The notes under the pieces were generated by a model, which saw only the letters and a list, made by a program, of their open reading frames with translations, searched no databases and was not told where the DNA came from. A program made the translations under genes and the position numbers. Positions 1 to 64,000 of a stretch of DNA of 64,000 bases are shown here, one piece after another. Numbering within the stretch: position 1 is the first letter of the stretch; every line of letters begins with the position of its first letter. The stretch covers positions 124,001-188,000 of the forward strand of contig OW568875.1 in the NCBI GenBank assembly GCA_938743325.2, given 5' to 3'. The DNA is from Pycnococcus provasolii (Eukaryota > Chlorophyta > Pseudoscourfieldiophyceae > Pseudoscourfieldiales > Pycnococcaceae).

Positions 1-1221
1 ACATTAATAAGAAGTTCTCCCACACGCGGTCGATGTGTGCGTTCCATGTGCAGCAACGCACCGCCGCATAGCAGATTGGAAGTTGGGACAGCTGCAGCCT
101 CTGTTTGACCATTGAGCGCGCAGGACCATAGCGCCGCCCCACCCGTCGCACTTGATGATCTCAGCGCATGTGCCTGAAGAGCCAGCCACCTCGTGGCCAC
201 GTACACGACGTAGTCAGAACCCCGTGCGGCGCACAGGAAAGCTAGCGCAGCGAGGGCGTCGGCGTCAAGGCCTGGGAAGCCACGGCGGCGCCAAACGACG
301 GCAACAAGACCACCGCGTAGACCCCATCGGCGAAGGGCGCCGTAGACATCCGGCGCGTGGTGCGCGAGCACGATGTCAACACCGCGCGCAAGAGCCGTGT
401 CGAATTGATTCAGTGCCGCTCCACTGCGCGGTAGCATGATCATCGCCGCCGAGGGAAAGCACTCCGCAAATCGCGATGCGGTGATGGATGGCGTGCCAGA
501 TGCGGCGTCCATCAGCGCCGCGTCGAGGCGACGTTGCGCCACTTCAAGCGCGACGCCACGCACTGCCCTTGCATCTTCATCGGACGATGGCACGATCAGA
601 GGGTCGGAGGAGCTCGCGAGCGTCAGGCCACGGAGGAGTGCAAATCGAAGAACTGTGGCGCTGACATGGCACGTTGGTTTCTCCTGCGCGTCGTCAGCCC
701 ACCCATTGCTGACGCTTTGCCACCACGATGCCAGGCCCGCGGTTCCGCGATCTGCGGTTGCGGCGCGAAGTGTCGCGCACGAAGTTGCGTCAGCCAATTC
801 TGAGGTGGCAGGACGCCGTGGTGTTGATGCCTGGAACGTCGCGCCTTCGAACTTCACCTCCACGGCGCCGACATCGTCGCATTCGATGTAGCTAGCAAGA
901 TACGAGCAGCATGTCCTCAATTCGACGAAACGCTCGTTCCCGTGAGGAGACGAGTTGTTGCTGGCGTCTCCGAGTGTGCGAAGCATCTCCTTGGCTTCCA
1001 CGCGTCGTAGGGCGTCGACTCCACCTGGCGAGCACACGAGCGCGCAAGCTAGGTGCAAGGTGGCACGTAGCGCGTCACACGTTTCTGCAGCCTCTAGCTC
1101 CATAACGACGTACGCAGCTACCTGTGCCTCGTTCTCTCCGTGTTCGTTTTCGTCGAGCTCGTCATGTTCAAGCCGATTCGTGTTGTCGTCGTCGTCGTCG
1201 TCGATGATTTCGTTGACACTC

Positions 1222-1252
<31 letters not shown>

Positions 1253-1733
1253 TGCAGATATTCGCGTGTGCTTCTTGCTCGCGTGGCGACGGGTGTTCGT
1301 TCGACGGCCACGACGCGACGTCGTCCTCCATACTGCTCACACTGCTTCCCCTTTCATCACTTTCACTTCCACCTCCGTCATCATGCTCGAGACTCCACAC
1401 GACACCATCTTCAAGGGAAGGGGGAAACGAAGACGCTGACTTCTTAAGGTTATTCTGACCTTCACGTTGCCGCATGGCCGCTTCCTGGACAAAGGTGCTC
1501 CAGTTTCCCTTGTGTTGTTCTGACTGCGCGCACGCTTTTATCAATACGGCGAGCGGCTGACGTGCGTGGTACGTGTCGCGGCGGGACTCGGATTCATGAT
1601 AAGACCACGAGGAGGACGGAGGACGAAGAGCGGCACCACCACCACTGGCACCACCACGAACGTCGAAGTACCTCTGGGAAGCTGCTAGTAACGCGGAATG
1701 AGCATCGAGCGAGTTCTCAATCGGCGACGCCAT
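1..1733 (-). CDS. unrecognised protein with aspartate runs, 3' end beyond window
   Basis: Reading the minus strand from an ATG at 1733, the frame stays open to the left edge, giving 577 visible residues with no stop, so the gene is partial. The product starts MASPIENSLDAH. It has a Ser/Gly-rich, acidic N-terminal third, then a run of nine Asp and a run of six Asp (encoded by GAC triplets at about 1184-1250), then a hydrophobic, Ala/Leu-rich part that looks folded and helical, with scattered Cys. I recognise no family. The frame is the only long one here; the plus-strand Ser- and Val-rich frames opposite are its mirror. It is divergent from the U-box/dynamin gene, sharing a ~470 bp upstream region. 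Confidence rests on the frame length alone. Confidence 0.72.
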
Positions 1734-2207
1734 GCCTAAAAAATGTTAAATAAATGAACCCCCAACAATAATGGCCTGGGTTTGGAGGTTTGACTTTGCA
1801 GGTCGCGCCATATGGAGACCCTTGCCTCGAACACGCAAATCGCATCACTTGCACAAGTGCAGGTCACAAGTGCACAGTTCCCTTGCGGCCTTGCACACCC
1901 TGACACCGGATCCACCGGTGTTGCATCACGTTGATTAAGGTGGTCAAGCGCCCGAACGCGGACCTGCAAGCTCTGGCAAGCTCTTGCAAGCTCTTGCAAG
2001 CTCGCGGCCGGTGTGCAAGGGGGGGTCTTTTTGCACTGGCCGGAGTTTGGTAGGATGGTAGGGTTAGCATGTGCCCTGCTTCGCGCGTTCGGAGGCAAAG
2101 CAGGCCCACGAAGCAGGCCGAGCGTCAAAACATTCCAAAAGGTCCTGCACGTTGTTCCCGCATCTCTCTCTGGCGCTTGTATTATTCGCCGTTTCACGCA
2201 CGCAACG
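1734..2207. other. intergenic region between divergent genes
   Basis: This is the divergent upstream region of the edge gene and the U-box/dynamin gene. It holds a short tandem of the motif CAAGCTCTTG at about 1968-2003 and the first copy of the ~80 bp repeat at 2059. The open frame of the downstream gene extends into it, but without an ATG before 2208. Confidence 0.6.
2059..2136 (+). repeat. dispersed ~80 bp repeat, copy 1
   Basis: The stretch beginning TAGGGTTAGCATGTGCCCTG is matched at 4751-4830 in the same orientation, with a short indel and few substitutions. The core contains CCCTGCTTCG and, further on, CGAAGCAGG, so it can fold into a hairpin. The copies lie on either side of the U-box/dynamin gene. 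It may be a small dispersed element; its ends are not clear. Confidence 0.7.
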
Positions 2208-4664
2208 ATGCCCAACACGAACGCAGCGCTCCTTCGCACGTTCGCGAGCGGAATCCTCAACGCGCTCGAGCAGGAGTGGAATGACGTCGCGACCGAGTAC
2301 CCGGAACTTGCGGACTTCGTTTGCCCACTGAGCGGACGGCTCATGACACGAGAACCCGTACTTGCGAATGACGGACACACGTACGAAAGGGATGCGGTTG
2401 TGGCGTGGATTGCAGAGCACGATAGCGAGGGCGCGGGAAGTGCGCCATCTCCAGTGCGCCCAAACGTGCAAATATCCTTGGAAAGCCTTGCGCCGAATGT
2501 GACGAGACAGCAAGCCATTCAGCAGCTCATCCGCACACGTGATGAAGCGCAAAACGCGCCAAACTCGACTCAGCAAGCTATGCTGGAGTGGGATCCGCAC
2601 GGCGAGCAGCCAACGGAAACGCCGCGCTCCGTTACTTTCACAGCACCAACACCTCAAACGCCAATCAGCAACGCACAAGATGCTGAGGGTGCTAATGCAG
2701 ACCTTGCGGTGGCACTGTCGCGCATATTTACTGTACTTGACCCCTTGCGAGAGCTTCTTGCCGAGGTGCTCGAAGGGTGGCAGCCGCCGCAAATCGTCGT
2801 CGTCGGAGACGAGTCTGCGGGAAAGAGCACCGTGCTTGAACAGCTCGCAATGCTCCCCGTGTTTCCGCGAAATCGACGCTTTTGCACGCGACTCGCAATT
2901 CACATGCGTCTGCGTCGTTCGACGAGCGGTGAGTCAGTCGCCAAACTATCCGTGCATGATGCAAACACGATGCGCCCGTGCAGCGAGCCGGAGACAATTC
3001 CGCTTGCTCGCGGTTTTTCGTATGTGCAAACGAAAATGGATGAGCTCATCGAAGAAATGAAGGCTCAAGACCCAGAAGACAACGTTGGTGTCCTGAGCGA
3101 CCGCGCCATTGTGCTTGAGATTCAACACTGCGCCGTTCCTTCAATCGACCTCATCGATCTTCCTGGGCTCACACAACACCCGAAGGAGAAGGCTGAAATT
3201 ACGAAGCAGATCGTCGAGCAACAAGTTCGGCATGATCAAAGTACGGGTGGCCATGCCATGTACCTTGCAATCGTGCCAGCCTCGGGCGACGTCCGGCCAA
3301 ACACCAACTCAGCGATGGCGTTTGTCGAGATGGAAGACTTGAAAGATCGCACGTTTGGTGTCTTCACGAAGTGCGACCAGGTCTCAGAGTCCGACATCAT
3401 CCGTTGTTTGATCACCGGTGAAGACACCCCGAGTGGAGATTCACCTGCTGACTTCGGTGCTGTGCATCTTGAGAAAGGATGGGTGGCGTCAATGCTTAAA
3501 GTTCCGCAGATCGGATTTTCTAAAACGGCGGATGCACAGCGCTACTACGAAGCGCACCCAATGGAGCGACTTTATGAGCAAAAGCGCCAAGAGACGCGCT
3601 TTTTCTCGTCTGGCGGTGACGATCTCAAAAGCTTGCACGAGCGATGCTCTGCTGGTATCGGCGCTCTTGTGCTTCGTCTAGAGAAGGAGTACAGCAAATA
3701 CCTGAGCACGACATGGAAAACCCAGGCGTTAAAGCGCGTCATTTCGGCATTCGATGAGAAGGAGTTCCAGCTCAATTTGTTGGGATTGGAAGACCAGAAT
3801 GAGGACAACATCCGTACAGCAGCGGTTGCGGAGGTTGAGCGCCGCCTCGGATGCACGATGGACGATGGACCATGGATCGACGAACTCTACTCAAATTTCT
3901 TCGATACATTTCTTGAGGAGAAGGTGGTGGAGAAGCTTGATTCGGTCGAAGGGCTTGGGATCAAAATGGAGGTGGAGCCGTACGAACTCAAAGGCTTTCT
4001 AGCAGACATGCAAACACAGATACTTGCGATCGTTGACGATGCGCTTGCATCGTACAAGAGCTACTGGATGGATTCGTTGGAGGAAGCACTTACAGCCGAA
4101 ACGAAAGTGGTCGTCACGAATGCTGGAACTAGCACAATCAACATCGTCACATCCTTTTGGAGCAGGACACTTGAACTCTTCGCGAGACCCATAGCGCGTC
4201 GTAAGGTGTACACTGAAGTCAAAAAGGCGCCACCCTTTCATTTGGCAGTCTACCCAACGTTCGTCGAAGGCATCCTTGCAAAACAACGCCAGCTCTTCGA
4301 AGACGCGCACGCTGCGATTTCCGAGAAGATCTACGGCGTTATCGAAGCAATTGATAAAGGGATGCCGTATCTGGAGGTGCATTATCAAGGCGGCGGCTGT
4401 TTTGAGGTTTCGGCGTTTCATACGATTCTTCTGAGCAAGGTCGTGGAGATTTTTGCGATACACACGCCGACACCGACGGCGATACGCGCTCAGCATGACG
4501 GCGTCCCCATTGGTGTGGAAAATAACGACGTCGCCGCGGAGCGCCGTGAGCTTCAAAACGATCTGGTGAAGGTGAAGCAGGCTCAAGATGGGATGTGCGC
4601 GGCGTTCGGCGTGACGGAGGAGGAGATCGCGGCGTTGCGCGCGGAGCTTGACATTGGAGACTGA
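2208..4664 (+). CDS. U-box / dynamin-family GTPase fusion protein
   Basis: The product is 818 residues. Residues about 33-115 are a U-box (ADFVCPLSGRLMTREPVL, then DGHTYERDAVVAWI), the E2-binding fold of ubiquitin ligases. A large dynamin-type GTPase follows: G1 GDESAGKST near residue 200, G3 DLPGL near 315 and G4 TKCD near 386. A helical stalk-like region comes next, and a charged C-terminal helix that could be the GTPase effector part. No pleckstrin domain or proline-rich tail is visible. The frame is open upstream to 2013, but the first ATG is at 2208 and the upstream part contains the dispersed repeat, so 2208 is the chosen start. Known roles of the parts are ubiquitin transfer and membrane remodelling by GTP-driven assembly; joining the two in one protein is unusual and the combined role is inferred only. 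No introns are needed. A TGTAA lies just after the stop. Confidence 0.88.
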   Translation: MPNTNAALLRTFASGILNALEQEWNDVATEYPELADFVCPLSGRLMTREPVLANDGHTYERDAVVAWIAEHDSEGAGSAPSPVRPNVQISLESLAPNVTRQQAIQQLIRTRDEAQNAPNSTQQAMLEWDPHGEQPTETPRSVTFTAPTPQTPISNAQDAEGANADLAVALSRIFTVLDPLRELLAEVLEGWQPPQIVVVGDESAGKSTVLEQLAMLPVFPRNRRFCTRLAIHMRLRRSTSGESVAKLSVHDANTMRPCSEPETIPLARGFSYVQTKMDELIEEMKAQDPEDNVGVLSDRAIVLEIQHCAVPSIDLIDLPGLTQHPKEKAEITKQIVEQQVRHDQSTGGHAMYLAIVPASGDVRPNTNSAMAFVEMEDLKDRTFGVFTKCDQVSESDIIRCLITGEDTPSGDSPADFGAVHLEKGWVASMLKVPQIGFSKTADAQRYYEAHPMERLYEQKRQETRFFSSGGDDLKSLHERCSAGIGALVLRLEKEYSKYLSTTWKTQALKRVISAFDEKEFQLNLLGLEDQNEDNIRTAAVAEVERRLGCTMDDGPWIDELYSNFFDTFLEEKVVEKLDSVEGLGIKMEVEPYELKGFLADMQTQILAIVDDALASYKSYWMDSLEEALTAETKVVVTNAGTSTINIVTSFWSRTLELFARPIARRKVYTEVKKAPPFHLAVYPTFVEGILAKQRQLFEDAHAAISEKIYGVIEAIDKGMPYLEVHYQGGGCFEVSAFHTILLSKVVEIFAIHTPTPTAIRAQHDGVPIGVENNDVAAERRELQNDLVKVKQAQDGMCAAFGVTEEEIAALRAELDIGD

Positions 4665-4750
4665 AAGTCACAATGTAAATCGATCGAAACCAAAATACAG
4701 TAATAAAATGAAAATGAAAATATCGTGAAATATCTCTCCCCCCCCCCCGA

Positions 4751-4830
4751 TTAGGGTTAGGGTTAGCATATGCCCTGCTCGTTCGGAGGCAAAGCAGGCC
4801 CACGAAGCAGGCGCGCGCACATAAACATTC
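4751..4830 (+). repeat. dispersed ~80 bp repeat, copy 2, with TTAGGG units
   Basis: This is the second copy of the repeat at 2059, preceded by two TTAGGG units and a run of C. It lies between the U-box/dynamin and Ku70 genes. Relative to copy 1 it lacks a few bases in the middle, and it diverges after CGAAGCAGGC. Confidence 0.7.
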
Positions 4831-4886
4831 TTCTCACGACGAACGTATTACGCGCGTGCGCTGAATAATATCAGAAAATATAAGAC

Positions 4887-6896
4887 ATGTCATCGTCAAA
4901 TGTACTCGTCCACCCTTTCCTTTTTGCTCCTTTGTGTATGGAGTATGATGTGCGTGGTGTTGAGCTCGTCGGTGGTGGCGCTGCTGGTGGTGGTGGTACT
5001 CGAGGTGGTGGTGGTGGTGGTGGTGAGGATTTGGATGATGACGCCTTTGCTCCTTCTTACAACAAGCAGTTTTGTATCATAATCTCCGACGCATCGGCAT
5101 CTGCGCGTTCGTTAGCGTCATCCTGTGCTGCAACCATCATACGTAACGACTTGGCATCGCCACTCGCATCCGCATCGCGAACGGCACTCGTGACGTTCGG
5201 TCACAGTAGTCAGTCAGCGTACAAACATGGAAAAGGAGACGCTGATGACAAGAGAAGCAGAAGAGGTGTCGAAACCACGTGGAAACTTATGCCGCACAGT
5301 GCAAAGGCAATCAAAACTCTCAACAAAAAAGCAAAACTTGCCGCGGATGAGGAAAATGTCGCGCTCCTCGCAAAGGCGAAACGTCTGGCGCAAACGTCCG
5401 TGAAAGCAACCTGGGACGACGACGACGACGACGACGACAATAATAATCAAAGCAAGTACACATCCGCACAACTCCGCGACGCACTCAAGCAGGCGCTGCA
5501 TATGTTGACAGAACTCGGAAGTGTCGCCAACTCCGCGGACAAGCGTGTCTTTCTCTTCGTCGCAAACGCCGCGCCCGTCGACGCCGCTACTGACAGAAAG
5601 GAAAGCATAATAGGTGTCGAGCACGCGATTGACCAGCTCGAGCAACTTGATGCCGTGGTGTACGTGGTGCCCGTCCTTGCCACCTCAGGGGCGTTTCCAT
5701 GGCACTACTTTGGCAGTCTTCACCTGCGTGGTGAGGAGAGTGAAAAGGACAAGGAGCCTGCTTTATTTTACATCGGAGACGGCTGGCGGGGTGACGACGT
5801 GCCAACGGACGCCGTTGAGCTGACGAACGTGCCAGACGCCGAGCAGATGGCGTTGCTATTCGAGGAATTCAACGGCCAGTGCAAGGATCGTGCACTGCGC
5901 GACGAGCCTTCGCGTCTTGTGATGGCCGTGAACGACAATGGCGCCAATACCAAGGCCATGCTTGAGGTGGCAGTACGCCTGGTGCGGCCGTACACCATCG
6001 CTTCTGCCACGAGATATCAGCGACGCACTGCCGCCGCGTCGAACGAGGAGGTGCGAGCGACTACAGTCTTCCGAGATGCGAGAGACGGCTATGAAATCGA
6101 CCTTTCGCGTAAGGAGCTCAATGCGATGCCCCGGCACTTCAACTATCCAGCGAAGAAGCCAGGTGGTAAGCAGCAGCAGGAGGTGGTGCTGCCGATGGAG
6201 GCGGTAGAGGCGCTGCGCCGTCCACCAGCCGCGCGGAATGGATTTGGGTCGGGGATGTACGTCGTCGGCACGAAGCCGCTGTGCAAACTGCGTGACTGGC
6301 ATCAGCTGAATTGCCGAAGCTCGATCGTCAAGCCAGATCGACGCGATGCTGCTTCATGCCGCATCTTCGTGGCGCTGCACAAGGCGCTGAGAGAGGACGA
6401 TCGCATGATGATATGCCGCCACGAGTTGAAGCGAGGTGGCGGTGCACCAGGAACGCTGACCGCGCTCGTACCAGCTACTTTACCGACGTATGGTTTTGCC
6501 GCGATTCGACTTCCCTACCTCGACGACCTACGCGACGATCCGCCGCTTTTGATGCCGCCGTCGAACGTGCTGCCGCCGCCGCCTGTGCCCGATGCTGTTG
6601 TCGAGGCGTGCAATGCAGTTGTGCGATCGATGACAGTACGCACGACGGGAAAATTTTTAACGACGCACATCGAAAATCCCGATGTTGCGTGGAGACGTCG
6701 TCTCGTTGAGGCGTTTGCACTTGACGAGAATCTTGACGCGAGCGTTGATCTTAAGGATCAGACACTCCACGACGAGACGAGGATGGTCGAGAATGGCGCC
6801 GCGCATGCAATCAAGACGTTTGCTAAAGTTGTCGCGGAGGAGGCGGCAAACCCTTCGTCTTCGTCTGGCAAACGTAAAAGGGCTGCTGGCCTGTAA
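4887..6896 (+). CDS. XRCC6: Ku70, DNA double-strand-break end-binding subunit
   Basis: The 669-residue product matches the Ku70 layout. An N-terminal von Willebrand-like alpha/beta domain (KQFCIIISDASASA; later VFLFVANAAPVD) is interrupted by low-complexity Gly and Asp runs. The Ku core then starts near residue 455 with GMYVVGTKPLCKLRDWHQLN, followed by SCRIFVALHKALREDDRMMI and GFAAIRLPYLDDLRDDPPLL, typical of the beta-barrel that rings DNA. The C-terminus ends in a basic, nuclear-signal-like SGKRKRAAGL. I see no SAP domain, which animal and plant Ku70 usually carry at the C-terminus. With Ku80 it would bind broken ends in the nucleus for end joining and help at telomeres. The start is an ATG at 4887. 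A GAC run encodes eight Asp near 5415. It converges on the next gene with a 92 bp gap. Confidence 0.9.
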   Translation: MSSSNVLVHPFLFAPLCMEYDVRGVELVGGGAAGGGGTRGGGGGGGEDLDDDAFAPSYNKQFCIIISDASASARSLASSCAATIIRNDLASPLASASRTALVTFGHSSQSAYKHGKGDADDKRSRRGVETTWKLMPHSAKAIKTLNKKAKLAADEENVALLAKAKRLAQTSVKATWDDDDDDDDNNNQSKYTSAQLRDALKQALHMLTELGSVANSADKRVFLFVANAAPVDAATDRKESIIGVEHAIDQLEQLDAVVYVVPVLATSGAFPWHYFGSLHLRGEESEKDKEPALFYIGDGWRGDDVPTDAVELTNVPDAEQMALLFEEFNGQCKDRALRDEPSRLVMAVNDNGANTKAMLEVAVRLVRPYTIASATRYQRRTAAASNEEVRATTVFRDARDGYEIDLSRKELNAMPRHFNYPAKKPGGKQQQEVVLPMEAVEALRRPPAARNGFGSGMYVVGTKPLCKLRDWHQLNCRSSIVKPDRRDAASCRIFVALHKALREDDRMMICRHELKRGGGAPGTLTALVPATLPTYGFAAIRLPYLDDLRDDPPLLMPPSNVLPPPPVPDAVVEACNAVVRSMTVRTTGKFLTTHIENPDVAWRRRLVEAFALDENLDASVDLKDQTLHDETRMVENGAAHAIKTFAKVVAEEAANPSSSSGKRKRAAGL

Positions 6897-6988
6897 AATC
6901 TTTGTGTAGAAATGTACTTGACCTTTTTTTTCTCTTAACATCTTGTTGAAGTCGGTCACCAACTCACAACCCACAGTTACCGCCCATT

Positions 6989-7837
6989 TCATGGTAATCG
7001 ATACGAACGCCGCGACGTCGTGGCGCTGGCGACACGTCGCGTGTCCTTCGACGTCTTCAGCAGGTCCTTTTGCATGTACAGAAAATTTGACAAGTCAAAG
7101 CAACGCGACTGTTTCTGTTCCCACGCCATGCCCACCGCGCGTGGTTCTTCGTCCGCACGTCGTCGTGGTGGCGGCACATACCTTTGTCCCGCGGCGCTGT
7201 GTGGCCGCCAGTTGGGGACGTGTTTTCGCGGCGCAAAGTACGCGCTATTTTTTGGCACCGACGCCGCGCTTCCGACGTCGTGGTCCAGGTCCACGCACAT
7301 CTGCGCCGTCTGACGTTTCATGGGAACGTCGTCGTCGTCGGGCGTGGGCCTGAAAGGGCGCAGCGGCCGTCCTCCTCTTCCCGGTTGGAACCCGTTCACG
7401 AACGCGGTGGCTCCGGCGTATGAGATGTGCGTCGGTGCCAAGCTTGGTTTGGGTAAGTGCGTCCACCCTTGTCGCGTGAAGTTATGTTTACGCCTCAGGG
7501 AAACTGCATGCTCTGACGCCGCCGTGGAAACTTTCGCATTCTTCTTCGAGTGCTCCTGCAGAGAGCGAGAAGAGGAGTCGTTATTCTGATTCTTATTATT
7601 AGCCCCGCGCAAGCTCCTGCTCTTGCTCCTGTTCGCGGCGTGTCCCCACAGAGCGTCCGCTTCGGCGTGCAAAGCCCGGTCTGCGGCCGAGTACGAGCTT
7701 GAGAGTTTCGACGGTACCAAGGAGACGGAGGTCAGCCAGAGCGAGTAGTCGTGTATGACGTTCTGGGACATGTACGACGTCCAGGAGCCATGATCACCCG
7801 AGGGAGCGATCACCCCGGGGGGTGTGATGGCCGCCAT
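6989..7837 (-). CDS. unrecognised basic protein
   Basis: The frame starts at an ATG at 7837 and gives 282 residues. The product is rich in Ser, Arg, Asn and Ala. It has a hydrophobic-aromatic patch near the N-terminus (VIHDYSLWLTSVSL), a conserved-looking middle (THISYAGATAFVNGF) and a Pro/Arg-rich stretch (RYVPPPRRRADEEPRA). No family, signal peptide or membrane segment is recognised. It is convergent with Ku70. It is the longest frame in this interval, which is the main reason to believe it; shorter plus-strand frames opposite look like shadows. Confidence 0.5.
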   Translation of the reverse strand: MAAITPPGVIAPSGDHGSWTSYMSQNVIHDYSLWLTSVSLVPSKLSSSYSAADRALHAEADALWGHAANRSKSRSLRGANNKNQNNDSSSRSLQEHSKKNAKVSTAASEHAVSLRRKHNFTRQGWTHLPKPSLAPTHISYAGATAFVNGFQPGRGGRPLRPFRPTPDDDDVPMKRQTAQMCVDLDHDVGSAASVPKNSAYFAPRKHVPNWRPHSAAGQRYVPPPRRRADEEPRAVGMAWEQKQSRCFDLSNFLYMQKDLLKTSKDTRRVASATTSRRSYRLP

Positions 7838-8567
7838 CACTCACTCGCAGGTAGTGCACTGGAGGGTGATGACGACAGCCACGGCTGAAGGGGGGGGGAG
7901 GGGGAGGGATCGATCGCAAGCGGAATTTCCGTCACCTGGCCAGGGGTTTTCAGGAGCCGGGTTTCATGGAGCTGCAGGCTGCTTGTTTCCCCCTCCTCCC
8001 AGCTGATCAATCAACATAGTGCACTGATCAACGCTTGTTTCCCCTCCTGATCAATCCTGATCACTGATCATGTGGAAGCAAGGGGCCACCGTTCCGTTCC
8101 TTTGGTTCCTTTGGTTCATTTTATAAAAACTTCGCCTTTTCCTTTTCCTTTTCATTACTTACTGTAAACGAATCGTGATTGAACCGAATACTGGAGGTAC
8201 AGTACCATCTAACTATCTAATCTTAACTGCAAAAACTATCGTAACGGCCACAGTGGTTTCTTGCATTTCAACGAACGAGGTGATCTGTTTCTTGACCACC
8301 TGTCTGAACGTCAAATCATGACGGACGTATGTATGTGGACACTGGACACTGGACAGGACCGCGACCGGGGATTTGCAAATGCAGTTTTTTGTTGTGCAAG
8401 TTGTGCCCAAAAGAAAATAGGACGATACGATTGTGGGTGTCGACGAGCTTGTCGTCGTCCGAGCTGACAATAGAGTGACAACATTTCAAAATAAATCTTA
8501 AACATTTATGTACAACACCACATAAACTTACTGTACATACTGTACTCGAGTCATGTGATGATTCAGA
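7838..8567. other. gene-free stretch
   Basis: No convincing coding region or RNA gene was seen. The stretch contains a G-rich run near 7890-7910, several TGATCA palindromes between about 8005 and 8070, and T-rich sequence downstream. Its right end is the 3' flank of the polycystin-like gene. Confidence 0.5.
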
Positions 8568-11500
8568 TCAAACATAATTGTCTGCTCCACTTATCCTCAC
8601 TTCTCTGTGGTCTTTTTTCTTCTTCTTCTTACCACCTGCAGCAGCAGCGACACCAACAACATTGGTGTCACCAATCACGTCGTGGTCGTAATAAACCACC
8701 TGGTAGCTCTTCACATCAAGGGAAGTGTTCGGACTATCATCCTCCGCAGCCGGTGGGCTCTGTTGTGTGAACCTTAACTTCTCACGCAACTCCTTAGCTT
8801 CTCTTGCTTCTTCTCCGCCGCCTCCTCCTCTATTCATTGTCCTCAGCCTCTGCATCATAGAAGGCCTCTGCGCCATAGTAGCACCACGTCGAATATCTTT
8901 CTCATTCGCGTCATTTTCAATCACCTTAGCACTCTCGGCCATAATATCCTGAACTTTATCCCCAACGCTCAACAACAATAAAATCACGCTAATCTCGCTG
9001 TAGTGCTTGCTCATCAGCTGAAATGTCAGCAAGTCCTCCAAGCCGTCATCGTCCTGCACAGCCTCGAGATCTACGTCGAGCTCAGTCATCTTCAGCTTTG
9101 CACTCCTGCTAATCATCTTCTCGTTGCCTTCCTGCGTGATCATCGACAGACCTTTCTCGGACGACAGGTACGTCGGCACCGCGAAGTAGTGATACACAGT
9201 AGAGAACAACTGCTTGTTGAACACCAACCTCATCACAGTGCTCGTAACTTTAACCAACTCGTAGTACATCTCCAAGACAATGCTGTGGTTGTGTTTCAGC
9301 CTTTCTCTCTGCTCCTGCTTGTCAAGCTCTTCGGTAATAATGGCATACGTGTCCATCAAAATTGCCAACAGAATATTGAGCAGAAGAAAGAAAACCAAAA
9401 CTAGATAGGAGTAGTAGAACACCGGGGCCATGTACGGGTCCACTTTCAGCAGCGGCTCGTAGCCGTACTCACCAGTCATCATCTGGAACAGGATCTGCGT
9501 TGCACTCCAGATGGTCGCCCACTCCGCCAGCGCGGTGCCGAACATCAGCTGGCCCATCACCGCGAAGAATCCAAAAATCAGACAGAACATGAGAGCAAAC
9601 TTTGCAAGCGCTGGTGCCGCTCTCGTGATGGTTCGCACGAGGGTGCCGTACTGCGGGCTCAGATTTAGAAATCTGAATACCGTGAACAAACAAACAAGCA
9701 CGCTCGTGGCATTGAGCTGAGAGTACACGCGCCAGAGAACACCCACATCGTACAGGCCTGGCCTGATCTGGCCCTCGGGTAGAGGCAAGGTGAGATCCAA
9801 CGCAGCCTCGTTGGTGATGATGCGAAGGAACCACAGCTGGGACACCTCCCAAAGCAGCAGGCGCACGATGTCAATCACGTTGCCATAATCAGACAGATAC
9901 TCCTTCCACTTCGTCTCCAGGAAAACTCGACCATGCTCCCAGCGCAACGAAGCCATCTCGAAAAGTTCATTCGAAACGGATGAAACCACAAACAGCAGGA
10001 ATATCATCTCCAATACGGCACGGAACATGTCCAACTCTGTCGTGTACATCTCGATCGGGAACGTGTAGAATTGGATTCCAGTTCTCAGCGTGCCCGAAGC
10101 ACGCACGTCGATTTTGAGCACGACGATACTAAAGAGACGGTACGCCGCGTTGTACACCGTCAAATCAAGCTCAAGGCGGCGCGTTTGCTTGTCAATGAAG
10201 AGATCTCTGCGCAGCTCGTCCAGCGTCGCGAGAGCCTGCTTGCGGTCGAGAGGAAAGGATACGGCGAACGCACCACCCGTGGCAAAGTTCTCGTATCGGT
10301 ACTTCGTGGGATCGTGACTTGGGCCGAACGGCGCCTTTGACGACGTTCCCGGATCCCTGCTGTCGGGGTAGCATTTTGGAGTGAACTTGCTGAAGCGTTT
10401 GGAACCTTCGCAATCGCCGGTGTTCACCCTGACGCGTTTTTGCTTCAGCATAAAGCCACTGAGCTTCTTGTTGTACATTCGAAGGAACCCGCGCTCGCCT
10501 TCGGGGATTCTCTCACCATTGTACCATCGCTCAGCAGGAAAGAACGTCTCGATGAATCCATTCTCGAGCCAGTCGACGGCATCGTCAACCGACCGCATGT
10601 CCTCGAACGTTAGGCCGTCCTTCGTCGAAGCTTCGTTGATGAAGTCTCTCATCGTCGATTCCAGCTCGTTCATTCTAGGAATGCTTCGCTGCAGCTGTAT
10701 GATTACCATGAACAGCACGGTGACCAACAGATACACCACGAGGCCCTTGTACGCAGCCTTGCGATCACATCGATCCTGAAGCTCTTGGCATGCGCGATTT
10801 CTTCGGAGTCCCATTTTCTTCGAATAGCTCAGAAGGTACTTCCCCTTCCCTTTGCCAAACCTTCGATCGAGCTCAAGAATGATGTCATCCTCGTTGTCAT
10901 CGTCGTCGCTGTCGTCGTCTTCTTCTTCGTGATGGTGTTGATGATCCCCACCATCACGATCAACGTCGTGTTCATAAGCAGAGGTGAGACTGGCATCAGC
11001 AGCACCATGAGGTTTTGATTGTGATTGAACAACGCCTTTTGGCTTATGCGCCTTTTTTAGATTCGATTCACCATCCACAGTCTCCAAGTGCACCTTGACA
11101 TTGGATCTGCGAGCTTCCAGCTTCCTCTTCTTCTTAACGTACTCGTGTCTCGCGATGTAGCACCGTATCACATACAAGACCAGCGCCAACCCGAGTATGA
11201 TCGTAAAGAATTGGAAAAAGATGTTCCACGTCGTTGTTTTTGGAGGATCCTTGAAGTACCGCCAGACATACCCGTGATCACCATCGGGTATCGTGCACTG
11301 CTCTGCGGAGAACTCCGTGTCGGTAGAGATTTCATAGTCGGCGGGAAGTTCGCCTCCGTAGAACCCAACGAAGTACTCGACGCCGGGCTTCGGGTCACAC
11401 ACGTACATGGTAAAACTCGAGAGCTCTTCCACGCTTTTGTGGTAATGATTCGTACGCATCGTCGTAAGGCCGGGGGGGCTGCCCTCGCGCAGCATCGCGA

Positions 11501-14500
11501 CCGCAATCGCGCCTGAAAGAATGCGAACCGTTATTGCAAGCCTTAGGTTCGGCGCAGCGCTGCTGTATCCGTCGTATTCGCTTGGCTGCTTCATCTTGAC
11601 ACTGTGCACGCTCCACTGCTCGGCAGAAAGCTGCCCAGGAACTTGATCGGGCAAATTCAACCTCAGCTTAGTTCGACCCGCCGAAACGCGGAAACGAGTC
11701 GGTTCGTCGTTGCACTTAACAGCCACGATGTACGTCGTGTCTGTTTCCACCTTGATCGCGTCAAGGGATGCACGGTACACGCCATTGATGCCAAATGTCA
11801 CCTCGTCGAAGATCCTGGTCACCTGCTTCGCAATCGCCTCTTTGACGGGAGACCCTTCCACCTCTTCATCCTCAATTTCCTCCTCGCCATCTTTCACCTG
11901 CCTCGCCAGCATGACGAACAAACCTCCCGGTCGATCAGTACCATCGGTGGTGTCCTCGACGTCAAAGGCGTAATTATCGTTGGCTCCCTTGGGAATGTAC
12001 AGCGAGAATAGGCGCAGACCTTGTCCCTCACAGCTGTCGTAGGCGAAGTGACCCTCCACTAGTTCGGTCACCGTTTGCTTCTGCATCGTTTTCTCACCGT
12101 GCGTAAACTGCTCCGTGCACGGCGCCAGCTCCGCGCCATTCACGGCCCTACGTTTCCCCATTCCGTCGTCAATCGACGCTCTCACGGCATACTCGGCACA
12201 GTGCTCGCCACCACGAAGGGCGAGATAGTACCTTTCGTTGAAAAAGTGCTCAATGTCGAGCTGGCAAGCGCGAAAGGTGTGTTGACCCTCGGTTGCGTTG
12301 AGCTTGGCGAAGCGGTACGGAGGCACCAGGCGAATCGGCGGCGTGGAGGGCCGTAGCATGTAGAAGAAGTCGCCGCTGTGCAACTCCACGTCGAATGCGA
12401 GGCTGGCGTGGTATACATCCTTATGGAGCATGCCACCAGGGACATAATCGCTCACATCCACGACGTGGTACACCCAATCACCTGGACAGATCTCGCCGTG
12501 CACGCCTGCTCCACCGGGAACGAGCTGTGCTCGAATCAAGAGAGGGAGTATGCGAAAGCTTGTGGCCACGTCGCCGCACTCCACGGACAAATAGTAAGCT
12601 CCCGCATGCATGTCGTGGTAAGAACGAGAGATTGTCCAAATGCCTTCCGGTGCCATGGTGCGCCGAAATTCCGTTTCGCGGTTCACCGGAATCTCGTCTT
12701 CGTACAGCGAGACGCTCAGCGCATTGAGGCGCAATTCATTCTCAAGGCTGGTTACGTCAATTACGAGATTGGTTTTACTTTGCGCCTCCGAGACGTACAG
12801 CACAAAGTCCTGAAAATTTTGGGTTTTTTTTTGGGAAGGGGAGAAAGTTTAGTCAGTCAAAAGGTTTTTGGAAGAAGGAGGGAAAAACAAAACACGTTTT
12901 CCCGCTCCATAATGCGCACCTTTGTCTCACGCGGTGTGCAGCTTGAATATGTGAAGTGGTCGGGAACAAGCGTCGCAATTCCATGCCCACCAACGTTGGC
13001 GGACAATTCGTGTTCAGGCTCCTTGCACTCGTTTCGATGAGGCAATGTGTGGACGTACAATTCGTAGTCCGCGCACTCGCCCATTCCAATCAAGCCGACG
13101 TAATGACGACCTTCCACGACGTCGCAGAGGGACACGTATGTGCTCGCCTCTCTTGCCGTGCGGAAAGGTGGTAAGAGCTTGAGAGGCGGTTCCCCGTGTG
13201 CTGTCTTGTAAGCCACCCGCCCCGAGTGCAATACGATCTCAAATTTGACGTCAAGGTGCATTCCATCCGCATATGCTGCTGCGGCGGCGGCGGCTCGTCG
13301 TTGTGCCATGCTCGCATCGAAGAAGTGGTAAATAAAATCACCAGGGCACACGTAGCCAACCGCATGTGTGCCTTCTTCCACGGAACCCTCTACAATCTCA
13401 GTGAGCAATCTGAACCTTCTTGGCTCATCGCCGCAGCGGATACTTGCGAAATAATTGACGTCTGCTTTGAAGTCCCACGCATTCAGTGTCACAGAATAGT
13501 GCCCATCTGACGTTTCCGTGCTTTTGAATTCTGTCACGCGATTGCCTGGAATTTCACCCTTGTAGATGAACAGGTTGAGTGCAGACTGCGCAAACCCATT
13601 GCCGAGATCCTCCACCTCAAAAACGACGTTGCAGTCACGCCGCTTCGAATTAGCTGGGAGCATGAAGTCTACCCACTCATGCGGCTTGCAGCTCCCTCTC
13701 ATGAAGTGGTTCACCTCGATTTCCTCCACATTGCCATAGGATTTCTTGCCGCTCGTGCTGTCACCGGCAGTTACCTCGTTGCTGCCTCCTCCGAGTTGTC
13801 GTCGACGATGCAACTCACCCTCGCACTCGCTCAGATCGGCGACGGGTCCTGCGACCATGGACAACTGAAATGCCGCAAAGTGACTCCCTCCCACCACGCC
13901 AAGATATTCCGTGTGGCCAGGCAATACGCATGCCGAAACTGGCATCGGGCTGCCCTCGTAGGCACCGCCGGCGCGATGCTCTTTCACATCGGTGGCTTGG
14001 TACGGAGGAATCATTTTCAGTGGTGGGTTGTCCACCGTGGTGCGCAACATGACATCGCCGCTGAAGAGCTTCACCTGAAAGGTGACTCGATACGGAACGG
14101 TTGACGATGCAGGTACCGTGTAATGGTAGTGCCCCCAATCTCTGGGACCCACCTCGCCGTTGACGACATCGCCTTTTTCGAGAATGGAGTGGCTCAGCTC
14201 GGCCAAGACGCGAAACTGCACCGGTACCTTGCCCGTGCATCTCACCGAGAGAAAGTACTTCGCCGCCTTCAAATCGTGCTCACTCACGACAATGCCCCAG
14301 ATGCCATCAGCCGCGAATTCCGTCTTTATTTCCGTTTCACGGTCGGTGGGAAGTTCGTTTTTGAACAGATAAATGCCGAGAGCTTCGGGGCGAACGACTC
14401 TTGCAAGGTTTTCCACCTGAAAAATCAAGTTTGCTGCTGCATCGTCCTCGCTCACCGTCAGCATAAAGTCCTTGTACTCGCCGGGCGTGCACGAGTGGTA

Positions 14501-16351
14501 CTCGAAATGGTGCGTTCGCATTTCCGTGCACTGGATGTCGCAGTCCGCCTTGCATAGATGCTTCACTTCCGTGCACGTGGTCTGCGGCGGCGCGACGTCG
14601 GCGAACAGCTCGTACTCCGCGCACTGCTCTCCGCCGCTCAGGCCGATGTAGTGCCGACCTGGCTCGGCGTGACATACTTGCGCCGTGTGATTTTTGTACC
14701 CGTCCGTAGATACCGCACGCTGATAGGGTGGGGAAAGCTTCAAGGGGGGGTGCACGTGCCGTGTGAGATAATACAGGTCTCCCGTCGCGACCACGAGGTT
14801 GAAGGTGACGTCAACGGCGGCAACTGTGGAGGCAAGTGTGGAGGCAAGTGTGGCGGCGCCGCCTCCGCCGCCGGCTCGGCGGAAGTAGTATTCGGGTGTT
14901 GTATTTGGGACTGTTGTTGTTGATGATGATGTGGATGTTTCTGATGAGGAGGAGTCAATGATGATTGCCGTTTCCGTTTCAGGCCCGATTTGCATGTAGT
15001 GGAACACAAATTGGCCTGGGCACACAAATCCTGAAACACGACCACCTGGCGTCACCTTGCTGTGAATGAAGTACGGAACGAGCCGAAAGCTTTTGTCCTG
15101 CATCGACGTGTACACGCTCACGACGTAGTTTCCCGTCACAAGGTCCCACTTGTTGATCGTGACGCTGTACTCGCCATCGACGCTGTACTCGCTCTTGTGC
15201 TCCGTGTGCCGGTCGACGGGCACGCTGCCTTCTATGTACAGGTAGAGCCCGAATGCTTGCGGGTCAATCGGGCCTGAGGAGAGGTCTTCGAGGTAGATGA
15301 CCATGTTGTCGTCCTTTTCGCTTTCGGAAACGTGCACGCGAAAGTCGGTGTACGCGAGAGGAACGCCCTTCTCGTATCGGAAGTGGTTGTGCTCCAACGT
15401 GGGTAGGTGATGTAGATGATGGGAGTCTGGTGACGTGGAGTTGCTGCTGCCGCTGAAGCACTTGGAATTCGCGAGACTGGTGGTAGGGTACGTCAGGGTT
15501 ATGGTGTACGGCACGCAACCGGCGGACGTCTTGAGCGCGACGTAGTACGAGTGTCCTGCGACGGTCCAGCACACGTCGACAACGCCCTCCTCGCCTGGCG
15601 CAATGCTTTCGTAAGGTGGCCTAAGTCTTAGCGGTGCTGTGTCCGCGTGCTGCATGACCATCAAGGCTGCGTTGGCCCCTTTCTTGCTTGCTTTCACCAC
15701 CACTTGCGCGAGCGCTTCGCCACCGGCTGGCGCCTCGAACTTGTGGTAGACGAGCTGCTGCTCGCACGCCTCACCGTCGCGCTCCTCGTACTCCACAAGC
15801 GGCGCGATGACACCTCGCGCGAGAACACGGAACGTCGTTGGTTCCGGGCCGCAGCGCACGGAAACGTAGTACGTTTTCAACTTGACGTCGTAGTAGCTGA
15901 TTTCGAGCGTGTAGAGTCTATTTTTTGCCGAGGAGGCTACCATACCGGACTTCCGGTCTGGCGCAATCGCTCCGACGAACATGTGAACGGACAGTGCGTT
16001 TGTTTTGTACCCTTCCAGCTCAGGTTTTAAGTCTTCGACTTCGAACAGCCAGTTGTTGTTGAGCATGTTAGGGCTGTTCACGTCGAAGGCGAAGTCGAGC
16101 CATGAAAAAGGGAGGCACGTAATGTCGCCGGTCCACTCGTTGGGCATGATTGCGAGCACCTGATTGGGCCCACCTGCTGCATGTGCACCCACCACAGGGC
16201 CTAAGGTCCCTGTGCCGGCTCCGAAGAGTCCTGGTAGGTGGTTAAGAGGCGGCGCCAGAAGGACATAGAGCAGCAGATACATGAGCACATACATATGGCT
16301 TCGAGGCATCATGCCACTGTCACTACCACGAGCCTGAGAAGGCGGCGCCAT
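8568..16351 (-). CDS. polycystin-type cation channel with six-fold repeated ectodomain (two exons)
   Basis: Two long frames join through one intron (12919 down to 12810), giving 2557 residues from the ATG at 16351; a second ATG at 16312 is also possible. A hydrophobic signal segment (MYVLMYLLLYVLLAPP) leads into about six modules of ~250-300 residues. Each has a SC.P....DF.L start, a YYxSVRCG..P..FRVL strand, a CPGDW.YH segment, a PPLKL.PPY segment and a GGE.CA.YEL end. A first membrane helix lies near residue 1667. Then come a cytoplasmic basic/acidic stretch and the polycystin core: S1 near 1830, a large extracellular loop, and S2-S6 ending YLVLVFFLLLNILLAILMDT near 2274. The core matches the PKD channel family (ciliary, calcium-permeable). 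The module is unfamiliar; it recalls beta-sandwich pre-peptidase domains only loosely. The spliced junction restores a full module (CTPRETK then DFVLYVSE), strong support for the intron. Confidence 0.88.
12810..12919 (-). other. 110 bp phase-0 intron of the polycystin-type gene
   Basis: On the minus strand exon 1 ends at AAG before GTGCGC, and exon 2 begins GACTTTGTG after a T-rich tract and TTTTCAG. Removing 110 bases joins Lys to Asp in frame and rebuilds the repeat motif seen in other modules (GEYKDFMLTVSE; HEWVDFMLPANS). Confidence 0.88.
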
Positions 16352-17128
16352 GCTGCCCCTGCAAGTGCAAGACCCCCACTCGGGACAACGAACGGGGGCA
16401 CACACTGGGATTCTCAAACCCGTCGCAACAAGACAAGCGAAGCACGCACGAAGGGAAGAAAAAGAACAGGCGACTTCGAAAGCTTTCGAAACCAAAGGGG
16501 CCCAAAAGGAAGTTTACACGTGTGATTGGAGAGGGGAGGCCCTTTGCATTGGTGCCCAACCAAGGGGAAATACACTGGGGAGGCAACTCCCCGGATCCCC
16601 GACCAACGCCACTGGAGGGTGAAAAGGTATCCCCGTTCCACATGTTGGTGAGTGGCCCTTTGGCCCCGTTCTGTTCCGCGCTATGTTTGGGCAAGGGGAA
16701 ATAACCTGCTCTACAGAACCAAAAGAAACTACTCACCAACATGTAGAACCCCGAAATCGGCGGAGTTGCCTCCCCATCTCATTTCCCCTTGGCCCAACTA
16801 CCGACCACCTCTACACACCGACCAAACAAACCAGTGGCGGACCCGGGCGGACCGATTCCCGACCTAACTACGATAGATTAAGGTGGTCCACCTAGGGCGT
16901 CGCGTCCAGCTCGCGGCCGAACGTTGTTTTTCTCAGTTGTGATTCAACTGGTATTTTTTAAAGATTTGTCGGATGAATTGGCACCAAAAGTACCGATCAT
17001 CTGTCGTTTTCCCATCGTCGTTCTGCACAGGTTCCCCCCCTGTCTGCCTGTGTCTCGGCGTTTTCTCCGGACATTCCTTCCTAGCTCACTGCACCTAAGT
17101 ACTACGTATTAGATTGGCTACCAGCCGC
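16352..17128. other. intergenic region with fold-back repeat
   Basis: This lies upstream of both the polycystin-type gene (minus) and the acid phosphatase gene (plus), so it should hold both promoters. Besides the fold-back at 16552-16797 I see no gene. Confidence 0.5.
16552..16797. repeat. small fold-back (inverted) repeat
   Basis: Two pairs of inverted segments nest in order. CCAAGGGGAAATACACTGGG with GGAGGCAACTCC at about 16559-16596 faces its near reverse complement at about 16759-16793. CATGTTGGTGAGTGGCC at 16641 faces the complement of ACTCACCAACATG at 16731. Matching is imperfect and the left arm carries an insertion between the pairs. It could be a MITE or fold-back relic; no target duplication was found. 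Confidence 0.6.
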
Positions 17129-18775
17129 ATGTTCATGTTCATGTTCATGTGCCCACGAGGAGCTCGTGCTCCTAGGAGGCTGTGTGTGTGTGTGTTCTCG
17201 CATTATTGTTGGGAGATGTGTGGTGTGGTGTGGTGTGGTGTGGTGGTCGCCCTGTGGAGTCTCTGCGTCCTCTGTGTCTCGGCGCACGAGGGCACGCAGC
17301 CCGCGGCCGTGAGGCTCGCGCTCGGCGACACGCGCGACGCCGTGACGGTGACGTGGGCCACGGCGGAGCCGACGCGAGAGAGCGTCGTGCGCTGGGGCCC
17401 GTTCGGGACGGGCGCGGCAAGGGGGGGCGGGCCGCTCCCCGACGTCGCGCGCGGGGCGCAGCGCAACTTCACGGATGGCGGCGCGGAGAAGAGGTCGCAC
17501 ATGATACACACCGTACGACTCGCCCGTCTCGTGGCCGGGCGGAGGTACTCGTACGTCGCGGGCGACCCGAGCGGCGGGTGGAGCGACGTATTCTCCTTCG
17601 TCGCGCCGCGGAGCGACGAGCAGATCTCCAAGGACGCGCTGCGCATCATCGCGTATTGCGACATGGGCGACACCAACTCCCTCACCCTTGCCGACGTCCA
17701 GGAAGAGGTGCGCCAGAAGAACTACGACATGCTTATCCACTGCGGTGACTTTGCGTACGACCTCGACACGGACAACGGGCGCGTCGGCGACGCGTGGATG
17801 CGCTCTATCGAGCCCGTTTCCGCCTACCTCCCGTACATGGTGAGCCCAGGAAACCACGAGGAGAGCTACAACTTCTCGCACTTCAAGGCGCGCTTCGACA
17901 TGCCGGGCGAGCAGGCACGCGCAACGGACAACCACTACTACTCCTTCGACATGGGCCCCGCGCACATCGTGGCGTACAACACCGAGGCGTTCTTCTGGCC
18001 ACAGCACTTCGACGTCGAGTACATGCGCCGCATGTACAAGTGGCTCGAGGAGGACCTCGCGCGCGCCAACGCGAACCGCCAAGCGGTGCCGTGGATCATA
18101 GTCCACGGTCACCGCCCGATGTACTGCGTCGTGTCGGACCATGTGACGGGGCACTGCGACGGTGAGCAGGAGGCGTCGCGCCGCGGCATACCGTCCGAGT
18201 GCGACGTGGACGATGCGCACCTCTGCTCGGCAGTGGCGTCGGGGGCGAACAGCGCGACCTTTCCTGTGGAGGACCTCTTCTTCAAGTACGGCGTGGACCT
18301 CGCCTTCTACGGCCACGTCCACGACTACGAGCGCTATTGGCCGGTCTACAACGAGACGGTTATGAATGGGACGCACACCGAGCTCGGGTTGTACTACGAG
18401 CCCAAGGCGACGGTGCACGTGACGACGGGCTCCGGCGGGAACCCGGAGATGATCTACGGGCCGAAGTTCTGGAAGCCCCCGCCGCGCGGCCTGTGCACAC
18501 GTGACTCGCCGTGGTGCGCGTTCCAGAGCGGGTACTTCCCGCGGGACGGGCAGATGGCCGACTTTACCTACAGCCGCCTCACTGTGCACAACGCCACGCA
18601 CCTCGACTGGGAGCAGTGGAGCTCCATCGACCACGCCGTTATCGATCGGTTCACCGTCGTGCAGCCGCACCACGGGCCGTTCCCGGGTGCGGGCGACGTG
18701 GCGAAAGAGCGCCTGAGACTGAGACTAAGACGGTTGGGTCCGTCAGATGTCAGCAACCTTAAAACGGACGTCTGA
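17129..18775 (+). CDS. purple acid phosphatase, secreted metallophosphoesterase
   Basis: The product is 548 residues from the ATG at 17129; an ATG at 17216 would give a cleaner signal peptide (MCGVVWCGVVVALWSLCVLC). A fibronectin-like N-terminal domain (DAVTVTWATAEP, SYVAGDPSGGWSDVFSF) precedes the metallophosphoesterase domain. All metal-ligand blocks are visible: CDMGD near residue 177, GDFAYD near 206, GNHE near 240, HGHRPMYC near 325 and GHVHDYER near 394. The enzyme would hydrolyse phosphate esters at acid pH outside the cell or in vacuoles, typical of phosphate scavenging. Base composition stands out: third positions are nearly all G or C, far more so than in neighbouring genes, which also creates a 523-codon antisense shadow frame. 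This could reflect high expression or transfer. Confidence 0.93.
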   Translation: MFMFMFMCPRGARAPRRLCVCVFSHYCWEMCGVVWCGVVVALWSLCVLCVSAHEGTQPAAVRLALGDTRDAVTVTWATAEPTRESVVRWGPFGTGAARGGGPLPDVARGAQRNFTDGGAEKRSHMIHTVRLARLVAGRRYSYVAGDPSGGWSDVFSFVAPRSDEQISKDALRIIAYCDMGDTNSLTLADVQEEVRQKNYDMLIHCGDFAYDLDTDNGRVGDAWMRSIEPVSAYLPYMVSPGNHEESYNFSHFKARFDMPGEQARATDNHYYSFDMGPAHIVAYNTEAFFWPQHFDVEYMRRMYKWLEEDLARANANRQAVPWIIVHGHRPMYCVVSDHVTGHCDGEQEASRRGIPSECDVDDAHLCSAVASGANSATFPVEDLFFKYGVDLAFYGHVHDYERYWPVYNETVMNGTHTELGLYYEPKATVHVTTGSGGNPEMIYGPKFWKPPPRGLCTRDSPWCAFQSGYFPRDGQMADFTYSRLTVHNATHLDWEQWSSIDHAVIDRFTVVQPHHGPFPGAGDVAKERLRLRLRRLGPSDVSNLKTDV

Positions 18776-18858
18776 AATCTGAGATCCTTCATTCAGTAAC
18801 GAAGTGTACTTTACTTACTTTACTCTGTCCAGCGGTTGTCCATTCACACCATTCACTT

Positions 18859-19134
18859 TCACCATTCAGCCCATCCACCGGTGCCATTCACTTGGCGTTT
18901 TTGTACATTGCGCAGGTGATTTCGAAGGTTGTATAACTCTATCAGGGCGCTTTCGTTGGCGTAGTGAGGTCTCCGGTTGCCCCAGTCGATGTAGGTTATC
19001 GCCGCCTCCAACTCCGACTTCATCCTGATAAGCTTGCCACCCTCGTCCTCTCCGACGACGAGTGAATGGCAGGCGGGCGACTCATCTCCACGCTGTACAC
19101 GAGAGCATACCACGTCCTCACGGAGGCGGCGCAT
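18859..19134 (-). CDS. unrecognised short frame beside the duplication breakpoint
   Basis: A 91-residue frame starts at an ATG at 19134 (open back to about 19173). Its composition is protein-like, with segments KLIRMKSELEAAITYIDWGN and ESALIELYNLRNHLRNVQ that would form helices. A possible splice acceptor (GGTATAG) lies upstream, so it might be the last exon of a gene cut by the rearrangement at 19222. No family is recognised. It may equally be chance. Confidence 0.25.
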   Translation of the reverse strand: MRRLREDVVCSRVQRGDESPACHSLVVGEDEGGKLIRMKSELEAAITYIDWGNRRPHYANESALIELYNLRNHLRNVQKRQVNGTGGWAEW

Positions 19135-19221
19135 GCTGTCGCGGTAAGGAAGGGAATTCCTATACCGGGAATGTGTTGGTTATTACAGGAGAACAAAAGA
19201 GAAGAAAAGAAGGGAGAAAGA

Positions 19222-19402
19222 ACATGAGGACGTCGTCCGCTAAAGGCTTTCCTTTGATGATGACTTTCTGGCGGTCGACGGGTACGCCGGTGAGTGTGAA
19301 GAGCTGCGCTTTGAAGACTTGAGACGGCTGGGAGAGGTCGACTTCGATGTCCTTGTAAAGAGTTTTGTTGTGCTTGACGTGGACTTGGATTGTGGACGCC
19401 AT
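19222..19402 (-). pseudogene. truncated copy of USP14 (ubiquitin-like domain only)
   Basis: The ATG at 19402 opens a frame matching the first ~60 codons of the intact gene at 28720, up to LADDVLM, then runs into unrelated sequence and a stop. One short block differs (DIEVDL here, DISINL in the intact gene). The catalytic domain is absent. It keeps most of the upstream region of the intact gene, though part of that has diverged. If expressed it could make a free ubiquitin-like peptide, but decay by truncation is simpler. Confidence 0.9.
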
Positions 19403-20110
19403 GGTTGTGGTTGGCTGCTTGTGGTTGGTTTGTGGTGTGGAAATGATTCGAGAGGGTGGGAGAGGCGGGAACGAAGGGGGAGGTCAAAAACCTACGAAGG
19501 GACGGATGGTTTGCGGACAGTGAGTCATGGCAACCATTGCGTGCTTATTGTCTTGTGTACATCGCCTTGTCCATTTCATCGTTCGATAACCTTGATGCGA
19601 TCTTGAGGTGTAAGTCGAAATTTCGAGCATCATCCCATACCTCTACAACATGCACGATCTCACCGTTCCACCTTTTCTATGCAGCCCCAGTTCGATCCGT
19701 ATGTACTCTTTTCGCGATCTGATGATATTTTCGAATCTCGCAAACACATTCTAACTTTATTGTATTCTTCTCAGTGGGAGGTGACAGACACGTTCTTGAA
19801 ACCATCCGAATTGGCCTTGCAATTACAAAGGCATTCCTCAATTCAGAGTCGCTGTACGTAATCATTTCGCTGATTTCTCGACTTCAAAAAAAAATACCAT
19901 CTCATCGTCCAAATTCCTCTTCCGCAGTTAGCTCAGTTGGCAGAGTATGTCTTATACCTTCATCACATATATACATTACCCAGAACATGATATCTCACTC
20001 TCTCACCAATATAGGCGCAAGACTGAAGCTTTCAGTTCTTTTTTTTTTTTGAAAACGTCGATTGTTTTTGTACGTACGTTGATTCGGGTGCCCTAACCCT
20101 AACTGATGCA

Positions 20111-20225
20111 TATAGATGGACAAATACTGGTATGCGCGAAAACGGTACCGTATATCCCGGTATATACCAATACCGCGGTATATCTGGTATGTACCGCATA
20201 ATATATCGGTACACGTCCATCTATA
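20111..20225. mobile_element. 115 bp MITE with 8 bp target-site duplication, hAT-like
   Basis: The element begins TATAGATGGAC and ends GTCCATCTATA, perfect 11 bp terminal inverted repeats. It is flanked on both sides by the direct octamer CTGATGCA (20103-20110 and 20226-20233). Its inside is rich in GGTATA/TACC palindromes and has no coding capacity. Eight-base duplications are the hallmark of hAT (also P) elements, so it is probably a nonautonomous hAT relative. A TTAGGG-type unit lies immediately upstream. The same insertion is present in the right arm, so it predates the duplication. Confidence 0.85.
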
Positions 20226-20297
20226 CTGATGCAAGACTTCCTACTTCGTCGTCTTCATCCCGCAAGACCACCCTCGACCCCGAAGTGTGATGGTCAG

Positions 20298-20610
20298 AGG
20301 TGGGACCCCAGGCTCGGGAGATTCTCTCAAAGACCTAAAAAAAAAATTTGAGAGCTGTCCCCGAGCCTGCGGTCCTCTTCGACCTGGGGTCGAGAGGGAG
20401 GGGTGTTCGGCTGACTCGACGTGTCGCGCTCCACCGGCCTCTTTCTTCGAGAATGATGGACGGCGGTGGGGCGGGACCGGCTACGTCAGGCGGAACCCCT
20501 GCCGGCCCGAAGGCGGGAACAACTTTCGGAGCTCGAGCGGTGTCGGGGATGAAGCCAGAGATTCAACCTCCAAGGAGGATTGAATCCCCGACTTCCACGT
20601 CCCACCGGTA
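20298..20610. other. GC-rich segment with strong hairpin
   Basis: The segment is bounded by GGTGGGAC and GTCCCACC. Near its left end AGGCTCGGG..CTCTCAAA pairs with TTTGAGAG..CCCGAGCCT (20310-20366) across an A-rich loop, and GACCCCAGG has a second partner CCTGGGGTC at about 20380. No coding frame is convincing. It may be a structured RNA or an old fold-back element; no target duplication is seen. It is mirrored at about 27532-27845. Confidence 0.45.
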
Positions 20611-20975
20611 ATGTGTTGGTTATTACGAAGGGAGAAAGACCGGGATCCCCAGTGACGAAAGCACCAACGACGTATCCCGGACCTCTGTCGGCAAGAAACT
20701 GAAGCCCCTCCCTCTTTAGAACACGTAACTCACTCTAAGCTCGTCTGAGCTCCCTGTTGTCACAAAGTGCGTGAAGACTGAAGACACTATTGGTGACGAC
20801 GGCGGGAGAAAAAGGGTGACAAGAAAGAGTGAAGGTTACAAGGTGGGTATTCCGGGGGTTGTCGTCAAGGGGGTGCTCAGCTGAAGATTGGGATGAGGTG
20901 TTCAGGTAATCAGGTGAGAGATGATCATCCCTCCCAACCCTGTCGCAACCATTCAACGTGCGGATGCGGTTGAGG

Positions 20976-21785
20976 TGTCAGATTCGGTTTTCGCCGATTC
21001 GGATTCGGGATTCGATTCGGTCAGATTCGGATTCTCATATGGCGGCGCGGATTCGGATTCGGGCGCGGTGGCGGCCACGCTTGAGCCGCGCGGGTGGTGG
21101 GACACGACCGCGCCTTTTGCAAGGTGTCGGGATCGACAGCTACCGCCGCCAGCCGCGAGGGGCGCGCCCTGGTTCCCCCTTCCTGATGCTCGGCCACATT
21201 GGCGTTGCCGCACACGTCCTGCCGCCAGTTCCGCTGCTCTAGTATTGCAAGAGTGCTCGACTTGCTCCTCACACCTTCGCTTTTGCCAAAGCCCATCCTC
21301 GCAGGCTTGGTCTTGGGTCGTGGCCGCGAACGGACAGCGTGTGGGACGTGCTCTTCAAGGGGGAGCTTGGTGGAGTTCATTGATGACCTCGAGCGGCAGA
21401 ATAGGGCACTCAACGACTAGGTGATGAGCGCTGGCGACCGCGTTCGCGACACTGAGAAGAAGGTGTTGAAGGAGCGCGACACGTCGCCCGAAGACAGCGC
21501 GGCGGAGTAAGCTGAGGAAGCTCAAGCGCGCATCGCGCAGGAGAAGGAGCTAGCCGTCGTGGCCATGAGTGGGAACTCTACGCCGTTGTAAAAATGATGT
21601 AGCATAAGCTCAACTTACTCGCTTAAGGTGTTGAGCGCCACGCCTCCCTCCTCGCGCATACGACGTATGGCCGCCTGGCACCATCGAATCCGGAATTCGC
21701 CAGATTCGGGTGGATTCGGAATTCGGAATTCGATTCGGGGTGGATTCGGATTCTCATTCTCAGTTCAACCCCGAATAATCTGACA
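20976..21785. repeat. segment with GATTCGG-type repeats at both ends
   Basis: Many copies of GATTCGG/ATTCGGA cluster at about 20976-21065 and 21690-21775, and the outermost bases are inverted (TGTCAGATT left, AATCTGACA right). This looks like the edges of an old DNA transposon, perhaps hAT-like, but flanking octamers do not match, and the inside holds only short frames with stops. It is mirrored at 26364-27167. Confidence 0.4.
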
Positions 21786-21815
21786 AGCTAGCCCAACCCA
21801 TCACATCACTACACA

Positions 21816-22710
21816 ATGCACATGTGTACGGCGGTGTGGGTTAGGCTGTGGCACCGCCTGCTGCGCGCACCCCTCGCGTTTCACGACGCTGGACGGTTCA
21901 GCGGTGTTTGCACTCGCGACAATTTCATATGCACGAGACGCTGGGTACGAATTGGAACATATATCTCTACACGATCGCCACAAGCCTTGGAATGTTCGCG
22001 CTCGTTTGCATCATCGTTCCGCCATTCCTCGCGCTAGCCATTCCCGCCGGCATTCTGTACTGCGCACTGCTGAGCTACTACAGCAGAACTAGCCGTGCGA
22101 CGCAGCGCATTGAGGCTGTGCAGCGCGCGCCGGCGTACGCATTGCTGAGCGAGGCACTCGCAGGGGTTGCCAACGCCTCTTCGCAGCGCACATCTCATCC
22201 GCATGTACGTCAAGGCGATGGCGCGCCGCGTGGACCGTCGCAGTGCTGTGCTATACCACCTGATGAGCGCCAACTGCTGGCTAGGCTTGTCTATTGAGGC
22301 GCTGAGCTCCGCGATCGTTGCATTTGCAGCTTTCGCAAGATCTCGGGATCGCTGACCGCGCATGGTGACAGGCCTTCTCGCCGGCGGCGTTCAGACGGCG
22401 ACGCAGCTAGAGGTGGAAATGAACGCCGTCGAGCGCATTCGAGGCGACGCCGGAGGTGCAGACACTTCGTCTCATGGGCGGTTCTTTTGAAAGACGACGA
22501 CAGCGACGACGAGGGTACGTCGTCGCCGCCGGAGTGGACCCGCAGCAGGAAGATCCTACCAGTGGAAATTGCCCGCAGCGGCGGAGGAAATTCAGCTATG
22601 CCCGTAGCATGGAAAGGCGTCACGGAACACCCACGATGGCTCTGACGTACGTCGCCACGGGTGCTATTGCCATAGCTCGCGTGACGGGTTTTGCTCTTGC
22701 GCTCGGTTGA
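21816..22710 (+). pseudogene. ABCC/MRP-type ABC transporter fragment, frameshifted (left arm copy)
   Basis: Pieces of the second membrane domain of an ABCC transporter appear in order but in different frames: LWHRLLRAPLAFHDAGRFSG; then ETLGTNWNIYLYTIATSLGM with a membrane helix and YYSRTSRATQRIEAVQRAPA; then IRMYVKAMARRV and SANCWLGLSIEALSSAIV; then GLLAGGVQTATQLEVEMNAV with ERI, the conserved end of the domain. At least three frame changes and a stop separate them, and no nucleotide-binding domain (Walker A, LSGGQ) follows, so it is a dead fragment. The right arm has the same breaks, so decay came before duplication. Confidence 0.8.
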
Positions 22711-22749
22711 GTGGGTGCAAACACAGCGCCACGTAAACTTTCGTTCTAG

Positions 22750-23841
22750 TCTATCCATACCACTGTGGGTCACACGGAAGAAGGTGGCTACTTGTCCGAC
22801 GTTCTGCAGTACGTGAAGATGCCGCTCCGGCGCAGCTCGGAATGCGAAGCGGTGTACCCGAGTGGTTCTTACTACGATTACGACGGAAGCGAGGTGGAAT
22901 CTGGATACTCTCTGGAGGCTGAAATCTGCGCCGGTTTCGTCGAAGGAGGCGCAGACTCGTGTCAAGGAGACTCTGGCGGGCCGCTGTATTACACGACGGC
23001 AAGCATAAGTGGCAAGTGCGAATCGTACTACATTGGTACGGTGAGCTGGGGATACGGTTGCGCGAGACCAGAGACGTATGGCGTGTACGCTCGTGCTTCT
23101 GCATACAAATCGTTGATTAAGAGCAGTTTGGAGAGTGCACCAGCAATTACGCCTGGGACGACGCCAACGACGACACCCTCTACTGCTACCGCAACGAATG
23201 GTTCACCAGAGTTGTTCACACCAACAACGACGACGCCAAACATCGCCGACGACAACTCTACCGCCGAATAGACGACGCCGCTGCCGGTGGCGGGAGAAAG
23301 CGAGACGACGCGGGGGAGAAAGCGAGACGACGCCATCGACGCCAACAACGACGCCGTTTACGCCGACGCCAGGGGCACCTTGCAAGCCGGGTTTCGTTGC
23401 CGACTGCAATGGCGTATGCTTTGAAAACGAAATTGTGGAATCGTACAAAGGCGACCTGTACTGCGACGATCCAAATGTACAGCAGATTGAAAGTGCTGCG
23501 GTTACGAAGTGCTACGAAGACATGACTGAGGATTGGGCCCTGCGGGAGCTGTACATGTGCAACCTGACTTACAGTCGATGCACCAGCGGAGAAACTTGCC
23601 ATGGGATGTCAATGGTACGAGCGACGACGCGATGGTGAGTGACTATCGAGACGTGACAGAGACGGAATTCAACAATTTGGTCAGCGAGAGCTGCAGGAAA
23701 GACCTGGAAATGTGCCAGGAAGCATACCTCGACATGGCGAACATGACGGTGAGGCGTTCCTTGTCATCGCAAGCAGTGGGGTGGGCGCCAAACTCCACCG
23801 ACATCGCGGAGATATGGTACCTCGTAAGAAATAAAATGTGA
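22750..23841 (+). pseudogene. trypsin-like serine protease remnant with Thr/Pro linker and Cys-rich tail
   Basis: The frame opens with [20 protein letters not shown] and carries the catalytic-serine block [13 protein letters not shown], with Asp at the base of the pocket (trypsin-like specificity) and [17 protein letters not shown] after it. The His and Asp parts of the triad are missing: the frame has a stop just upstream, at the boundary with the ABCC fragment. A Thr/Pro linker ends in a stop at 23271. Another frame then continues with TPTPGAPCKPGFVADCNG and YKGDLYCDDP, like the Lin-Notch-type Cys motifs of secreted protist proteins, and a third frame runs to 23841. Unseen introns could explain some shifts; 5' truncation cannot be explained that way unless the first exons are elsewhere. 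Confidence 0.7.
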
Positions 23842-23928
23842 AATGACAGGTGAGGTTCAAAGCAGGCTGAGCAGGAGGGACACCTGGGCGGGACTCGGCC
23901 CTTTGGGGATCCGCGCCCTTTTTCCGAT

Positions 23929-24978
23929 ATGTTACCACCTCTTCCCTTCATTCCCACTCGTAACATGGCGTGCTCCCTCCGAGAAAGGACAACCACGCCT
24001 CCCTCCGAGTCATGGATGTCTCTCGCGTACGATGCCCTGCGCGTCTTCGTCAACTGGCAGCGTGAACGTAGGTTAAACAAGGTGCGGGAGCGGAAACAAG
24101 CCGCGCGAACGGCAACTGGACTGCTCGCAGCAGGTGGTGGCGTCTTCTTTGGAGGTCAATCGTTAGCGATACGAGTCGACGGCAGCATCGCGTGTTGGGG
24201 TGGCAACCGACACGGCCAAGCCCCTCCCGACGGCGTTCCGGGAAACTTCGTTGCAATCGCTACGGGTGACGACCACTCTTTGGCACTACGAGTCGACGGC
24301 AGTATCGCGTGCTGGGGACGCAACGATCGCGGCCAAGCCCCTCCCGATGGCGTTCCGGGCATCTTCGTCGCGATTGCAGCGAGTATGTATTACTCGTTGG
24401 CACTACGAGTCGACGGCAGTGTCGCGTGCTGGGGACTGAACGACGACGGCGAGGCACCTCCCGACGGCGTTCCGGGCAACTTCGTCGCAATCGCTGCGGG
24501 TGGGCTTCACTCTTTGGCACTACGAGTCGACGGCAGCATCGCGTGCTGGGGAGACAACTTCGACGGCCAAGCCCCTCCCGACGGCGTTCCGGGAAACTTC
24601 GTCGCAGTCGCTGCGGGTGCAGCGCACTCTTTGGCACTACGAGTCGACGGCAGTATCGCGTGCTGGGGCTGGAACGACGACGGCCAAGCGCCTCCCGACG
24701 GCGTTCCGGGAAACTTCGTCGCAATCGCTGCGTGTGCTAGGTACTCGTTGGCGATACGAGTCGACGGCAGCATCGCGTGCTGGGGAGTAAACGAGAACGG
24801 CGGCGAGGCGCCTCCCGACGGCGTTCCAGGCAACTTCGTCGCGATCGCTGCGGGTTGTCGTCACTCGTTGGCGCTTCGGCACGACGGCAGTGTCGCGTGC
24901 TGGGGCGAAAACAACGCAGGCCAAGCACCTCCCGCTGGCGTCTCTGGTCCATTCAGGGTTACGCAGGCGGACTTGTAG
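23929..24978 (+). CDS. RCC1-repeat beta-propeller protein
   Basis: The product is 349 residues from an ATG at 23929 (another at 23965). After a basic N-terminal part of about 65 residues come seven repeats of 39-40 residues with the pattern SLALRVDGSIACWG.N..GQAPP then DGVPGNFVAIAAG. This is the RCC1/tubulin-suppressor type and is enough for a seven-bladed propeller. No signal peptide is clear. Repeats 1-6 are almost identical even at the DNA level (117-120 bp units), pointing to recent expansion or gene conversion. The role cannot be told: such propellers serve in binding proteins and exchange factors. It sits alone in the spacer of the inverted duplication, so it is single copy. Confidence 0.85.
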   Translation: MLPPLPFIPTRNMACSLRERTTTPPSESWMSLAYDALRVFVNWQRERRLNKVRERKQAARTATGLLAAGGGVFFGGQSLAIRVDGSIACWGGNRHGQAPPDGVPGNFVAIATGDDHSLALRVDGSIACWGRNDRGQAPPDGVPGIFVAIAASMYYSLALRVDGSVACWGLNDDGEAPPDGVPGNFVAIAAGGLHSLALRVDGSIACWGDNFDGQAPPDGVPGNFVAVAAGAAHSLALRVDGSIACWGWNDDGQAPPDGVPGNFVAIAACARYSLAIRVDGSIACWGVNENGGEAPPDGVPGNFVAIAAGCRHSLALRHDGSVACWGENNAGQAPPAGVSGPFRVTQADL

Positions 24979-25204
24979 CGCGTTGCTGGAGAGTGACAGC
25001 GAGTAAATAATAAGCATGTAAATGTAAGCATAGCATTGTAATTTGTTGCATTTGTAATTACAAAATAGAAGCACAAAAAATCCCTGAGATTATTGATGAA
25101 GAGCAAAAAAAAAAATACAGCGTTCAATAGCTTAGCTCCTCACTCACTTTTGCAAATTATTCTATTTGCAAAGCTTTTCATTCAAGCCAATTTTAAGAAA
25201 GAGA
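24979..25204. other. AT-rich 3' flank up to the right inner breakpoint
   Basis: A TGTAAATGTAAGC stretch just after the RCC1 gene may serve as poly(A) signal. The rest is AT-rich with an A run and no gene. At 25205 the sequence switches abruptly into the inverted copy of the trypsin-like remnant. Confidence 0.6.
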
Positions 25205-25382
25205 CGACGAAAGCGTCGCAGATTTCAGCCTCCAGAGAGAATCCAGATTCCACCTCGCTTCCGTCGTAATCGTAGTAAGAACCACTCGGGTACACCGCTT
25301 CGCATTCCGAGCTGCGCCGGAGCGGCATCTTCACGTACTGCAGAACGTCGGACAAGTAGCCACCTTCTTCCGTGTGACCCAC
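25205..25382 (-). pseudogene. trypsin-like fragment cut at the inner breakpoint
   Basis: This copy of the first ~58 residues of the spacer's trypsin-like frame stops at the breakpoint before the serine block and reads into unrelated AT-rich DNA. It lacks every catalytic residue. Confidence 0.8.
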
Positions 25383-25436
25383 AGTGGTATGGATAGACTA
25401 GAACGAAAGTTTACGTGGCGCTGTGTTTGCACCCAC

Positions 25437-26333
25437 TCAACCGAGCGCAAGAGCAAAACCCGTCACGCGAGCTATGGCAATAGCACCCGTGGCGACGTAC
25501 GTCAGAGCCATCGTGGGTGTTCCGTGACGCCTTTCCATGCTACGGGCATAGCTGAATTTCCTCCGCCGCTGCGGGCAATTTCCACTGGTAGGATCTTCCT
25601 GCTGCGGGTCCACTCCGGCGGCGACGACGTACCCTCGTCGTCGCTGTCGTCGTCTTTCAAAAGAACCGCCCATGAGACGAAGTGTCTGCACCTCCGGCGT
25701 CGCCTCGAATGCGCTCGACGGCGTTCATTTCCACCTCTAGCTGCGTCGCCGTCTGAACGCCGCCGGCGAGAAGGCCTGTCACCATGCGCGGTCAGCGATC
25801 CCGAGATCTTGCGAAAGCTGCAAATGCAACGATCGCGGAGCTCAGCGCCTCAATAGACAAGCCTAGCCAGCAGTTGGCGCTCATCAGGTGGTATAGCACA
25901 GCACTGCGACGGTCCACGCGGCGCGCCATCGCCTTGACGTACATGCGGATGAGATGTGCGCTGCGAAGAGGCGTTGGCAACCCCTGCGAGTGCCTCGCTC
26001 AGCAATGCGTACGCCGGCGCGCGCTGCACAGCCTCAATGCGCTGCGTCGCACGGCTAGTTAGGTGCTGTAGTAGCTCAGCAGTGCGCAGTACAGAATGCC
26101 GGCGGGAATGGCTAGCGCGAGGAATGGCGGAACGATGATGCAAACGAGCGCGAACATTCCAAGGCTTGTGGCGATCGTGTAGAGATATATGTTCCAATTC
26201 GTACCCAGCGTCTCGTGCATATGAAATTGTCGCGAGTGCAAACACCGCTGAACCGTCCAGCGTCGTGAAACGCGAGGGGTGCGCGCAGCAGGCGGTGCCA
26301 CAGCCTAACCCACACCGCCGTACACATGTGCAT
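25437..26333 (-). pseudogene. ABCC/MRP-type ABC transporter fragment, frameshifted (right arm copy)
   Basis: This is the mirror copy of 21816-22710 with the same reading-frame breaks. It differs by a small indel at the end of the main membrane segment: the left copy reads YYSRTSRATQ on, while the right copy hits a stop (YYST) there. It is not functional. Confidence 0.8.
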
Positions 26334-26363
26334 TGTGTAGTGATGTGATGGGTTGGGCTAGCT

Positions 26364-27167
26364 TGTCAGATTATTCGGGGTTGAACTGAGAATGAGAATC
26401 CGAATCCACCCCGAATCGAATTCCGAATTCCGAATCCACCCGAATCTGGCGAATTCCGGATTCGATGGTGCCAGGCGGCCATACGTCGTATGCGCGAGGA
26501 GGGAGCGCTCAACACCTTAAGCGAGTAAGTTGAGCTTATGCTACATCATTTTTACAACGGCGTAGAGTTCCCACTCATGGCCACGACGGCTAGCTCCTTC
26601 TCCTGCGCGATGCGCGCTTGAGCTTCCTCAGCTTACTCCGCCGCGCTGTCTTCGGGCGACGTGTCGCGCTCCTTCAACACCTTCTTCTCAGTGTCGCGAA
26701 CGCGGTCGCCAGCGCTCATCACCTAGTCGTTGAGTGCCCTATTCTGCCGCTCGAGGTCATCAATGAACTCCACCAAGCTCCCCCTTGAAGAGCACGTCCC
26801 ACACGCTGTCCGTTCGCGGCCACGACCCAAGACCAAGCCTGCGAGGATGGGCTTTGGCAAAAGCGAAGGTGTGAGGAGCAAGTCGAGCACTCTTGCAATA
26901 CTAGAGCAGCGGAACTGGCGGCAGGACGTGTGCGGCAACGCCAATGTGGCCGAGCATCAGGAAGGGGGAACCAGGGCGCGCCCCTCGCGGCTGGCGGCGG
27001 TAGCTGTCGATCCCGACACCTTGCAAAAGGCGCGGTCGTGTCCCACCACCCGCGCGGCTCAAGCGTGGCCGCCACCGCGCCCGAATCCGAATCCGCGCCG
27101 CCATATGAGAATCCGAATCTGACCGAATCGAATCCCGAATCCGAATCGGCGAAAACCGAATCTGACA
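26364..27167. repeat. mirror copy of the GATTCGG-edged segment
   Basis: Right-arm copy of 20976-21785, with TGTCAGATT at the left and AATCTGACA at the right. It is a few bases shorter than the left-arm copy, near 26505. Confidence 0.4.
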
Positions 27168-27531
27168 CCTCAACCGCATCCGCACGTTGAATGGTTGCGA
27201 CAGGGTTGGGAGGGATGATCATCTCTCACCTGATTACCTGAACACCTCATCCCAATCTTCAGCTGAGCACCCCCTTGACGACAACCCCCGGAATACCCAC
27301 CTTGTAACCTTCACTCTTTCTTGTCACCCTTTTTCTCCCGCCGTCGTCACCAATAGTGTCTTCAGTCTTCACGCACTTTGTGACAACAGGGAGCTCAGAC
27401 GAGCTTAGAGTGAGTTACGTGTTCTAAAGAGGGAGGGGCTTCAGTTTCTTGCCGACAGAGGTCCGGGATACGTCGTTGGTGCTTTCGTCACTGGGGATCC
27501 CGGTCTTTCTCCCTTCGTAATAACCAACACA

Positions 27532-27845
27532 TTACCGGTGGGACGTGGAAGTCGGGGATTCAATCCTCCTTGGAGGTTGAATCTCTGGCTTCATCCCCGA
27601 CACCGCTCGAGCTCCGAAAGTTGTTCCCGCCTTCGGGCCGGCAGGGGTTCCGCCTGACGTAGCCGGTCCCGCCCCACCGCCGTCCATCATTCTCGAAGAA
27701 AGAGGCCGGTGGAGCGCGACACGTCGAGTCAGCCGAACACCCCTCCCTCTCGACCCCAGGTCGAAGAGGACCGCAGGCTCGGGGACAGCTCTCAAATTTT
27801 TTTTTTAGGTCTTTGAGAGAATCTCCCGAGCCTGGGGTCCCACCT
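27532..27845. other. mirror copy of the GC-rich hairpin segment
   Basis: Right-arm copy of 20298-20610; the hairpin falls at about 27777-27833. Confidence 0.45.
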
Positions 27846-27917
27846 CTGACCATCACACTTCGGGGTCGAGGGTGGTCTTGCGGGATGAAGACGACGAAGT
27901 AGGAAGTCTTGCATCAG

Positions 27918-28032
27918 TATAGATGGACGTGTACCGATATATTATGCGGTACATACCAGATATACCGCGGTATTGGTATATACCGGGATATACGGTACCG
28001 TTTTCGCGCATACCAGTATTTGTCCATCTATA
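27918..28032. mobile_element. 115 bp hAT-like MITE, right arm copy
   Basis: Same element as 20111-20225 in inverse orientation, flanked by the octamer TGCATCAG on both sides (27910-27917 and 28033-28040). Carried by the duplication, not a separate insertion. Confidence 0.85.
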
Positions 28033-28719
28033 TGCATCAGTTAGGGTTAGGGCACCCGAATCAACGTACGTACAAAAACAATCGACGTTTTCAAAAAAAA
28101 AAAAGAACTGAAAGCTTCAGTCTTGCGCCTATATTGGTGAGAGAGTGAGATATCATGTTCTGGGTAATGTATATATGTGATGAAGGTATAAGACATACTC
28201 TGCCAACTGAGCTAACTGCGGAAGAGGAATTTGGACGATGAGATGGTATTTTTTTTTGAAGTCGAGAAATCAGCGAAATGATTACGTACAGCGACTCTGA
28301 ATTGAGGAATGCCTTTGTAATTGCAAGGCCAATTCGGATGGTTTCAAGAACGTGTCTGTCACCTCCCACTGAGAAGAATACAATAAAGTTAGAATGTGTT
28401 TGCGAGATTCGAAAATATCATCAGATCGCGAAAAGAGTACATACGGATCGAACTGGGGCTGCATAGAAAAGGTGGAACGGTGAGATCGTGCATGTTGTAG
28501 AGGTATGGGATGATGCTCGAAATTTCGACTTACACCTCAAGATCGCATCAAGGTTATCGAATGATAAGAGGGTAACGTTATGTGTCACTAAACATATTGC
28601 TTGCCATGACTCACTGTCCGCAAACCATCCGTCCCTTCGTAGGTTTTTGACCTCCCCCTTCGTTCCCGCCTCTCCCACCCTCTCGAATCATTTCCACACC
28701 ACAAGCAGCCAACTAAACC

Positions 28720-30189
28720 ATGGCGTCCACAATCCAAGTCCACGTCAAGCACAACAAAACTCTTTACAAGGACATCTCGATAAATCTCTCCCAGCCGTCT
28801 CAAGTCTTCAAGGCGCAGCTCTTCACACTCACCGGCGTACCCGTCGACCGCCAGAAAGTTATCATCAAAGGAAAACCTTTAGCGGACGACGTCCTCATGT
28901 CCACAGTCAAACTTAAGCCAAACATGACGCTCATGCTCATGGGATCGTCGGAAGCCATACCGGAGGCTCCTGCCGTTGAAACTGTCTTCGTCGAAGACCT
29001 TCCCGAGGAGGAGCAGCTTGGTGCACTCATGGGAAACCGATTCAGCGCGGGACTTGCGAACCTCGGCAACACGTGCTACATGAACTCCACGCTGCAGTGC
29101 CTGCGTGTCGTCGAGCCGCTTCGCACCTTGCTCGAGTCCTACCCTAAACCTACAGATTCCGAGGCTCCCACCCCAGACAGCTCCCACCGCCTCACGCTCG
29201 CCACCAAAAACGTCATGGCGGAAATCACGCGCAAAACATCCAAACCAGTCTCCCCCTACATGTTCCTGAACGTGCTCCGCGAGGCGTTTCCGACGTTCGC
29301 GCAGCAGCAGAATGGAATTTACAGCCAGCAGGATGCCGAGGAGTGCTGGACGCAGCTTCTGTACACGCTCAGAACAAGGCTTGGCGAACCGATGGTGGAC
29401 CTGTTTGGAATCGACACGAAAACAGAGCTTGTGTGCGAGGGTGCGCCTGACGAGAAGGAGGTGTACAACACCACCAACTACGTGATGAAGTGCAACATCA
29501 CCATCGACGTGAACCACCTTCACGAGGGCCTGAAGCTCGCGCTGAAGGAGGACAGAGAGAAGCGCAGCACGACGCTCGGCGCGGATGCGATGTTCACCGG
29601 CACGGCGAAGCTGACGAAGCTGCCAAAGTACCTCACCGTGCAGATGATGAGATTCAACACGAAGCGAAACAACGACGGAGAGTTTGTGAAGCAGAAGATT
29701 CTGCGCAGCGTCAGCTTTCCCATGGTGCTTGACGTGTTCGACATGTGCGACGCGGCATACCAGGAGGAGATCAAGGATGCGCGCGATTCGTTGCGCGAGA
29801 TGGAGGAGGTGAAGGCTGGCTTGCACGGCGGCGAAGCCGCCGCCGCCGCCGCATCTGGAGATGCGATGGAGGTGGAGAAGCCGACGCCGAGCCGAGTCAC
29901 GGGTCAGTACGAGCTCGTGGCTGTGCTGACGCACAAGGGACGAAGCTCGGATGCTGGACACTACGTGGGATGGGTGCGTGAGGAGGAGCAGCAGCAGAAG
30001 GATGCGGCGGCGTCGGCAGAGCAGAACGCTGCGAAGCGATCAAAGAAAGGTGACGACGGCGCGCCTGGATGGGTGAAGTTTGACGACGACACGGTGAGTG
30101 CCGTGACGTCGGACGAGGTGCTTCGCCTTCACGGAGGAGGTGACTGGCATATGGGCTACCTGTTTTTGTATCGCGCGAAGCTTGGTTAA
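28720..30189 (+). CDS. USP14: USP14/Ubp6-type proteasome-associated deubiquitinase
   Basis: The product is 489 residues, intronless, with an ATG in good context (AAACCATGG). An N-terminal ubiquitin-like domain (about 1-75) that docks on the proteasome is followed by the USP catalytic domain. The Cys box is GLANLGNTCYMNSTLQC with the catalytic Cys near residue 119, and the His box is GRSSDAGHYVGWVRE near 412. The C-terminus is GYLFLYRAKLG. Length and order match USP14/Ubp6, which trims ubiquitin chains from proteasome substrates. A variable Ala/Glu-rich insert lies near 365-390. TGTAAC follows the stop by about 25 bases. The first ~60 codons and the upstream region fall in the right arm of the inverted duplication, so they exist twice. 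Confidence 0.95.
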   Translation: MASTIQVHVKHNKTLYKDISINLSQPSQVFKAQLFTLTGVPVDRQKVIIKGKPLADDVLMSTVKLKPNMTLMLMGSSEAIPEAPAVETVFVEDLPEEEQLGALMGNRFSAGLANLGNTCYMNSTLQCLRVVEPLRTLLESYPKPTDSEAPTPDSSHRLTLATKNVMAEITRKTSKPVSPYMFLNVLREAFPTFAQQQNGIYSQQDAEECWTQLLYTLRTRLGEPMVDLFGIDTKTELVCEGAPDEKEVYNTTNYVMKCNITIDVNHLHEGLKLALKEDREKRSTTLGADAMFTGTAKLTKLPKYLTVQMMRFNTKRNNDGEFVKQKILRSVSFPMVLDVFDMCDAAYQEEIKDARDSLREMEEVKAGLHGGEAAAAAASGDAMEVEKPTPSRVTGQYELVAVLTHKGRSSDAGHYVGWVREEEQQQKDAAASAEQNAAKRSKKGDDGAPGWVKFDDDTVSAVTSDEVLRLHGGGDWHMGYLFLYRAKLG

Positions 30190-30984
30190 GAAAAAAGGAA
30201 AAACGACGTAACAGTCTGTAACAAGAAAGATTTTTTCGTCAACAAAAAGTGAAGGTGAGGTGAGGTCAGGTCGTGACGACGACGGACTTTGCGGCAGCGC
30301 AGAGTCGTTCGTTAGCACACGACTTTTCGCAGTCACGCCAAAAACTGGAATCCTTTTATGGGTTTCTCTTTGTTGTACTTTTCCCTACCTACTTATTATT
30401 ATATCCGCCTAAGTAAGTCAACGACGTCGTCGCCGTGCACACGCGCTCACAATAATCATGTTGTTTCTTTTGGAGAGAGTTTACCTAGGGTAGGGGTTTC
30501 ATTTTTTTTTTGGATTCAGAGTTTTCTATCCAAAACCCAAGCCGGACCAGCAAGCCGGACCTTCTAGCCGGACCCCAAAGGACAGGCCAGGCCACAAATG
30601 CACCAAGCAACGGTGTATCCCCCAAGGCGGGTGAAAAAAAGACCGGAGTTTGTTTGGCCCAAGGACCTTATTCACCCTCGGCCCCTCCGCCCGTTATTTG
30701 TTCGCCATTTATTTCATGCGAAACATGTCACGCCTCCTGCATGTGTTTGTGAGTGAGTGCCCAGTGGTGGTTCGGAGTAGTGCAGCCAGCTTACTACTTT
30801 TGCAGGCTTGTATGGTACCTTGGCTCCTTTCGTTCATTGATTGGCTCGTTCATTGATTCGTCCTCATCAATCACTGCACGCGTTGGTCGGTTGGTCCTCA
30901 TCATACCTGATAGATAGGCAGCGCGCAGGCGTTTGTTGATTGGCTCATACAAAACAGTATACCATAATAGTGGTAGTAACGAAG
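30190..30984. other. gene-free stretch
   Basis: This is the 3' flank of USP14 and the upstream region of the tyrosine-rich protein gene. A short triple repeat of AAGCCGGACC lies near 30538-30580. No gene seen. Confidence 0.5.
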
Positions 30985-33426
30985 ATGATGACGACGAATG
31001 TCAGGAACATGCGATCGATCGTCACGGCGTCATCAGCCGTTCTGGTCGCTCTGCTTGCTGTCGTCGTAATGCTAAGTGCCGTGAGTGGTGTGAGCGCAGA
31101 CAAATCGACGACGACGACTTATGAGACGACGAAGTACGTTGATGAATACAACTCAGGCTACTACGGTGATGAATACAAATCAGGCTACTATCCCAAGTAC
31201 AAGTGGTGGGCGCCGTGGACGTGGAAGTACAGCAGCAACAAGTACAATGACAACAAGTACGACTCTGGATACGACTCTGGATACAGCAAGTACGGCTCTG
31301 GATACAGCAAGTACGGCTCTGGATACAGCAAGTACGACTCTGGATACGGCTACAGCAAGTACGACTCTAAATATGGAGTTGGGCCGTACTATGGGAAGCA
31401 GTACGAGCAGGACGAGCACTACCCGTGCGACACGTTCTACCCCAAGCCGAAGTGGTACTCGCCGTTTACATGGAAGTATCGCAAGTATGCCAAGTTTGAC
31501 TACTACTCTGGTCCTTGCGAAGTAAAGAAGGAAGAACACTGTCTTCCCTTCTGGGGAAAAGATCTTCCTCATGATGCGAGTGAAGCTACTTGGTACACTG
31601 TCACTTACGCTTCTGGTGGTGGTGGGTGCCATGGCGGTGCCAAAAATAAATACTTCTATGCGAAGTCAGAAGCGCATGGCTTGACGTTCACTCTCACGAA
31701 TTACTACTACAACAATGAAAAGTGGGTATGTGCGATTGACGATATCAGCCGCAAGAGTGCAATTTGTACGATGGCTGGACACTTTGGAGGAAGCTATTCT
31801 ACACCTGAAAAGTGCATCCTTACGTTTAAAACGCATCAAAAGGGTGGAAAGTGCATTCCACACCACATGGAACTCGACTGTGGGAAGCCACCGTACGTTG
31901 AAACGAGCAAATTCAGCAAGATTGACTACCGTGACATTCCCCAAAAGGACATCATTCAGCAAGATCTCGAGGAGTGCAATACTTGTGATAAAAGTACCTT
32001 GCTGTCGCTTGGTGGTACCAAGTATACCTCGTGCGACCCCGAGCCATTCGAAGGGAAGGAAACTATCTTCCTCTCCAATGTCGCGGATGACATCAGGGAT
32101 GTTCTCAGCGGCGATCCTACCAACGTCACCGTCGTGTCATTCCCGTGCATGACTACCTCGTCCCAGAGTTTATTTTTTTTTGTTTTTGGATCTGAATTCC
32201 CAAATCTTGCGGAGGTTCGCTTCGCCAACTGGGTGACAGGACCGGACGGTTTTTTCAGGGTACGTACGCTCCTCCTTCCTTTCCTTTCTCATCTTCTTCT
32301 TCGTGCTCTGCCTTATTATGTTCTTCTACAATAATATCGCGTGTCTTCGACAGAACACACACATTCCATTTGGTAGCACCTCACTAACAAACCAATCACA
32401 TATTCACAACAACACAACAACCATTCGTCGTATCATCAAACAACAAACAACAAATAACAACAACAACAATAGTTCGTGGACTCTGCCTCTTTGACGAGTA
32501 TCTACGCGCCTCGTCTTGAGGGTAACTCGAACCTGAACGTCCAAGTACGTATCCGCTTTGAAGAGCCATAATCGACTTTTCAACTGATTGCACAAAACTC
32601 ACCATGTACTCACCACTCAACGACACATATACAACACACACCTCTCTAAACACACAGATCCGAGGCAACCCGAATCTCGCAGAGGTGGACTTGTGTGCGC
32701 TGATGGAGGCGTTTGAGATCGACGTACGTCTCACTTTCTCCCACAACAACAACAACACCAAAACTTACAGTACCACCTTTCAATCCAAACGAAACAACAA
32801 CAGATCCGCGAAAACCCGAATCTCGCAAAGGTGGACTTGTCTGCGCTGATGGAGGCGAGAGATATCGACGTACGTCTCACTTTCTCTTGTCTTTTGATTC
32901 CTTGTTTTTTGTGTGTTCTTCCATAACAAATCGTATCACTCACTGGATGTGAAATTCACTCACTCACTCTTCCTTGCAAAAATGCAACTACAAACAAAAC
33001 AACAGATAAGCACCAATCGTCAACTCGTCGACGTCAACCTACCGGCGCTGAGGACGGCGATAGACAACTTCGCCGTACGTGACAACCCATCACTGACCAC
33101 CACACTTTGTGCACTGCCATTTTCCCTCTGACAATCTACCCCTTCCAACCTTACAGGTATACGGCAATCCCAAGCTCAGGAAACTCTGCGCATCCGAGCT
33201 TGAAGGATCAGTAGGAGGCTTTGTGTGCATCGGCAAGGAGCAACCAGATCTCGACGCGGACCTTAGCTCGCTGGTGACTGGATCTTTGAATAGTTTTGAT
33301 GCTTGCCTGTACGACATGACTAACAGGATTGATGCTGCCACAGTCTGCGGAGTGGACCCAGAAGGTCTCTTCTCCACATTGGGATGCCCGTCCAAGGCAT
33401 GCAAAAAATCCAAAAAAAACCCGTGA
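30985..33426 (+). CDS. secreted tyrosine-rich protein with leucine-rich repeats (six exons)
   Basis: The spliced product is about 605 residues. A signal peptide (MRSIVTASSAVLVALLAVVV) is followed by a Tyr/Lys/Ser/Gly region with tandem GYSKYGSGYSKYGSGYSKYD units, then Cys-containing segments, then short leucine-rich repeats of the form (I)R.NPNLA.VDL.AL. The repeats largely occupy one small exon each: exon 1 30985-32259, exon 2 32473-32544, exon 3 32658-32723, exon 4 32804-32869, exon 5 33006-33074, exon 6 33157-33426. All five introns are phase 0, begin GTACGT and end AG. The LRR part resembles receptor-L or BspA-like repeats. Tyr-rich repeats are seen in wall, cement and adhesive proteins, so an extracellular structural or sticking role is a fair guess. 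The C-terminus is Cys/Lys-rich. Start: ATG at 30985 or 30988. Confidence 0.82.
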
Positions 33427-33893
33427 GAACACAAACACGGCCGACCTGATGACGGATGACCGCTGCTGACGACGAGCGAGCGAGCAGTCAGCATTTTTTT
33501 GACCAGTGGTGGTGTTGCGATCCTAATCCACTCACTCACTACAACAAGCGCACCAATAATAATAGCCTCAATAGATAGCAGAGAGAGAGAGGTAGAGACT
33601 TTGAGTTTGGTGACAAAAACGTTTTTTTGTTTGAATTTTGTTGCAGCTACTAGGAAAAGAGTCACCACTTGCTTGCTTGAGGCTACCACACACAGCAGCA
33701 CTTTATTTGTGTTTTTTTCTTCTGTGTGTAATCACCAATCAACAATGTTCATAAAAATTTTCAACCACAGAAGAAGACAGTCGAATCATCAAATAACCGA
33801 TTAGTTGTGGACGACACAACGACGAGTCCGCCGCCATCCGACATACATCGAATCTGATCATCAACTAATTAAAAGAGAGGAGAGAAGAGATTA
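33427..33893. other. gene-free stretch
   Basis: AT-rich spacer with short purine runs (GAGAGAGAGAGG near 33585). No gene or clear repeat seen. Confidence 0.5.
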
Positions 33894-34994
33894 TTGTTCA
33901 GAGTCCTGAAGGCACGACTTCTTCTTACTTATGCCAGCAATATTGCAGGTGTGTTGCTCGCGGGGCGAGGCGACGAACCGAGCCCGTATCATAATCAAGA
34001 GCAACGGCAAGAGAAGCCTTTCAGCGTGCAAGATGCGCTTGCGCAAATGGGGATGGCTTTTCAGATGGCTTACGAGGCTGTGGCAGAATGCCACGATCGC
34101 GACATCGCCTACGCCTTGTACGACTACGCGTGGTCTCTCAAGGAGGAAGCGCTGCTGCATGACGCCCTTGCCGCAGCTCACAGGGATGGGAAGGGTGCGA
34201 CGACATTCAGCAAGCGCGACGACTATGGATATGGCGTGTACCGTGGCGGATTCTTAGCACGGCTGCACCGCGTGCTGCCCATGGATGCAGCAACCTCCGA
34301 GACGTGTCGCCTGCCCATCTCATCTCTCTGCACTTGCGAGGATATGCCAATTGGGGATGCTGCGGAGCTGTCGGCGATGGCCACGGTTTGCCTTCGTACT
34401 GGCGACGCCGGCGGTGATGCGACGGAGCTGTATCCCCACGAACCAGAGGCTTTGGCACGGCGATGGGTGTTTCCTTACGTTCGCCACGCTCCACGTTATG
34501 CGTACTGCGTGCGCGACAGTGCAGGTGATGTGGCTGGATATGTGCTTGGATGCCTGGATTCCGGCGAATTTCACCGCGTGGTGACGGAGTGCTACTTCCC
34601 CAAGATGGCGACGCACTATCCACCGACATGCGACCATGCGTACCTAACGCAGGACGAGGTGGATGCTAGGGCAAGCTGCATATACCAGGCAACAGCCTCG
34701 AGCTTTGTGAATTTGAACAGTACCCGTCTCATCTGCACATCGATCTCCTTGATGAGTCTGCACGTGGCCATGGATTATTGGGATCGAAGCTGATACGATC
34801 TTTGCTCAAGCGCATGGAAGATGATGATGGTAGCACAGGGTGCTTCGTGGAGGCTGCGTTGTCGAACGAAAGAGCGCTCGCGTTCTATCGTACGTAGATT
34901 AGGCTTCCGTGAGATTTTGAGGAAGGAGAATGACGACTGTGTATTTTTGGGCGTGGCATTCACCTCCACCAAACCGTACAACAAAAACATGTAA
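33894..34994 (+). pseudogene. GNAT-family N-acetyltransferase, frame disrupted
   Basis: One frame (to 34793) carries the front half of a GNAT fold (RYAYCVRDSAGDVAGYVLGC). The acetyl-CoA-binding half continues in a second frame: EQYPSHLHIDLLDESARGHG with LLGSKLI (motif A), then SNERALAFYR; after four extra bases (ACGT, a local duplication near 34890) a third stretch gives RLGFREILRKENDDCVFLGV to a stop at 34994. The first shift lies near 34665-34680. The protein type resembles GNATs of the O-GlcNAcase-like, YPAHLHID group. No ATG precedes 34047 in the first frame, so the start is also uncertain. It is either a young pseudogene or a gene with consensus errors. Confidence 0.6.
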
Positions 34995-35015
34995 TTTACT
35001 CTACAAGTGCAGTGC

Positions 35016-35993
35016 TCATTTCTTACACACCGCGAGTTTGCGCCGCATAGCGCGCGCTTCCGACTCGCACTGCCACGTGCCTACAAGCAACGCAGCCTCC
35101 TCCTCGAGATGGTCTGCGAACGTGCCCACCTGCGGAACAGTCACGGCGAAGTACCCAGGTTTTCCGAACGCTGCCCTCGCCTCGTGGTGCATCCTGCGGC
35201 TCCTTAAATTTTCACTCAGCAGTAGCACACCTCCTGGCTTGAGCACAGCCATTGTCGCCCTGACGAGAGGCTCAAGCAACGAGTCTGCGTACGCGATATC
35301 CGTGCCCACGACGACGTCGTATCCAAGGTCCGACGCCATGTCGGCAATGTGTTCGCCGTCAAGCCAGTCGAACGCACGCACGTCAATCTTGCCACATCGC
35401 GTGTTACCACTTGCGGCAGCGGCGTCGGTGAAGCGTCGCACGTTTTCCTCCAGAAGCGGAAGAGCGCTCGCGACGTCAGTGAGTGTGACTTCATCAGCCA
35501 CGAGTGCCGCGAGCGCCATTCCAGGCAGACCTGCGCATCCTGCGCCTAGCTCGAGTGCGCGAATTCCCGTCGGCTGGTTGAGACGTCGTTTCGCAGCGGC
35601 TCTTGCTAACAGAGGTATTCTGCACATTTCGTCACCTTGGTTATGTAGTGCCTGCTCCATGATAAAGTCCGCAAGTGGTAGTGATGATGGCCAGAGAACA
35701 CGCGTCATGTCAAGGAGAATTCTGGGAGAACTCCGAGAGGAATTGGAGTCGCCACCATCAACATCAACATCATGACCGTCAACATCACCAACTTCATCAT
35801 CACCGCCACCTAACCTAGCCACGCCACCTCCTAACCCGGTGCCTAACCCTCCTAACCCGGTGGGACCAGCACGCTGTGGCGTTTGCGACAAAGCGAACTC
35901 CACGGAGGCGACACGAACAGTGCACTCCTGTTGAGAATGTGTCATCTGGAATCCCAAAGAAGGCGCGCCGTCACTCCAGAGATCCAACTCCAT
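35016..35993 (-). CDS. METTL21-type (Methyltransf_16) protein methyltransferase
   Basis: The product is 325 residues from the ATG at 35993. A Gly/Asp-rich low-complexity stretch (about 35-80) precedes the Rossmann-type domain: the VLWPSSLPLADFI entry helix, motif I LELGAGCAGLPGM near residue 144 (S-adenosylmethionine site), an acidic strand end LTDVA, the VVGTDIAYADSLLEPLV block typical of this lysine-methyltransferase group, and KPGGVLLLSENL. Family members methylate lysines of chaperones, elongation factors and similar proteins; the substrate here cannot be read. The stop lies 22 bases past the end of the broken GNAT gene, tail to tail. Confidence 0.88.
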   Translation of the reverse strand: MELDLWSDGAPSLGFQMTHSQQECTVRVASVEFALSQTPQRAGPTGLGGLGTGLGGGVARLGGGDDEVGDVDGHDVDVDGGDSNSSRSSPRILLDMTRVLWPSSLPLADFIMEQALHNQGDEMCRIPLLARAAAKRRLNQPTGIRALELGAGCAGLPGMALAALVADEVTLTDVASALPLLEENVRRFTDAAAASGNTRCGKIDVRAFDWLDGEHIADMASDLGYDVVVGTDIAYADSLLEPLVRATMAVLKPGGVLLLSENLRSRRMHHEARAAFGKPGYFAVTVPQVGTFADHLEEEAALLVGTWQCESEARAMRRKLAVCKK

Positions 35994-36466
35994 TCTATTC
36001 TTCTTCGGATTCGGATTCGGGAAGAGAGGAGAATGCGCCGCCAAGGTTTTCGTTTCGATGCCAACCTGGCAGAGGAGAGAAAGGGCAGGCGTGAGCGTTA
36101 GGGTTAGCTGGTTAGGGTTAGGGTTAGCTGGTTAGGGTTAGCGGGTAGCTGGTTAGTGGGTTAGGGTTACAACAGGCGCATCCTTGCAGCAGTTATCCAT
36201 AAGTACTCTTTTAGGGTATTGTTGGCGTCGTCAAAATCTAGGGTTACAGTAGTTGGTTCGGGTTACGAGAGTTCCCCCGCGCCGCCGCGCCGCCGCATGA
36301 ACCTTCCTCTTCGTTTTATTATTAGCCGTTTGTGGTGAATCCATATCACATCGTTGCAATCTCAGAAATATCATGCTCGATCTCAGACGAATGTGTTGAT
36401 AACTACAGTACATACGGTCATAGGCAAGGTAGTATATTGAAAAACACAATAATCAGTCACATTACT
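35994..36466. other. intergenic region with telomere-like repeats
   Basis: Shared upstream region of the methyltransferase (minus) and RPA43 (plus) genes. It contains the TTAGGG-type tract below and otherwise no gene. A frame of RPA43 extends upstream without ATG. Confidence 0.5.
36097..36169 (+). repeat. degenerate interstitial TTAGGG array
   Basis: GTTAGGGTTAGCTG-type units repeat about seven times with variation (TTAGCTGG inserts). The unit matches the likely telomere repeat of this genome. Confidence 0.8.
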
Positions 36467-36982
36467 ATGACATCTTCATCATCATCATCTTCCTCCCCCC
36501 TCTCATATATGACGTGTCGTATCAAAGTCAACATTCCACCTTGGCAGCTCGCAAACATACCCGTGGCTGTTCACACGCACTTACACACACTTTTATTCAG
36601 ATACTCCGATGGACTAGATGCCGTGATTATCAACATCACAGACGTCGCTATCGAACAACACAAACCGCCACACGTCGCGACGTTCGCACCGACCGTACAC
36701 GTCTACGCACAAGCAAAACTTCTGCTCTTCCAACCAAACCGAGGACAAATCCTACACGGCGTTGTCACGAAAGTGGGACACGACTACTGCGCCATCAAGA
36801 CGCTCGGCGTCTTCAACGCAACCGTCAGCAGAAAGGATGTCGACACGTCCAAGTTCTCCGAAGAGAATCAGCTCGTGCCGGGAACGGAGGTGCGCTTCGC
36901 CGTGAAAGACGTCAACCACGAGGGTGGATTCTTCTCTCTCACGGGTGCGCTCAACCAGGAGAATACCGGGCCAGTCGTCTGA
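36467..36982 (+). CDS. RNA polymerase I stalk subunit RPA43
   Basis: The product is 171 residues from the ATG at 36467, after which comes a Ser run. It carries the N-terminal half of the RPB7 fold (VHTHLHTLLFRYSDGLDAVI, then VHVYAQAKLLLFQPNRGQIL) and a single OB/S1 domain (GVVTKVGHDYCAIKTLGVFN). The AKLLLFQPNRG and LGVFNATV blocks are those of RPA43 (POLR1F) rather than RPB7 or RPC8. It would pair with an RPA14-like subunit in the Pol I stalk and contact the initiation factor Rrn3 in the nucleolus. It lacks the long charged tail found in animal RPA43, so it is near minimal size. TGTAAC follows the stop by about 25 bases. Confidence 0.82.
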   Translation: MTSSSSSSSSPLSYMTCRIKVNIPPWQLANIPVAVHTHLHTLLFRYSDGLDAVIINITDVAIEQHKPPHVATFAPTVHVYAQAKLLLFQPNRGQILHGVVTKVGHDYCAIKTLGVFNATVSRKDVDTSKFSEENQLVPGTEVRFAVKDVNHEGGFFSLTGALNQENTGPVV

Positions 36983-37102
36983 TGGGACGGACGGCGCGGA
37001 CTCCTTTGTAACAACAGCTTTTGTTTCTTTTCCAATGGCAAAAACTTTTTGATTTCTTACAAAACACAGTCAAAAAAAATCTTATCGTGCGTCTCGTTTC
37101 AT

Positions 37103-38548
37103 TTACCGAGCACCGTTGTTCCTGCGATTCCTCCAGCGGATGAGCACGCCAGAAATGATCGCGCCAGAAATGGACTGCTGGCTCAACAGAAGGGCGAGCG
37201 TCACGCCCATGCCCGCCCTAAGCCATTTCTGCGTCGTTGGTGCTGTATGCCGCGTCTCATCCACAGAAACTGGATGCTGCTCCGAGTAAGCGCCGGAGGA
37301 GCACACCGACGAGCCGTCGCATTCGTCCGAGCTGTACTCAGCTTCGTCTGAAGGTGCAGGAGCGAGCATCGCCCCCGAGGCGATGGCACGCTTGCGGGAC
37401 AGCTCCCGAAGGCTTGGCTCGATGCGTCCAACAAAAGTTGGCATACCCACCTTCACGGCAAGCTTTGCAAGGCTGCGAGGGAGCCCGAGCTCTTCGGTGT
37501 GAAACAGCGTCGTCTCCACCGCCATACTGCCAGAGTCGTCCCACGGTACCTCACGCACACGCCAGCAGCTGAAGAATTCTGTGACGCGCCAAAGGTTGTG
37601 CACAGTCGGGCACGACGCGTGCGTCACACCTTTCGTCACGCAGTAATACGTCTCGCCGACGCGGAAGGTTCGACGCGCGATGACGTAGTCTCGATTCGAG
37701 CAGACGGGGAAGCGGCGCTCCCAGTACACGACGTCCGCGCCATTCACGGGATCCGTGCCATCGATGCGCCGTGCGCTGCGCAGCAAATCGTCCCACCGAA
37801 GGCGGCGCGCGTCGTCGTAGTAGAAGTGCACGACGTCGAGCGGCTTTACGCCGTGCGTCGTTGTCGTGCTATAGTACTGCGTCGAACCTCCACTTGCCGG
37901 ATCGCGCCGACAAGCCACGTAGCGCTGTGCTCTGCTGTTGCGCGTCATCAGCATCGCCCACGCGCCCTCGTCGTCACGGCCGTCGAGAGTGCGCATGAAT
38001 GCGCCGAGGTCGTCTTTGGTAACTTCCGTCGCGGCTGACGGCGACGGGGATGGCTGTGCTTCCCGAGGTGCCTCCTCCTTTGCTGGTGCGAGCGTGTTCG
38101 CGACACCAGGCTTCGCTGCTGCTGCTGTTGGCTTTTGTACTATTTTGGCATTACTATTCTTGCTGCTGCTCTGGCGATCGTTGGTAACGAACAAGTTCCG
38201 GCTGTCGACGAACGAGCGGAGGTGCCACCCGGCGACAACCGCGCTGATCGTGTAGTAGATGCGTCCTGCCCACGTATTCGTCAGCCATCCGGAGACGGCA
38301 GCAGACGCGGTTCCTGAGAATCGCGTCGCGTTTGCGAGAAAGCTCGGCACAGACGTTTGACTCAAAGCAAGCCACAGGAGTCCTCCGAGTGATTGCCAGA
38401 AGAAGAACCAGAGTGCGAGAGACGCGAGTTCTGCAGTGGAATCATGGCCATGGCCATGGGATGGAAGGTTGTTGTTGGGAGCGTTCATTCCATACAATGA
38501 AGATGATCCCGCCGAAGGATGATCCACCAGAGGGAACGAAGCAGGCAT
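37103..38548 (-). CDS. START-domain lipid-transfer-like membrane protein
   Basis: The product is 481 residues from the ATG at 38548. An N-terminal hydrophobic segment (LASLALWFFFWQSLGGLLWL) is followed by a weaker one, then a disordered Ala/Ser/Pro linker. The START domain lies at about residues 210-400: KPLDVVHFYYDDARRLRWDD, VVYWERRFPVCSNRDYVIAR, and SGSMAVETTLFHTEELGLPR. A last hydrophobic stretch near the C-terminus (ALLLSQQSISGAIISGVLI) may be a second anchor. START domains hold phospholipids or sterols in a closed pocket, so a membrane-anchored lipid sensor or transporter at organelle contacts is plausible. Tail-to-tail with RPA43. TGTAAG lies about 50 bases past the stop. Confidence 0.87.
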   Translation of the reverse strand: MPASFPLVDHPSAGSSSLYGMNAPNNNLPSHGHGHDSTAELASLALWFFFWQSLGGLLWLALSQTSVPSFLANATRFSGTASAAVSGWLTNTWAGRIYYTISAVVAGWHLRSFVDSRNLFVTNDRQSSSKNSNAKIVQKPTAAAAKPGVANTLAPAKEEAPREAQPSPSPSAATEVTKDDLGAFMRTLDGRDDEGAWAMLMTRNSRAQRYVACRRDPASGGSTQYYSTTTTHGVKPLDVVHFYYDDARRLRWDDLLRSARRIDGTDPVNGADVVYWERRFPVCSNRDYVIARRTFRVGETYYCVTKGVTHASCPTVHNLWRVTEFFSCWRVREVPWDDSGSMAVETTLFHTEELGLPRSLAKLAVKVGMPTFVGRIEPSLRELSRKRAIASGAMLAPAPSDEAEYSSDECDGSSVCSSGAYSEQHPVSVDETRHTAPTTQKWLRAGMGVTLALLLSQQSISGAIISGVLIRWRNRRNNGAR

Positions 38549-40449
38549 TCCTATCCTAGGAAAAATAATGAAATGGAAAATGAAGAGAGAAGAAAATAAA
38601 ACGCAGGGTCAGGGTAGGTCCTATTATGAGCGAATAATACGGTCCTATGTGCGAATACGGTCGAGGCGGAACCAACCGAAAATATAGAACTATCCGAATA
38701 CGGGATACGCGAAGATACTTAGAATAAGTTTGAACAAGGGTCCCTCTCCTGTTTGATTAACCCCCGAAGGCAGCTGCTGCTTTTCTTTTCTTTTTTTTAA
38801 TTAAAAGGTGTTGTTGCGTTGGCCCTTAAAAAAACGGTTTGTAGTTTGTAGAGTCTCAGAGAATTCGACGTTTCACTTAGCAGTTCAATGAAGTTTTGTA
38901 CTGTAAAAGTGTTTTTGTGTTTTTGCACGAGTTTTGTAGGAGAGATCTCTCTCTTTTTGGCAATATATACTGTAACTTTTTAGGTAGTCTATGTACTGGT
39001 GTTTCTTGTATGTAGTGTGTACAGTAAGCCGCGGCTCGGCAGTGTATGCTCTTACTTCTACACTGACACTGCAGTGTTTGAAAGATTACGCCTAAACTTC
39101 TTTTAAAAGACTCACTCACTCACTCACTCCTGCGCAAGGCTAAAATCAGATTAGCGCTTAAGAGCTTAGTACAGTCGTTGTGAATCTGTCGAGGCTGCTT
39201 ACTTACTGTAAGTATGATAGAAGCAACACCTTTTTAAAAAGATACCTGCAGGCCAAAGATCCGTGGAGTCGGACAACAATAATGCTTGGCCAAGGAACAC
39301 CCAGGTACCAGCAACAATAAGAAATGTCCGAATGCGACAAAATGCCGAGGAGGGCCTTAAAAAGAGGGTTTGCGTGGTCCGAGTTGGACAAAAAAAAGGG
39401 GCCCCTCCCCTCCCCTTGAGGAGGAGGTTGGCAAGTGCGTGCTTTCTGTTTTTTCCTGGGAACTTCGAGGGAGGCTTTGAGGTAAAACCAAACCAAACTA
39501 CTTTTCAACGACGTTTGACGCCACCGTGGAAAGCAGCCCATTAATTAGTAGGGGTAAGGTGTCTGAGAGCGAGCGAGTCTGGCAGCATGATCTTTCACGG
39601 ATAGGTACAGCGTAGCGTATTTACCTAGGGGATCGCAGATCGCGTTCAGCAGATCCGCCATCCCGGGCAGGATCCTCCAACACGATAGTAGGCCTACATC
39701 CATCAGGATCCTCCATTAGCGAGCGGCCTCCCATGGATATCTCGGCGAGGGAGGCGCAGTTGTCCTCTGTGTGTTATGTGTTGTGTGTTGTTCTTGTGTG
39801 TTGTCGCGGCCGCCGCTCCCCCCAACCACTGGCTCAAAAAACTCCGTGGTGCTTTGCCGACTGGAGGTCCGGAGGTCCACTTGAGGTTGGGCTCAAGTGT
39901 TTTTCTTGGCTTGCTTTTGAGATGGGAGGAGGCCAGGCACCAGGAGGAAGGAGGTGGAGGAGTAGGAAGCCTACCCTGCTGTAAAGTGACTTCCTACACG
40001 CGAGGAGGTGGTTCGACGACTACAGTACATACCCGTTTTCGTTCCTGGTACGAGCGGTGGTCATAGCCATATACTGTAATTGTAATGTAGGGTGAACGCG
40101 GCGGATTGGGATTGATTTTTTTTTCGTCTCGCAAAAACTCACACAAAAGTTCAAAAACTCGTTCTCATCAGTACTGACCCACTACGGATACGAGTTCAAC
40201 TTCCTCAGGGAAGGCAAAATCAATCAAAAAATCAATCAAATATTGGGAACCTCGCTTGAACGAAAATAAGTGTATTTTTCGAAGACGAACTAACACACGT
40301 GGAGGTGGGCAAGGCTGGCCAGCCTGGGCACGCACACAGAGGACCACCAGAGGTGATTTTGATTGGTTGGATGGTTGAAACCACTTCCATCAATCATAAG
40401 TTTAACACTCTACTGAACACTCTAGATATGTACTTTTCCAAGAAAAAGT
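38549..40449. other. 1.9 kb gene-free stretch
   Basis: No frame here looks like a protein, and no RNA gene was seen. It contains a CACT microsatellite at about 39107-39128, mononucleotide runs, and the pair CAGGATCCTCCAA/CAGGATCCTCCAT near 39668 and 39706. Frames of 60-110 codons on both strands are low-complexity or lack homology. Confidence 0.5.
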
Positions 40450-42018
40450 TTAAGGTGCGTACCGCTTGAAGGCGTTTGACATCCACTGCTCAAACAAAGC
40501 CAGCGCTTGGACCGGCTTGAAAGCGGGCACCATGTGACCAGATCCGTGAATTGTGGCGAAGTCGAAACGGCCGGCACCCTCACTGGCATATCTCGTCACA
40601 AAGCCACCCAGGCGATGATTGCCATCGACGGTCCACGGACGCCAAGCCTCTCGTTCGACTATGCCAGCAATTCCCTTGGACGTCCAGTTCTGCGTGACAT
40701 AAAAATTCAAGCCAGGATCCGTGTCACCGTTGTATACAAGCACCGGCATTCGTTGTACCAGGTCCGACCATATGGCAAGGACATTCTTCTCAGATAGCGT
40801 ATAATTGAAACCCACTCCATTGTCGCATTCGAAGAAATTCGACGTCGCTGGCACGTTCAGCGCCGTCTTCGTCTCAGCTTCCGCGAGCCACGCGCCGAGG
40901 GCGCGAAGTGAGCCACACGGGGCACCGCCACTAGCCACACCCCCAGGATAAGCATGAAACGGCGGAGGTGGAGGCGGCTGCTCTTCCAACGGAACGATGC
41001 TCGGACGTCGAAGGAACCATTGACGCGGCTCTGAGGCTTCTGAGAGCAAGCTCCTTCGACGTCGGAACGGGTCTCCTGCATGATTGCAGTCGTCGTATTC
41101 TGCATATGGATAGACCTTTCCCGCGTCCACATCAGCCCTGTTGAGCGCATCCCCGCAGCCGTCGAAGCGTGACGGAGCATCAAGCCTCGCTAGTCCTGAC
41201 AAGCCACCACAAGCATTCATGATAGCTTCGAAATTCTTGTAGCTCATCTGCCCGTGACCGTGGGCGAACAAAACATGGAAGAGAGGGGCATTCCCAACGC
41301 CGCACACCGCCGGCGGAGCGCAGGGGTCGCCAACAGCCGCGCCAAGAACCTTGAACGGCGGTGGATCGTGCACATTCTCGACGAGGCGCTTCACAAGTGT
41401 TGGAACGTACACCCCGGCATAGCTTTCTCCGGCGATGATTAACCCGTTTGCGGCGTGCTGAGGATGGCGCTTCGCCCAAGCACGCAGAGCGGCGTCGTTC
41501 ACGCTGGCGGTGGACGCGTCATCCCACGGGCCACACGAGGTGCCATTTCCAGAAGGACCAGCGGGGTCGCAGTAGCTGAATCCAACAGGTGGAGGAGAGT
41601 CGATGACAAGAGTGTTTGCGAGGTGGGTCCAGCTGTACGGGTTGACATTCAGCTTGACGTCACTTCCCTTGAACACGAGCGGGCCGAACTCCACGAACAT
41701 ACCGTACATGGAAGAGGCACCAGGACCTCCTTGAAACCACGCGATTGTCGCGCACGGCGGCGCGGTGCACTCCGCCAAGATGTAGTGGCTGTGCATCCCA
41801 GGCAGACTCTCGACGAGCCCGCTCCACATGCGCGTGGGCAAGGGGCCCGTGAATCCGGGCAGCGACGTGACGACATCCGTGGAGGCGGAGGCGGAAGAGG
41901 AAGAGGAGGAGCGGGACGCGTCAACAACAACGAGCACACTAATAAGAAAACACAGCACGAGCAGAGGCAGAGATAACAGCGCCGTCGACTGAGACAACAA
42001 GAAAGATAACAGCGCCAT
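40450..42018 (-). CDS. serine carboxypeptidase, family S10
   Basis: The product is 522 residues, full length for the family, from the ATG at 42018. The signal peptide is ALLSLPLLVLCFLISVLVVV, followed by a Ser-rich spacer. The family blocks are WFQGGPGASSMYGMF near residue 95 (usual form WLNGGPGCSS: Gln replaces Asn and Ala replaces Cys), AGESYAGVYVP near 195 with the nucleophile Ser, YNGDTDPGLNF near 430 with the catalytic Asp, and HGSGHMVPAFKP near 491 with the catalytic His. The enzyme removes C-terminal residues at acid pH in lysosome/vacuole or outside. The region at about 300-345 (basic, then a Pro run) may be an excised linker, as in two-chain members. The loss of the WLNGGPGCSS Asn and Cys could change substrate C-terminus binding. 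Confidence 0.93.
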   Translation of the reverse strand: MALLSFLLSQSTALLSLPLLVLCFLISVLVVVDASRSSSSSSASASTDVVTSLPGFTGPLPTRMWSGLVESLPGMHSHYILAECTAPPCATIAWFQGGPGASSMYGMFVEFGPLVFKGSDVKLNVNPYSWTHLANTLVIDSPPPVGFSYCDPAGPSGNGTSCGPWDDASTASVNDAALRAWAKRHPQHAANGLIIAGESYAGVYVPTLVKRLVENVHDPPPFKVLGAAVGDPCAPPAVCGVGNAPLFHVLFAHGHGQMSYKNFEAIMNACGGLSGLARLDAPSRFDGCGDALNRADVDAGKVYPYAEYDDCNHAGDPFRRRRSLLSEASEPRQWFLRRPSIVPLEEQPPPPPPFHAYPGGVASGGAPCGSLRALGAWLAEAETKTALNVPATSNFFECDNGVGFNYTLSEKNVLAIWSDLVQRMPVLVYNGDTDPGLNFYVTQNWTSKGIAGIVEREAWRPWTVDGNHRLGGFVTRYASEGAGRFDFATIHGSGHMVPAFKPVQALALFEQWMSNAFKRYAP

Positions 42019-42112
42019 CACGACGGCCGTGAACGGGAACGAGTACTCGTGCGTGTGACGAACAGTTCAAGGACTGATTTGGGAAAAAGACGTTACCGAG
42101 AAACCCGAACCC

Positions 42113-42150
42113 GAACCCTAACATTAAACCCTAACATTAAACCCTAACCC
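42113..42150 (-). repeat. interstitial telomere-like tract
   Basis: AACCCTAACATTAAACCCTA-type units, a degenerate CCCTAA array just upstream of the carboxypeptidase gene. Confidence 0.7.
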
Positions 42151-42313
42151 AGATGCGGATTCATTCCTTACTACAGGGCCGGAATGGGATGGGAACTTCA
42201 GCTGGGAACAGGAACGCGACGAGTTTCGGGGTTTTTGGGGGGGTTTTGGCTCATGATTTTTTTTACATACAAAACATACATAGTTAACCATATCACACAC
42301 GGCTCCTTGATCG

Positions 42314-44140
42314 TTATTCCGCAGCAGCTTGCCCTTGCACGTCCTCAAGCTGCCTCTCAAGAAGCTTCACGCGATCGAATAACGCGCAAGCACAACTCTC
42401 AAGCTGGTTGTCCAGAGAGTCGCGCTCCTCAATCGACTTCGTCAGCTGCTCGATGCGATTCTCCAGAAGGCGCCTCTCCACGTACCAGTCAGCCTCCTTC
42501 TTGTCTCTTTCGTAGAGACGGCTCTGAAGTAGGGCGGCATCCTGGTCGCGCTCGTCCATTTCCTTCACAAGGCGCGAGCGAAGCTGGTCGACGACGCTCG
42601 TTGATCCATTCGCCACAGCCCGGCTGCGTCGCGTTGCCTGAACGCGCTGCTCCACTAGCCGGCGGTAGTCCGTGCGAATGCGACGGTACTGCGTGAAGTG
42701 CGCTCGGCTCTCAGCCACCGCGCGACGTAGACCGTTTGACATTTCCACGCCAGCGTGGCCGCGCTGAGCCACCGCAGCCTCAGCCGCATCGGCACGCTTG
42801 CGCTCCTCCGCAAGCTCAGCGCGCAGCGCCTGCACGGCGGCATCGCGCTCACGCAGCGCCTGGAATGCCGGCGAATCCTTGGGAATGAAAGCGGGTGCTG
42901 AGTCGTCCTTCTTCGAACCCTCTGTCTCAAGCTCCTTGACGCGAAGCTCGAGAAGGTGCACAGACTTCTCGAGCTCAACGTTTCGTTTGTACAGCTTGCG
43001 CATCACGTTTCTCGCCATGTCGTTTCTAGCATCACCGCCGCCGCGCGGTGCCGCCGCGTTCCGACGAGACGACGTCGGATCAGCCGCATTTGCCGTCGAC
43101 GGTCTTCGCGTTGATGCCTGAGGTTTTGTCAGGTGCCGCTCTGTGAGCTCCTGCAGCTCGGCAATGGCATCCTGCACGCGTGACTCGAGTGGGAGCGCCT
43201 CGGTACTCGACGAGGCGGACGTCTCACCCGCAGGTGCACCAGATGGCGCCAACGCGGCGGCGGACGAGGAGCTTACACTGCCACCACCAGAGACGCGAAC
43301 CGCCTCCATCTCGTCCAGCATGCGTGCAGCCGCTTCCTTCGCCGCCTTCTCCTCGCCCTGCGCGTGTGTTAAGGCATGCTGCGCCTCCGCAAGTTGCCTT
43401 TGCATTTCGCCGAGCTCGAACATCGCCTGGTCGCGCTCAGCCTGCAGCAGCGCTTGGTCTGCGCTGTTGACAGCTTGGTTGGCCGCTGCAACCTCCGCGA
43501 CGTCGGCGATGCCACCCGCAGCGGCGGTGTCGACGGCAGCGGGCCTTGTGCGCGAAGCACTCGACGGTCTTGGACCGTCGACGACGCTCCTGCCTTTGAC
43601 CGCGTAGCGCGCCGCGGCGGTTCCAGGACGAGCGCTCACTTCGTTCCCCGCTGAGTCGCGGTAAGCTTCGGAAGCGTTGTAGTCTGTATCGAGAAGGCGT
43701 ACCAGTGTGCGAGGCCGGCTGTCTGCACTCCATCCCGAGCCACCCGCGCCGCGGCCCTTGTCAAGGACGAGCGCCTGCGCCGTGTTCGCTGGCTTCGACG
43801 CGGCCGTTCTCGCTGACTCCGCGCCAGATCTGCCATGTTTGCCCCCGCTGCCTCCAGTATTCGGCCTGCTTCCTGTGGGCAGACCTCCTGGCCTAACGGG
43901 TGGCGACGCTAGCGGCGTGTTTGTCTTGGAGCTCTTCGAGTTCGTCTTGGTAGCGCCGTAGTGCTCTGGCAGAAGCAGCATACCACCGCCCTGTGCCCGC
44001 GGGGGAGCCCGCGCAGCACCGCCACCACCACCACTCGCACTCTTTGGAGAAGCTGCGGAAGGACCACGGCCACTATTACTTCCCTGGCCTCCCGAACGCT
44101 GCTCCTGCGCGGGCGATCCCAAAAGACGCGCGCTACTCAT
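42314..44140 (-). CDS. coiled-coil protein of unknown role
   Basis: The product is 608 residues from the ATG at 44140. The first ~200 residues are disordered (Gly, Ser, Ala, Pro, Arg). Three coiled-coil stretches follow: about 215-290 (LLQAERDQAMFELGEMQRQL), about 375-480 (NVMRKLYKRNVELEKSVHLL) and about 510-600 (LYERDKKEADWYVERRLLEN). No catalytic domain or membrane segment is visible. Such proteins often belong to cytoskeleton or cilium, and the PF20 and Sfi1-like genes lie next to it, but neighbourhood carries little weight in eukaryotes. A TGTAA lies about 60 bases past the stop. Confidence 0.8.
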   Translation of the reverse strand: MSSARLLGSPAQEQRSGGQGSNSGRGPSAASPKSASGGGGGAARAPPRAQGGGMLLLPEHYGATKTNSKSSKTNTPLASPPVRPGGLPTGSRPNTGGSGGKHGRSGAESARTAASKPANTAQALVLDKGRGAGGSGWSADSRPRTLVRLLDTDYNASEAYRDSAGNEVSARPGTAAARYAVKGRSVVDGPRPSSASRTRPAAVDTAAAGGIADVAEVAAANQAVNSADQALLQAERDQAMFELGEMQRQLAEAQHALTHAQGEEKAAKEAAARMLDEMEAVRVSGGGSVSSSSAAALAPSGAPAGETSASSSTEALPLESRVQDAIAELQELTERHLTKPQASTRRPSTANAADPTSSRRNAAAPRGGGDARNDMARNVMRKLYKRNVELEKSVHLLELRVKELETEGSKKDDSAPAFIPKDSPAFQALRERDAAVQALRAELAEERKRADAAEAAVAQRGHAGVEMSNGLRRAVAESRAHFTQYRRIRTDYRRLVEQRVQATRRSRAVANGSTSVVDQLRSRLVKEMDERDQDAALLQSRLYERDKKEADWYVERRLLENRIEQLTKSIEERDSLDNQLESCACALFDRVKLLERQLEDVQGQAAAE

Positions 44141-45032
44141 ATTACGTGCGGAGCCGCGAATCGGCGAATCGGCGCCAGGAATCGGCGGAGGTCAACAATG
44201 GCGACGGGAGGAAGGGGAACGTTCCTCGCATCCAGAGATCTCTGGCATCTCGGAGGGAGAGATGTGACATCACACCTTACAGAGGTAAAAGTCGGACCCA
44301 ACTAACGGTCCAAGAAACAGGAGGTCCAAGACAACGAAAAGCGCGTCGCCGACCCTTCATAGAGAACTACCTGTAATAAGAATACCTGTAAGATGAAGCA
44401 AGCAGTCAACGCGTAAAACCAGGTACTCTCTTGATAGAAAATTGCTCTTTTTATTTTTTTCTTTTTTTTTCCACCGGTCTTGCAGGTCTATAAAGCAGTT
44501 GGGATCCAAGGAGCAGGCTCGTCCCCAGACAAGTCCCAACCACAGTGCACTCGTCAAGGCCTGCGGGTCCCAACCCGTCGCCTTGCAGTCGCAAGCGCAA
44601 GAAACAGCGGACCCGGGCAGCCGGGGGCGAGGCGGACCCTGGTCGCAAGAAACACGCACAGCCTTAAGGGCGACCTTCTTTAGACTAGTCTATGTAAGGA
44701 CTTGCTGCACGTGCCCTTTCCTTTTGCTTGAGTGGGGGATCCCTGCACAACGGGATCCCCTGGGGCCCCAGGGACTGCCCCAGGGGGGGCTCCGGCAAGA
44801 AACACGGACACGTTTGGTCGAGGCCTTGTCACTACCCGGTAGGGTACTGGTGCAGCGAGTCAAGTGCCTGTACAAGTTGTGTTTGTTGTGGTTCTGACGA
44901 GTCGAATCAAGCTGCCAGACCATCTAAGCCTTATTACAGTATTCGACCAGACCGGAGAGAGAGTCTGGTTCTCTCACCTCGCACTCGCTCTCGCTCTCGT
45001 GTGTCGCTTAGTAGCTTAAGCTGCTACTTGCA
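44141..45032. other. gene-free stretch
   Basis: Shared upstream region of the coiled-coil gene (minus) and PF20 (plus). It contains short inverted pieces around GGGATCCC/GGGGCCCC near 44738-44775. No gene seen. Confidence 0.5.
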
Positions 45033-46889
45033 ATGGCCGCGCCTCCCCCCGCAGTTGGAACCTACGGAGTTATGGAGGAGTCGTTTCAGGATGTTATGGT
45101 CGAGCTCGACGACGACGACGACTTCGTCTACGAAGAGGTTGTCGTCGAGGACCCCGGGGAACTTCCAGTGTTCGATGACGACTTCTCCGAAGACCTCGAA
45201 ACGGCGATGCGGTCCCTCCAGGGGATCATGACTTCGGGTGCAGCTGGTGGTGACTTTGCTGCGTCCACCCTAGGTGCTGATGCTGCGGCCTCCTCTTTGT
45301 CGTTGCCACCCCGTGAAGTTGTCGCCCCTGGTGAAGTGAAACGACAACCTGAGGTGGTTGACGACTTTATCAGGAACTTTCTCGTGAAAAAAGGACTCAC
45401 GAAGACGCTCGCGGAGTTCGAAACGGAGTGGTTCGAGCTCGGTGTGCGAGGCTTGCTCAGCAAAACAGACGTCAGCGCTGTGCCTGACGTCTATCGGCGA
45501 AACGCCGAGCTCGAGGAGGAGGTGCAGCGCCTTTCCACCGAACTCGAATCCGCGCGAGAAATCGCTAGGCAGGCGACGGCGACGTGGGACAAGTTCCGAA
45601 AGGAGAGGGACTTGCACCGCATGCACCACAAGCGCGTCGGACAAGAGAAGAACAAGCTCGTTACGGACATGAGGAGGTTAAAGAAGCACTACGAATCCTA
45701 CGAACCTACCATCACCGAACTGCGAGGTCGTTACGAGACGGCGATGAAGGAGAAGATGCTGACGCGACTCGAACGCGACCGACTCTCCGCGCGCGTCAAG
45801 GCGCTCGAGGAAGCCGCGGCGACGGCGGCGGCAGCTAAGGACGCAGAAAAGGCGAGCGGGGGTGAAGACATGTCGGCAGCGGCGGGTGCAACAGCGCCTC
45901 CGCTTAAAAAGACGACACAGAAGAAGAAAACGACAGGCGCCGCAGCGGCGCTTCCGACGGACATGGAAAATCCCTTCTGGAACGTGCGCTTCGAGCCGGC
46001 GGATGTGAAGAACCTCGGCCTGACGAAGACGTTCAAGGGACACTCTCTCGCAGTCTCCGCAGTAGCGCTGCATCCCACCAAGCCGGTGTGTGCCACAGCC
46101 AGCGACGACCGCACGTGGAAGATGTGGGCGCTGCCGGACGGCGAACTCGTCATGGCGGGCGAGGGGCACCGCGACTGGGTGAGCACCGTCGCCTTCCATC
46201 CCAAGGGGCTGCACCTCGCGTCTGGCAGCGGCGACGCGACGGTGAAGCTGTGGGACTTCCAGAGTGGGACGTGTGCACTCACGTTCAAGGAGCACACACA
46301 TGCGGTATGGAGCGTCGCATTTCATCTGCACGGCGACCTGCTGCTCAGCGCTTCGCTCGATCATTCCGCTCGAATGTGGGACATTGTCAGCCAGCGGTGC
46401 CGCACCACTTTCCGCGGCCACGTGGACTCGGTGAACGAGGTTGTGTGGCAGCCGTACGCGGCGGCACTTGCAACCGCGTCTAGCGATAAGACGGTGAGTG
46501 TTTGGGACGCCCGAACCGGGCTCTGCGCGCAGACATACTACGGACACTACAACTCGTGCAACGGCCTCGCCTTCAATCTCCGCGGCGACACGATCGCGAG
46601 CTGTGACGCAGACGGAGTGGTCAAGGTTTGGGACGTGCGCATGGTCGCGGAGCGCCTAAGCATAGACGTTGGACCCCATCCCGTCAGCGCGCTCGCCATT
46701 GACCGTTCAGGGGAGCTCGTCGCTTGCGCCAGCGACGATGGTCGCGTGCGCGTGCACAGCTTGACTGACGGTTCGGAGCAGGCGAACATGCTCGCCCACG
46801 ACGACGCGGTGCAGAGCCTCGCCTGGGACCCGAACGGGAAGTTCCTTCTCACTGGCGGCTCGGATAAGTCGTTCAGACTCTTTGGATAG
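45033..46889 (+). CDS. SPAG16: PF20/SPAG16, axonemal central-pair WD40 protein
   Basis: The product is 618 residues, intronless, with the ATG at 45033. It has an acidic N-terminus, a LisH-like segment near 105-140 (VVDDFIRNFLVKKGLTKTLA), a coiled coil near 150-270 (DKFRKERDLHRMHHKRVGQE), an Ala/Lys-rich linker with MENPFWNVRF, and seven WD40 repeats (GHSLAVSAVALHPTKPVCAT; GHRDWVSTVAFHPKGLHLAS; ending GGSDKSFRLFG). This order, with the coil carrying H.RVGQEKNKL, is that of PF20/SPAG16, which bridges the two central microtubules of motile 9+2 cilia. It implies the organism builds a motile flagellum. AATAAA follows the stop. Confidence 0.92.
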   Translation: MAAPPPAVGTYGVMEESFQDVMVELDDDDDFVYEEVVVEDPGELPVFDDDFSEDLETAMRSLQGIMTSGAAGGDFAASTLGADAAASSLSLPPREVVAPGEVKRQPEVVDDFIRNFLVKKGLTKTLAEFETEWFELGVRGLLSKTDVSAVPDVYRRNAELEEEVQRLSTELESAREIARQATATWDKFRKERDLHRMHHKRVGQEKNKLVTDMRRLKKHYESYEPTITELRGRYETAMKEKMLTRLERDRLSARVKALEEAAATAAAAKDAEKASGGEDMSAAAGATAPPLKKTTQKKKTTGAAAALPTDMENPFWNVRFEPADVKNLGLTKTFKGHSLAVSAVALHPTKPVCATASDDRTWKMWALPDGELVMAGEGHRDWVSTVAFHPKGLHLASGSGDATVKLWDFQSGTCALTFKEHTHAVWSVAFHLHGDLLLSASLDHSARMWDIVSQRCRTTFRGHVDSVNEVVWQPYAAALATASSDKTVSVWDARTGLCAQTYYGHYNSCNGLAFNLRGDTIASCDADGVVKVWDVRMVAERLSIDVGPHPVSALAIDRSGELVACASDDGRVRVHSLTDGSEQANMLAHDDAVQSLAWDPNGKFLLTGGSDKSFRLFG

Positions 46890-47067
46890 ACGTTTTGGGT
46901 AATAAAAGAAACTAACTTGTTTAACCATCGCCGCCAGCGAAGGCGCCATTTGCAGTTCTTCAAGGTGAAATCTTGTTCTGTTACATTGGTAGTAGTAGTA
47001 CGTCACGAGGGCTCACTCGCTCTATTCATTCGAGTGAAGTGCCGCGCGTGTGCTCTTAAACTTGGCA
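46890..47067. other. short convergent intergenic gap
   Basis: The 3' ends of PF20 and the Sfi1-like gene meet here. Nothing else was seen. Confidence 0.6.
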
Positions 47068-50000
47068 TCAGAGTGCCCCGCCACGCTCTTGGGGATTGAG
47101 AAACGAGCGCAGTGCGCGCGCAGCTTGCATGCGTGCTCGCTTCTTTTCGCCTGTCCCGCGCCAGCGCTCCAAGTTTTGCCGTCTTGTCATTATCGCACTA
47201 TGCTCGCGCTTTGATGTGAGATGAGATCCATTCACAGACATTCGCCGCGCGTCGGACAAGTCAGGCGGCCCAAAAATTCCCAGTTTACCAGGTTGAAAAC
47301 TGCGTGGCGCCAGCGGCTCAAGACGAGATTCGCTCGGGTCGCGAGCCAATGGGATGGGAGGAGGGGTAGCAACGCCCCCACTTCCAACGCGCAGCCAAGC
47401 ACGATCATTTCGAGGCTGCCCGAAGCTCTCCTCTGCCATAAGCGCTGCCGAGAGAGGAGTGCCGCCAAAGAGAAGCGCGACAGCATTACTGCTCAGAACG
47501 GGAGCACTGTGGCTGGCCTCAAGCGGCGGGGGTGCAGTGGCAGGGGGCAGCGGCAAAGCTGTTGCTGGAGTACGGAATGCTCGCCGCGGACCAGCAGTCG
47601 CGGGAGGAGATGGAAACGCCAGTCTTGCATGAAAGGTGCCAGACGAGCGCACGCCTGGTCCGGAATATTGAGGAGCACGTGCATCACTCTTGCTTCCCGT
47701 CGCCTGCGGGATGAATCTCGACTCGCCACTTTCTAGGTCATTTGTGATGCCACCCCTTAGCCAATACTCTGATAAAGTGAGTTCTGAGCCACGCATGTCG
47801 TTGTCGTCATCACCATCATGCCTATCGGAATGCTGATGATGAAACAAGTCAGGCGATCGCGGATATGGCACGACATTTCCACCAATAAAGCCACCACCTG
47901 CCGTAGGATAGTCACGTGCATCGAATAATCTCGATTCCATTTTTCTATCAGCCTCAGCCCGCATGTCGGACGGGCTCCATGAGAATGGTGACGCGGATTT
48001 GGTATCCACGGCTTGCTGTACAGCGTTGTCATAGGCCTTTTCCACTGCGTTGTGCCTGAACTTCTCGACTTGTTTTGCGAAATTCTCTTTTGCACGCCTT
48101 GGTGCGTGCATGTATCGCTCGTCAAATGCCTTAGTGCTCATCGCATGTGGCGCAGGACTTTCCTCAGCGTCTGAACCCCTTAAGCCTGAAAGAGGACTTG
48201 CCCAAGCCACGCCTGTACCCGACTTTCTCGCGGGGACTTTCTCTGTATTGCTGACAGGAACAGAACTGCTTCGGGGCGGCTTCGATTGAGTCGGCGTGCT
48301 TGACCGAAGATTTTGTGTAATCTTGCCGGGCTTAACTTCTGCCGAAGACGTCTCATCCAAGCGCATCTGAGTTGATGTCTTCGCGCGTGGCTGAGTTGGT
48401 GTCTTGGCGCGTGGCTGAGTCAATGTCTTCGCACGAGACTTGGATTCGATGTGGTCAGCACTTCCACTGATCTGCGGCACGAGTGATTGGTCGATACCAA
48501 CCCGTTTCATTCCGGGAAGAGGGATGGGGGGGTCCTGTGGAATAACAGACGCCTCCTCGACCCATGTTTGCTCTGGTGGCAATTTCGCTTCCTTCCCTAT
48601 ATCCGGTGATGCACTCCGCTTGATCTCATGCGACCGCCTTGTAGGCGGAATATTCCGCTTGATCTCCTGAGGTCGCCTTGTACTGCGCACAGAGCTCTTT
48701 GTGGATTGACGTGATATCGTAGTTGCGGTGACAGTGCTCGACTCATCGGACCACGGTGAGCTTGTATCATGCACCGGCCAGGGTTCCGGCTGTTCCACTA
48801 ATGGCTTCTTTTCTCGTCTCTGCTTATGACTTACGCCACTCTCGCTTTTCGTGCTTGTCTCAGTGCGTTTCGGGGAATGGCTTGCCGACCTTGCTTCAGT
48901 TCGTTTAGGGGAAAGACGTCTCTCCTGACGGCTCGGGGAATTCCGACGCGGTTTGACAGGCTTGCTTGTCCCTGTGCTAGGATCCTCTTTGATCACCGCA
49001 AGATTCGTGCGGGGTGCATAAAACACCTCTTCGGATGGGTCTAGCGCATTCGAAAGATATTGCGCGTCAAGCGAATCTGAGCCAAATGGTTTTTGGGACG
49101 AATGAGCAGTCATGGCTACTGCTGGCTCTTCAAGAAGATTGGCAGCTTCTTCCGCGAGCGCCAAAGCGGCACTTGCATCTTCAGACGTAACCAAGTGTCG
49201 ACGAGGTAAATCAGACCCTTCGCCAGCGTTATCTGAATAATAAACGACATCCTTTTGCAATTCCTTGCCTACGTCGACCGTTTCGTCTTGTGTCCTGCGA
49301 GCAGAAGACTCGTCTGGCCCTTGCTCTGGCGAGGCGTTAACAATTTCCCTTGGCGCTGGTCCGGATACTCCCTCGCCAGAAATTGCTTGTGATGCATTTT
49401 TCTCCGCCTTAATTTCAGATTGTTGAGCAGTAGTATGGGCAGTGCTCTCCTTTTCTTTTGACACACGTGACTCAGGAGCTTGTGCAGCACTTCTCGGTTG
49501 CACCGCGGCGGGAATAGCAGCGAGTATGCTCCCAGGCTGTTCAGAACTTACAATCATTTGTGAGGGACGAATGCGAGCTGCAGCTGCTCGACGGCCAGCT
49601 GCGGCGATTGCATCCGCGGACTCGTCGCCCTCTGCAATGGTACTCAAGTCACCAGATGGCACATAATCAGGCATACCTGCCGCCTCTTCCTGCGGAGAAC
49701 TTGCGGTAAGAAGTCGCCCAAGTGCGTCAAATCGAGGTGGCGTGTGCTCTTGCACATGATGCACTCCGTCGTCCTTTTCAACATCCTCGGAGTCGGTTGA
49801 GCTGGCGCGCTTTGAACGAGCCTCACGCCGCTGCTCCGCCCAATTTGATATTCCCACGGATTTCATCTCTTCATCGTCATCATCTCTGTCAGGATCGGCC
49901 TCGTCTTCTTCATCTTCTGAAGGACTATCTCCAACATCATCATCGTCGAGCTGACGCGAAAAATACGAGCCAATAGAACCAGAGAGTAAGCTGCTAACTC

Positions 50001-53000
50001 CCTCATGGTTGCGTAGTTCTTTCTGCTGCGCCTCAAATTGTGAGATCACTTTGTCACCAGCCATCTTGGTTTCTGACGTGCTATCCTCTTTGGATGGATT
50101 GTCACCATCCTCAAGCTGCATAATCGAATTCTCATCCTCTGTCAAAGGCAAGGGAACAATTTGGTCGTTCAACTCAGCTTGTGCTGTGAGCTGTGTCTCG
50201 GGTATGATGTCGGTGTCTCCCGTTGTAGACTTTGCCTGTGCGAATCCAGAATCTTCGACGACTTGTGCTGCTTTCTTAACGCCGGATTGTGTGCCTGATG
50301 CGTAATCTTGCTCATTTGTTTCAATCACATCGGCGCGCGCTTCTATTGTTGTGTTGAAGTCGTCTGATGCATTCGCAGGGATATCAATCGCTCGTGCCTC
50401 TGCGAAATCCTCGGAAATGCGCGTGATGGAAGCCTGGCTAGTCCGCTGAGAAGATGGTTCCGAACGATCGGGGAATAAATCGGGAATCCACGCTGGCAAC
50501 GGCGCGTGTAAGAGGCTTGGACTTGACGATTCATCTCCATCAGATGCACGTTCATGATCTAATGATTCATCATTCGTGTCGAAATCCGCTAAAGCAGGAT
50601 CAGACTCGCGGAGCATACCGATACGACGTTCACGTTCGATGCGAGCACGCTCCATCTCCATTTCTCGCCTGCGCTCGAGCAGACGCATTGTAGATGGACT
50701 CAGCTGGATCTGTGATTCGGCGTAAGAGTGCGATGGCGATCTCTCAGGCGAAATTTCAAGAGTTGGGATCCCTTTGGGGTGCCCATCCGAGGTCACTGGA
50801 ACAATTTGCTCGGGAGATGGTACAGATGAGGATGGGGTAGCTGCCTTTATGTCAGGAGATACATGTTGGATGGCTGAGATGTGCTTTGAACGGCGTCGAG
50901 AAGCAAATGTGCGCCAACGATAAAATGCACCGCGAGCTGTGCCACGATTACGACGCCGAGCAAGGGCAATGCATGCCTCCTCATCACTTGAATCGCTCAA
51001 CAACATCAGAGTGTGATCTGCAATTCGTCTCCTGCGCTGCACAAGAGTGAAGCGCCTATTTGCGGCATGCAATTGTCTAGTCACGGATGCGTCGGCGCCA
51101 TCCGCAATTGCAACTGAGTATTTATGAGCGCGATGCGAGACGCGTTCGTACCAAAGACGCGCGCGCGCTGCGATCACAACGCCAAAAAACTTACTGAGTT
51201 TGTCTCCCAGAAGATTAGAGCCCTTCGTGGTGACACGAGTCGTGGGAGATTTTTCGTCACTGCCGTTCGAACTAGAAGTACTTGATTGAAGTGGAGAGAA
51301 TATTTCTGCCGCCGAATCTAGGCGGGCGAATGGAACGGCCGTGTCCAGACCAATGAGTTCCAATGCCCGTCGGAATAGCGCAAATTCATCTTGGACCAGA
51401 CGTCTTGCAAAAAGCGCATCTTGGACACTGATTGCAGTAACTCCCCACTCGCAAATGACGACGCCGTTGCAAATCACCATACCCTTCTTTGTCTGGGACG
51501 ATAGTCCAAACGGCGCAACCTCTGCCTGAATTTCGGCTTGTTCTTTGCGCTCTTTGGAACGTCTCGCGTGCATGAGTCGCACGATACGTTGCCATAGAAG
51601 GACATCCGGCTGCCCATTCCGCCATGTTAGCAGAGCCTTCGCACTTGATTTTAGAGAATCGCGCATTTCCTTTGAAGAGTCCCACATGCTACGACAATTA
51701 AGCAAAAATTTATCCTTATCCTTATCCTCATCGCGTTTTTCGAGTAGTTGCTCAGCAGCCTCGGCACTCTTTCTCGCAGACGAAAGGCGCGAATGCGCGC
51801 GGATTCCTCGTTTGCTTCTGGGTCGTTGTGCGGGTGGTTCAGGAACTCCGACGATCCGTGCAACCTCGGCGTGATTGCCACGAGCCGTAAAGGTTGACGT
51901 AAAGTGCTCCACTCTTGCCCGAATGTTGCTAGCACTGTGCTGCACGATGTCGATATCAATGTCACCAGGTGCTTGAGCAGGAGCTTCAGACCAATCGCGA
52001 CGATGCACGGGTCCAAATGCATGGTCCACATCCGAGCTCGGCAAAATTTCCTGATCCGAATCATCATGTTGTTTCGTCTCATCGCCGATTTGCATGCACG
52101 AGCACCATCCATCAAACGCGTTACGCATAGCCAACAGACGCGAGGCGTTCGTGCTTTGCACTACGAGGGCACAGAAGCGAATGCGCCTCATGACTCTGCC
52201 GGACCATGCAATCCACGCTGCAGCGATAAAGCAGTGTACGTTGTCACCTCGCCACGCGCTCACAGTCCACAACAGCAGCGGCTGGCGCGCAACCTGCCTT
52301 GCTTCGGCCGCCGCATCTGTGATTGCACGAGCTCGACCGTGCTGTACAAGGTGACGCACCGCCAGTCGCTGGAGAAAGCGCCGATGGATTTCTTCCAGAC
52401 TCTTGCGCATGCCGCGCACCACCTTATGCCGCCGAGCTGTGCGTCGCCACAGGTCGAAGTACACGCTCTTGCGAAATCGCACGGCAAGCCCAAGCCCGCG
52501 TGTGAGCCGAAAGGCGTCAAGTCCAGATTCGAGCAGCGCATCACGCTTGAATCGCGCCGCCCAGAGCCATGCCGTTCTCATCGCAACCGTCAGTTGTGCT
52601 TGTGTCTTGAGCTCGAGGAAGCATCCAAGCAGCACACGAATCCGCCTACCCTCGCGAGCTCTCTTGACGAGATTCTTGTGCTTCTTGTGGGACCAGTACC
52701 AAGCATCCCAGACGGGGTCGGTTGGCTTGAATACGGGAGGCGGCACGCCCACGCGATCTGCAATCTTGGTGAGTGCGTAGCGGAACCAGAAGCGAAATGA
52801 GTGGCGCAATCGCGATGTGCGCACTGATCGGCCAAATCGGGCGATGTGCATCGCACCGTGCATGGCATCGCGCCTGCACGCTGTCGCGGTCTTACGCCAT
52901 GCCTCAAGCACCGACTGCTTCATTCGGAAGGGAATCTGCCTCGTGAGCACCGCGGCCGCTAGTGCTGCTGCAAGCGCCGTGCCGCCACTTCCGTTATCGG

Positions 53001-53778
53001 CCGCCGCATCGGACTTTGTGACGGTCGCTGAGATGCGCCAGAGCTGAATTACGGGCACTGCAGTGCGTGCGACGGCATGACTGAGCAGTGACGTGAGTTG
53101 CTTGGCGAGTATGTCGGTAAGCTGTGCTACTTCCCTCCACGCGTAGAAGCTCCTTCCCCACGCCGTGCGCCGTGCGTGGCTAAGCGCCCTCGCCTCCTGT
53201 CGCCACGAGCGAAAGAATGGCTTCCTTGCGAGCGTTCGTCTGTACTTCAACATGACTATGTACGACTGAAAGCGCCGGCGCTCTAGGCTCGTTGCGACGC
53301 GCCACCAGTTCTGGATGGTGGCAGCCGCCTTTGGCGCCTTGTGTGCGCGCATAAACTCCCGAGCCGCTTTGTCGTTCTCCACATCAAGTCGCGCCGTATT
53401 CAACTCGTCGTCGGTCACTGCGTGCCCCAGGACGCGCAGGCGTCCTTCGTTGAACGTCTGTGGCGTGACTGTCCATTTTGTCAGAGGCGCCAGCGGCAAG
53501 GCGAATGCGCTCCCGACTCCCTGCCCATTCCGGCCGTGCATGCCTGTGGCTGTGCCTGTGTATACCGTCGACCCGGGCGTACGTCCCTGTCCGAAATGTG
53601 GCACGACGAGACAAACCGGCACGGCTGGCGTCGTCACTAGGCTAAGTGCTGATGACGGCTCGGATGCCGCTAAACCTCCTGGCCCTGACGGCGACACCGA
53701 TGGTGAGGCGTGTGGCAGACGGCCACTGCCACTGCCCCTGCCCCTGCCGTGGCGAAAAGGCGTCTGCCACTCCGCCAT
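47068..53778 (-). CDS. giant Sfi1-like, mostly disordered protein
   Basis: A single uninterrupted frame gives 2236 residues from the ATG at 53778. Residues about 130-600 hold many short helices ending in a Trp motif (AATIQNWWRVATSLERRR; ARKPFFRSWRQEARALSHAR; WGRSFYAWREV; VYFDLWRRTARRHKVV), the pattern of Sfi1 repeats that bind centrin, plus an IQ-like start. Further Trp/Arg helices lie near 700-1000. The rest is disordered, rich in Ser, Glu, Pro and Lys, with acidic runs near 1290 and a tandem PRAKT.TQ repeat near 1810. Sfi1-type proteins make centrin-coated fibres at spindle pole or basal body. A role at the basal body fits the flagellar genes nearby, but the assignment is by pattern only. 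Confidence 0.8.
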   Translation of the reverse strand: MAEWQTPFRHGRGRGSGSGRLPHASPSVSPSGPGGLAASEPSSALSLVTTPAVPVCLVVPHFGQGRTPGSTVYTGTATGMHGRNGQGVGSAFALPLAPLTKWTVTPQTFNEGRLRVLGHAVTDDELNTARLDVENDKAAREFMRAHKAPKAAATIQNWWRVATSLERRRFQSYIVMLKYRRTLARKPFFRSWRQEARALSHARRTAWGRSFYAWREVAQLTDILAKQLTSLLSHAVARTAVPVIQLWRISATVTKSDAAADNGSGGTALAAALAAAVLTRQIPFRMKQSVLEAWRKTATACRRDAMHGAMHIARFGRSVRTSRLRHSFRFWFRYALTKIADRVGVPPPVFKPTDPVWDAWYWSHKKHKNLVKRAREGRRIRVLLGCFLELKTQAQLTVAMRTAWLWAARFKRDALLESGLDAFRLTRGLGLAVRFRKSVYFDLWRRTARRHKVVRGMRKSLEEIHRRFLQRLAVRHLVQHGRARAITDAAAEARQVARQPLLLWTVSAWRGDNVHCFIAAAWIAWSGRVMRRIRFCALVVQSTNASRLLAMRNAFDGWCSCMQIGDETKQHDDSDQEILPSSDVDHAFGPVHRRDWSEAPAQAPGDIDIDIVQHSASNIRARVEHFTSTFTARGNHAEVARIVGVPEPPAQRPRSKRGIRAHSRLSSARKSAEAAEQLLEKRDEDKDKDKFLLNCRSMWDSSKEMRDSLKSSAKALLTWRNGQPDVLLWQRIVRLMHARRSKERKEQAEIQAEVAPFGLSSQTKKGMVICNGVVICEWGVTAISVQDALFARRLVQDEFALFRRALELIGLDTAVPFARLDSAAEIFSPLQSSTSSSNGSDEKSPTTRVTTKGSNLLGDKLSKFFGVVIAARARLWYERVSHRAHKYSVAIADGADASVTRQLHAANRRFTLVQRRRRIADHTLMLLSDSSDEEACIALARRRNRGTARGAFYRWRTFASRRRSKHISAIQHVSPDIKAATPSSSVPSPEQIVPVTSDGHPKGIPTLEISPERSPSHSYAESQIQLSPSTMRLLERRREMEMERARIERERRIGMLRESDPALADFDTNDESLDHERASDGDESSSPSLLHAPLPAWIPDLFPDRSEPSSQRTSQASITRISEDFAEARAIDIPANASDDFNTTIEARADVIETNEQDYASGTQSGVKKAAQVVEDSGFAQAKSTTGDTDIIPETQLTAQAELNDQIVPLPLTEDENSIMQLEDGDNPSKEDSTSETKMAGDKVISQFEAQQKELRNHEGVSSLLSGSIGSYFSRQLDDDDVGDSPSEDEEDEADPDRDDDDEEMKSVGISNWAEQRREARSKRASSTDSEDVEKDDGVHHVQEHTPPRFDALGRLLTASSPQEEAAGMPDYVPSGDLSTIAEGDESADAIAAAGRRAAAARIRPSQMIVSSEQPGSILAAIPAAVQPRSAAQAPESRVSKEKESTAHTTAQQSEIKAEKNASQAISGEGVSGPAPREIVNASPEQGPDESSARRTQDETVDVGKELQKDVVYYSDNAGEGSDLPRRHLVTSEDASAALALAEEAANLLEEPAVAMTAHSSQKPFGSDSLDAQYLSNALDPSEEVFYAPRTNLAVIKEDPSTGTSKPVKPRRNSPSRQERRLSPKRTEARSASHSPKRTETSTKSESGVSHKQRREKKPLVEQPEPWPVHDTSSPWSDESSTVTATTISRQSTKSSVRSTRRPQEIKRNIPPTRRSHEIKRSASPDIGKEAKLPPEQTWVEEASVIPQDPPIPLPGMKRVGIDQSLVPQISGSADHIESKSRAKTLTQPRAKTPTQPRAKTSTQMRLDETSSAEVKPGKITQNLRSSTPTQSKPPRSSSVPVSNTEKVPARKSGTGVAWASPLSGLRGSDAEESPAPHAMSTKAFDERYMHAPRRAKENFAKQVEKFRHNAVEKAYDNAVQQAVDTKSASPFSWSPSDMRAEADRKMESRLFDARDYPTAGGGFIGGNVVPYPRSPDLFHHQHSDRHDGDDDNDMRGSELTLSEYWLRGGITNDLESGESRFIPQATGSKSDARAPQYSGPGVRSSGTFHARLAFPSPPATAGPRRAFRTPATALPLPPATAPPPLEASHSAPVLSSNAVALLFGGTPLSAALMAEESFGQPRNDRAWLRVGSGGVATPPPIPLARDPSESRLEPLAPRSFQPGKLGIFGPPDLSDARRMSVNGSHLTSKREHSAIMTRRQNLERWRGTGEKKRARMQAARALRSFLNPQERGGAL

Positions 53779-54350
53779 GAACGGTATGCGACGTGAGAGA
53801 GGTGTTGCCAAGACGACGACCGGCTGACCGGGAGGGGACGTTGTCTTGTGGGCAAGGGCAAGGGAGCTCCGGATTGGCGTCCCAGGGTTAACGGCCTCGC
53901 CTCGGGTTAGGGTTAGGGTTAGGGTTAGGGTTAGGGTTAGGGGCTAGAGGCCTTGGCAGGCTGGGGCACTCTGGCTGGGGCTGGCCTAACCCTAACCCTA
54001 ATGGTTATTACTCCGCACTATCCATTAAAGGTACAGTATTATTGAAGACGGCCCAGTCGAAAAATGAACACGGCCCAGTCGAAAACTAAGGCTAAGACGG
54101 CCCAGTCGAAACCTGAAAAAGGTGAAAAATGACCACGGAAAAGTCGACGAGTTAAGGCGAGGGTAACCCATATCATCACATAGTCTATGGAGTGCGCGCT
54201 TGCGTGGGATAATAAACCAGATGAAGGATCACGTGATGCTCTGATTGCTGCTGATTATCAAAAGCAAACTCCAGGGCTCCACCTGGCCGGCATATTCATC
54301 TGGTTTCGGCGTCTTAGTTTAATCCAAACAACTCCACGACGCGTTCGGAA
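53779..54350. promoter_or_regulatory. shared divergent upstream region with telomere-like arrays and a thrice-repeated motif
   Basis: Between the Sfi1-like gene (minus) and the RING-CH gene (plus). It holds six tandem TTAGGG units at 53904-53943 and a CCCTAA array at 53985-54001 in the opposite sense. The motif ACGGCCCAGTCGAAA is then repeated exactly three times at 54048, 54070 and 54097, with a decayed fourth near 54134. The repeated motif in a bidirectional promoter may be a protein-binding site; this is inferred. Confidence 0.5.
53904..53943 (+). repeat. perfect interstitial TTAGGG array
   Basis: Six uninterrupted TTAGGG units. A short CCCTAA array in inverse orientation follows about 40 bases on (53985-54001). 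Confidence 0.9.
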
Positions 54351-54869
54351 ATGGCCGCTTCCGGGGATGCCTTGATGGAGTGCCGCATATGCGCCATGGA
54401 GGCCACGGAGAACGAACTGTGCGTGCCGTGCGGATGCACGGGTTCACTCACTTACGCACACCCAAGATGCGTGCAGCAGTGGGTCTCGCGCAAAAACCTC
54501 GGCGATACCAGAGAACGGGGAATATGCGAAATCTGCGGGGAAGCGTGGCGCATAGAAATAAACGTGCCGGCACCGGCGACCGAGGCTGACTTGATGAGAG
54601 CACAGCTGGAATGGGTCACGCGCATACTGGGATGTGCGTTCTTCCGTGTCACCACCGGATTTCCGCGCGAGAATGACGAAAACATATTACGAACGCTTGG
54701 TCCATACTTGAGCGGGCCGTGGGACAGTCTCGTGACGAAGTTGAATAGGCCGACGCTCGCAAAGCGCTTTCAGGCTTGGGTTGCGACGATGAAGGAGCGC
54801 GCAGCTGCAAGACGTGAAGCTCGCAAAGCAAGAAGCGGCGAGGCTGAGAGTAGCGCTGCACCAGCCTAG
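54351..54869 (+). CDS. RING-CH (MARCH-type) zinc-finger protein
   Basis: The product is 172 residues from the ATG at 54351. A C4HC3 RING-CH finger starts at residue 10: CRIC, CVPCGCTGSL, AHPRCVQQWV, then ICEICGEAW, with all eight zinc ligands present and the Trp spacing of the MARCH group. These domains recruit E2 enzymes for ubiquitin transfer, usually from membranes. Here no membrane helix is visible: the rest is a mixed region and a basic Ala/Arg C-terminal helix. So it may be a soluble member or act through a partner. Divergent from the Sfi1-like gene. Confidence 0.85.
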   Translation: MAASGDALMECRICAMEATENELCVPCGCTGSLTYAHPRCVQQWVSRKNLGDTRERGICEICGEAWRIEINVPAPATEADLMRAQLEWVTRILGCAFFRVTTGFPRENDENILRTLGPYLSGPWDSLVTKLNRPTLAKRFQAWVATMKERAAARREARKARSGEAESSAAPA

Positions 54870-55168
54870 AGATGAAACTAAATGTGACCAAGTTGAAGCA
54901 GTAATTTAAACTATCGAATGTTCCGTTCAGATGTATTTTTGCTACTCAAAAGCAACGCAGGGAGCAAGGAAAACGACACGTGTGTGTGCGTGTGTTCGTG
55001 TGTGAGTAAGAGAGTGGATCATAGACTATAAAGTTTTGTGTTCTATATTCAAAGTGCGGTAAAGAAAAACTGTTTGCTGCAAAGTTTTGTACACGCGGCG
55101 CGATTAACTGGCAGCCACTGGCGTGTGAAAACGCACAATCCACGGTATTTCCCCCACAAGAGCTATCG
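54870..55168. other. convergent intergenic region
   Basis: 3' flanks of the RING-CH and WNK genes, with a GT-rich run near 54980-55005. No gene seen. Confidence 0.5.
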
Positions 55169-57811
55169 TCATCTCTTCGCATCTGAGCTTGCAGCGCTGT
55201 CGTGCTCAGTGTTCATTTTGCTTTTGAGGTCTTTGCTGGAGTTGGTACCCATAGAAGCAAGCAAGTTCGTGCTAGAGTTTTTAGATCCGAGCTGACCGAG
55301 TGCACCCTCCATCAGCTGATTCATCTTCACCTGCGCTTTCGCCTTCTTCTCCTCTTTCGATTCCGACGCGTGGCCATTCGAATGCGGCGGAGTGGGCTCC
55401 GGCGCTGCACCATTTGAGTGTGCCACGGCAGGTGCTGCAGCCGCAGCTACCTGTGCAGCTGGCCAGGAGGCACTAGCCCAACCATCGAAGTTGGAGGATG
55501 GGCTACGAAGCACATGGCCACCCTCCTCGTGCACCGCGTTTGCTGACTCGTTCTGTCTCATGTGATGCTCGTGCGCTTCCTTCATCTTGCGTTTCTTCTC
55601 CTCCAGTAGCTGCTTGTGGCGCTCCTTCATCGCCTCTTCTTCTCTCTTGCACTGCTCCTCAGCCTCCTTCAAGGCTTTTTCTGCCTCGCGTTCCTCTTCG
55701 CTGGGCCCGTCGAGGACCTCGCCATTCTGATGAGGTGCAGTTGCGGTGGGCGACCCTTGCGGGTTTTGTGATCCTGGCCATGTTGTTTCGGCAGGCGGAA
55801 CAATCGGAGGTATTGTTGTCCGTTGTCCGCCAGGACTCGGAAGTGGCACTTCGGCGTTAGCCTCCGTGGCACTCGTCTCTGCCGGCGACGTCTCACGGCG
55901 AATCTGAGGAAGGAACACGTCCACCTCCTTGCCAATTTCCTCCACGATCGTCTTGCGATCATCGGGGGTCAGCGAGAGCTCTTCCACCATCTCGTCAGCC
56001 ACGCTTTCTGCAGTGTCGCTATCGACGTCAAAGGGAAACTCAATCGTCCGCGTCGTCCCCTCACTGTCGGTGATGCGCAATCTTAGCCTAAGCGTGTTCT
56101 GGTGGTACCTTCCCTTAACCTTGAACTCGCGGCTCATGGCACGACCTGAAAGCGCAGGTGATGATGGAGCAACAGGAGGTGCACTCTCCCTCGTGGCACC
56201 GGGTGGACTGTGCTGGCCCTGAGATCTAGGCGATGGCGGATCCGCAGCTGTGGAACTCTCAGATGGCGGTGGTGTGGGCAATGGAGGTACACTCTGAGAT
56301 GGATGTTGCTGCTGCTGCTGCTGCTGCGCCTGCTGCTGCGGGGGCTGCGCTGATTGCTGCTGCGAAGGCGGCATCGGGGGAAGCGAAGTCGGAATCACCG
56401 AGTCCAAGCTTGCACTTGATGCACGACTCGGTGGATCGCGAGATAAATGGTCGTCGGCGCCGAGTCGCCCAGACGACGGAGCACGAGCGAGCCCTGGTGC
56501 TTGTTGACTCGTGGATCGCTGTCGCCCATCGTCCGGATACTCATGCGCATATTCAAGACTTCCGAGCTCTCCAGACGACGAGCCGTTTCTTTGCAACATT
56601 TGATCGTCGCGGTCGTATGAGGTTAAAGATGCGCTAGATGGATCTCTTGATCTGTGCGAAGACGTGCGCTCCACGTCTTGTGCCGATCCATCCGATGGTG
56701 GATCCTTAGATGCCTCCTTCTCCTTCTCCTTGGCTGCCTCCTTCTCCTTGGCTGCCTCCTTCTCCTTCTCTTTTCTCTCCTTCTCTTTGTTCAATTCGTC
56801 TCGCTTCACTTGAAAGAACGGGTGATCGCGCTTGAGGTCTCGTGCGCTCGGGCGACTATCCGAGGGTTGAAGGCAGAGCTCGATTAGGTTGGCGCACTCA
56901 GGATCAAACTCCTGCGCAACGTTCAGCGAGTCTGGCATCAAGCCTTTTGTCACCTTTTTGTAAATCTGCGCGGCATTCTGACACTCGCTGTACGGGTACT
57001 TGAGCGTGATCAGCTCGAGGATGCACATGCCAAAGGAGTATATGTCGACTTTTTCTGTGTAGTCTTCGTCGTAAAGCTCGGGCGCCATGAACTCAGGCGT
57101 GCCAAGTACACTTGTCGCTGCCTGCGTATTCTTCATCAGCGTTGCCAGGCCCAGGTCGCCAATCTTCACCTCACCTTGGTTGCCGTTGATGAAGATGTTG
57201 TCGCACTTCAGATCTCGGTGGATGATGGGAGGATCGTGGCCGTGCAGGAAGATGATGCCCTTCAGCAATTGCCATGCCCAGTTTCTCACTGACTTCAAGA
57301 CCGCCTCCTTCTTCATCATGCGGTGGCTGAGCCGATACGAACGCAGATTGCCACTCGTGAATAGCTCGGTGATGAAGTTGATGCTGTTCTCCTCGCGATT
57401 GAACCAGCTACCGTACATCGTAATAATTTGCTTGCAGCCTTGCAGTCCCTTGAGCATTTCCACCTCGGCGAAAAGTCGCTCGCGTGCTTCCTGGTCGAGC
57501 GCCTTGTCTGTGAGAGGAATCTTGTTCCACGCCACCTCGATGCCCTCGTCGTTGTCGAAGCCTCGATAGACAGTCTTGAACGCGCCCTTTCCCACAAGCT
57601 CGTTTGATCGCGAGAATCGCCCCGTGGGATCGGTTTCCACCCCATCGTCGTCGTCGTCGTCATTGTTCACAACCTTCTTGTTGTCATCATTTTTGCCGCT
57701 GTCGTTGTTGCTGACCTGGACAATCGAAGGAGACTTTGGTAGCTGCTCCGCCTCTGTTTTTTCTTCGTCGGGAGGTTTTGTCGACGCGCCCGCGTCCTCT
57801 GAGGTCAGCAT
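55169..57811 (-). CDS. WNK-family protein kinase
   Basis: The product is 880 residues from the ATG at 57811; the frame has no earlier ATG before a stop. The kinase domain spans about residues 65-340. In GKGAFKTVYRGFD (near 72) the lysine of the AFKTVY block is the displaced catalytic lysine of WNKs, and EVAWNKI has Asn where other kinases have the VAIK lysine, as in plant WNKs. HRDLKCDN is near 198 and IGDLGLA replaces DFG near 217. A Lys/Glu run (EKEKEAAKEKEAAKEKEKEA) and a polyGln stretch follow. Near 560-640 is an OSR1-C/PF2-like domain (KGRYHQNTLRLRLRITD), the autoinhibitory part of WNKs. A second Glu/Lys coil lies before the C-terminus. WNKs sense chloride and crowding and control ion transport; plants lack OSR/SPAK targets, so the pathway here is open. 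Confidence 0.93.
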   Translation of the reverse strand: MLTSEDAGASTKPPDEEKTEAEQLPKSPSIVQVSNNDSGKNDDNKKVVNNDDDDDDGVETDPTGRFSRSNELVGKGAFKTVYRGFDNDEGIEVAWNKIPLTDKALDQEARERLFAEVEMLKGLQGCKQIITMYGSWFNREENSINFITELFTSGNLRSYRLSHRMMKKEAVLKSVRNWAWQLLKGIIFLHGHDPPIIHRDLKCDNIFINGNQGEVKIGDLGLATLMKNTQAATSVLGTPEFMAPELYDEDYTEKVDIYSFGMCILELITLKYPYSECQNAAQIYKKVTKGLMPDSLNVAQEFDPECANLIELCLQPSDSRPSARDLKRDHPFFQVKRDELNKEKERKEKEKEAAKEKEAAKEKEKEASKDPPSDGSAQDVERTSSHRSRDPSSASLTSYDRDDQMLQRNGSSSGELGSLEYAHEYPDDGRQRSTSQQAPGLARAPSSGRLGADDHLSRDPPSRASSASLDSVIPTSLPPMPPSQQQSAQPPQQQAQQQQQQQHPSQSVPPLPTPPPSESSTAADPPSPRSQGQHSPPGATRESAPPVAPSSPALSGRAMSREFKVKGRYHQNTLRLRLRITDSEGTTRTIEFPFDVDSDTAESVADEMVEELSLTPDDRKTIVEEIGKEVDVFLPQIRRETSPAETSATEANAEVPLPSPGGQRTTIPPIVPPAETTWPGSQNPQGSPTATAPHQNGEVLDGPSEEEREAEKALKEAEEQCKREEEAMKERHKQLLEEKKRKMKEAHEHHMRQNESANAVHEEGGHVLRSPSSNFDGWASASWPAAQVAAAAAPAVAHSNGAAPEPTPPHSNGHASESKEEKKAKAQVKMNQLMEGALGQLGSKNSSTNLLASMGTNSSKDLKSKMNTEHDSAASSDAKR

Positions 57812-59610
57812 AGCTGGTGGTTCGACCAAGTTCGAGTTCCAAGGTCTTGCCTCTGAGTTGCTGCTGAGTACGACTCAAGGACAAAGGTATGCCCACCGTC
57901 ACCGGGACACAGCCATGGCGTGAACGCGATCACGTGCTGCGCAGCGCGATCGCTTTACAAGGTAGATTCCGCGAGTACGTTGCCGCACCCTCAAGTGGCG
58001 AGATGCGCTAGTGGCCTGAAAAGCACTCAGCACACACAAAACTTTCTACTCTGGAAGTTGTGCAGCGCAGCACAAGAAGTAGAGGAAAAATTTCCAAAGG
58101 AGAGGAAGGCGACACTCTCGTGTTTTTTTTAGTTGCCTGCAAAAACGTGGTACAGTGGATTCTTTTTTTTTTTTGGCAGTTTGCAGTTTTTTCCCCCTTC
58201 TTGCGTTTGTTTTTGAAGTTGCGTGGATAATGAGACAAACAAGAACCTCTACAGCTTCTTTTGGAGTCGCTTTTGTTGTTGTTGTTGTATTTTTTTATCC
58301 TTGACAAAGCCCAGTTCAAGAGAAGCGTGCTGACCGTATCAGAAGCGCGTAAGGATGAGCGCTTCCAAGGATGAGAGACCAATCAATCCAAACAAAAGTG
58401 GAAAAAAAAAAAGAAATCCTGCTCCAGGGACGAAAATGAAATGTCCCAAAAAAAGACTATCTTCGAAGATGCTGCGTATATGAGAGGAGCCAAGCACCGA
58501 GACGTGAAAAGAGAAGAAGTCACTCACGGTAGAATGATAATCCAAAGCAAAACAATGAACAAGTCGACACACACACACACGCAGTGAGTGAGCAGGATGA
58601 GGACGGGAATGAGCGCGCGCGTGCTTGTCGGGGGGGGAGGGGATGGCGACGGAGGAGGAAAAGGGGGAGGGCAGCAGGACAGGACCTGAAAACTCACCCC
58701 CAAAAAGAAAAGACTCCCTCAAAGGACCTGAAAGGGAGAAAAAGATGAAAAAAGAACGGGATTTCACGGGCTTTTCAGACGGCCCCCAAAATCCCTTCCC
58801 TGCACAAAAAACCGGGATTGAAAAATTCACCTAAAATTCCCCCTTAATTCAACCGTTGTTTTGGTGAATTCCCCGGTGTTGTTTTCCCCCTTTTTTCCCT
58901 TTTTTTCCTTTTTCACCGGCAAGCAGATGCTCTTCCAGGGAGCCTGCTTCGTCCTCGAACGCAACTTTAGTCCTTTCGGCGTTGAATTCCCGATACAAGG
59001 GGCGGATTCCACTACGTCCCCTTGGTTGAGGTGTGGTTTTTTTTCAGGTTTGTTTTTGTGTTTTTTTTTTGGTTTTTGGGATGTTTGGGGTGCGTTCGTC
59101 CCTAGGTGTGCCTCTACCTTCTAGGCGTGAGGGAAGAAAATCCGCCTTGGTTTGAGAAAATCCTCTCCTAGGTACCGGGTACGGGTAGTCTATGGACGCA
59201 ACCACCTGAGGAGAGGAGGCGGCAGGAGACCAGTTGCCAGTCGCGGGCACTCGCGGCGGCCGCCTCCACCCGTCCACTCAACCGCACACGCCTCCCAAAG
59301 AGTGGTATGGTATGTATCCTGGAAACTTGAACTTTGCCCGATGCCGCCTCTGTGAACGCCAATCAAGAAAAGGTAGGCCGCCGGGCGAGTGGACGCGGAA
59401 GGGGATGATCGCCTTGGCGAAAATGACGAAGTGGAGCCGTGGAGGCCGTGGAGGCGGGAGGCCTGAGAGGTACATAGGAAGGGATGGCACAGGCAGGACG
59501 AGGGACTTGGGGATCCCTCCCAGAGAGGGATGGGATAGTCGGTGAAACCTCCCGCAATTAACCCTAACCCTAACGCCAAAATGGATTTTCTCGCCCCCGC
59601 CGCCCCCGCG
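57812..59610. other. 1.8 kb gene-free stretch
   Basis: It begins as the WNK upstream region, then has T and A runs, a CA run (about 58568-58582), purine-rich tracts (58625-58760) and pyrimidine-rich tracts (58880-58915). Frames up to 160 codons lack protein character. CCCTAA units occur at about 59559-59574, just before the fold-back element. Confidence 0.5.
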
Positions 59611-60386
59611 GGTTTTTCTCCGCCCCTAAAAGGTTTCTCCACCGCCCCTTAAAAAAAAAGGTTCGTGGGGCGCCCAGGGAACCTCCCCCGGGGCGCTGGA
59701 GAAACCTTAGGGTTAGACGTAACACCACCGACCAAATATGTTAGGGTTTACCTCCCGCCGGGGGAGGAAGACCCAGGACTGCATTGCGGCGCCATGACGT
59801 TATCGCCGGTGGTGGTGGCGCGCGTAGTGGCGCAGATAGTGGCGCAGTCCGTAGCGCTGGGCTGGTGGGCGGCGTGACTGGTGGGCTGTGGGTATGCCTC
59901 ATGTAAAAGAATGTAACAACATCGTCAAAACTAAACAACATCATGGCCCACCCACTCTCCCTTCCCCTCCCCTCCACCTCCACCTCCATGTCGTTTGGTG
60001 TTGAAGTTGATGTTGTTACATTCTTTTACACGAGGTCCCCCCACACCTCACCTTTAAGCTAGACATCTGCTTACCCGCCCAGCGCTACGGACTGCGCCAC
60101 TATCTGCGCCGTGCGACGACAACATGGCACGACATGCCCCCACACTAACACATCCCCACTCTGTCTGGTCGGTGAATAGTGAGGGGTCGGTACACTCTGG
60201 TCGGGATTGGCTGTCTATAAACCTAACCCTAAGCTTGGGACGGTTGCCCTAACGTTTGGTCCGTGACTCGACTTTGGGAACCCAAAAGGTTTCTCCAGCG
60301 CCCCGGGGGAGGTTCCCTGGGCGCCCCACGAACCTTTTTTTTTAAGGGGCGGTGGAGAAACCTTTTAGGGGCGGATAAAAACCTTT
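59611..60386. mobile_element. fold-back element, ~0.78 kb imperfect palindrome
   Basis: Three pairs of inverted segments occur in mirror order. A (59611-59704, with a T/A run and GGGGCGCCC) faces A' (60284-60386). B (GGCGCAGATAGTGGCGCAGT and what follows, to about 59868) faces B' (60077-60112). C (ATGTAAAAGAATGTAACAAC, 59901) faces C' (about 60011-60032). Matches are near perfect inside blocks and absent between them. Block A is itself partly palindromic. There is no coding capacity and no clear target duplication. TTAGGG-type units occur at its edges and within. Confidence 0.75.
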
Positions 60387-60614
60387 CTCGCCCCGCCGCC
60401 GTCCCGTCCCTCCCCCCCATTCCCAAACCGGCGCGCGCGAGGCGGCGGCGCAGTCAGTAAGCAGACCGATACGCGTGCTCGTGGAGCCCTACCTACCATA
60501 GATTTCCGTTAGGCTGGGGCGATAGGCGAAACCTGACGACATACTACTGTACCACACGCCTGGAAGTTGAGACTTGAGAACTCTTCTCATTGTTTTTTAC
60601 GTCATCCGGGACAC
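60387..60614. other. short upstream region of RPC8
   Basis: No feature beyond C-rich sequence near 60405-60445. The RPC8 frame is open from 60567, but upstream codons look non-coding. Confidence 0.5.
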
Positions 60615-61295
60615 ATGTTCCAGGTGACGGAAATCAACGCTCGCCTCGCCATCCACCCCAACAGCTTCGGAACGTCGTTCAGGGAAGCTGCCGCAGATGC
60701 CGTCGAGAGCAAGTACCTGGATACCGTGGTGGACAACATGGGGCTTGTGGTAGCACTTCAGAGTGTAGATAGCGTTTCCCACGGGGAGGTGCTCTCGGAC
60801 GAAGGTTCGGCGCTCGTTGACGTCAAGTTCAGACTGTGCTTCTTCCGCCCGTGGGTAGACGAGGTGATTCACGGAACTATCGCACATATGGGGGAATACG
60901 GCGTCAGCGTGACACTTGGCTTCTTCGACGACATTGTCGTACCAAGTTCCCTCCTTCCGAAGCCGCACGAGTTCAGAAATGAGGCGTGGACGTGGTTTTT
61001 CGTTGACGAGAAGGATGGCTGTACGACGGAAATGCCCATGGAATTGGGTGACACGGTCGCGGTGCGTGTCTGCTCGGTGCGCTATCGCCGAAGGCCACCG
61101 CACAGCGACGCGAGTCCTGCGATGCAAGCTGCCAACGCCTTGAACGAGCAGCGGCTGCTTGGAAGCGGACAACACGCGAACACGTCACGAGTCTTCCCAC
61201 CTATGGAGGTGGTCGCGACCATGGACGTCGACGGCCTCGGTCCCGTCGTGTGGTGGCGCGAGGAGGATGAGGAGGACGAGGAGGAGGAGGCGTGA
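60615..61295 (+). CDS. RNA polymerase III stalk subunit RPC8 (RPC25)
   Basis: The product is 226 residues from the ATG at 60615 (MFQVTEINARLAIHP), which is where family members start; an in-frame ATG at 60567 would add 16 unlikely residues. The N-terminal RPB7-type domain (about 1-80) ends in DVKFRLCFFRPWVDEVIHGT, the strand leading to the C-terminal OB domain (IAHMGEYGVSVTLGFFDDIV), followed by LLPKPHEF and WTWFF, a RPC8 hallmark. A Glu/Asp-rich tail closes the protein. It would pair with RPC9 in the Pol III stalk and aid initiation at tRNA and 5S genes. TGTAATC follows the stop by about 20 bases. Confidence 0.9.
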   Translation: MFQVTEINARLAIHPNSFGTSFREAAADAVESKYLDTVVDNMGLVVALQSVDSVSHGEVLSDEGSALVDVKFRLCFFRPWVDEVIHGTIAHMGEYGVSVTLGFFDDIVVPSSLLPKPHEFRNEAWTWFFVDEKDGCTTEMPMELGDTVAVRVCSVRYRRRPPHSDASPAMQAANALNEQRLLGSGQHANTSRVFPPMEVVATMDVDGLGPVVWWREEDEEDEEEEA

Positions 61296-62149
61296 CGACA
61301 CACGAACGAAACGTTGCTGTAATCTACTATACAATAGAAAGTGTCCACCACCACATCACCAGTTCACCACCACCACCACCAATCGTCGTTGGCACACACA
61401 CATGTTGTCCCAGAAAAACAAGGGGAGATTCACGGGACCCGTCGTTGACCTGATCACAACAAGCGGTAGAGCTCTTTCGAGCTCCTCGACCAGAACTCCT
61501 CGACCGGCAACAGGCGCTCCGTTCCTCATGCGGATTGCGGAGGAGGAGGAGGCGGAGAGGAGAGTACTGCGGAGGCCACCGGTTGCAGTTTCGTACCTCT
61601 ATCACTCAATCACACATACGTGCGGCTTTGCGTGCGGAGACCCCAATACAGTAGAACTGGTCAGTAGACGGATGGTAGTCTAGAGTAAGTTACTAGAGGT
61701 AGGCAGGTCGCCTATCCTCCTCCCAGGCAGCCAGGCTTCTTCTCTCTCAGGCTGTCAGGGCCCTTCTCCCCTTCTCCAGTCTCATCCGTCGCTCATCCGT
61801 CCGTCACTGCCTGTCACTGTCGGGGCCCTATCGTAGCTAGGGGACGCTCCCACCTACCTAAAAGGGTATCCGGAGCTCCCCATCCTACCCTCCGTTCGCC
61901 ATCACCCAATCACCCATCACATCACTCTATCACTGTATGTATGACCATCCCATCCCCTCCTTCGAAGTTCGACTAATCACCTCAACGTTACCACTACCCG
62001 TACGGGTAGGCGAAGGGACCCAGGCTGCCCGGGGCCTCTCCATGATCCAACCCGCCAACCGGTCCGGTCCTCCTTCTCCGCCGGCCTGCCCATCCATCTT
62101 TCTCTCTCTCCTCCGCCTTGTCTTGTCTCAAGAGCTTGAGAGACTTGCC
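61296..62149. other. gene-free stretch
   Basis: Upstream region of the ankyrin gene. CCACCA runs near 61345-61380 and CATC/CCAT-type pyrimidine-rich sequence near 61895-61955. The ankyrin frame is open from 61937, but the upstream codons lack the myristoylation context. No gene seen. Confidence 0.5.
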
Positions 62150-63169
62150 ATGGGATGTGGAGCGTCCAAGGCGCCTGGGGTGGAGGCCGCGGCGCCACTG
62201 ACGGGACCCGTGTCTAAGGACGGCGTGTCTCCGGCCGCAAAGGCGGCACCAGCACCAGCACCAGCTCCCGAACCCGCAAAGCCCGCAAAGCCCGCCGTTT
62301 CGGGACCCACGCTTCTGCGCTTAGCGTCACGAGGGGAGAGCGTTGGCTCGGCCGTAAACGACGGAGCGCCGGTCGAACACGTGCGCGAGGACGGATTCTC
62401 GGCACTTCACCTGGCTTGCGCACGCGGAGACCTCGAGAACGTGAAAGCACTCCTCGCGGCCAAAGCACCCATCGACGCGACAAATAACTCTGGGTGGACA
62501 CCGCTGCACTGGGCCGCGAAGAACGGACATGCGGAAGTTGTTGACGTGCTGATGGCTGCAGGCGCGGAGATCGGCGCGGTCACAGACGATGGACGCACTG
62601 CGGTGCAGCTAACGCTCGACGGCGACGTGATGAAGCTTCTTGGACCGCACGTTCCAACGCGTCCACCACGCAAATCGCCAAGCTTGGAAAGGCTTGCAGA
62701 CCAAGAAGCGGCTCCCGTCGAGCCGTCCGCCGATACGCCTGCGCCTGCGCAAGAAGTTGCAACGCTCACGGGCGATGCATCGGCTGCCGCCACCGTCGAG
62801 TTGTGTACAGCCGCGGTGAACGGCAACACGGACGCCGTAACCTCCGTTCTTGCACGCGGCGCATCGCCAAGCGAGGCACGTGCGTCGGATGGATTCACGC
62901 CACTCATCCTTGCCGCCTGCGGAGGTCATGTCAGCGTCGTCGACGCGCTTATTAATGCAGGGTCAGCTGTTGATGCGACAAATTCGTTTGGTTGGACGGC
63001 GCTGCACTGGGCATCGCGCAACGGGCACGCGGAGGTGGTGCAACTGCTGATAAACGGCGGGTCAAAAGCTCTCAACACGCCGGACGGACGCACGCCCATG
63101 CAGCTGACGTACGATAGTGACGTGATCCGCATTCTCGCTGACGTTGTGCCTCCTGGCGGCTTTAAGTGA
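62150..63169 (+). CDS. ankyrin-repeat protein with N-myristoylation motif
   Basis: The product is 339 residues from the ATG at 62150, which gives MGCGASKAPG: Gly2 for myristate and Cys3 for palmitate, a strong reason for this start over the upstream ATG at 61937. An Ala/Pro linker is followed by two ankyrin blocks of two to three repeats each: about 80-165 (DGFSALHLACARGDLENVKA, GWTPLHWAAKNGHAEVVDVL) and about 215-335 (DGFTPLILAACGGHVSVVDA, GWTALHWASRNGHAEVVQLL). The two blocks resemble each other closely, suggesting internal duplication. It would sit at the inner face of a membrane (plasma or flagellar) and bind partners; the partner is unknown. Confidence 0.88.
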   Translation: MGCGASKAPGVEAAAPLTGPVSKDGVSPAAKAAPAPAPAPEPAKPAKPAVSGPTLLRLASRGESVGSAVNDGAPVEHVREDGFSALHLACARGDLENVKALLAAKAPIDATNNSGWTPLHWAAKNGHAEVVDVLMAAGAEIGAVTDDGRTAVQLTLDGDVMKLLGPHVPTRPPRKSPSLERLADQEAAPVEPSADTPAPAQEVATLTGDASAAATVELCTAAVNGNTDAVTSVLARGASPSEARASDGFTPLILAACGGHVSVVDALINAGSAVDATNSFGWTALHWASRNGHAEVVQLLINGGSKALNTPDGRTPMQLTYDSDVIRILADVVPPGGFK

Positions 63170-63671
63170 TCGCTTACACTTCACGCACGAGCGCTGATAG
63201 CGAGCGAGCGAGCCTCGAGCCCGATGTCTGCTGTGTGGTGTTTATGGTGAAAACGTCCAAGGTTTAACAGCGAGTAACGTGTTTGCCGTGCTACTGCCAT
63301 ATGCGTGTTTGATGAGACGACCACCACAGGCGCACATGGTATGTGAGACTAACCTTAACACACCGACTGACCGCCGCGCGGAAATGGATTGTTATTTTAT
63401 ATAAATGGCAGTACCCTAAGTACAGGTACCCGGTACCCTACAGACGTTATTCGTCACGGAACGGGACCCCCGCAACGGCTGAACCTGAAGGGGAAACCCG
63501 TGATGGTCTCACCCGCACCCGTTAGGGTTTGGGTTTGGGTCTAGGGTTACGGCTAGGTTGCCCCCCCCCCCCCCCCCTTTTTGCCCTTCTCCTGTTCCCC
63601 CCCATCCCCCTCCCTTTTCGTCGAGCGCCGCCACGCTCTTGTGTCACACGCGCGCGCTAGCTAGAGCGGCC
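63170..63671. other. intergenic region with poly-C run
   Basis: Contains TTAGGG/TTTGGG-type units at about 63523-63550 and a run of about 18 C near 63561-63578, just upstream of the edge kinase gene. No gene seen. Confidence 0.5.
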
Positions 63672-64000
63672 ATGGCACCGTTAGAAGAAGCTTCGCCTCC
63701 TTCGAATCCGAACGCCAGTGGGGGGGCAGCAGAAGCAGCAGCGGAGACCACCGTCTCATCGCTTCCACCGGAAAAACGACGGGATATCCTGGCGGCGTTG
63801 TTCCCGAAACAGGCCGCGGCGGCCCTGCTCGCGAACGCCGATGGGGCGCGGCCTGAGGCGCCGTGGCTCGTCGCGCGTGGCGTAATTGGCAAAGGCGCGA
63901 TGGCGTCGACGTGCGTCAGAAGACAAGGGACATGCGCTGTGGCGGCTGTGAAGCTCGAGGTGGCGCCACCACCAGCTAATGCGCCACGTGAGGGACACTG
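63672..64000 (+). CDS. protein kinase, N-terminal part, runs off the window
   Basis: The frame opens with an ATG at 63672 (CCATGGCAC context) and stays open to the right edge, giving 109 residues. After an Ala-rich leader and a helical PPEKRRDILAALFPKQ segment comes a nucleotide-loop pattern GVIGKGAMASTCV, then AAVKLEV, where the Lys would be the ATP-anchoring residue. This is the start of a kinase domain; the rest lies outside. The subfamily cannot be told. Confidence 0.6.
   Translation, partial: MAPLEEASPPSNPNASGGAAEAAAETTVSSLPPEKRRDILAALFPKQAAAALLANADGARPEAPWLVARGVIGKGAMASTCVRRQGTCAVAAVKLEVAPPPANAPREGH

Follow-up and report, generated by a model that had tools for sequence, protein, structure and literature searches.

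A 3.7 kb inverted repeat beside a USP14-like gene in Pycnococcus provasolii, with a near-identical core and a composite spacer

Three known systems resemble the locus described here most closely. In the palindromes of the human Y chromosome, gene conversion from arm to arm is documented, and the arms of palindrome P8 measure 37-38 kb (PMC6790999). Fold-back duplication after DNA breaks has been shown in yeast (PMC10622511), and inversions with staggered breaks leave inverted duplications on both sides of a segment in Drosophila (PMC5080602). A longer spacer would make an inverted duplication more stable (PMC7999016). The present locus resembles the Y palindromes, for example P8, in its high-identity inverted arms, its kb-sized spacer, a proposed arm-to-arm conversion and later structural change. 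In contrast to P8, its arms span 3.7 kb and the case for conversion comes from a single genome; moreover, no sex chromosome is known here. With the fold-back duplications that follow double-strand breaks in yeast and in cancers (PMC10622511) it shares the inverted copy of a segment and secondary rearrangements, but its centre appears to have given way to deletions and an RCC1-like copy, and a founding short inverted repeat is not visible. The Drosophila duplications likewise place inverted copies around a segment (PMC5080602); at the present locus, however, a single copy inverted once does not account for the orientations of the spacer pieces, provided that the order seen in a relative on contig C11 is ancestral.

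The window, i.e. the whole stretch of 64,000 nucleotides that was analysed, comprises positions 124001-188000 of contig C15 in a genome of 32.3 Mb in 46 contigs and contains a eukaryotic gene set with long open frames. Comparison of the window with itself paired 19222-22942 with 28900-25205 in inverted orientation over 3723 aligned columns at 98.44% identity. Two inverted arms of high identity thereby enclose a spacer of 2262 bases, giving the locus the form of a palindrome, and both the arms and the 2.26 kb spacer lie where a first-pass annotation of the window had located them. Chance is excluded as the source of this pair, because the next inverted pairs in the window span just 105 and 102 columns (E<=1e-10, more than 100 columns); no other long one is present. 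The 105-column pair, 97% identical and situated within 59611-60383, is perhaps another small element. At their inner ends the annotated limits of the arms are correct only roughly: homology stops at 22930 and 25217, and from there on it is C11, not the left arm, that the right arm matches. The homologous parts are 19222-22930 (forward strand) and 25217-28900 (reverse strand).

The right arm is continuous with an open USP14-like gene (28720-30189, forward strand) of 489 amino acids, which contains a Pfam UCH domain (E 6.7e-53) and a ubiquitin domain and has USP14 as its best match among solved structures (5gjq, E 3.5e-94). In the left arm, a 5′ fragment of the gene (19222-19404, reverse strand) retains 60 codons, after which 20 codons without relation to the gene lead to a stop that lies in the flank; it matches USP14 residues 1-61 at 93%. 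These findings agree with the annotated cut of USP14 after about 60 codons on the left and with a full gene on the right, the latter being the sole full copy among five matches in the genome (all 16 candidates scored; none of the other three is full-length). Over the 60 shared codons the arms differ by three single-base changes (codons 31, 47 and 52), all of them synonymous, and by a block at codons 20-22 that changes three residues. Such changes could have arisen on the right copy as the working one, or on both copies as long as both ends still encoded protein, or they could separate two alleles.

The repeat could also be an assembly or haplotype artefact, in which two haplotypes of one locus were fused head to head or both arms were given the same consensus. 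This would account for an identical core and for differences of allelic type at the end towards USP14, and both the synonymous single-base differences, as between working alleles, and a core that is identical over approx. 2 kb are in line with it. Nevertheless, we consider an artefact unlikely, since the core retains two differences and since the copied filler, the RCC1-like copy in the spacer and the occurrence of C11-like pieces in either orientation, all described below, resemble a real rearrangement. A second structure of this kind on contig C44 also speaks against it, although a systematic artefact could have produced both.

According to the first-pass annotation, one intact gene is preserved by each arm, a different one on either side; in fact USP14 alone is intact. 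The trypsin-like piece on the left (22750-23797, forward strand), directly following an ABC transporter remnant, is itself a remnant. Of the 220 positions in the Pfam trypsin profile it matches only 127-220 and is missing the first half of the domain; its 3′ end is absent as well, likeness to C11 being lost at 23797. Where it can be compared with the C11 copy (23221-23797, 96.6% identity), it carries an in-frame TAG at 23269, which is CAG in C11, together with one 11-base and one 4-base gap. Relatives that are 67-70% identical reside in open frames of 899 and 1332 amino acids on contigs C5 and C14.

The description of the arms as near-identical is correct for their overall pairwise identity, but this identity is distributed unevenly. 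Among the 361 outermost columns, on the USP14 side (19222-19582, forward strand), 52 differ (31 mismatched, 21 gapped), compared with 9 of 3326 columns (1 mismatched, 8 gapped) in the core (19583-22906, forward strand) and 3 of the innermost 36 arm columns. The core differences amount to one 6-base gap and one 3-column change. When differences no more than 10 bases apart are merged into clusters, six clusters in 361 outer bases stand against two in 3324 core bases (Fisher p = 2e-5, an optimistic value as the boundary between outer end and core was set after viewing the alignment). Two of the outer clusters (19337-19345 and 19534-19581) are block changes that account for the bulk of the differing columns. 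Substitutions outside such blocks, counted by hand, numbered 4 in about 300 outer bases and 1 in 3317 core bases (p = 2e-4), or strictly 3 and 0, as positions 19409 and 22086 adjoin gaps. A search of 17000-31000 on either strand revealed no template for the two block changes longer than expected by chance, and when 23 bases from either version of the larger block were sought, the genome contained no second site at up to three mismatches. The simplest reading of the uneven identity, judged from the alignment, suggests recent gene conversion from arm to arm over an older duplication. The duplication is thus probably older than its identity implies, and the two core differences must either postdate conversion or lie outside its tracts.

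Conversion of the core would also affect the interpretation of the elements embedded in it. A MITE-like element, recognised by eye at 20111-20225 (20103-20233 with its flanks, forward strand), has the ends TATAGATGGAC and GTCCATCTATA and CTGATGCA on either flank, and partial copies of it occur on other contigs. The ABC transporter remnant (21830-22590, forward strand), assigned to ABCC by the first-pass annotation, has main blocks that agree with C12 at 92-95% identity; its match to Pfam ABC_membrane (E 1.1e-5, 25.7 bits) falls below the curated cut-off of 28. Because both arms share these decayed elements, the event had been taken as recent relative to their decay. This dating fails if the core has been homogenised, as the divergence step suggests. 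A further repeat fragment in the arm (20253-20595, forward strand) is 99-100% identical to C26, where the copy at 563253-564299 has an additional 0.7 kb in its middle that is absent from the window. No tRNA was detected in 19200-23000 of the arm by ARAGORN with introns allowed, and a hidden RNA gene in the same interval was rejected as all seven Rfam matches at E<=5 remained below their gathering scores. Telomere-like repeats of the TTAGGG type gave 16 matches in the window at up to one mismatch versus 0.06 expected (4751, 20091, 28041, 36112, 42110, 53907-53942, 53984-54001, 59562, 60221 and 63522), one pair of them located in the arms.

The inner ends of the arms can be read against the C11 locus (L074). 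There, a SNF2-like gene (Pfam SNF2-rel_dom) converges with a frame of 614 residues, which has no Pfam match and comprises the 3′ half of the trypsin gene, its stop codon and, by eye, a membrane helix. Besides the trypsin-like stretch, the window matches C11 at 23796-23875 (96.3%), 23886-23916 (96.8%) and 24979-25219 (97.5%). The first two of these, together 23796-23916 on the reverse strand, correspond to the first codons of the SNF2-like gene together with its 5′ flank; the third, on the forward strand, contains its last codons, the intergenic stretch and the trypsin stop codon. On the left inner side, the trypsin gene is joined to the SNF2-like 5′ end with two shared bases and a loss of 3.47 kb relative to C11. 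On the right, the SNF2-like 3′ end and the trypsin stop codon are followed by the arm, whose trypsin fragment joins this C11-like 3′ end with three shared bases and a loss of approx. 1.9 kb. Two to three shared bases at joins are common by chance. C11-like pieces flank the spacer on both sides and in both orientations, the trypsin 3′ part and the SNF2-like 5′ end reading one way and the SNF2-like 3′ end, which lies between them in C11, reading the other way.

With C11 as a stand-in for the ancestral order, the evidence favours the annotated succession of USP14, arm and trypsin, and the SNF2-like gene can be added to it on the inner side. In contrast, the copies did not simply lose the opposite flank, as annotated: an internal loss in the right arm has spared the stop codon of the trypsin gene and its 3′ flank, and a separate internal loss has affected the left copy. 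From these complementary losses we infer that the original duplication probably reached further inward; no part of the C11 unit outside the arm survives in both copies. As the core is so alike in the two arms, crossing-over between them could flip the spacer, and the pairing of inner ends with outer flanks is therefore not fixed and may differ from the original.

The orientation of the spacer pieces bears on a small inversion with staggered breaks, the stagger having duplicated the arm in inverted orientation as in Drosophila. It has the appeal that one step gives inverted copies around an inverted segment (PMC5080602), but we regard it as quite improbable: if the C11 order is ancestral, pieces in opposite senses come from interleaved places, and the inversion of a single copy would need further events to arrive at such orientations. 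The C11 locus also shows that pieces of the segment exist at a second place, as would be the case if a second, inverted copy had been inserted from elsewhere and had then suffered losses. Such an insertion seems very unlikely to us, since the 10 kb of C11 examined contained the four window matches but neither the arm nor USP14, searches with three arm stretches found no third long arm copy (for one of them among the best 40 of 298 candidates), and the outer flanks, inspected by eye, share no target-site repeat. A composite transposon with inverted ends was rejected on this last ground.

Between the C11-like pieces, the spacer is occupied by an RCC1-like stretch (23993-24978, forward strand, in an open frame of 23854-24978) that belongs to a dispersed family and is cut directly after its stop codon. 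At least 38 further places and one fragment represent the family (43 matches among the best 40 of 145 candidates), the copies listed being 75-86% identical and spread over many contigs. Pairs among the loci L036, L038, L039, L041 and L042 remain alike for up to about 190 bases downstream of the stop codon, but the likeness of the window copy to these five ends at the stop; that of L037 also ends nearby.

On the outer left side, a purple acid phosphatase-like gene (17129-18775, forward strand; Pfam Metallophos, Pur_ac_phosph_N and Metallophos_C) is followed, three bases past its stop codon, by the end of an abundant dispersed LINE-like repeat (18779-18980, reverse strand; 38 among the best 40 of 298 candidates). 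The repeat has a common end and a variable other end: one end of locus L016 is common to the window and 17 further loci, and starts range from 1019 to 1501. The junction itself consists of 52 bases of filler (19170-19221, forward strand), in which 17 bases identical to arm positions 20610-20626 and 13 bases identical to 20627-20639 enclose 22 purine-rich bases. The 17-mer has three sites in the genome, namely the junction and the two arms, against none for its reversed control. In random blocks, an equally long local match was obtained in 0 of 300 cases for the 17-mer and in 4 of 300 for the 13-mer. Copied filler at junctions is a usual trace of template switching. Together with the two and three shared bases at the inner joins, it constitutes a signature of template switching, not proof of the mechanism.

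Fold-back replication, inverted insertion of a second copy and mis-joined haplotypes, the origins offered by the first-pass annotation, are all possible. The history that we lean towards, and hold to be somewhat probable on the arrangement of the sequence, is an old inverted duplication through template-switching break repair, whose centre was later shortened and occupied by the RCC1-like copy and whose core was converted. Break repair with template switching would have duplicated a segment of USP14, arm, trypsin and SNF2-like gene in inverted orientation. Losses in both copies would have shortened the centre and the RCC1-like copy would have moved in, resulting in the asymmetric spacer. Sequence exchange between the arms by gene conversion would then have rendered 3.3 kb of core near-identical, while the USP14 end kept older differences.

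A comparable structure exists elsewhere in the genome. Self-comparison for inverted pairs covered 65 of 76 loci (227,807 bases, some overlapping); the 11 excluded loci are all on C15, ten at the window locus and one, L022, elsewhere. As these loci were chosen for likeness to the region and mostly measure about 3 kb, the survey provides no rate and misses widely spaced arms. In locus L004, stretches of 300 bases paired in inverted orientation at 99% identity, and three other loci contained pairs of 64-106 columns. Widening of L004 (L077/L078) revealed that C44:8028-10412 pairs with 12066-14439, with arms of 2.4 kb at 99.2% identity around a spacer of 1653 bases. An ABC transporter-like piece, for which the locus had been taken without a repeat being sought, ends at the arm boundary. 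The 20 differing columns out of 2385 are situated near the ends and in the middle without a clear step between the two, so that the C44 pair speaks for such structures recurring in the genome but lends no support to conversion.

It is a tentative and rather doubtful generalisation, drawn from two cases, the window and C44, in a small non-random sample, that in this compact eukaryotic genome template switching gives rise to kb-sized inverted duplications time and again, and that these persist as palindromes stabilised by their spacers and with converting cores. If it is true, a scan of the whole genome should find many such structures, one of which has caught the promoter and 5′ end of USP14. 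On the reading preferred here, neither the identity of the arms nor the decayed elements that they share would date a duplication of this kind well: the ends and the outside relative on C11 point to an earlier origin than the core does. If confirmed by reads, the locus would offer a compact natural case for studying the origin of inverted duplications, the loss of their centre and their conversion away from known sex chromosomes.
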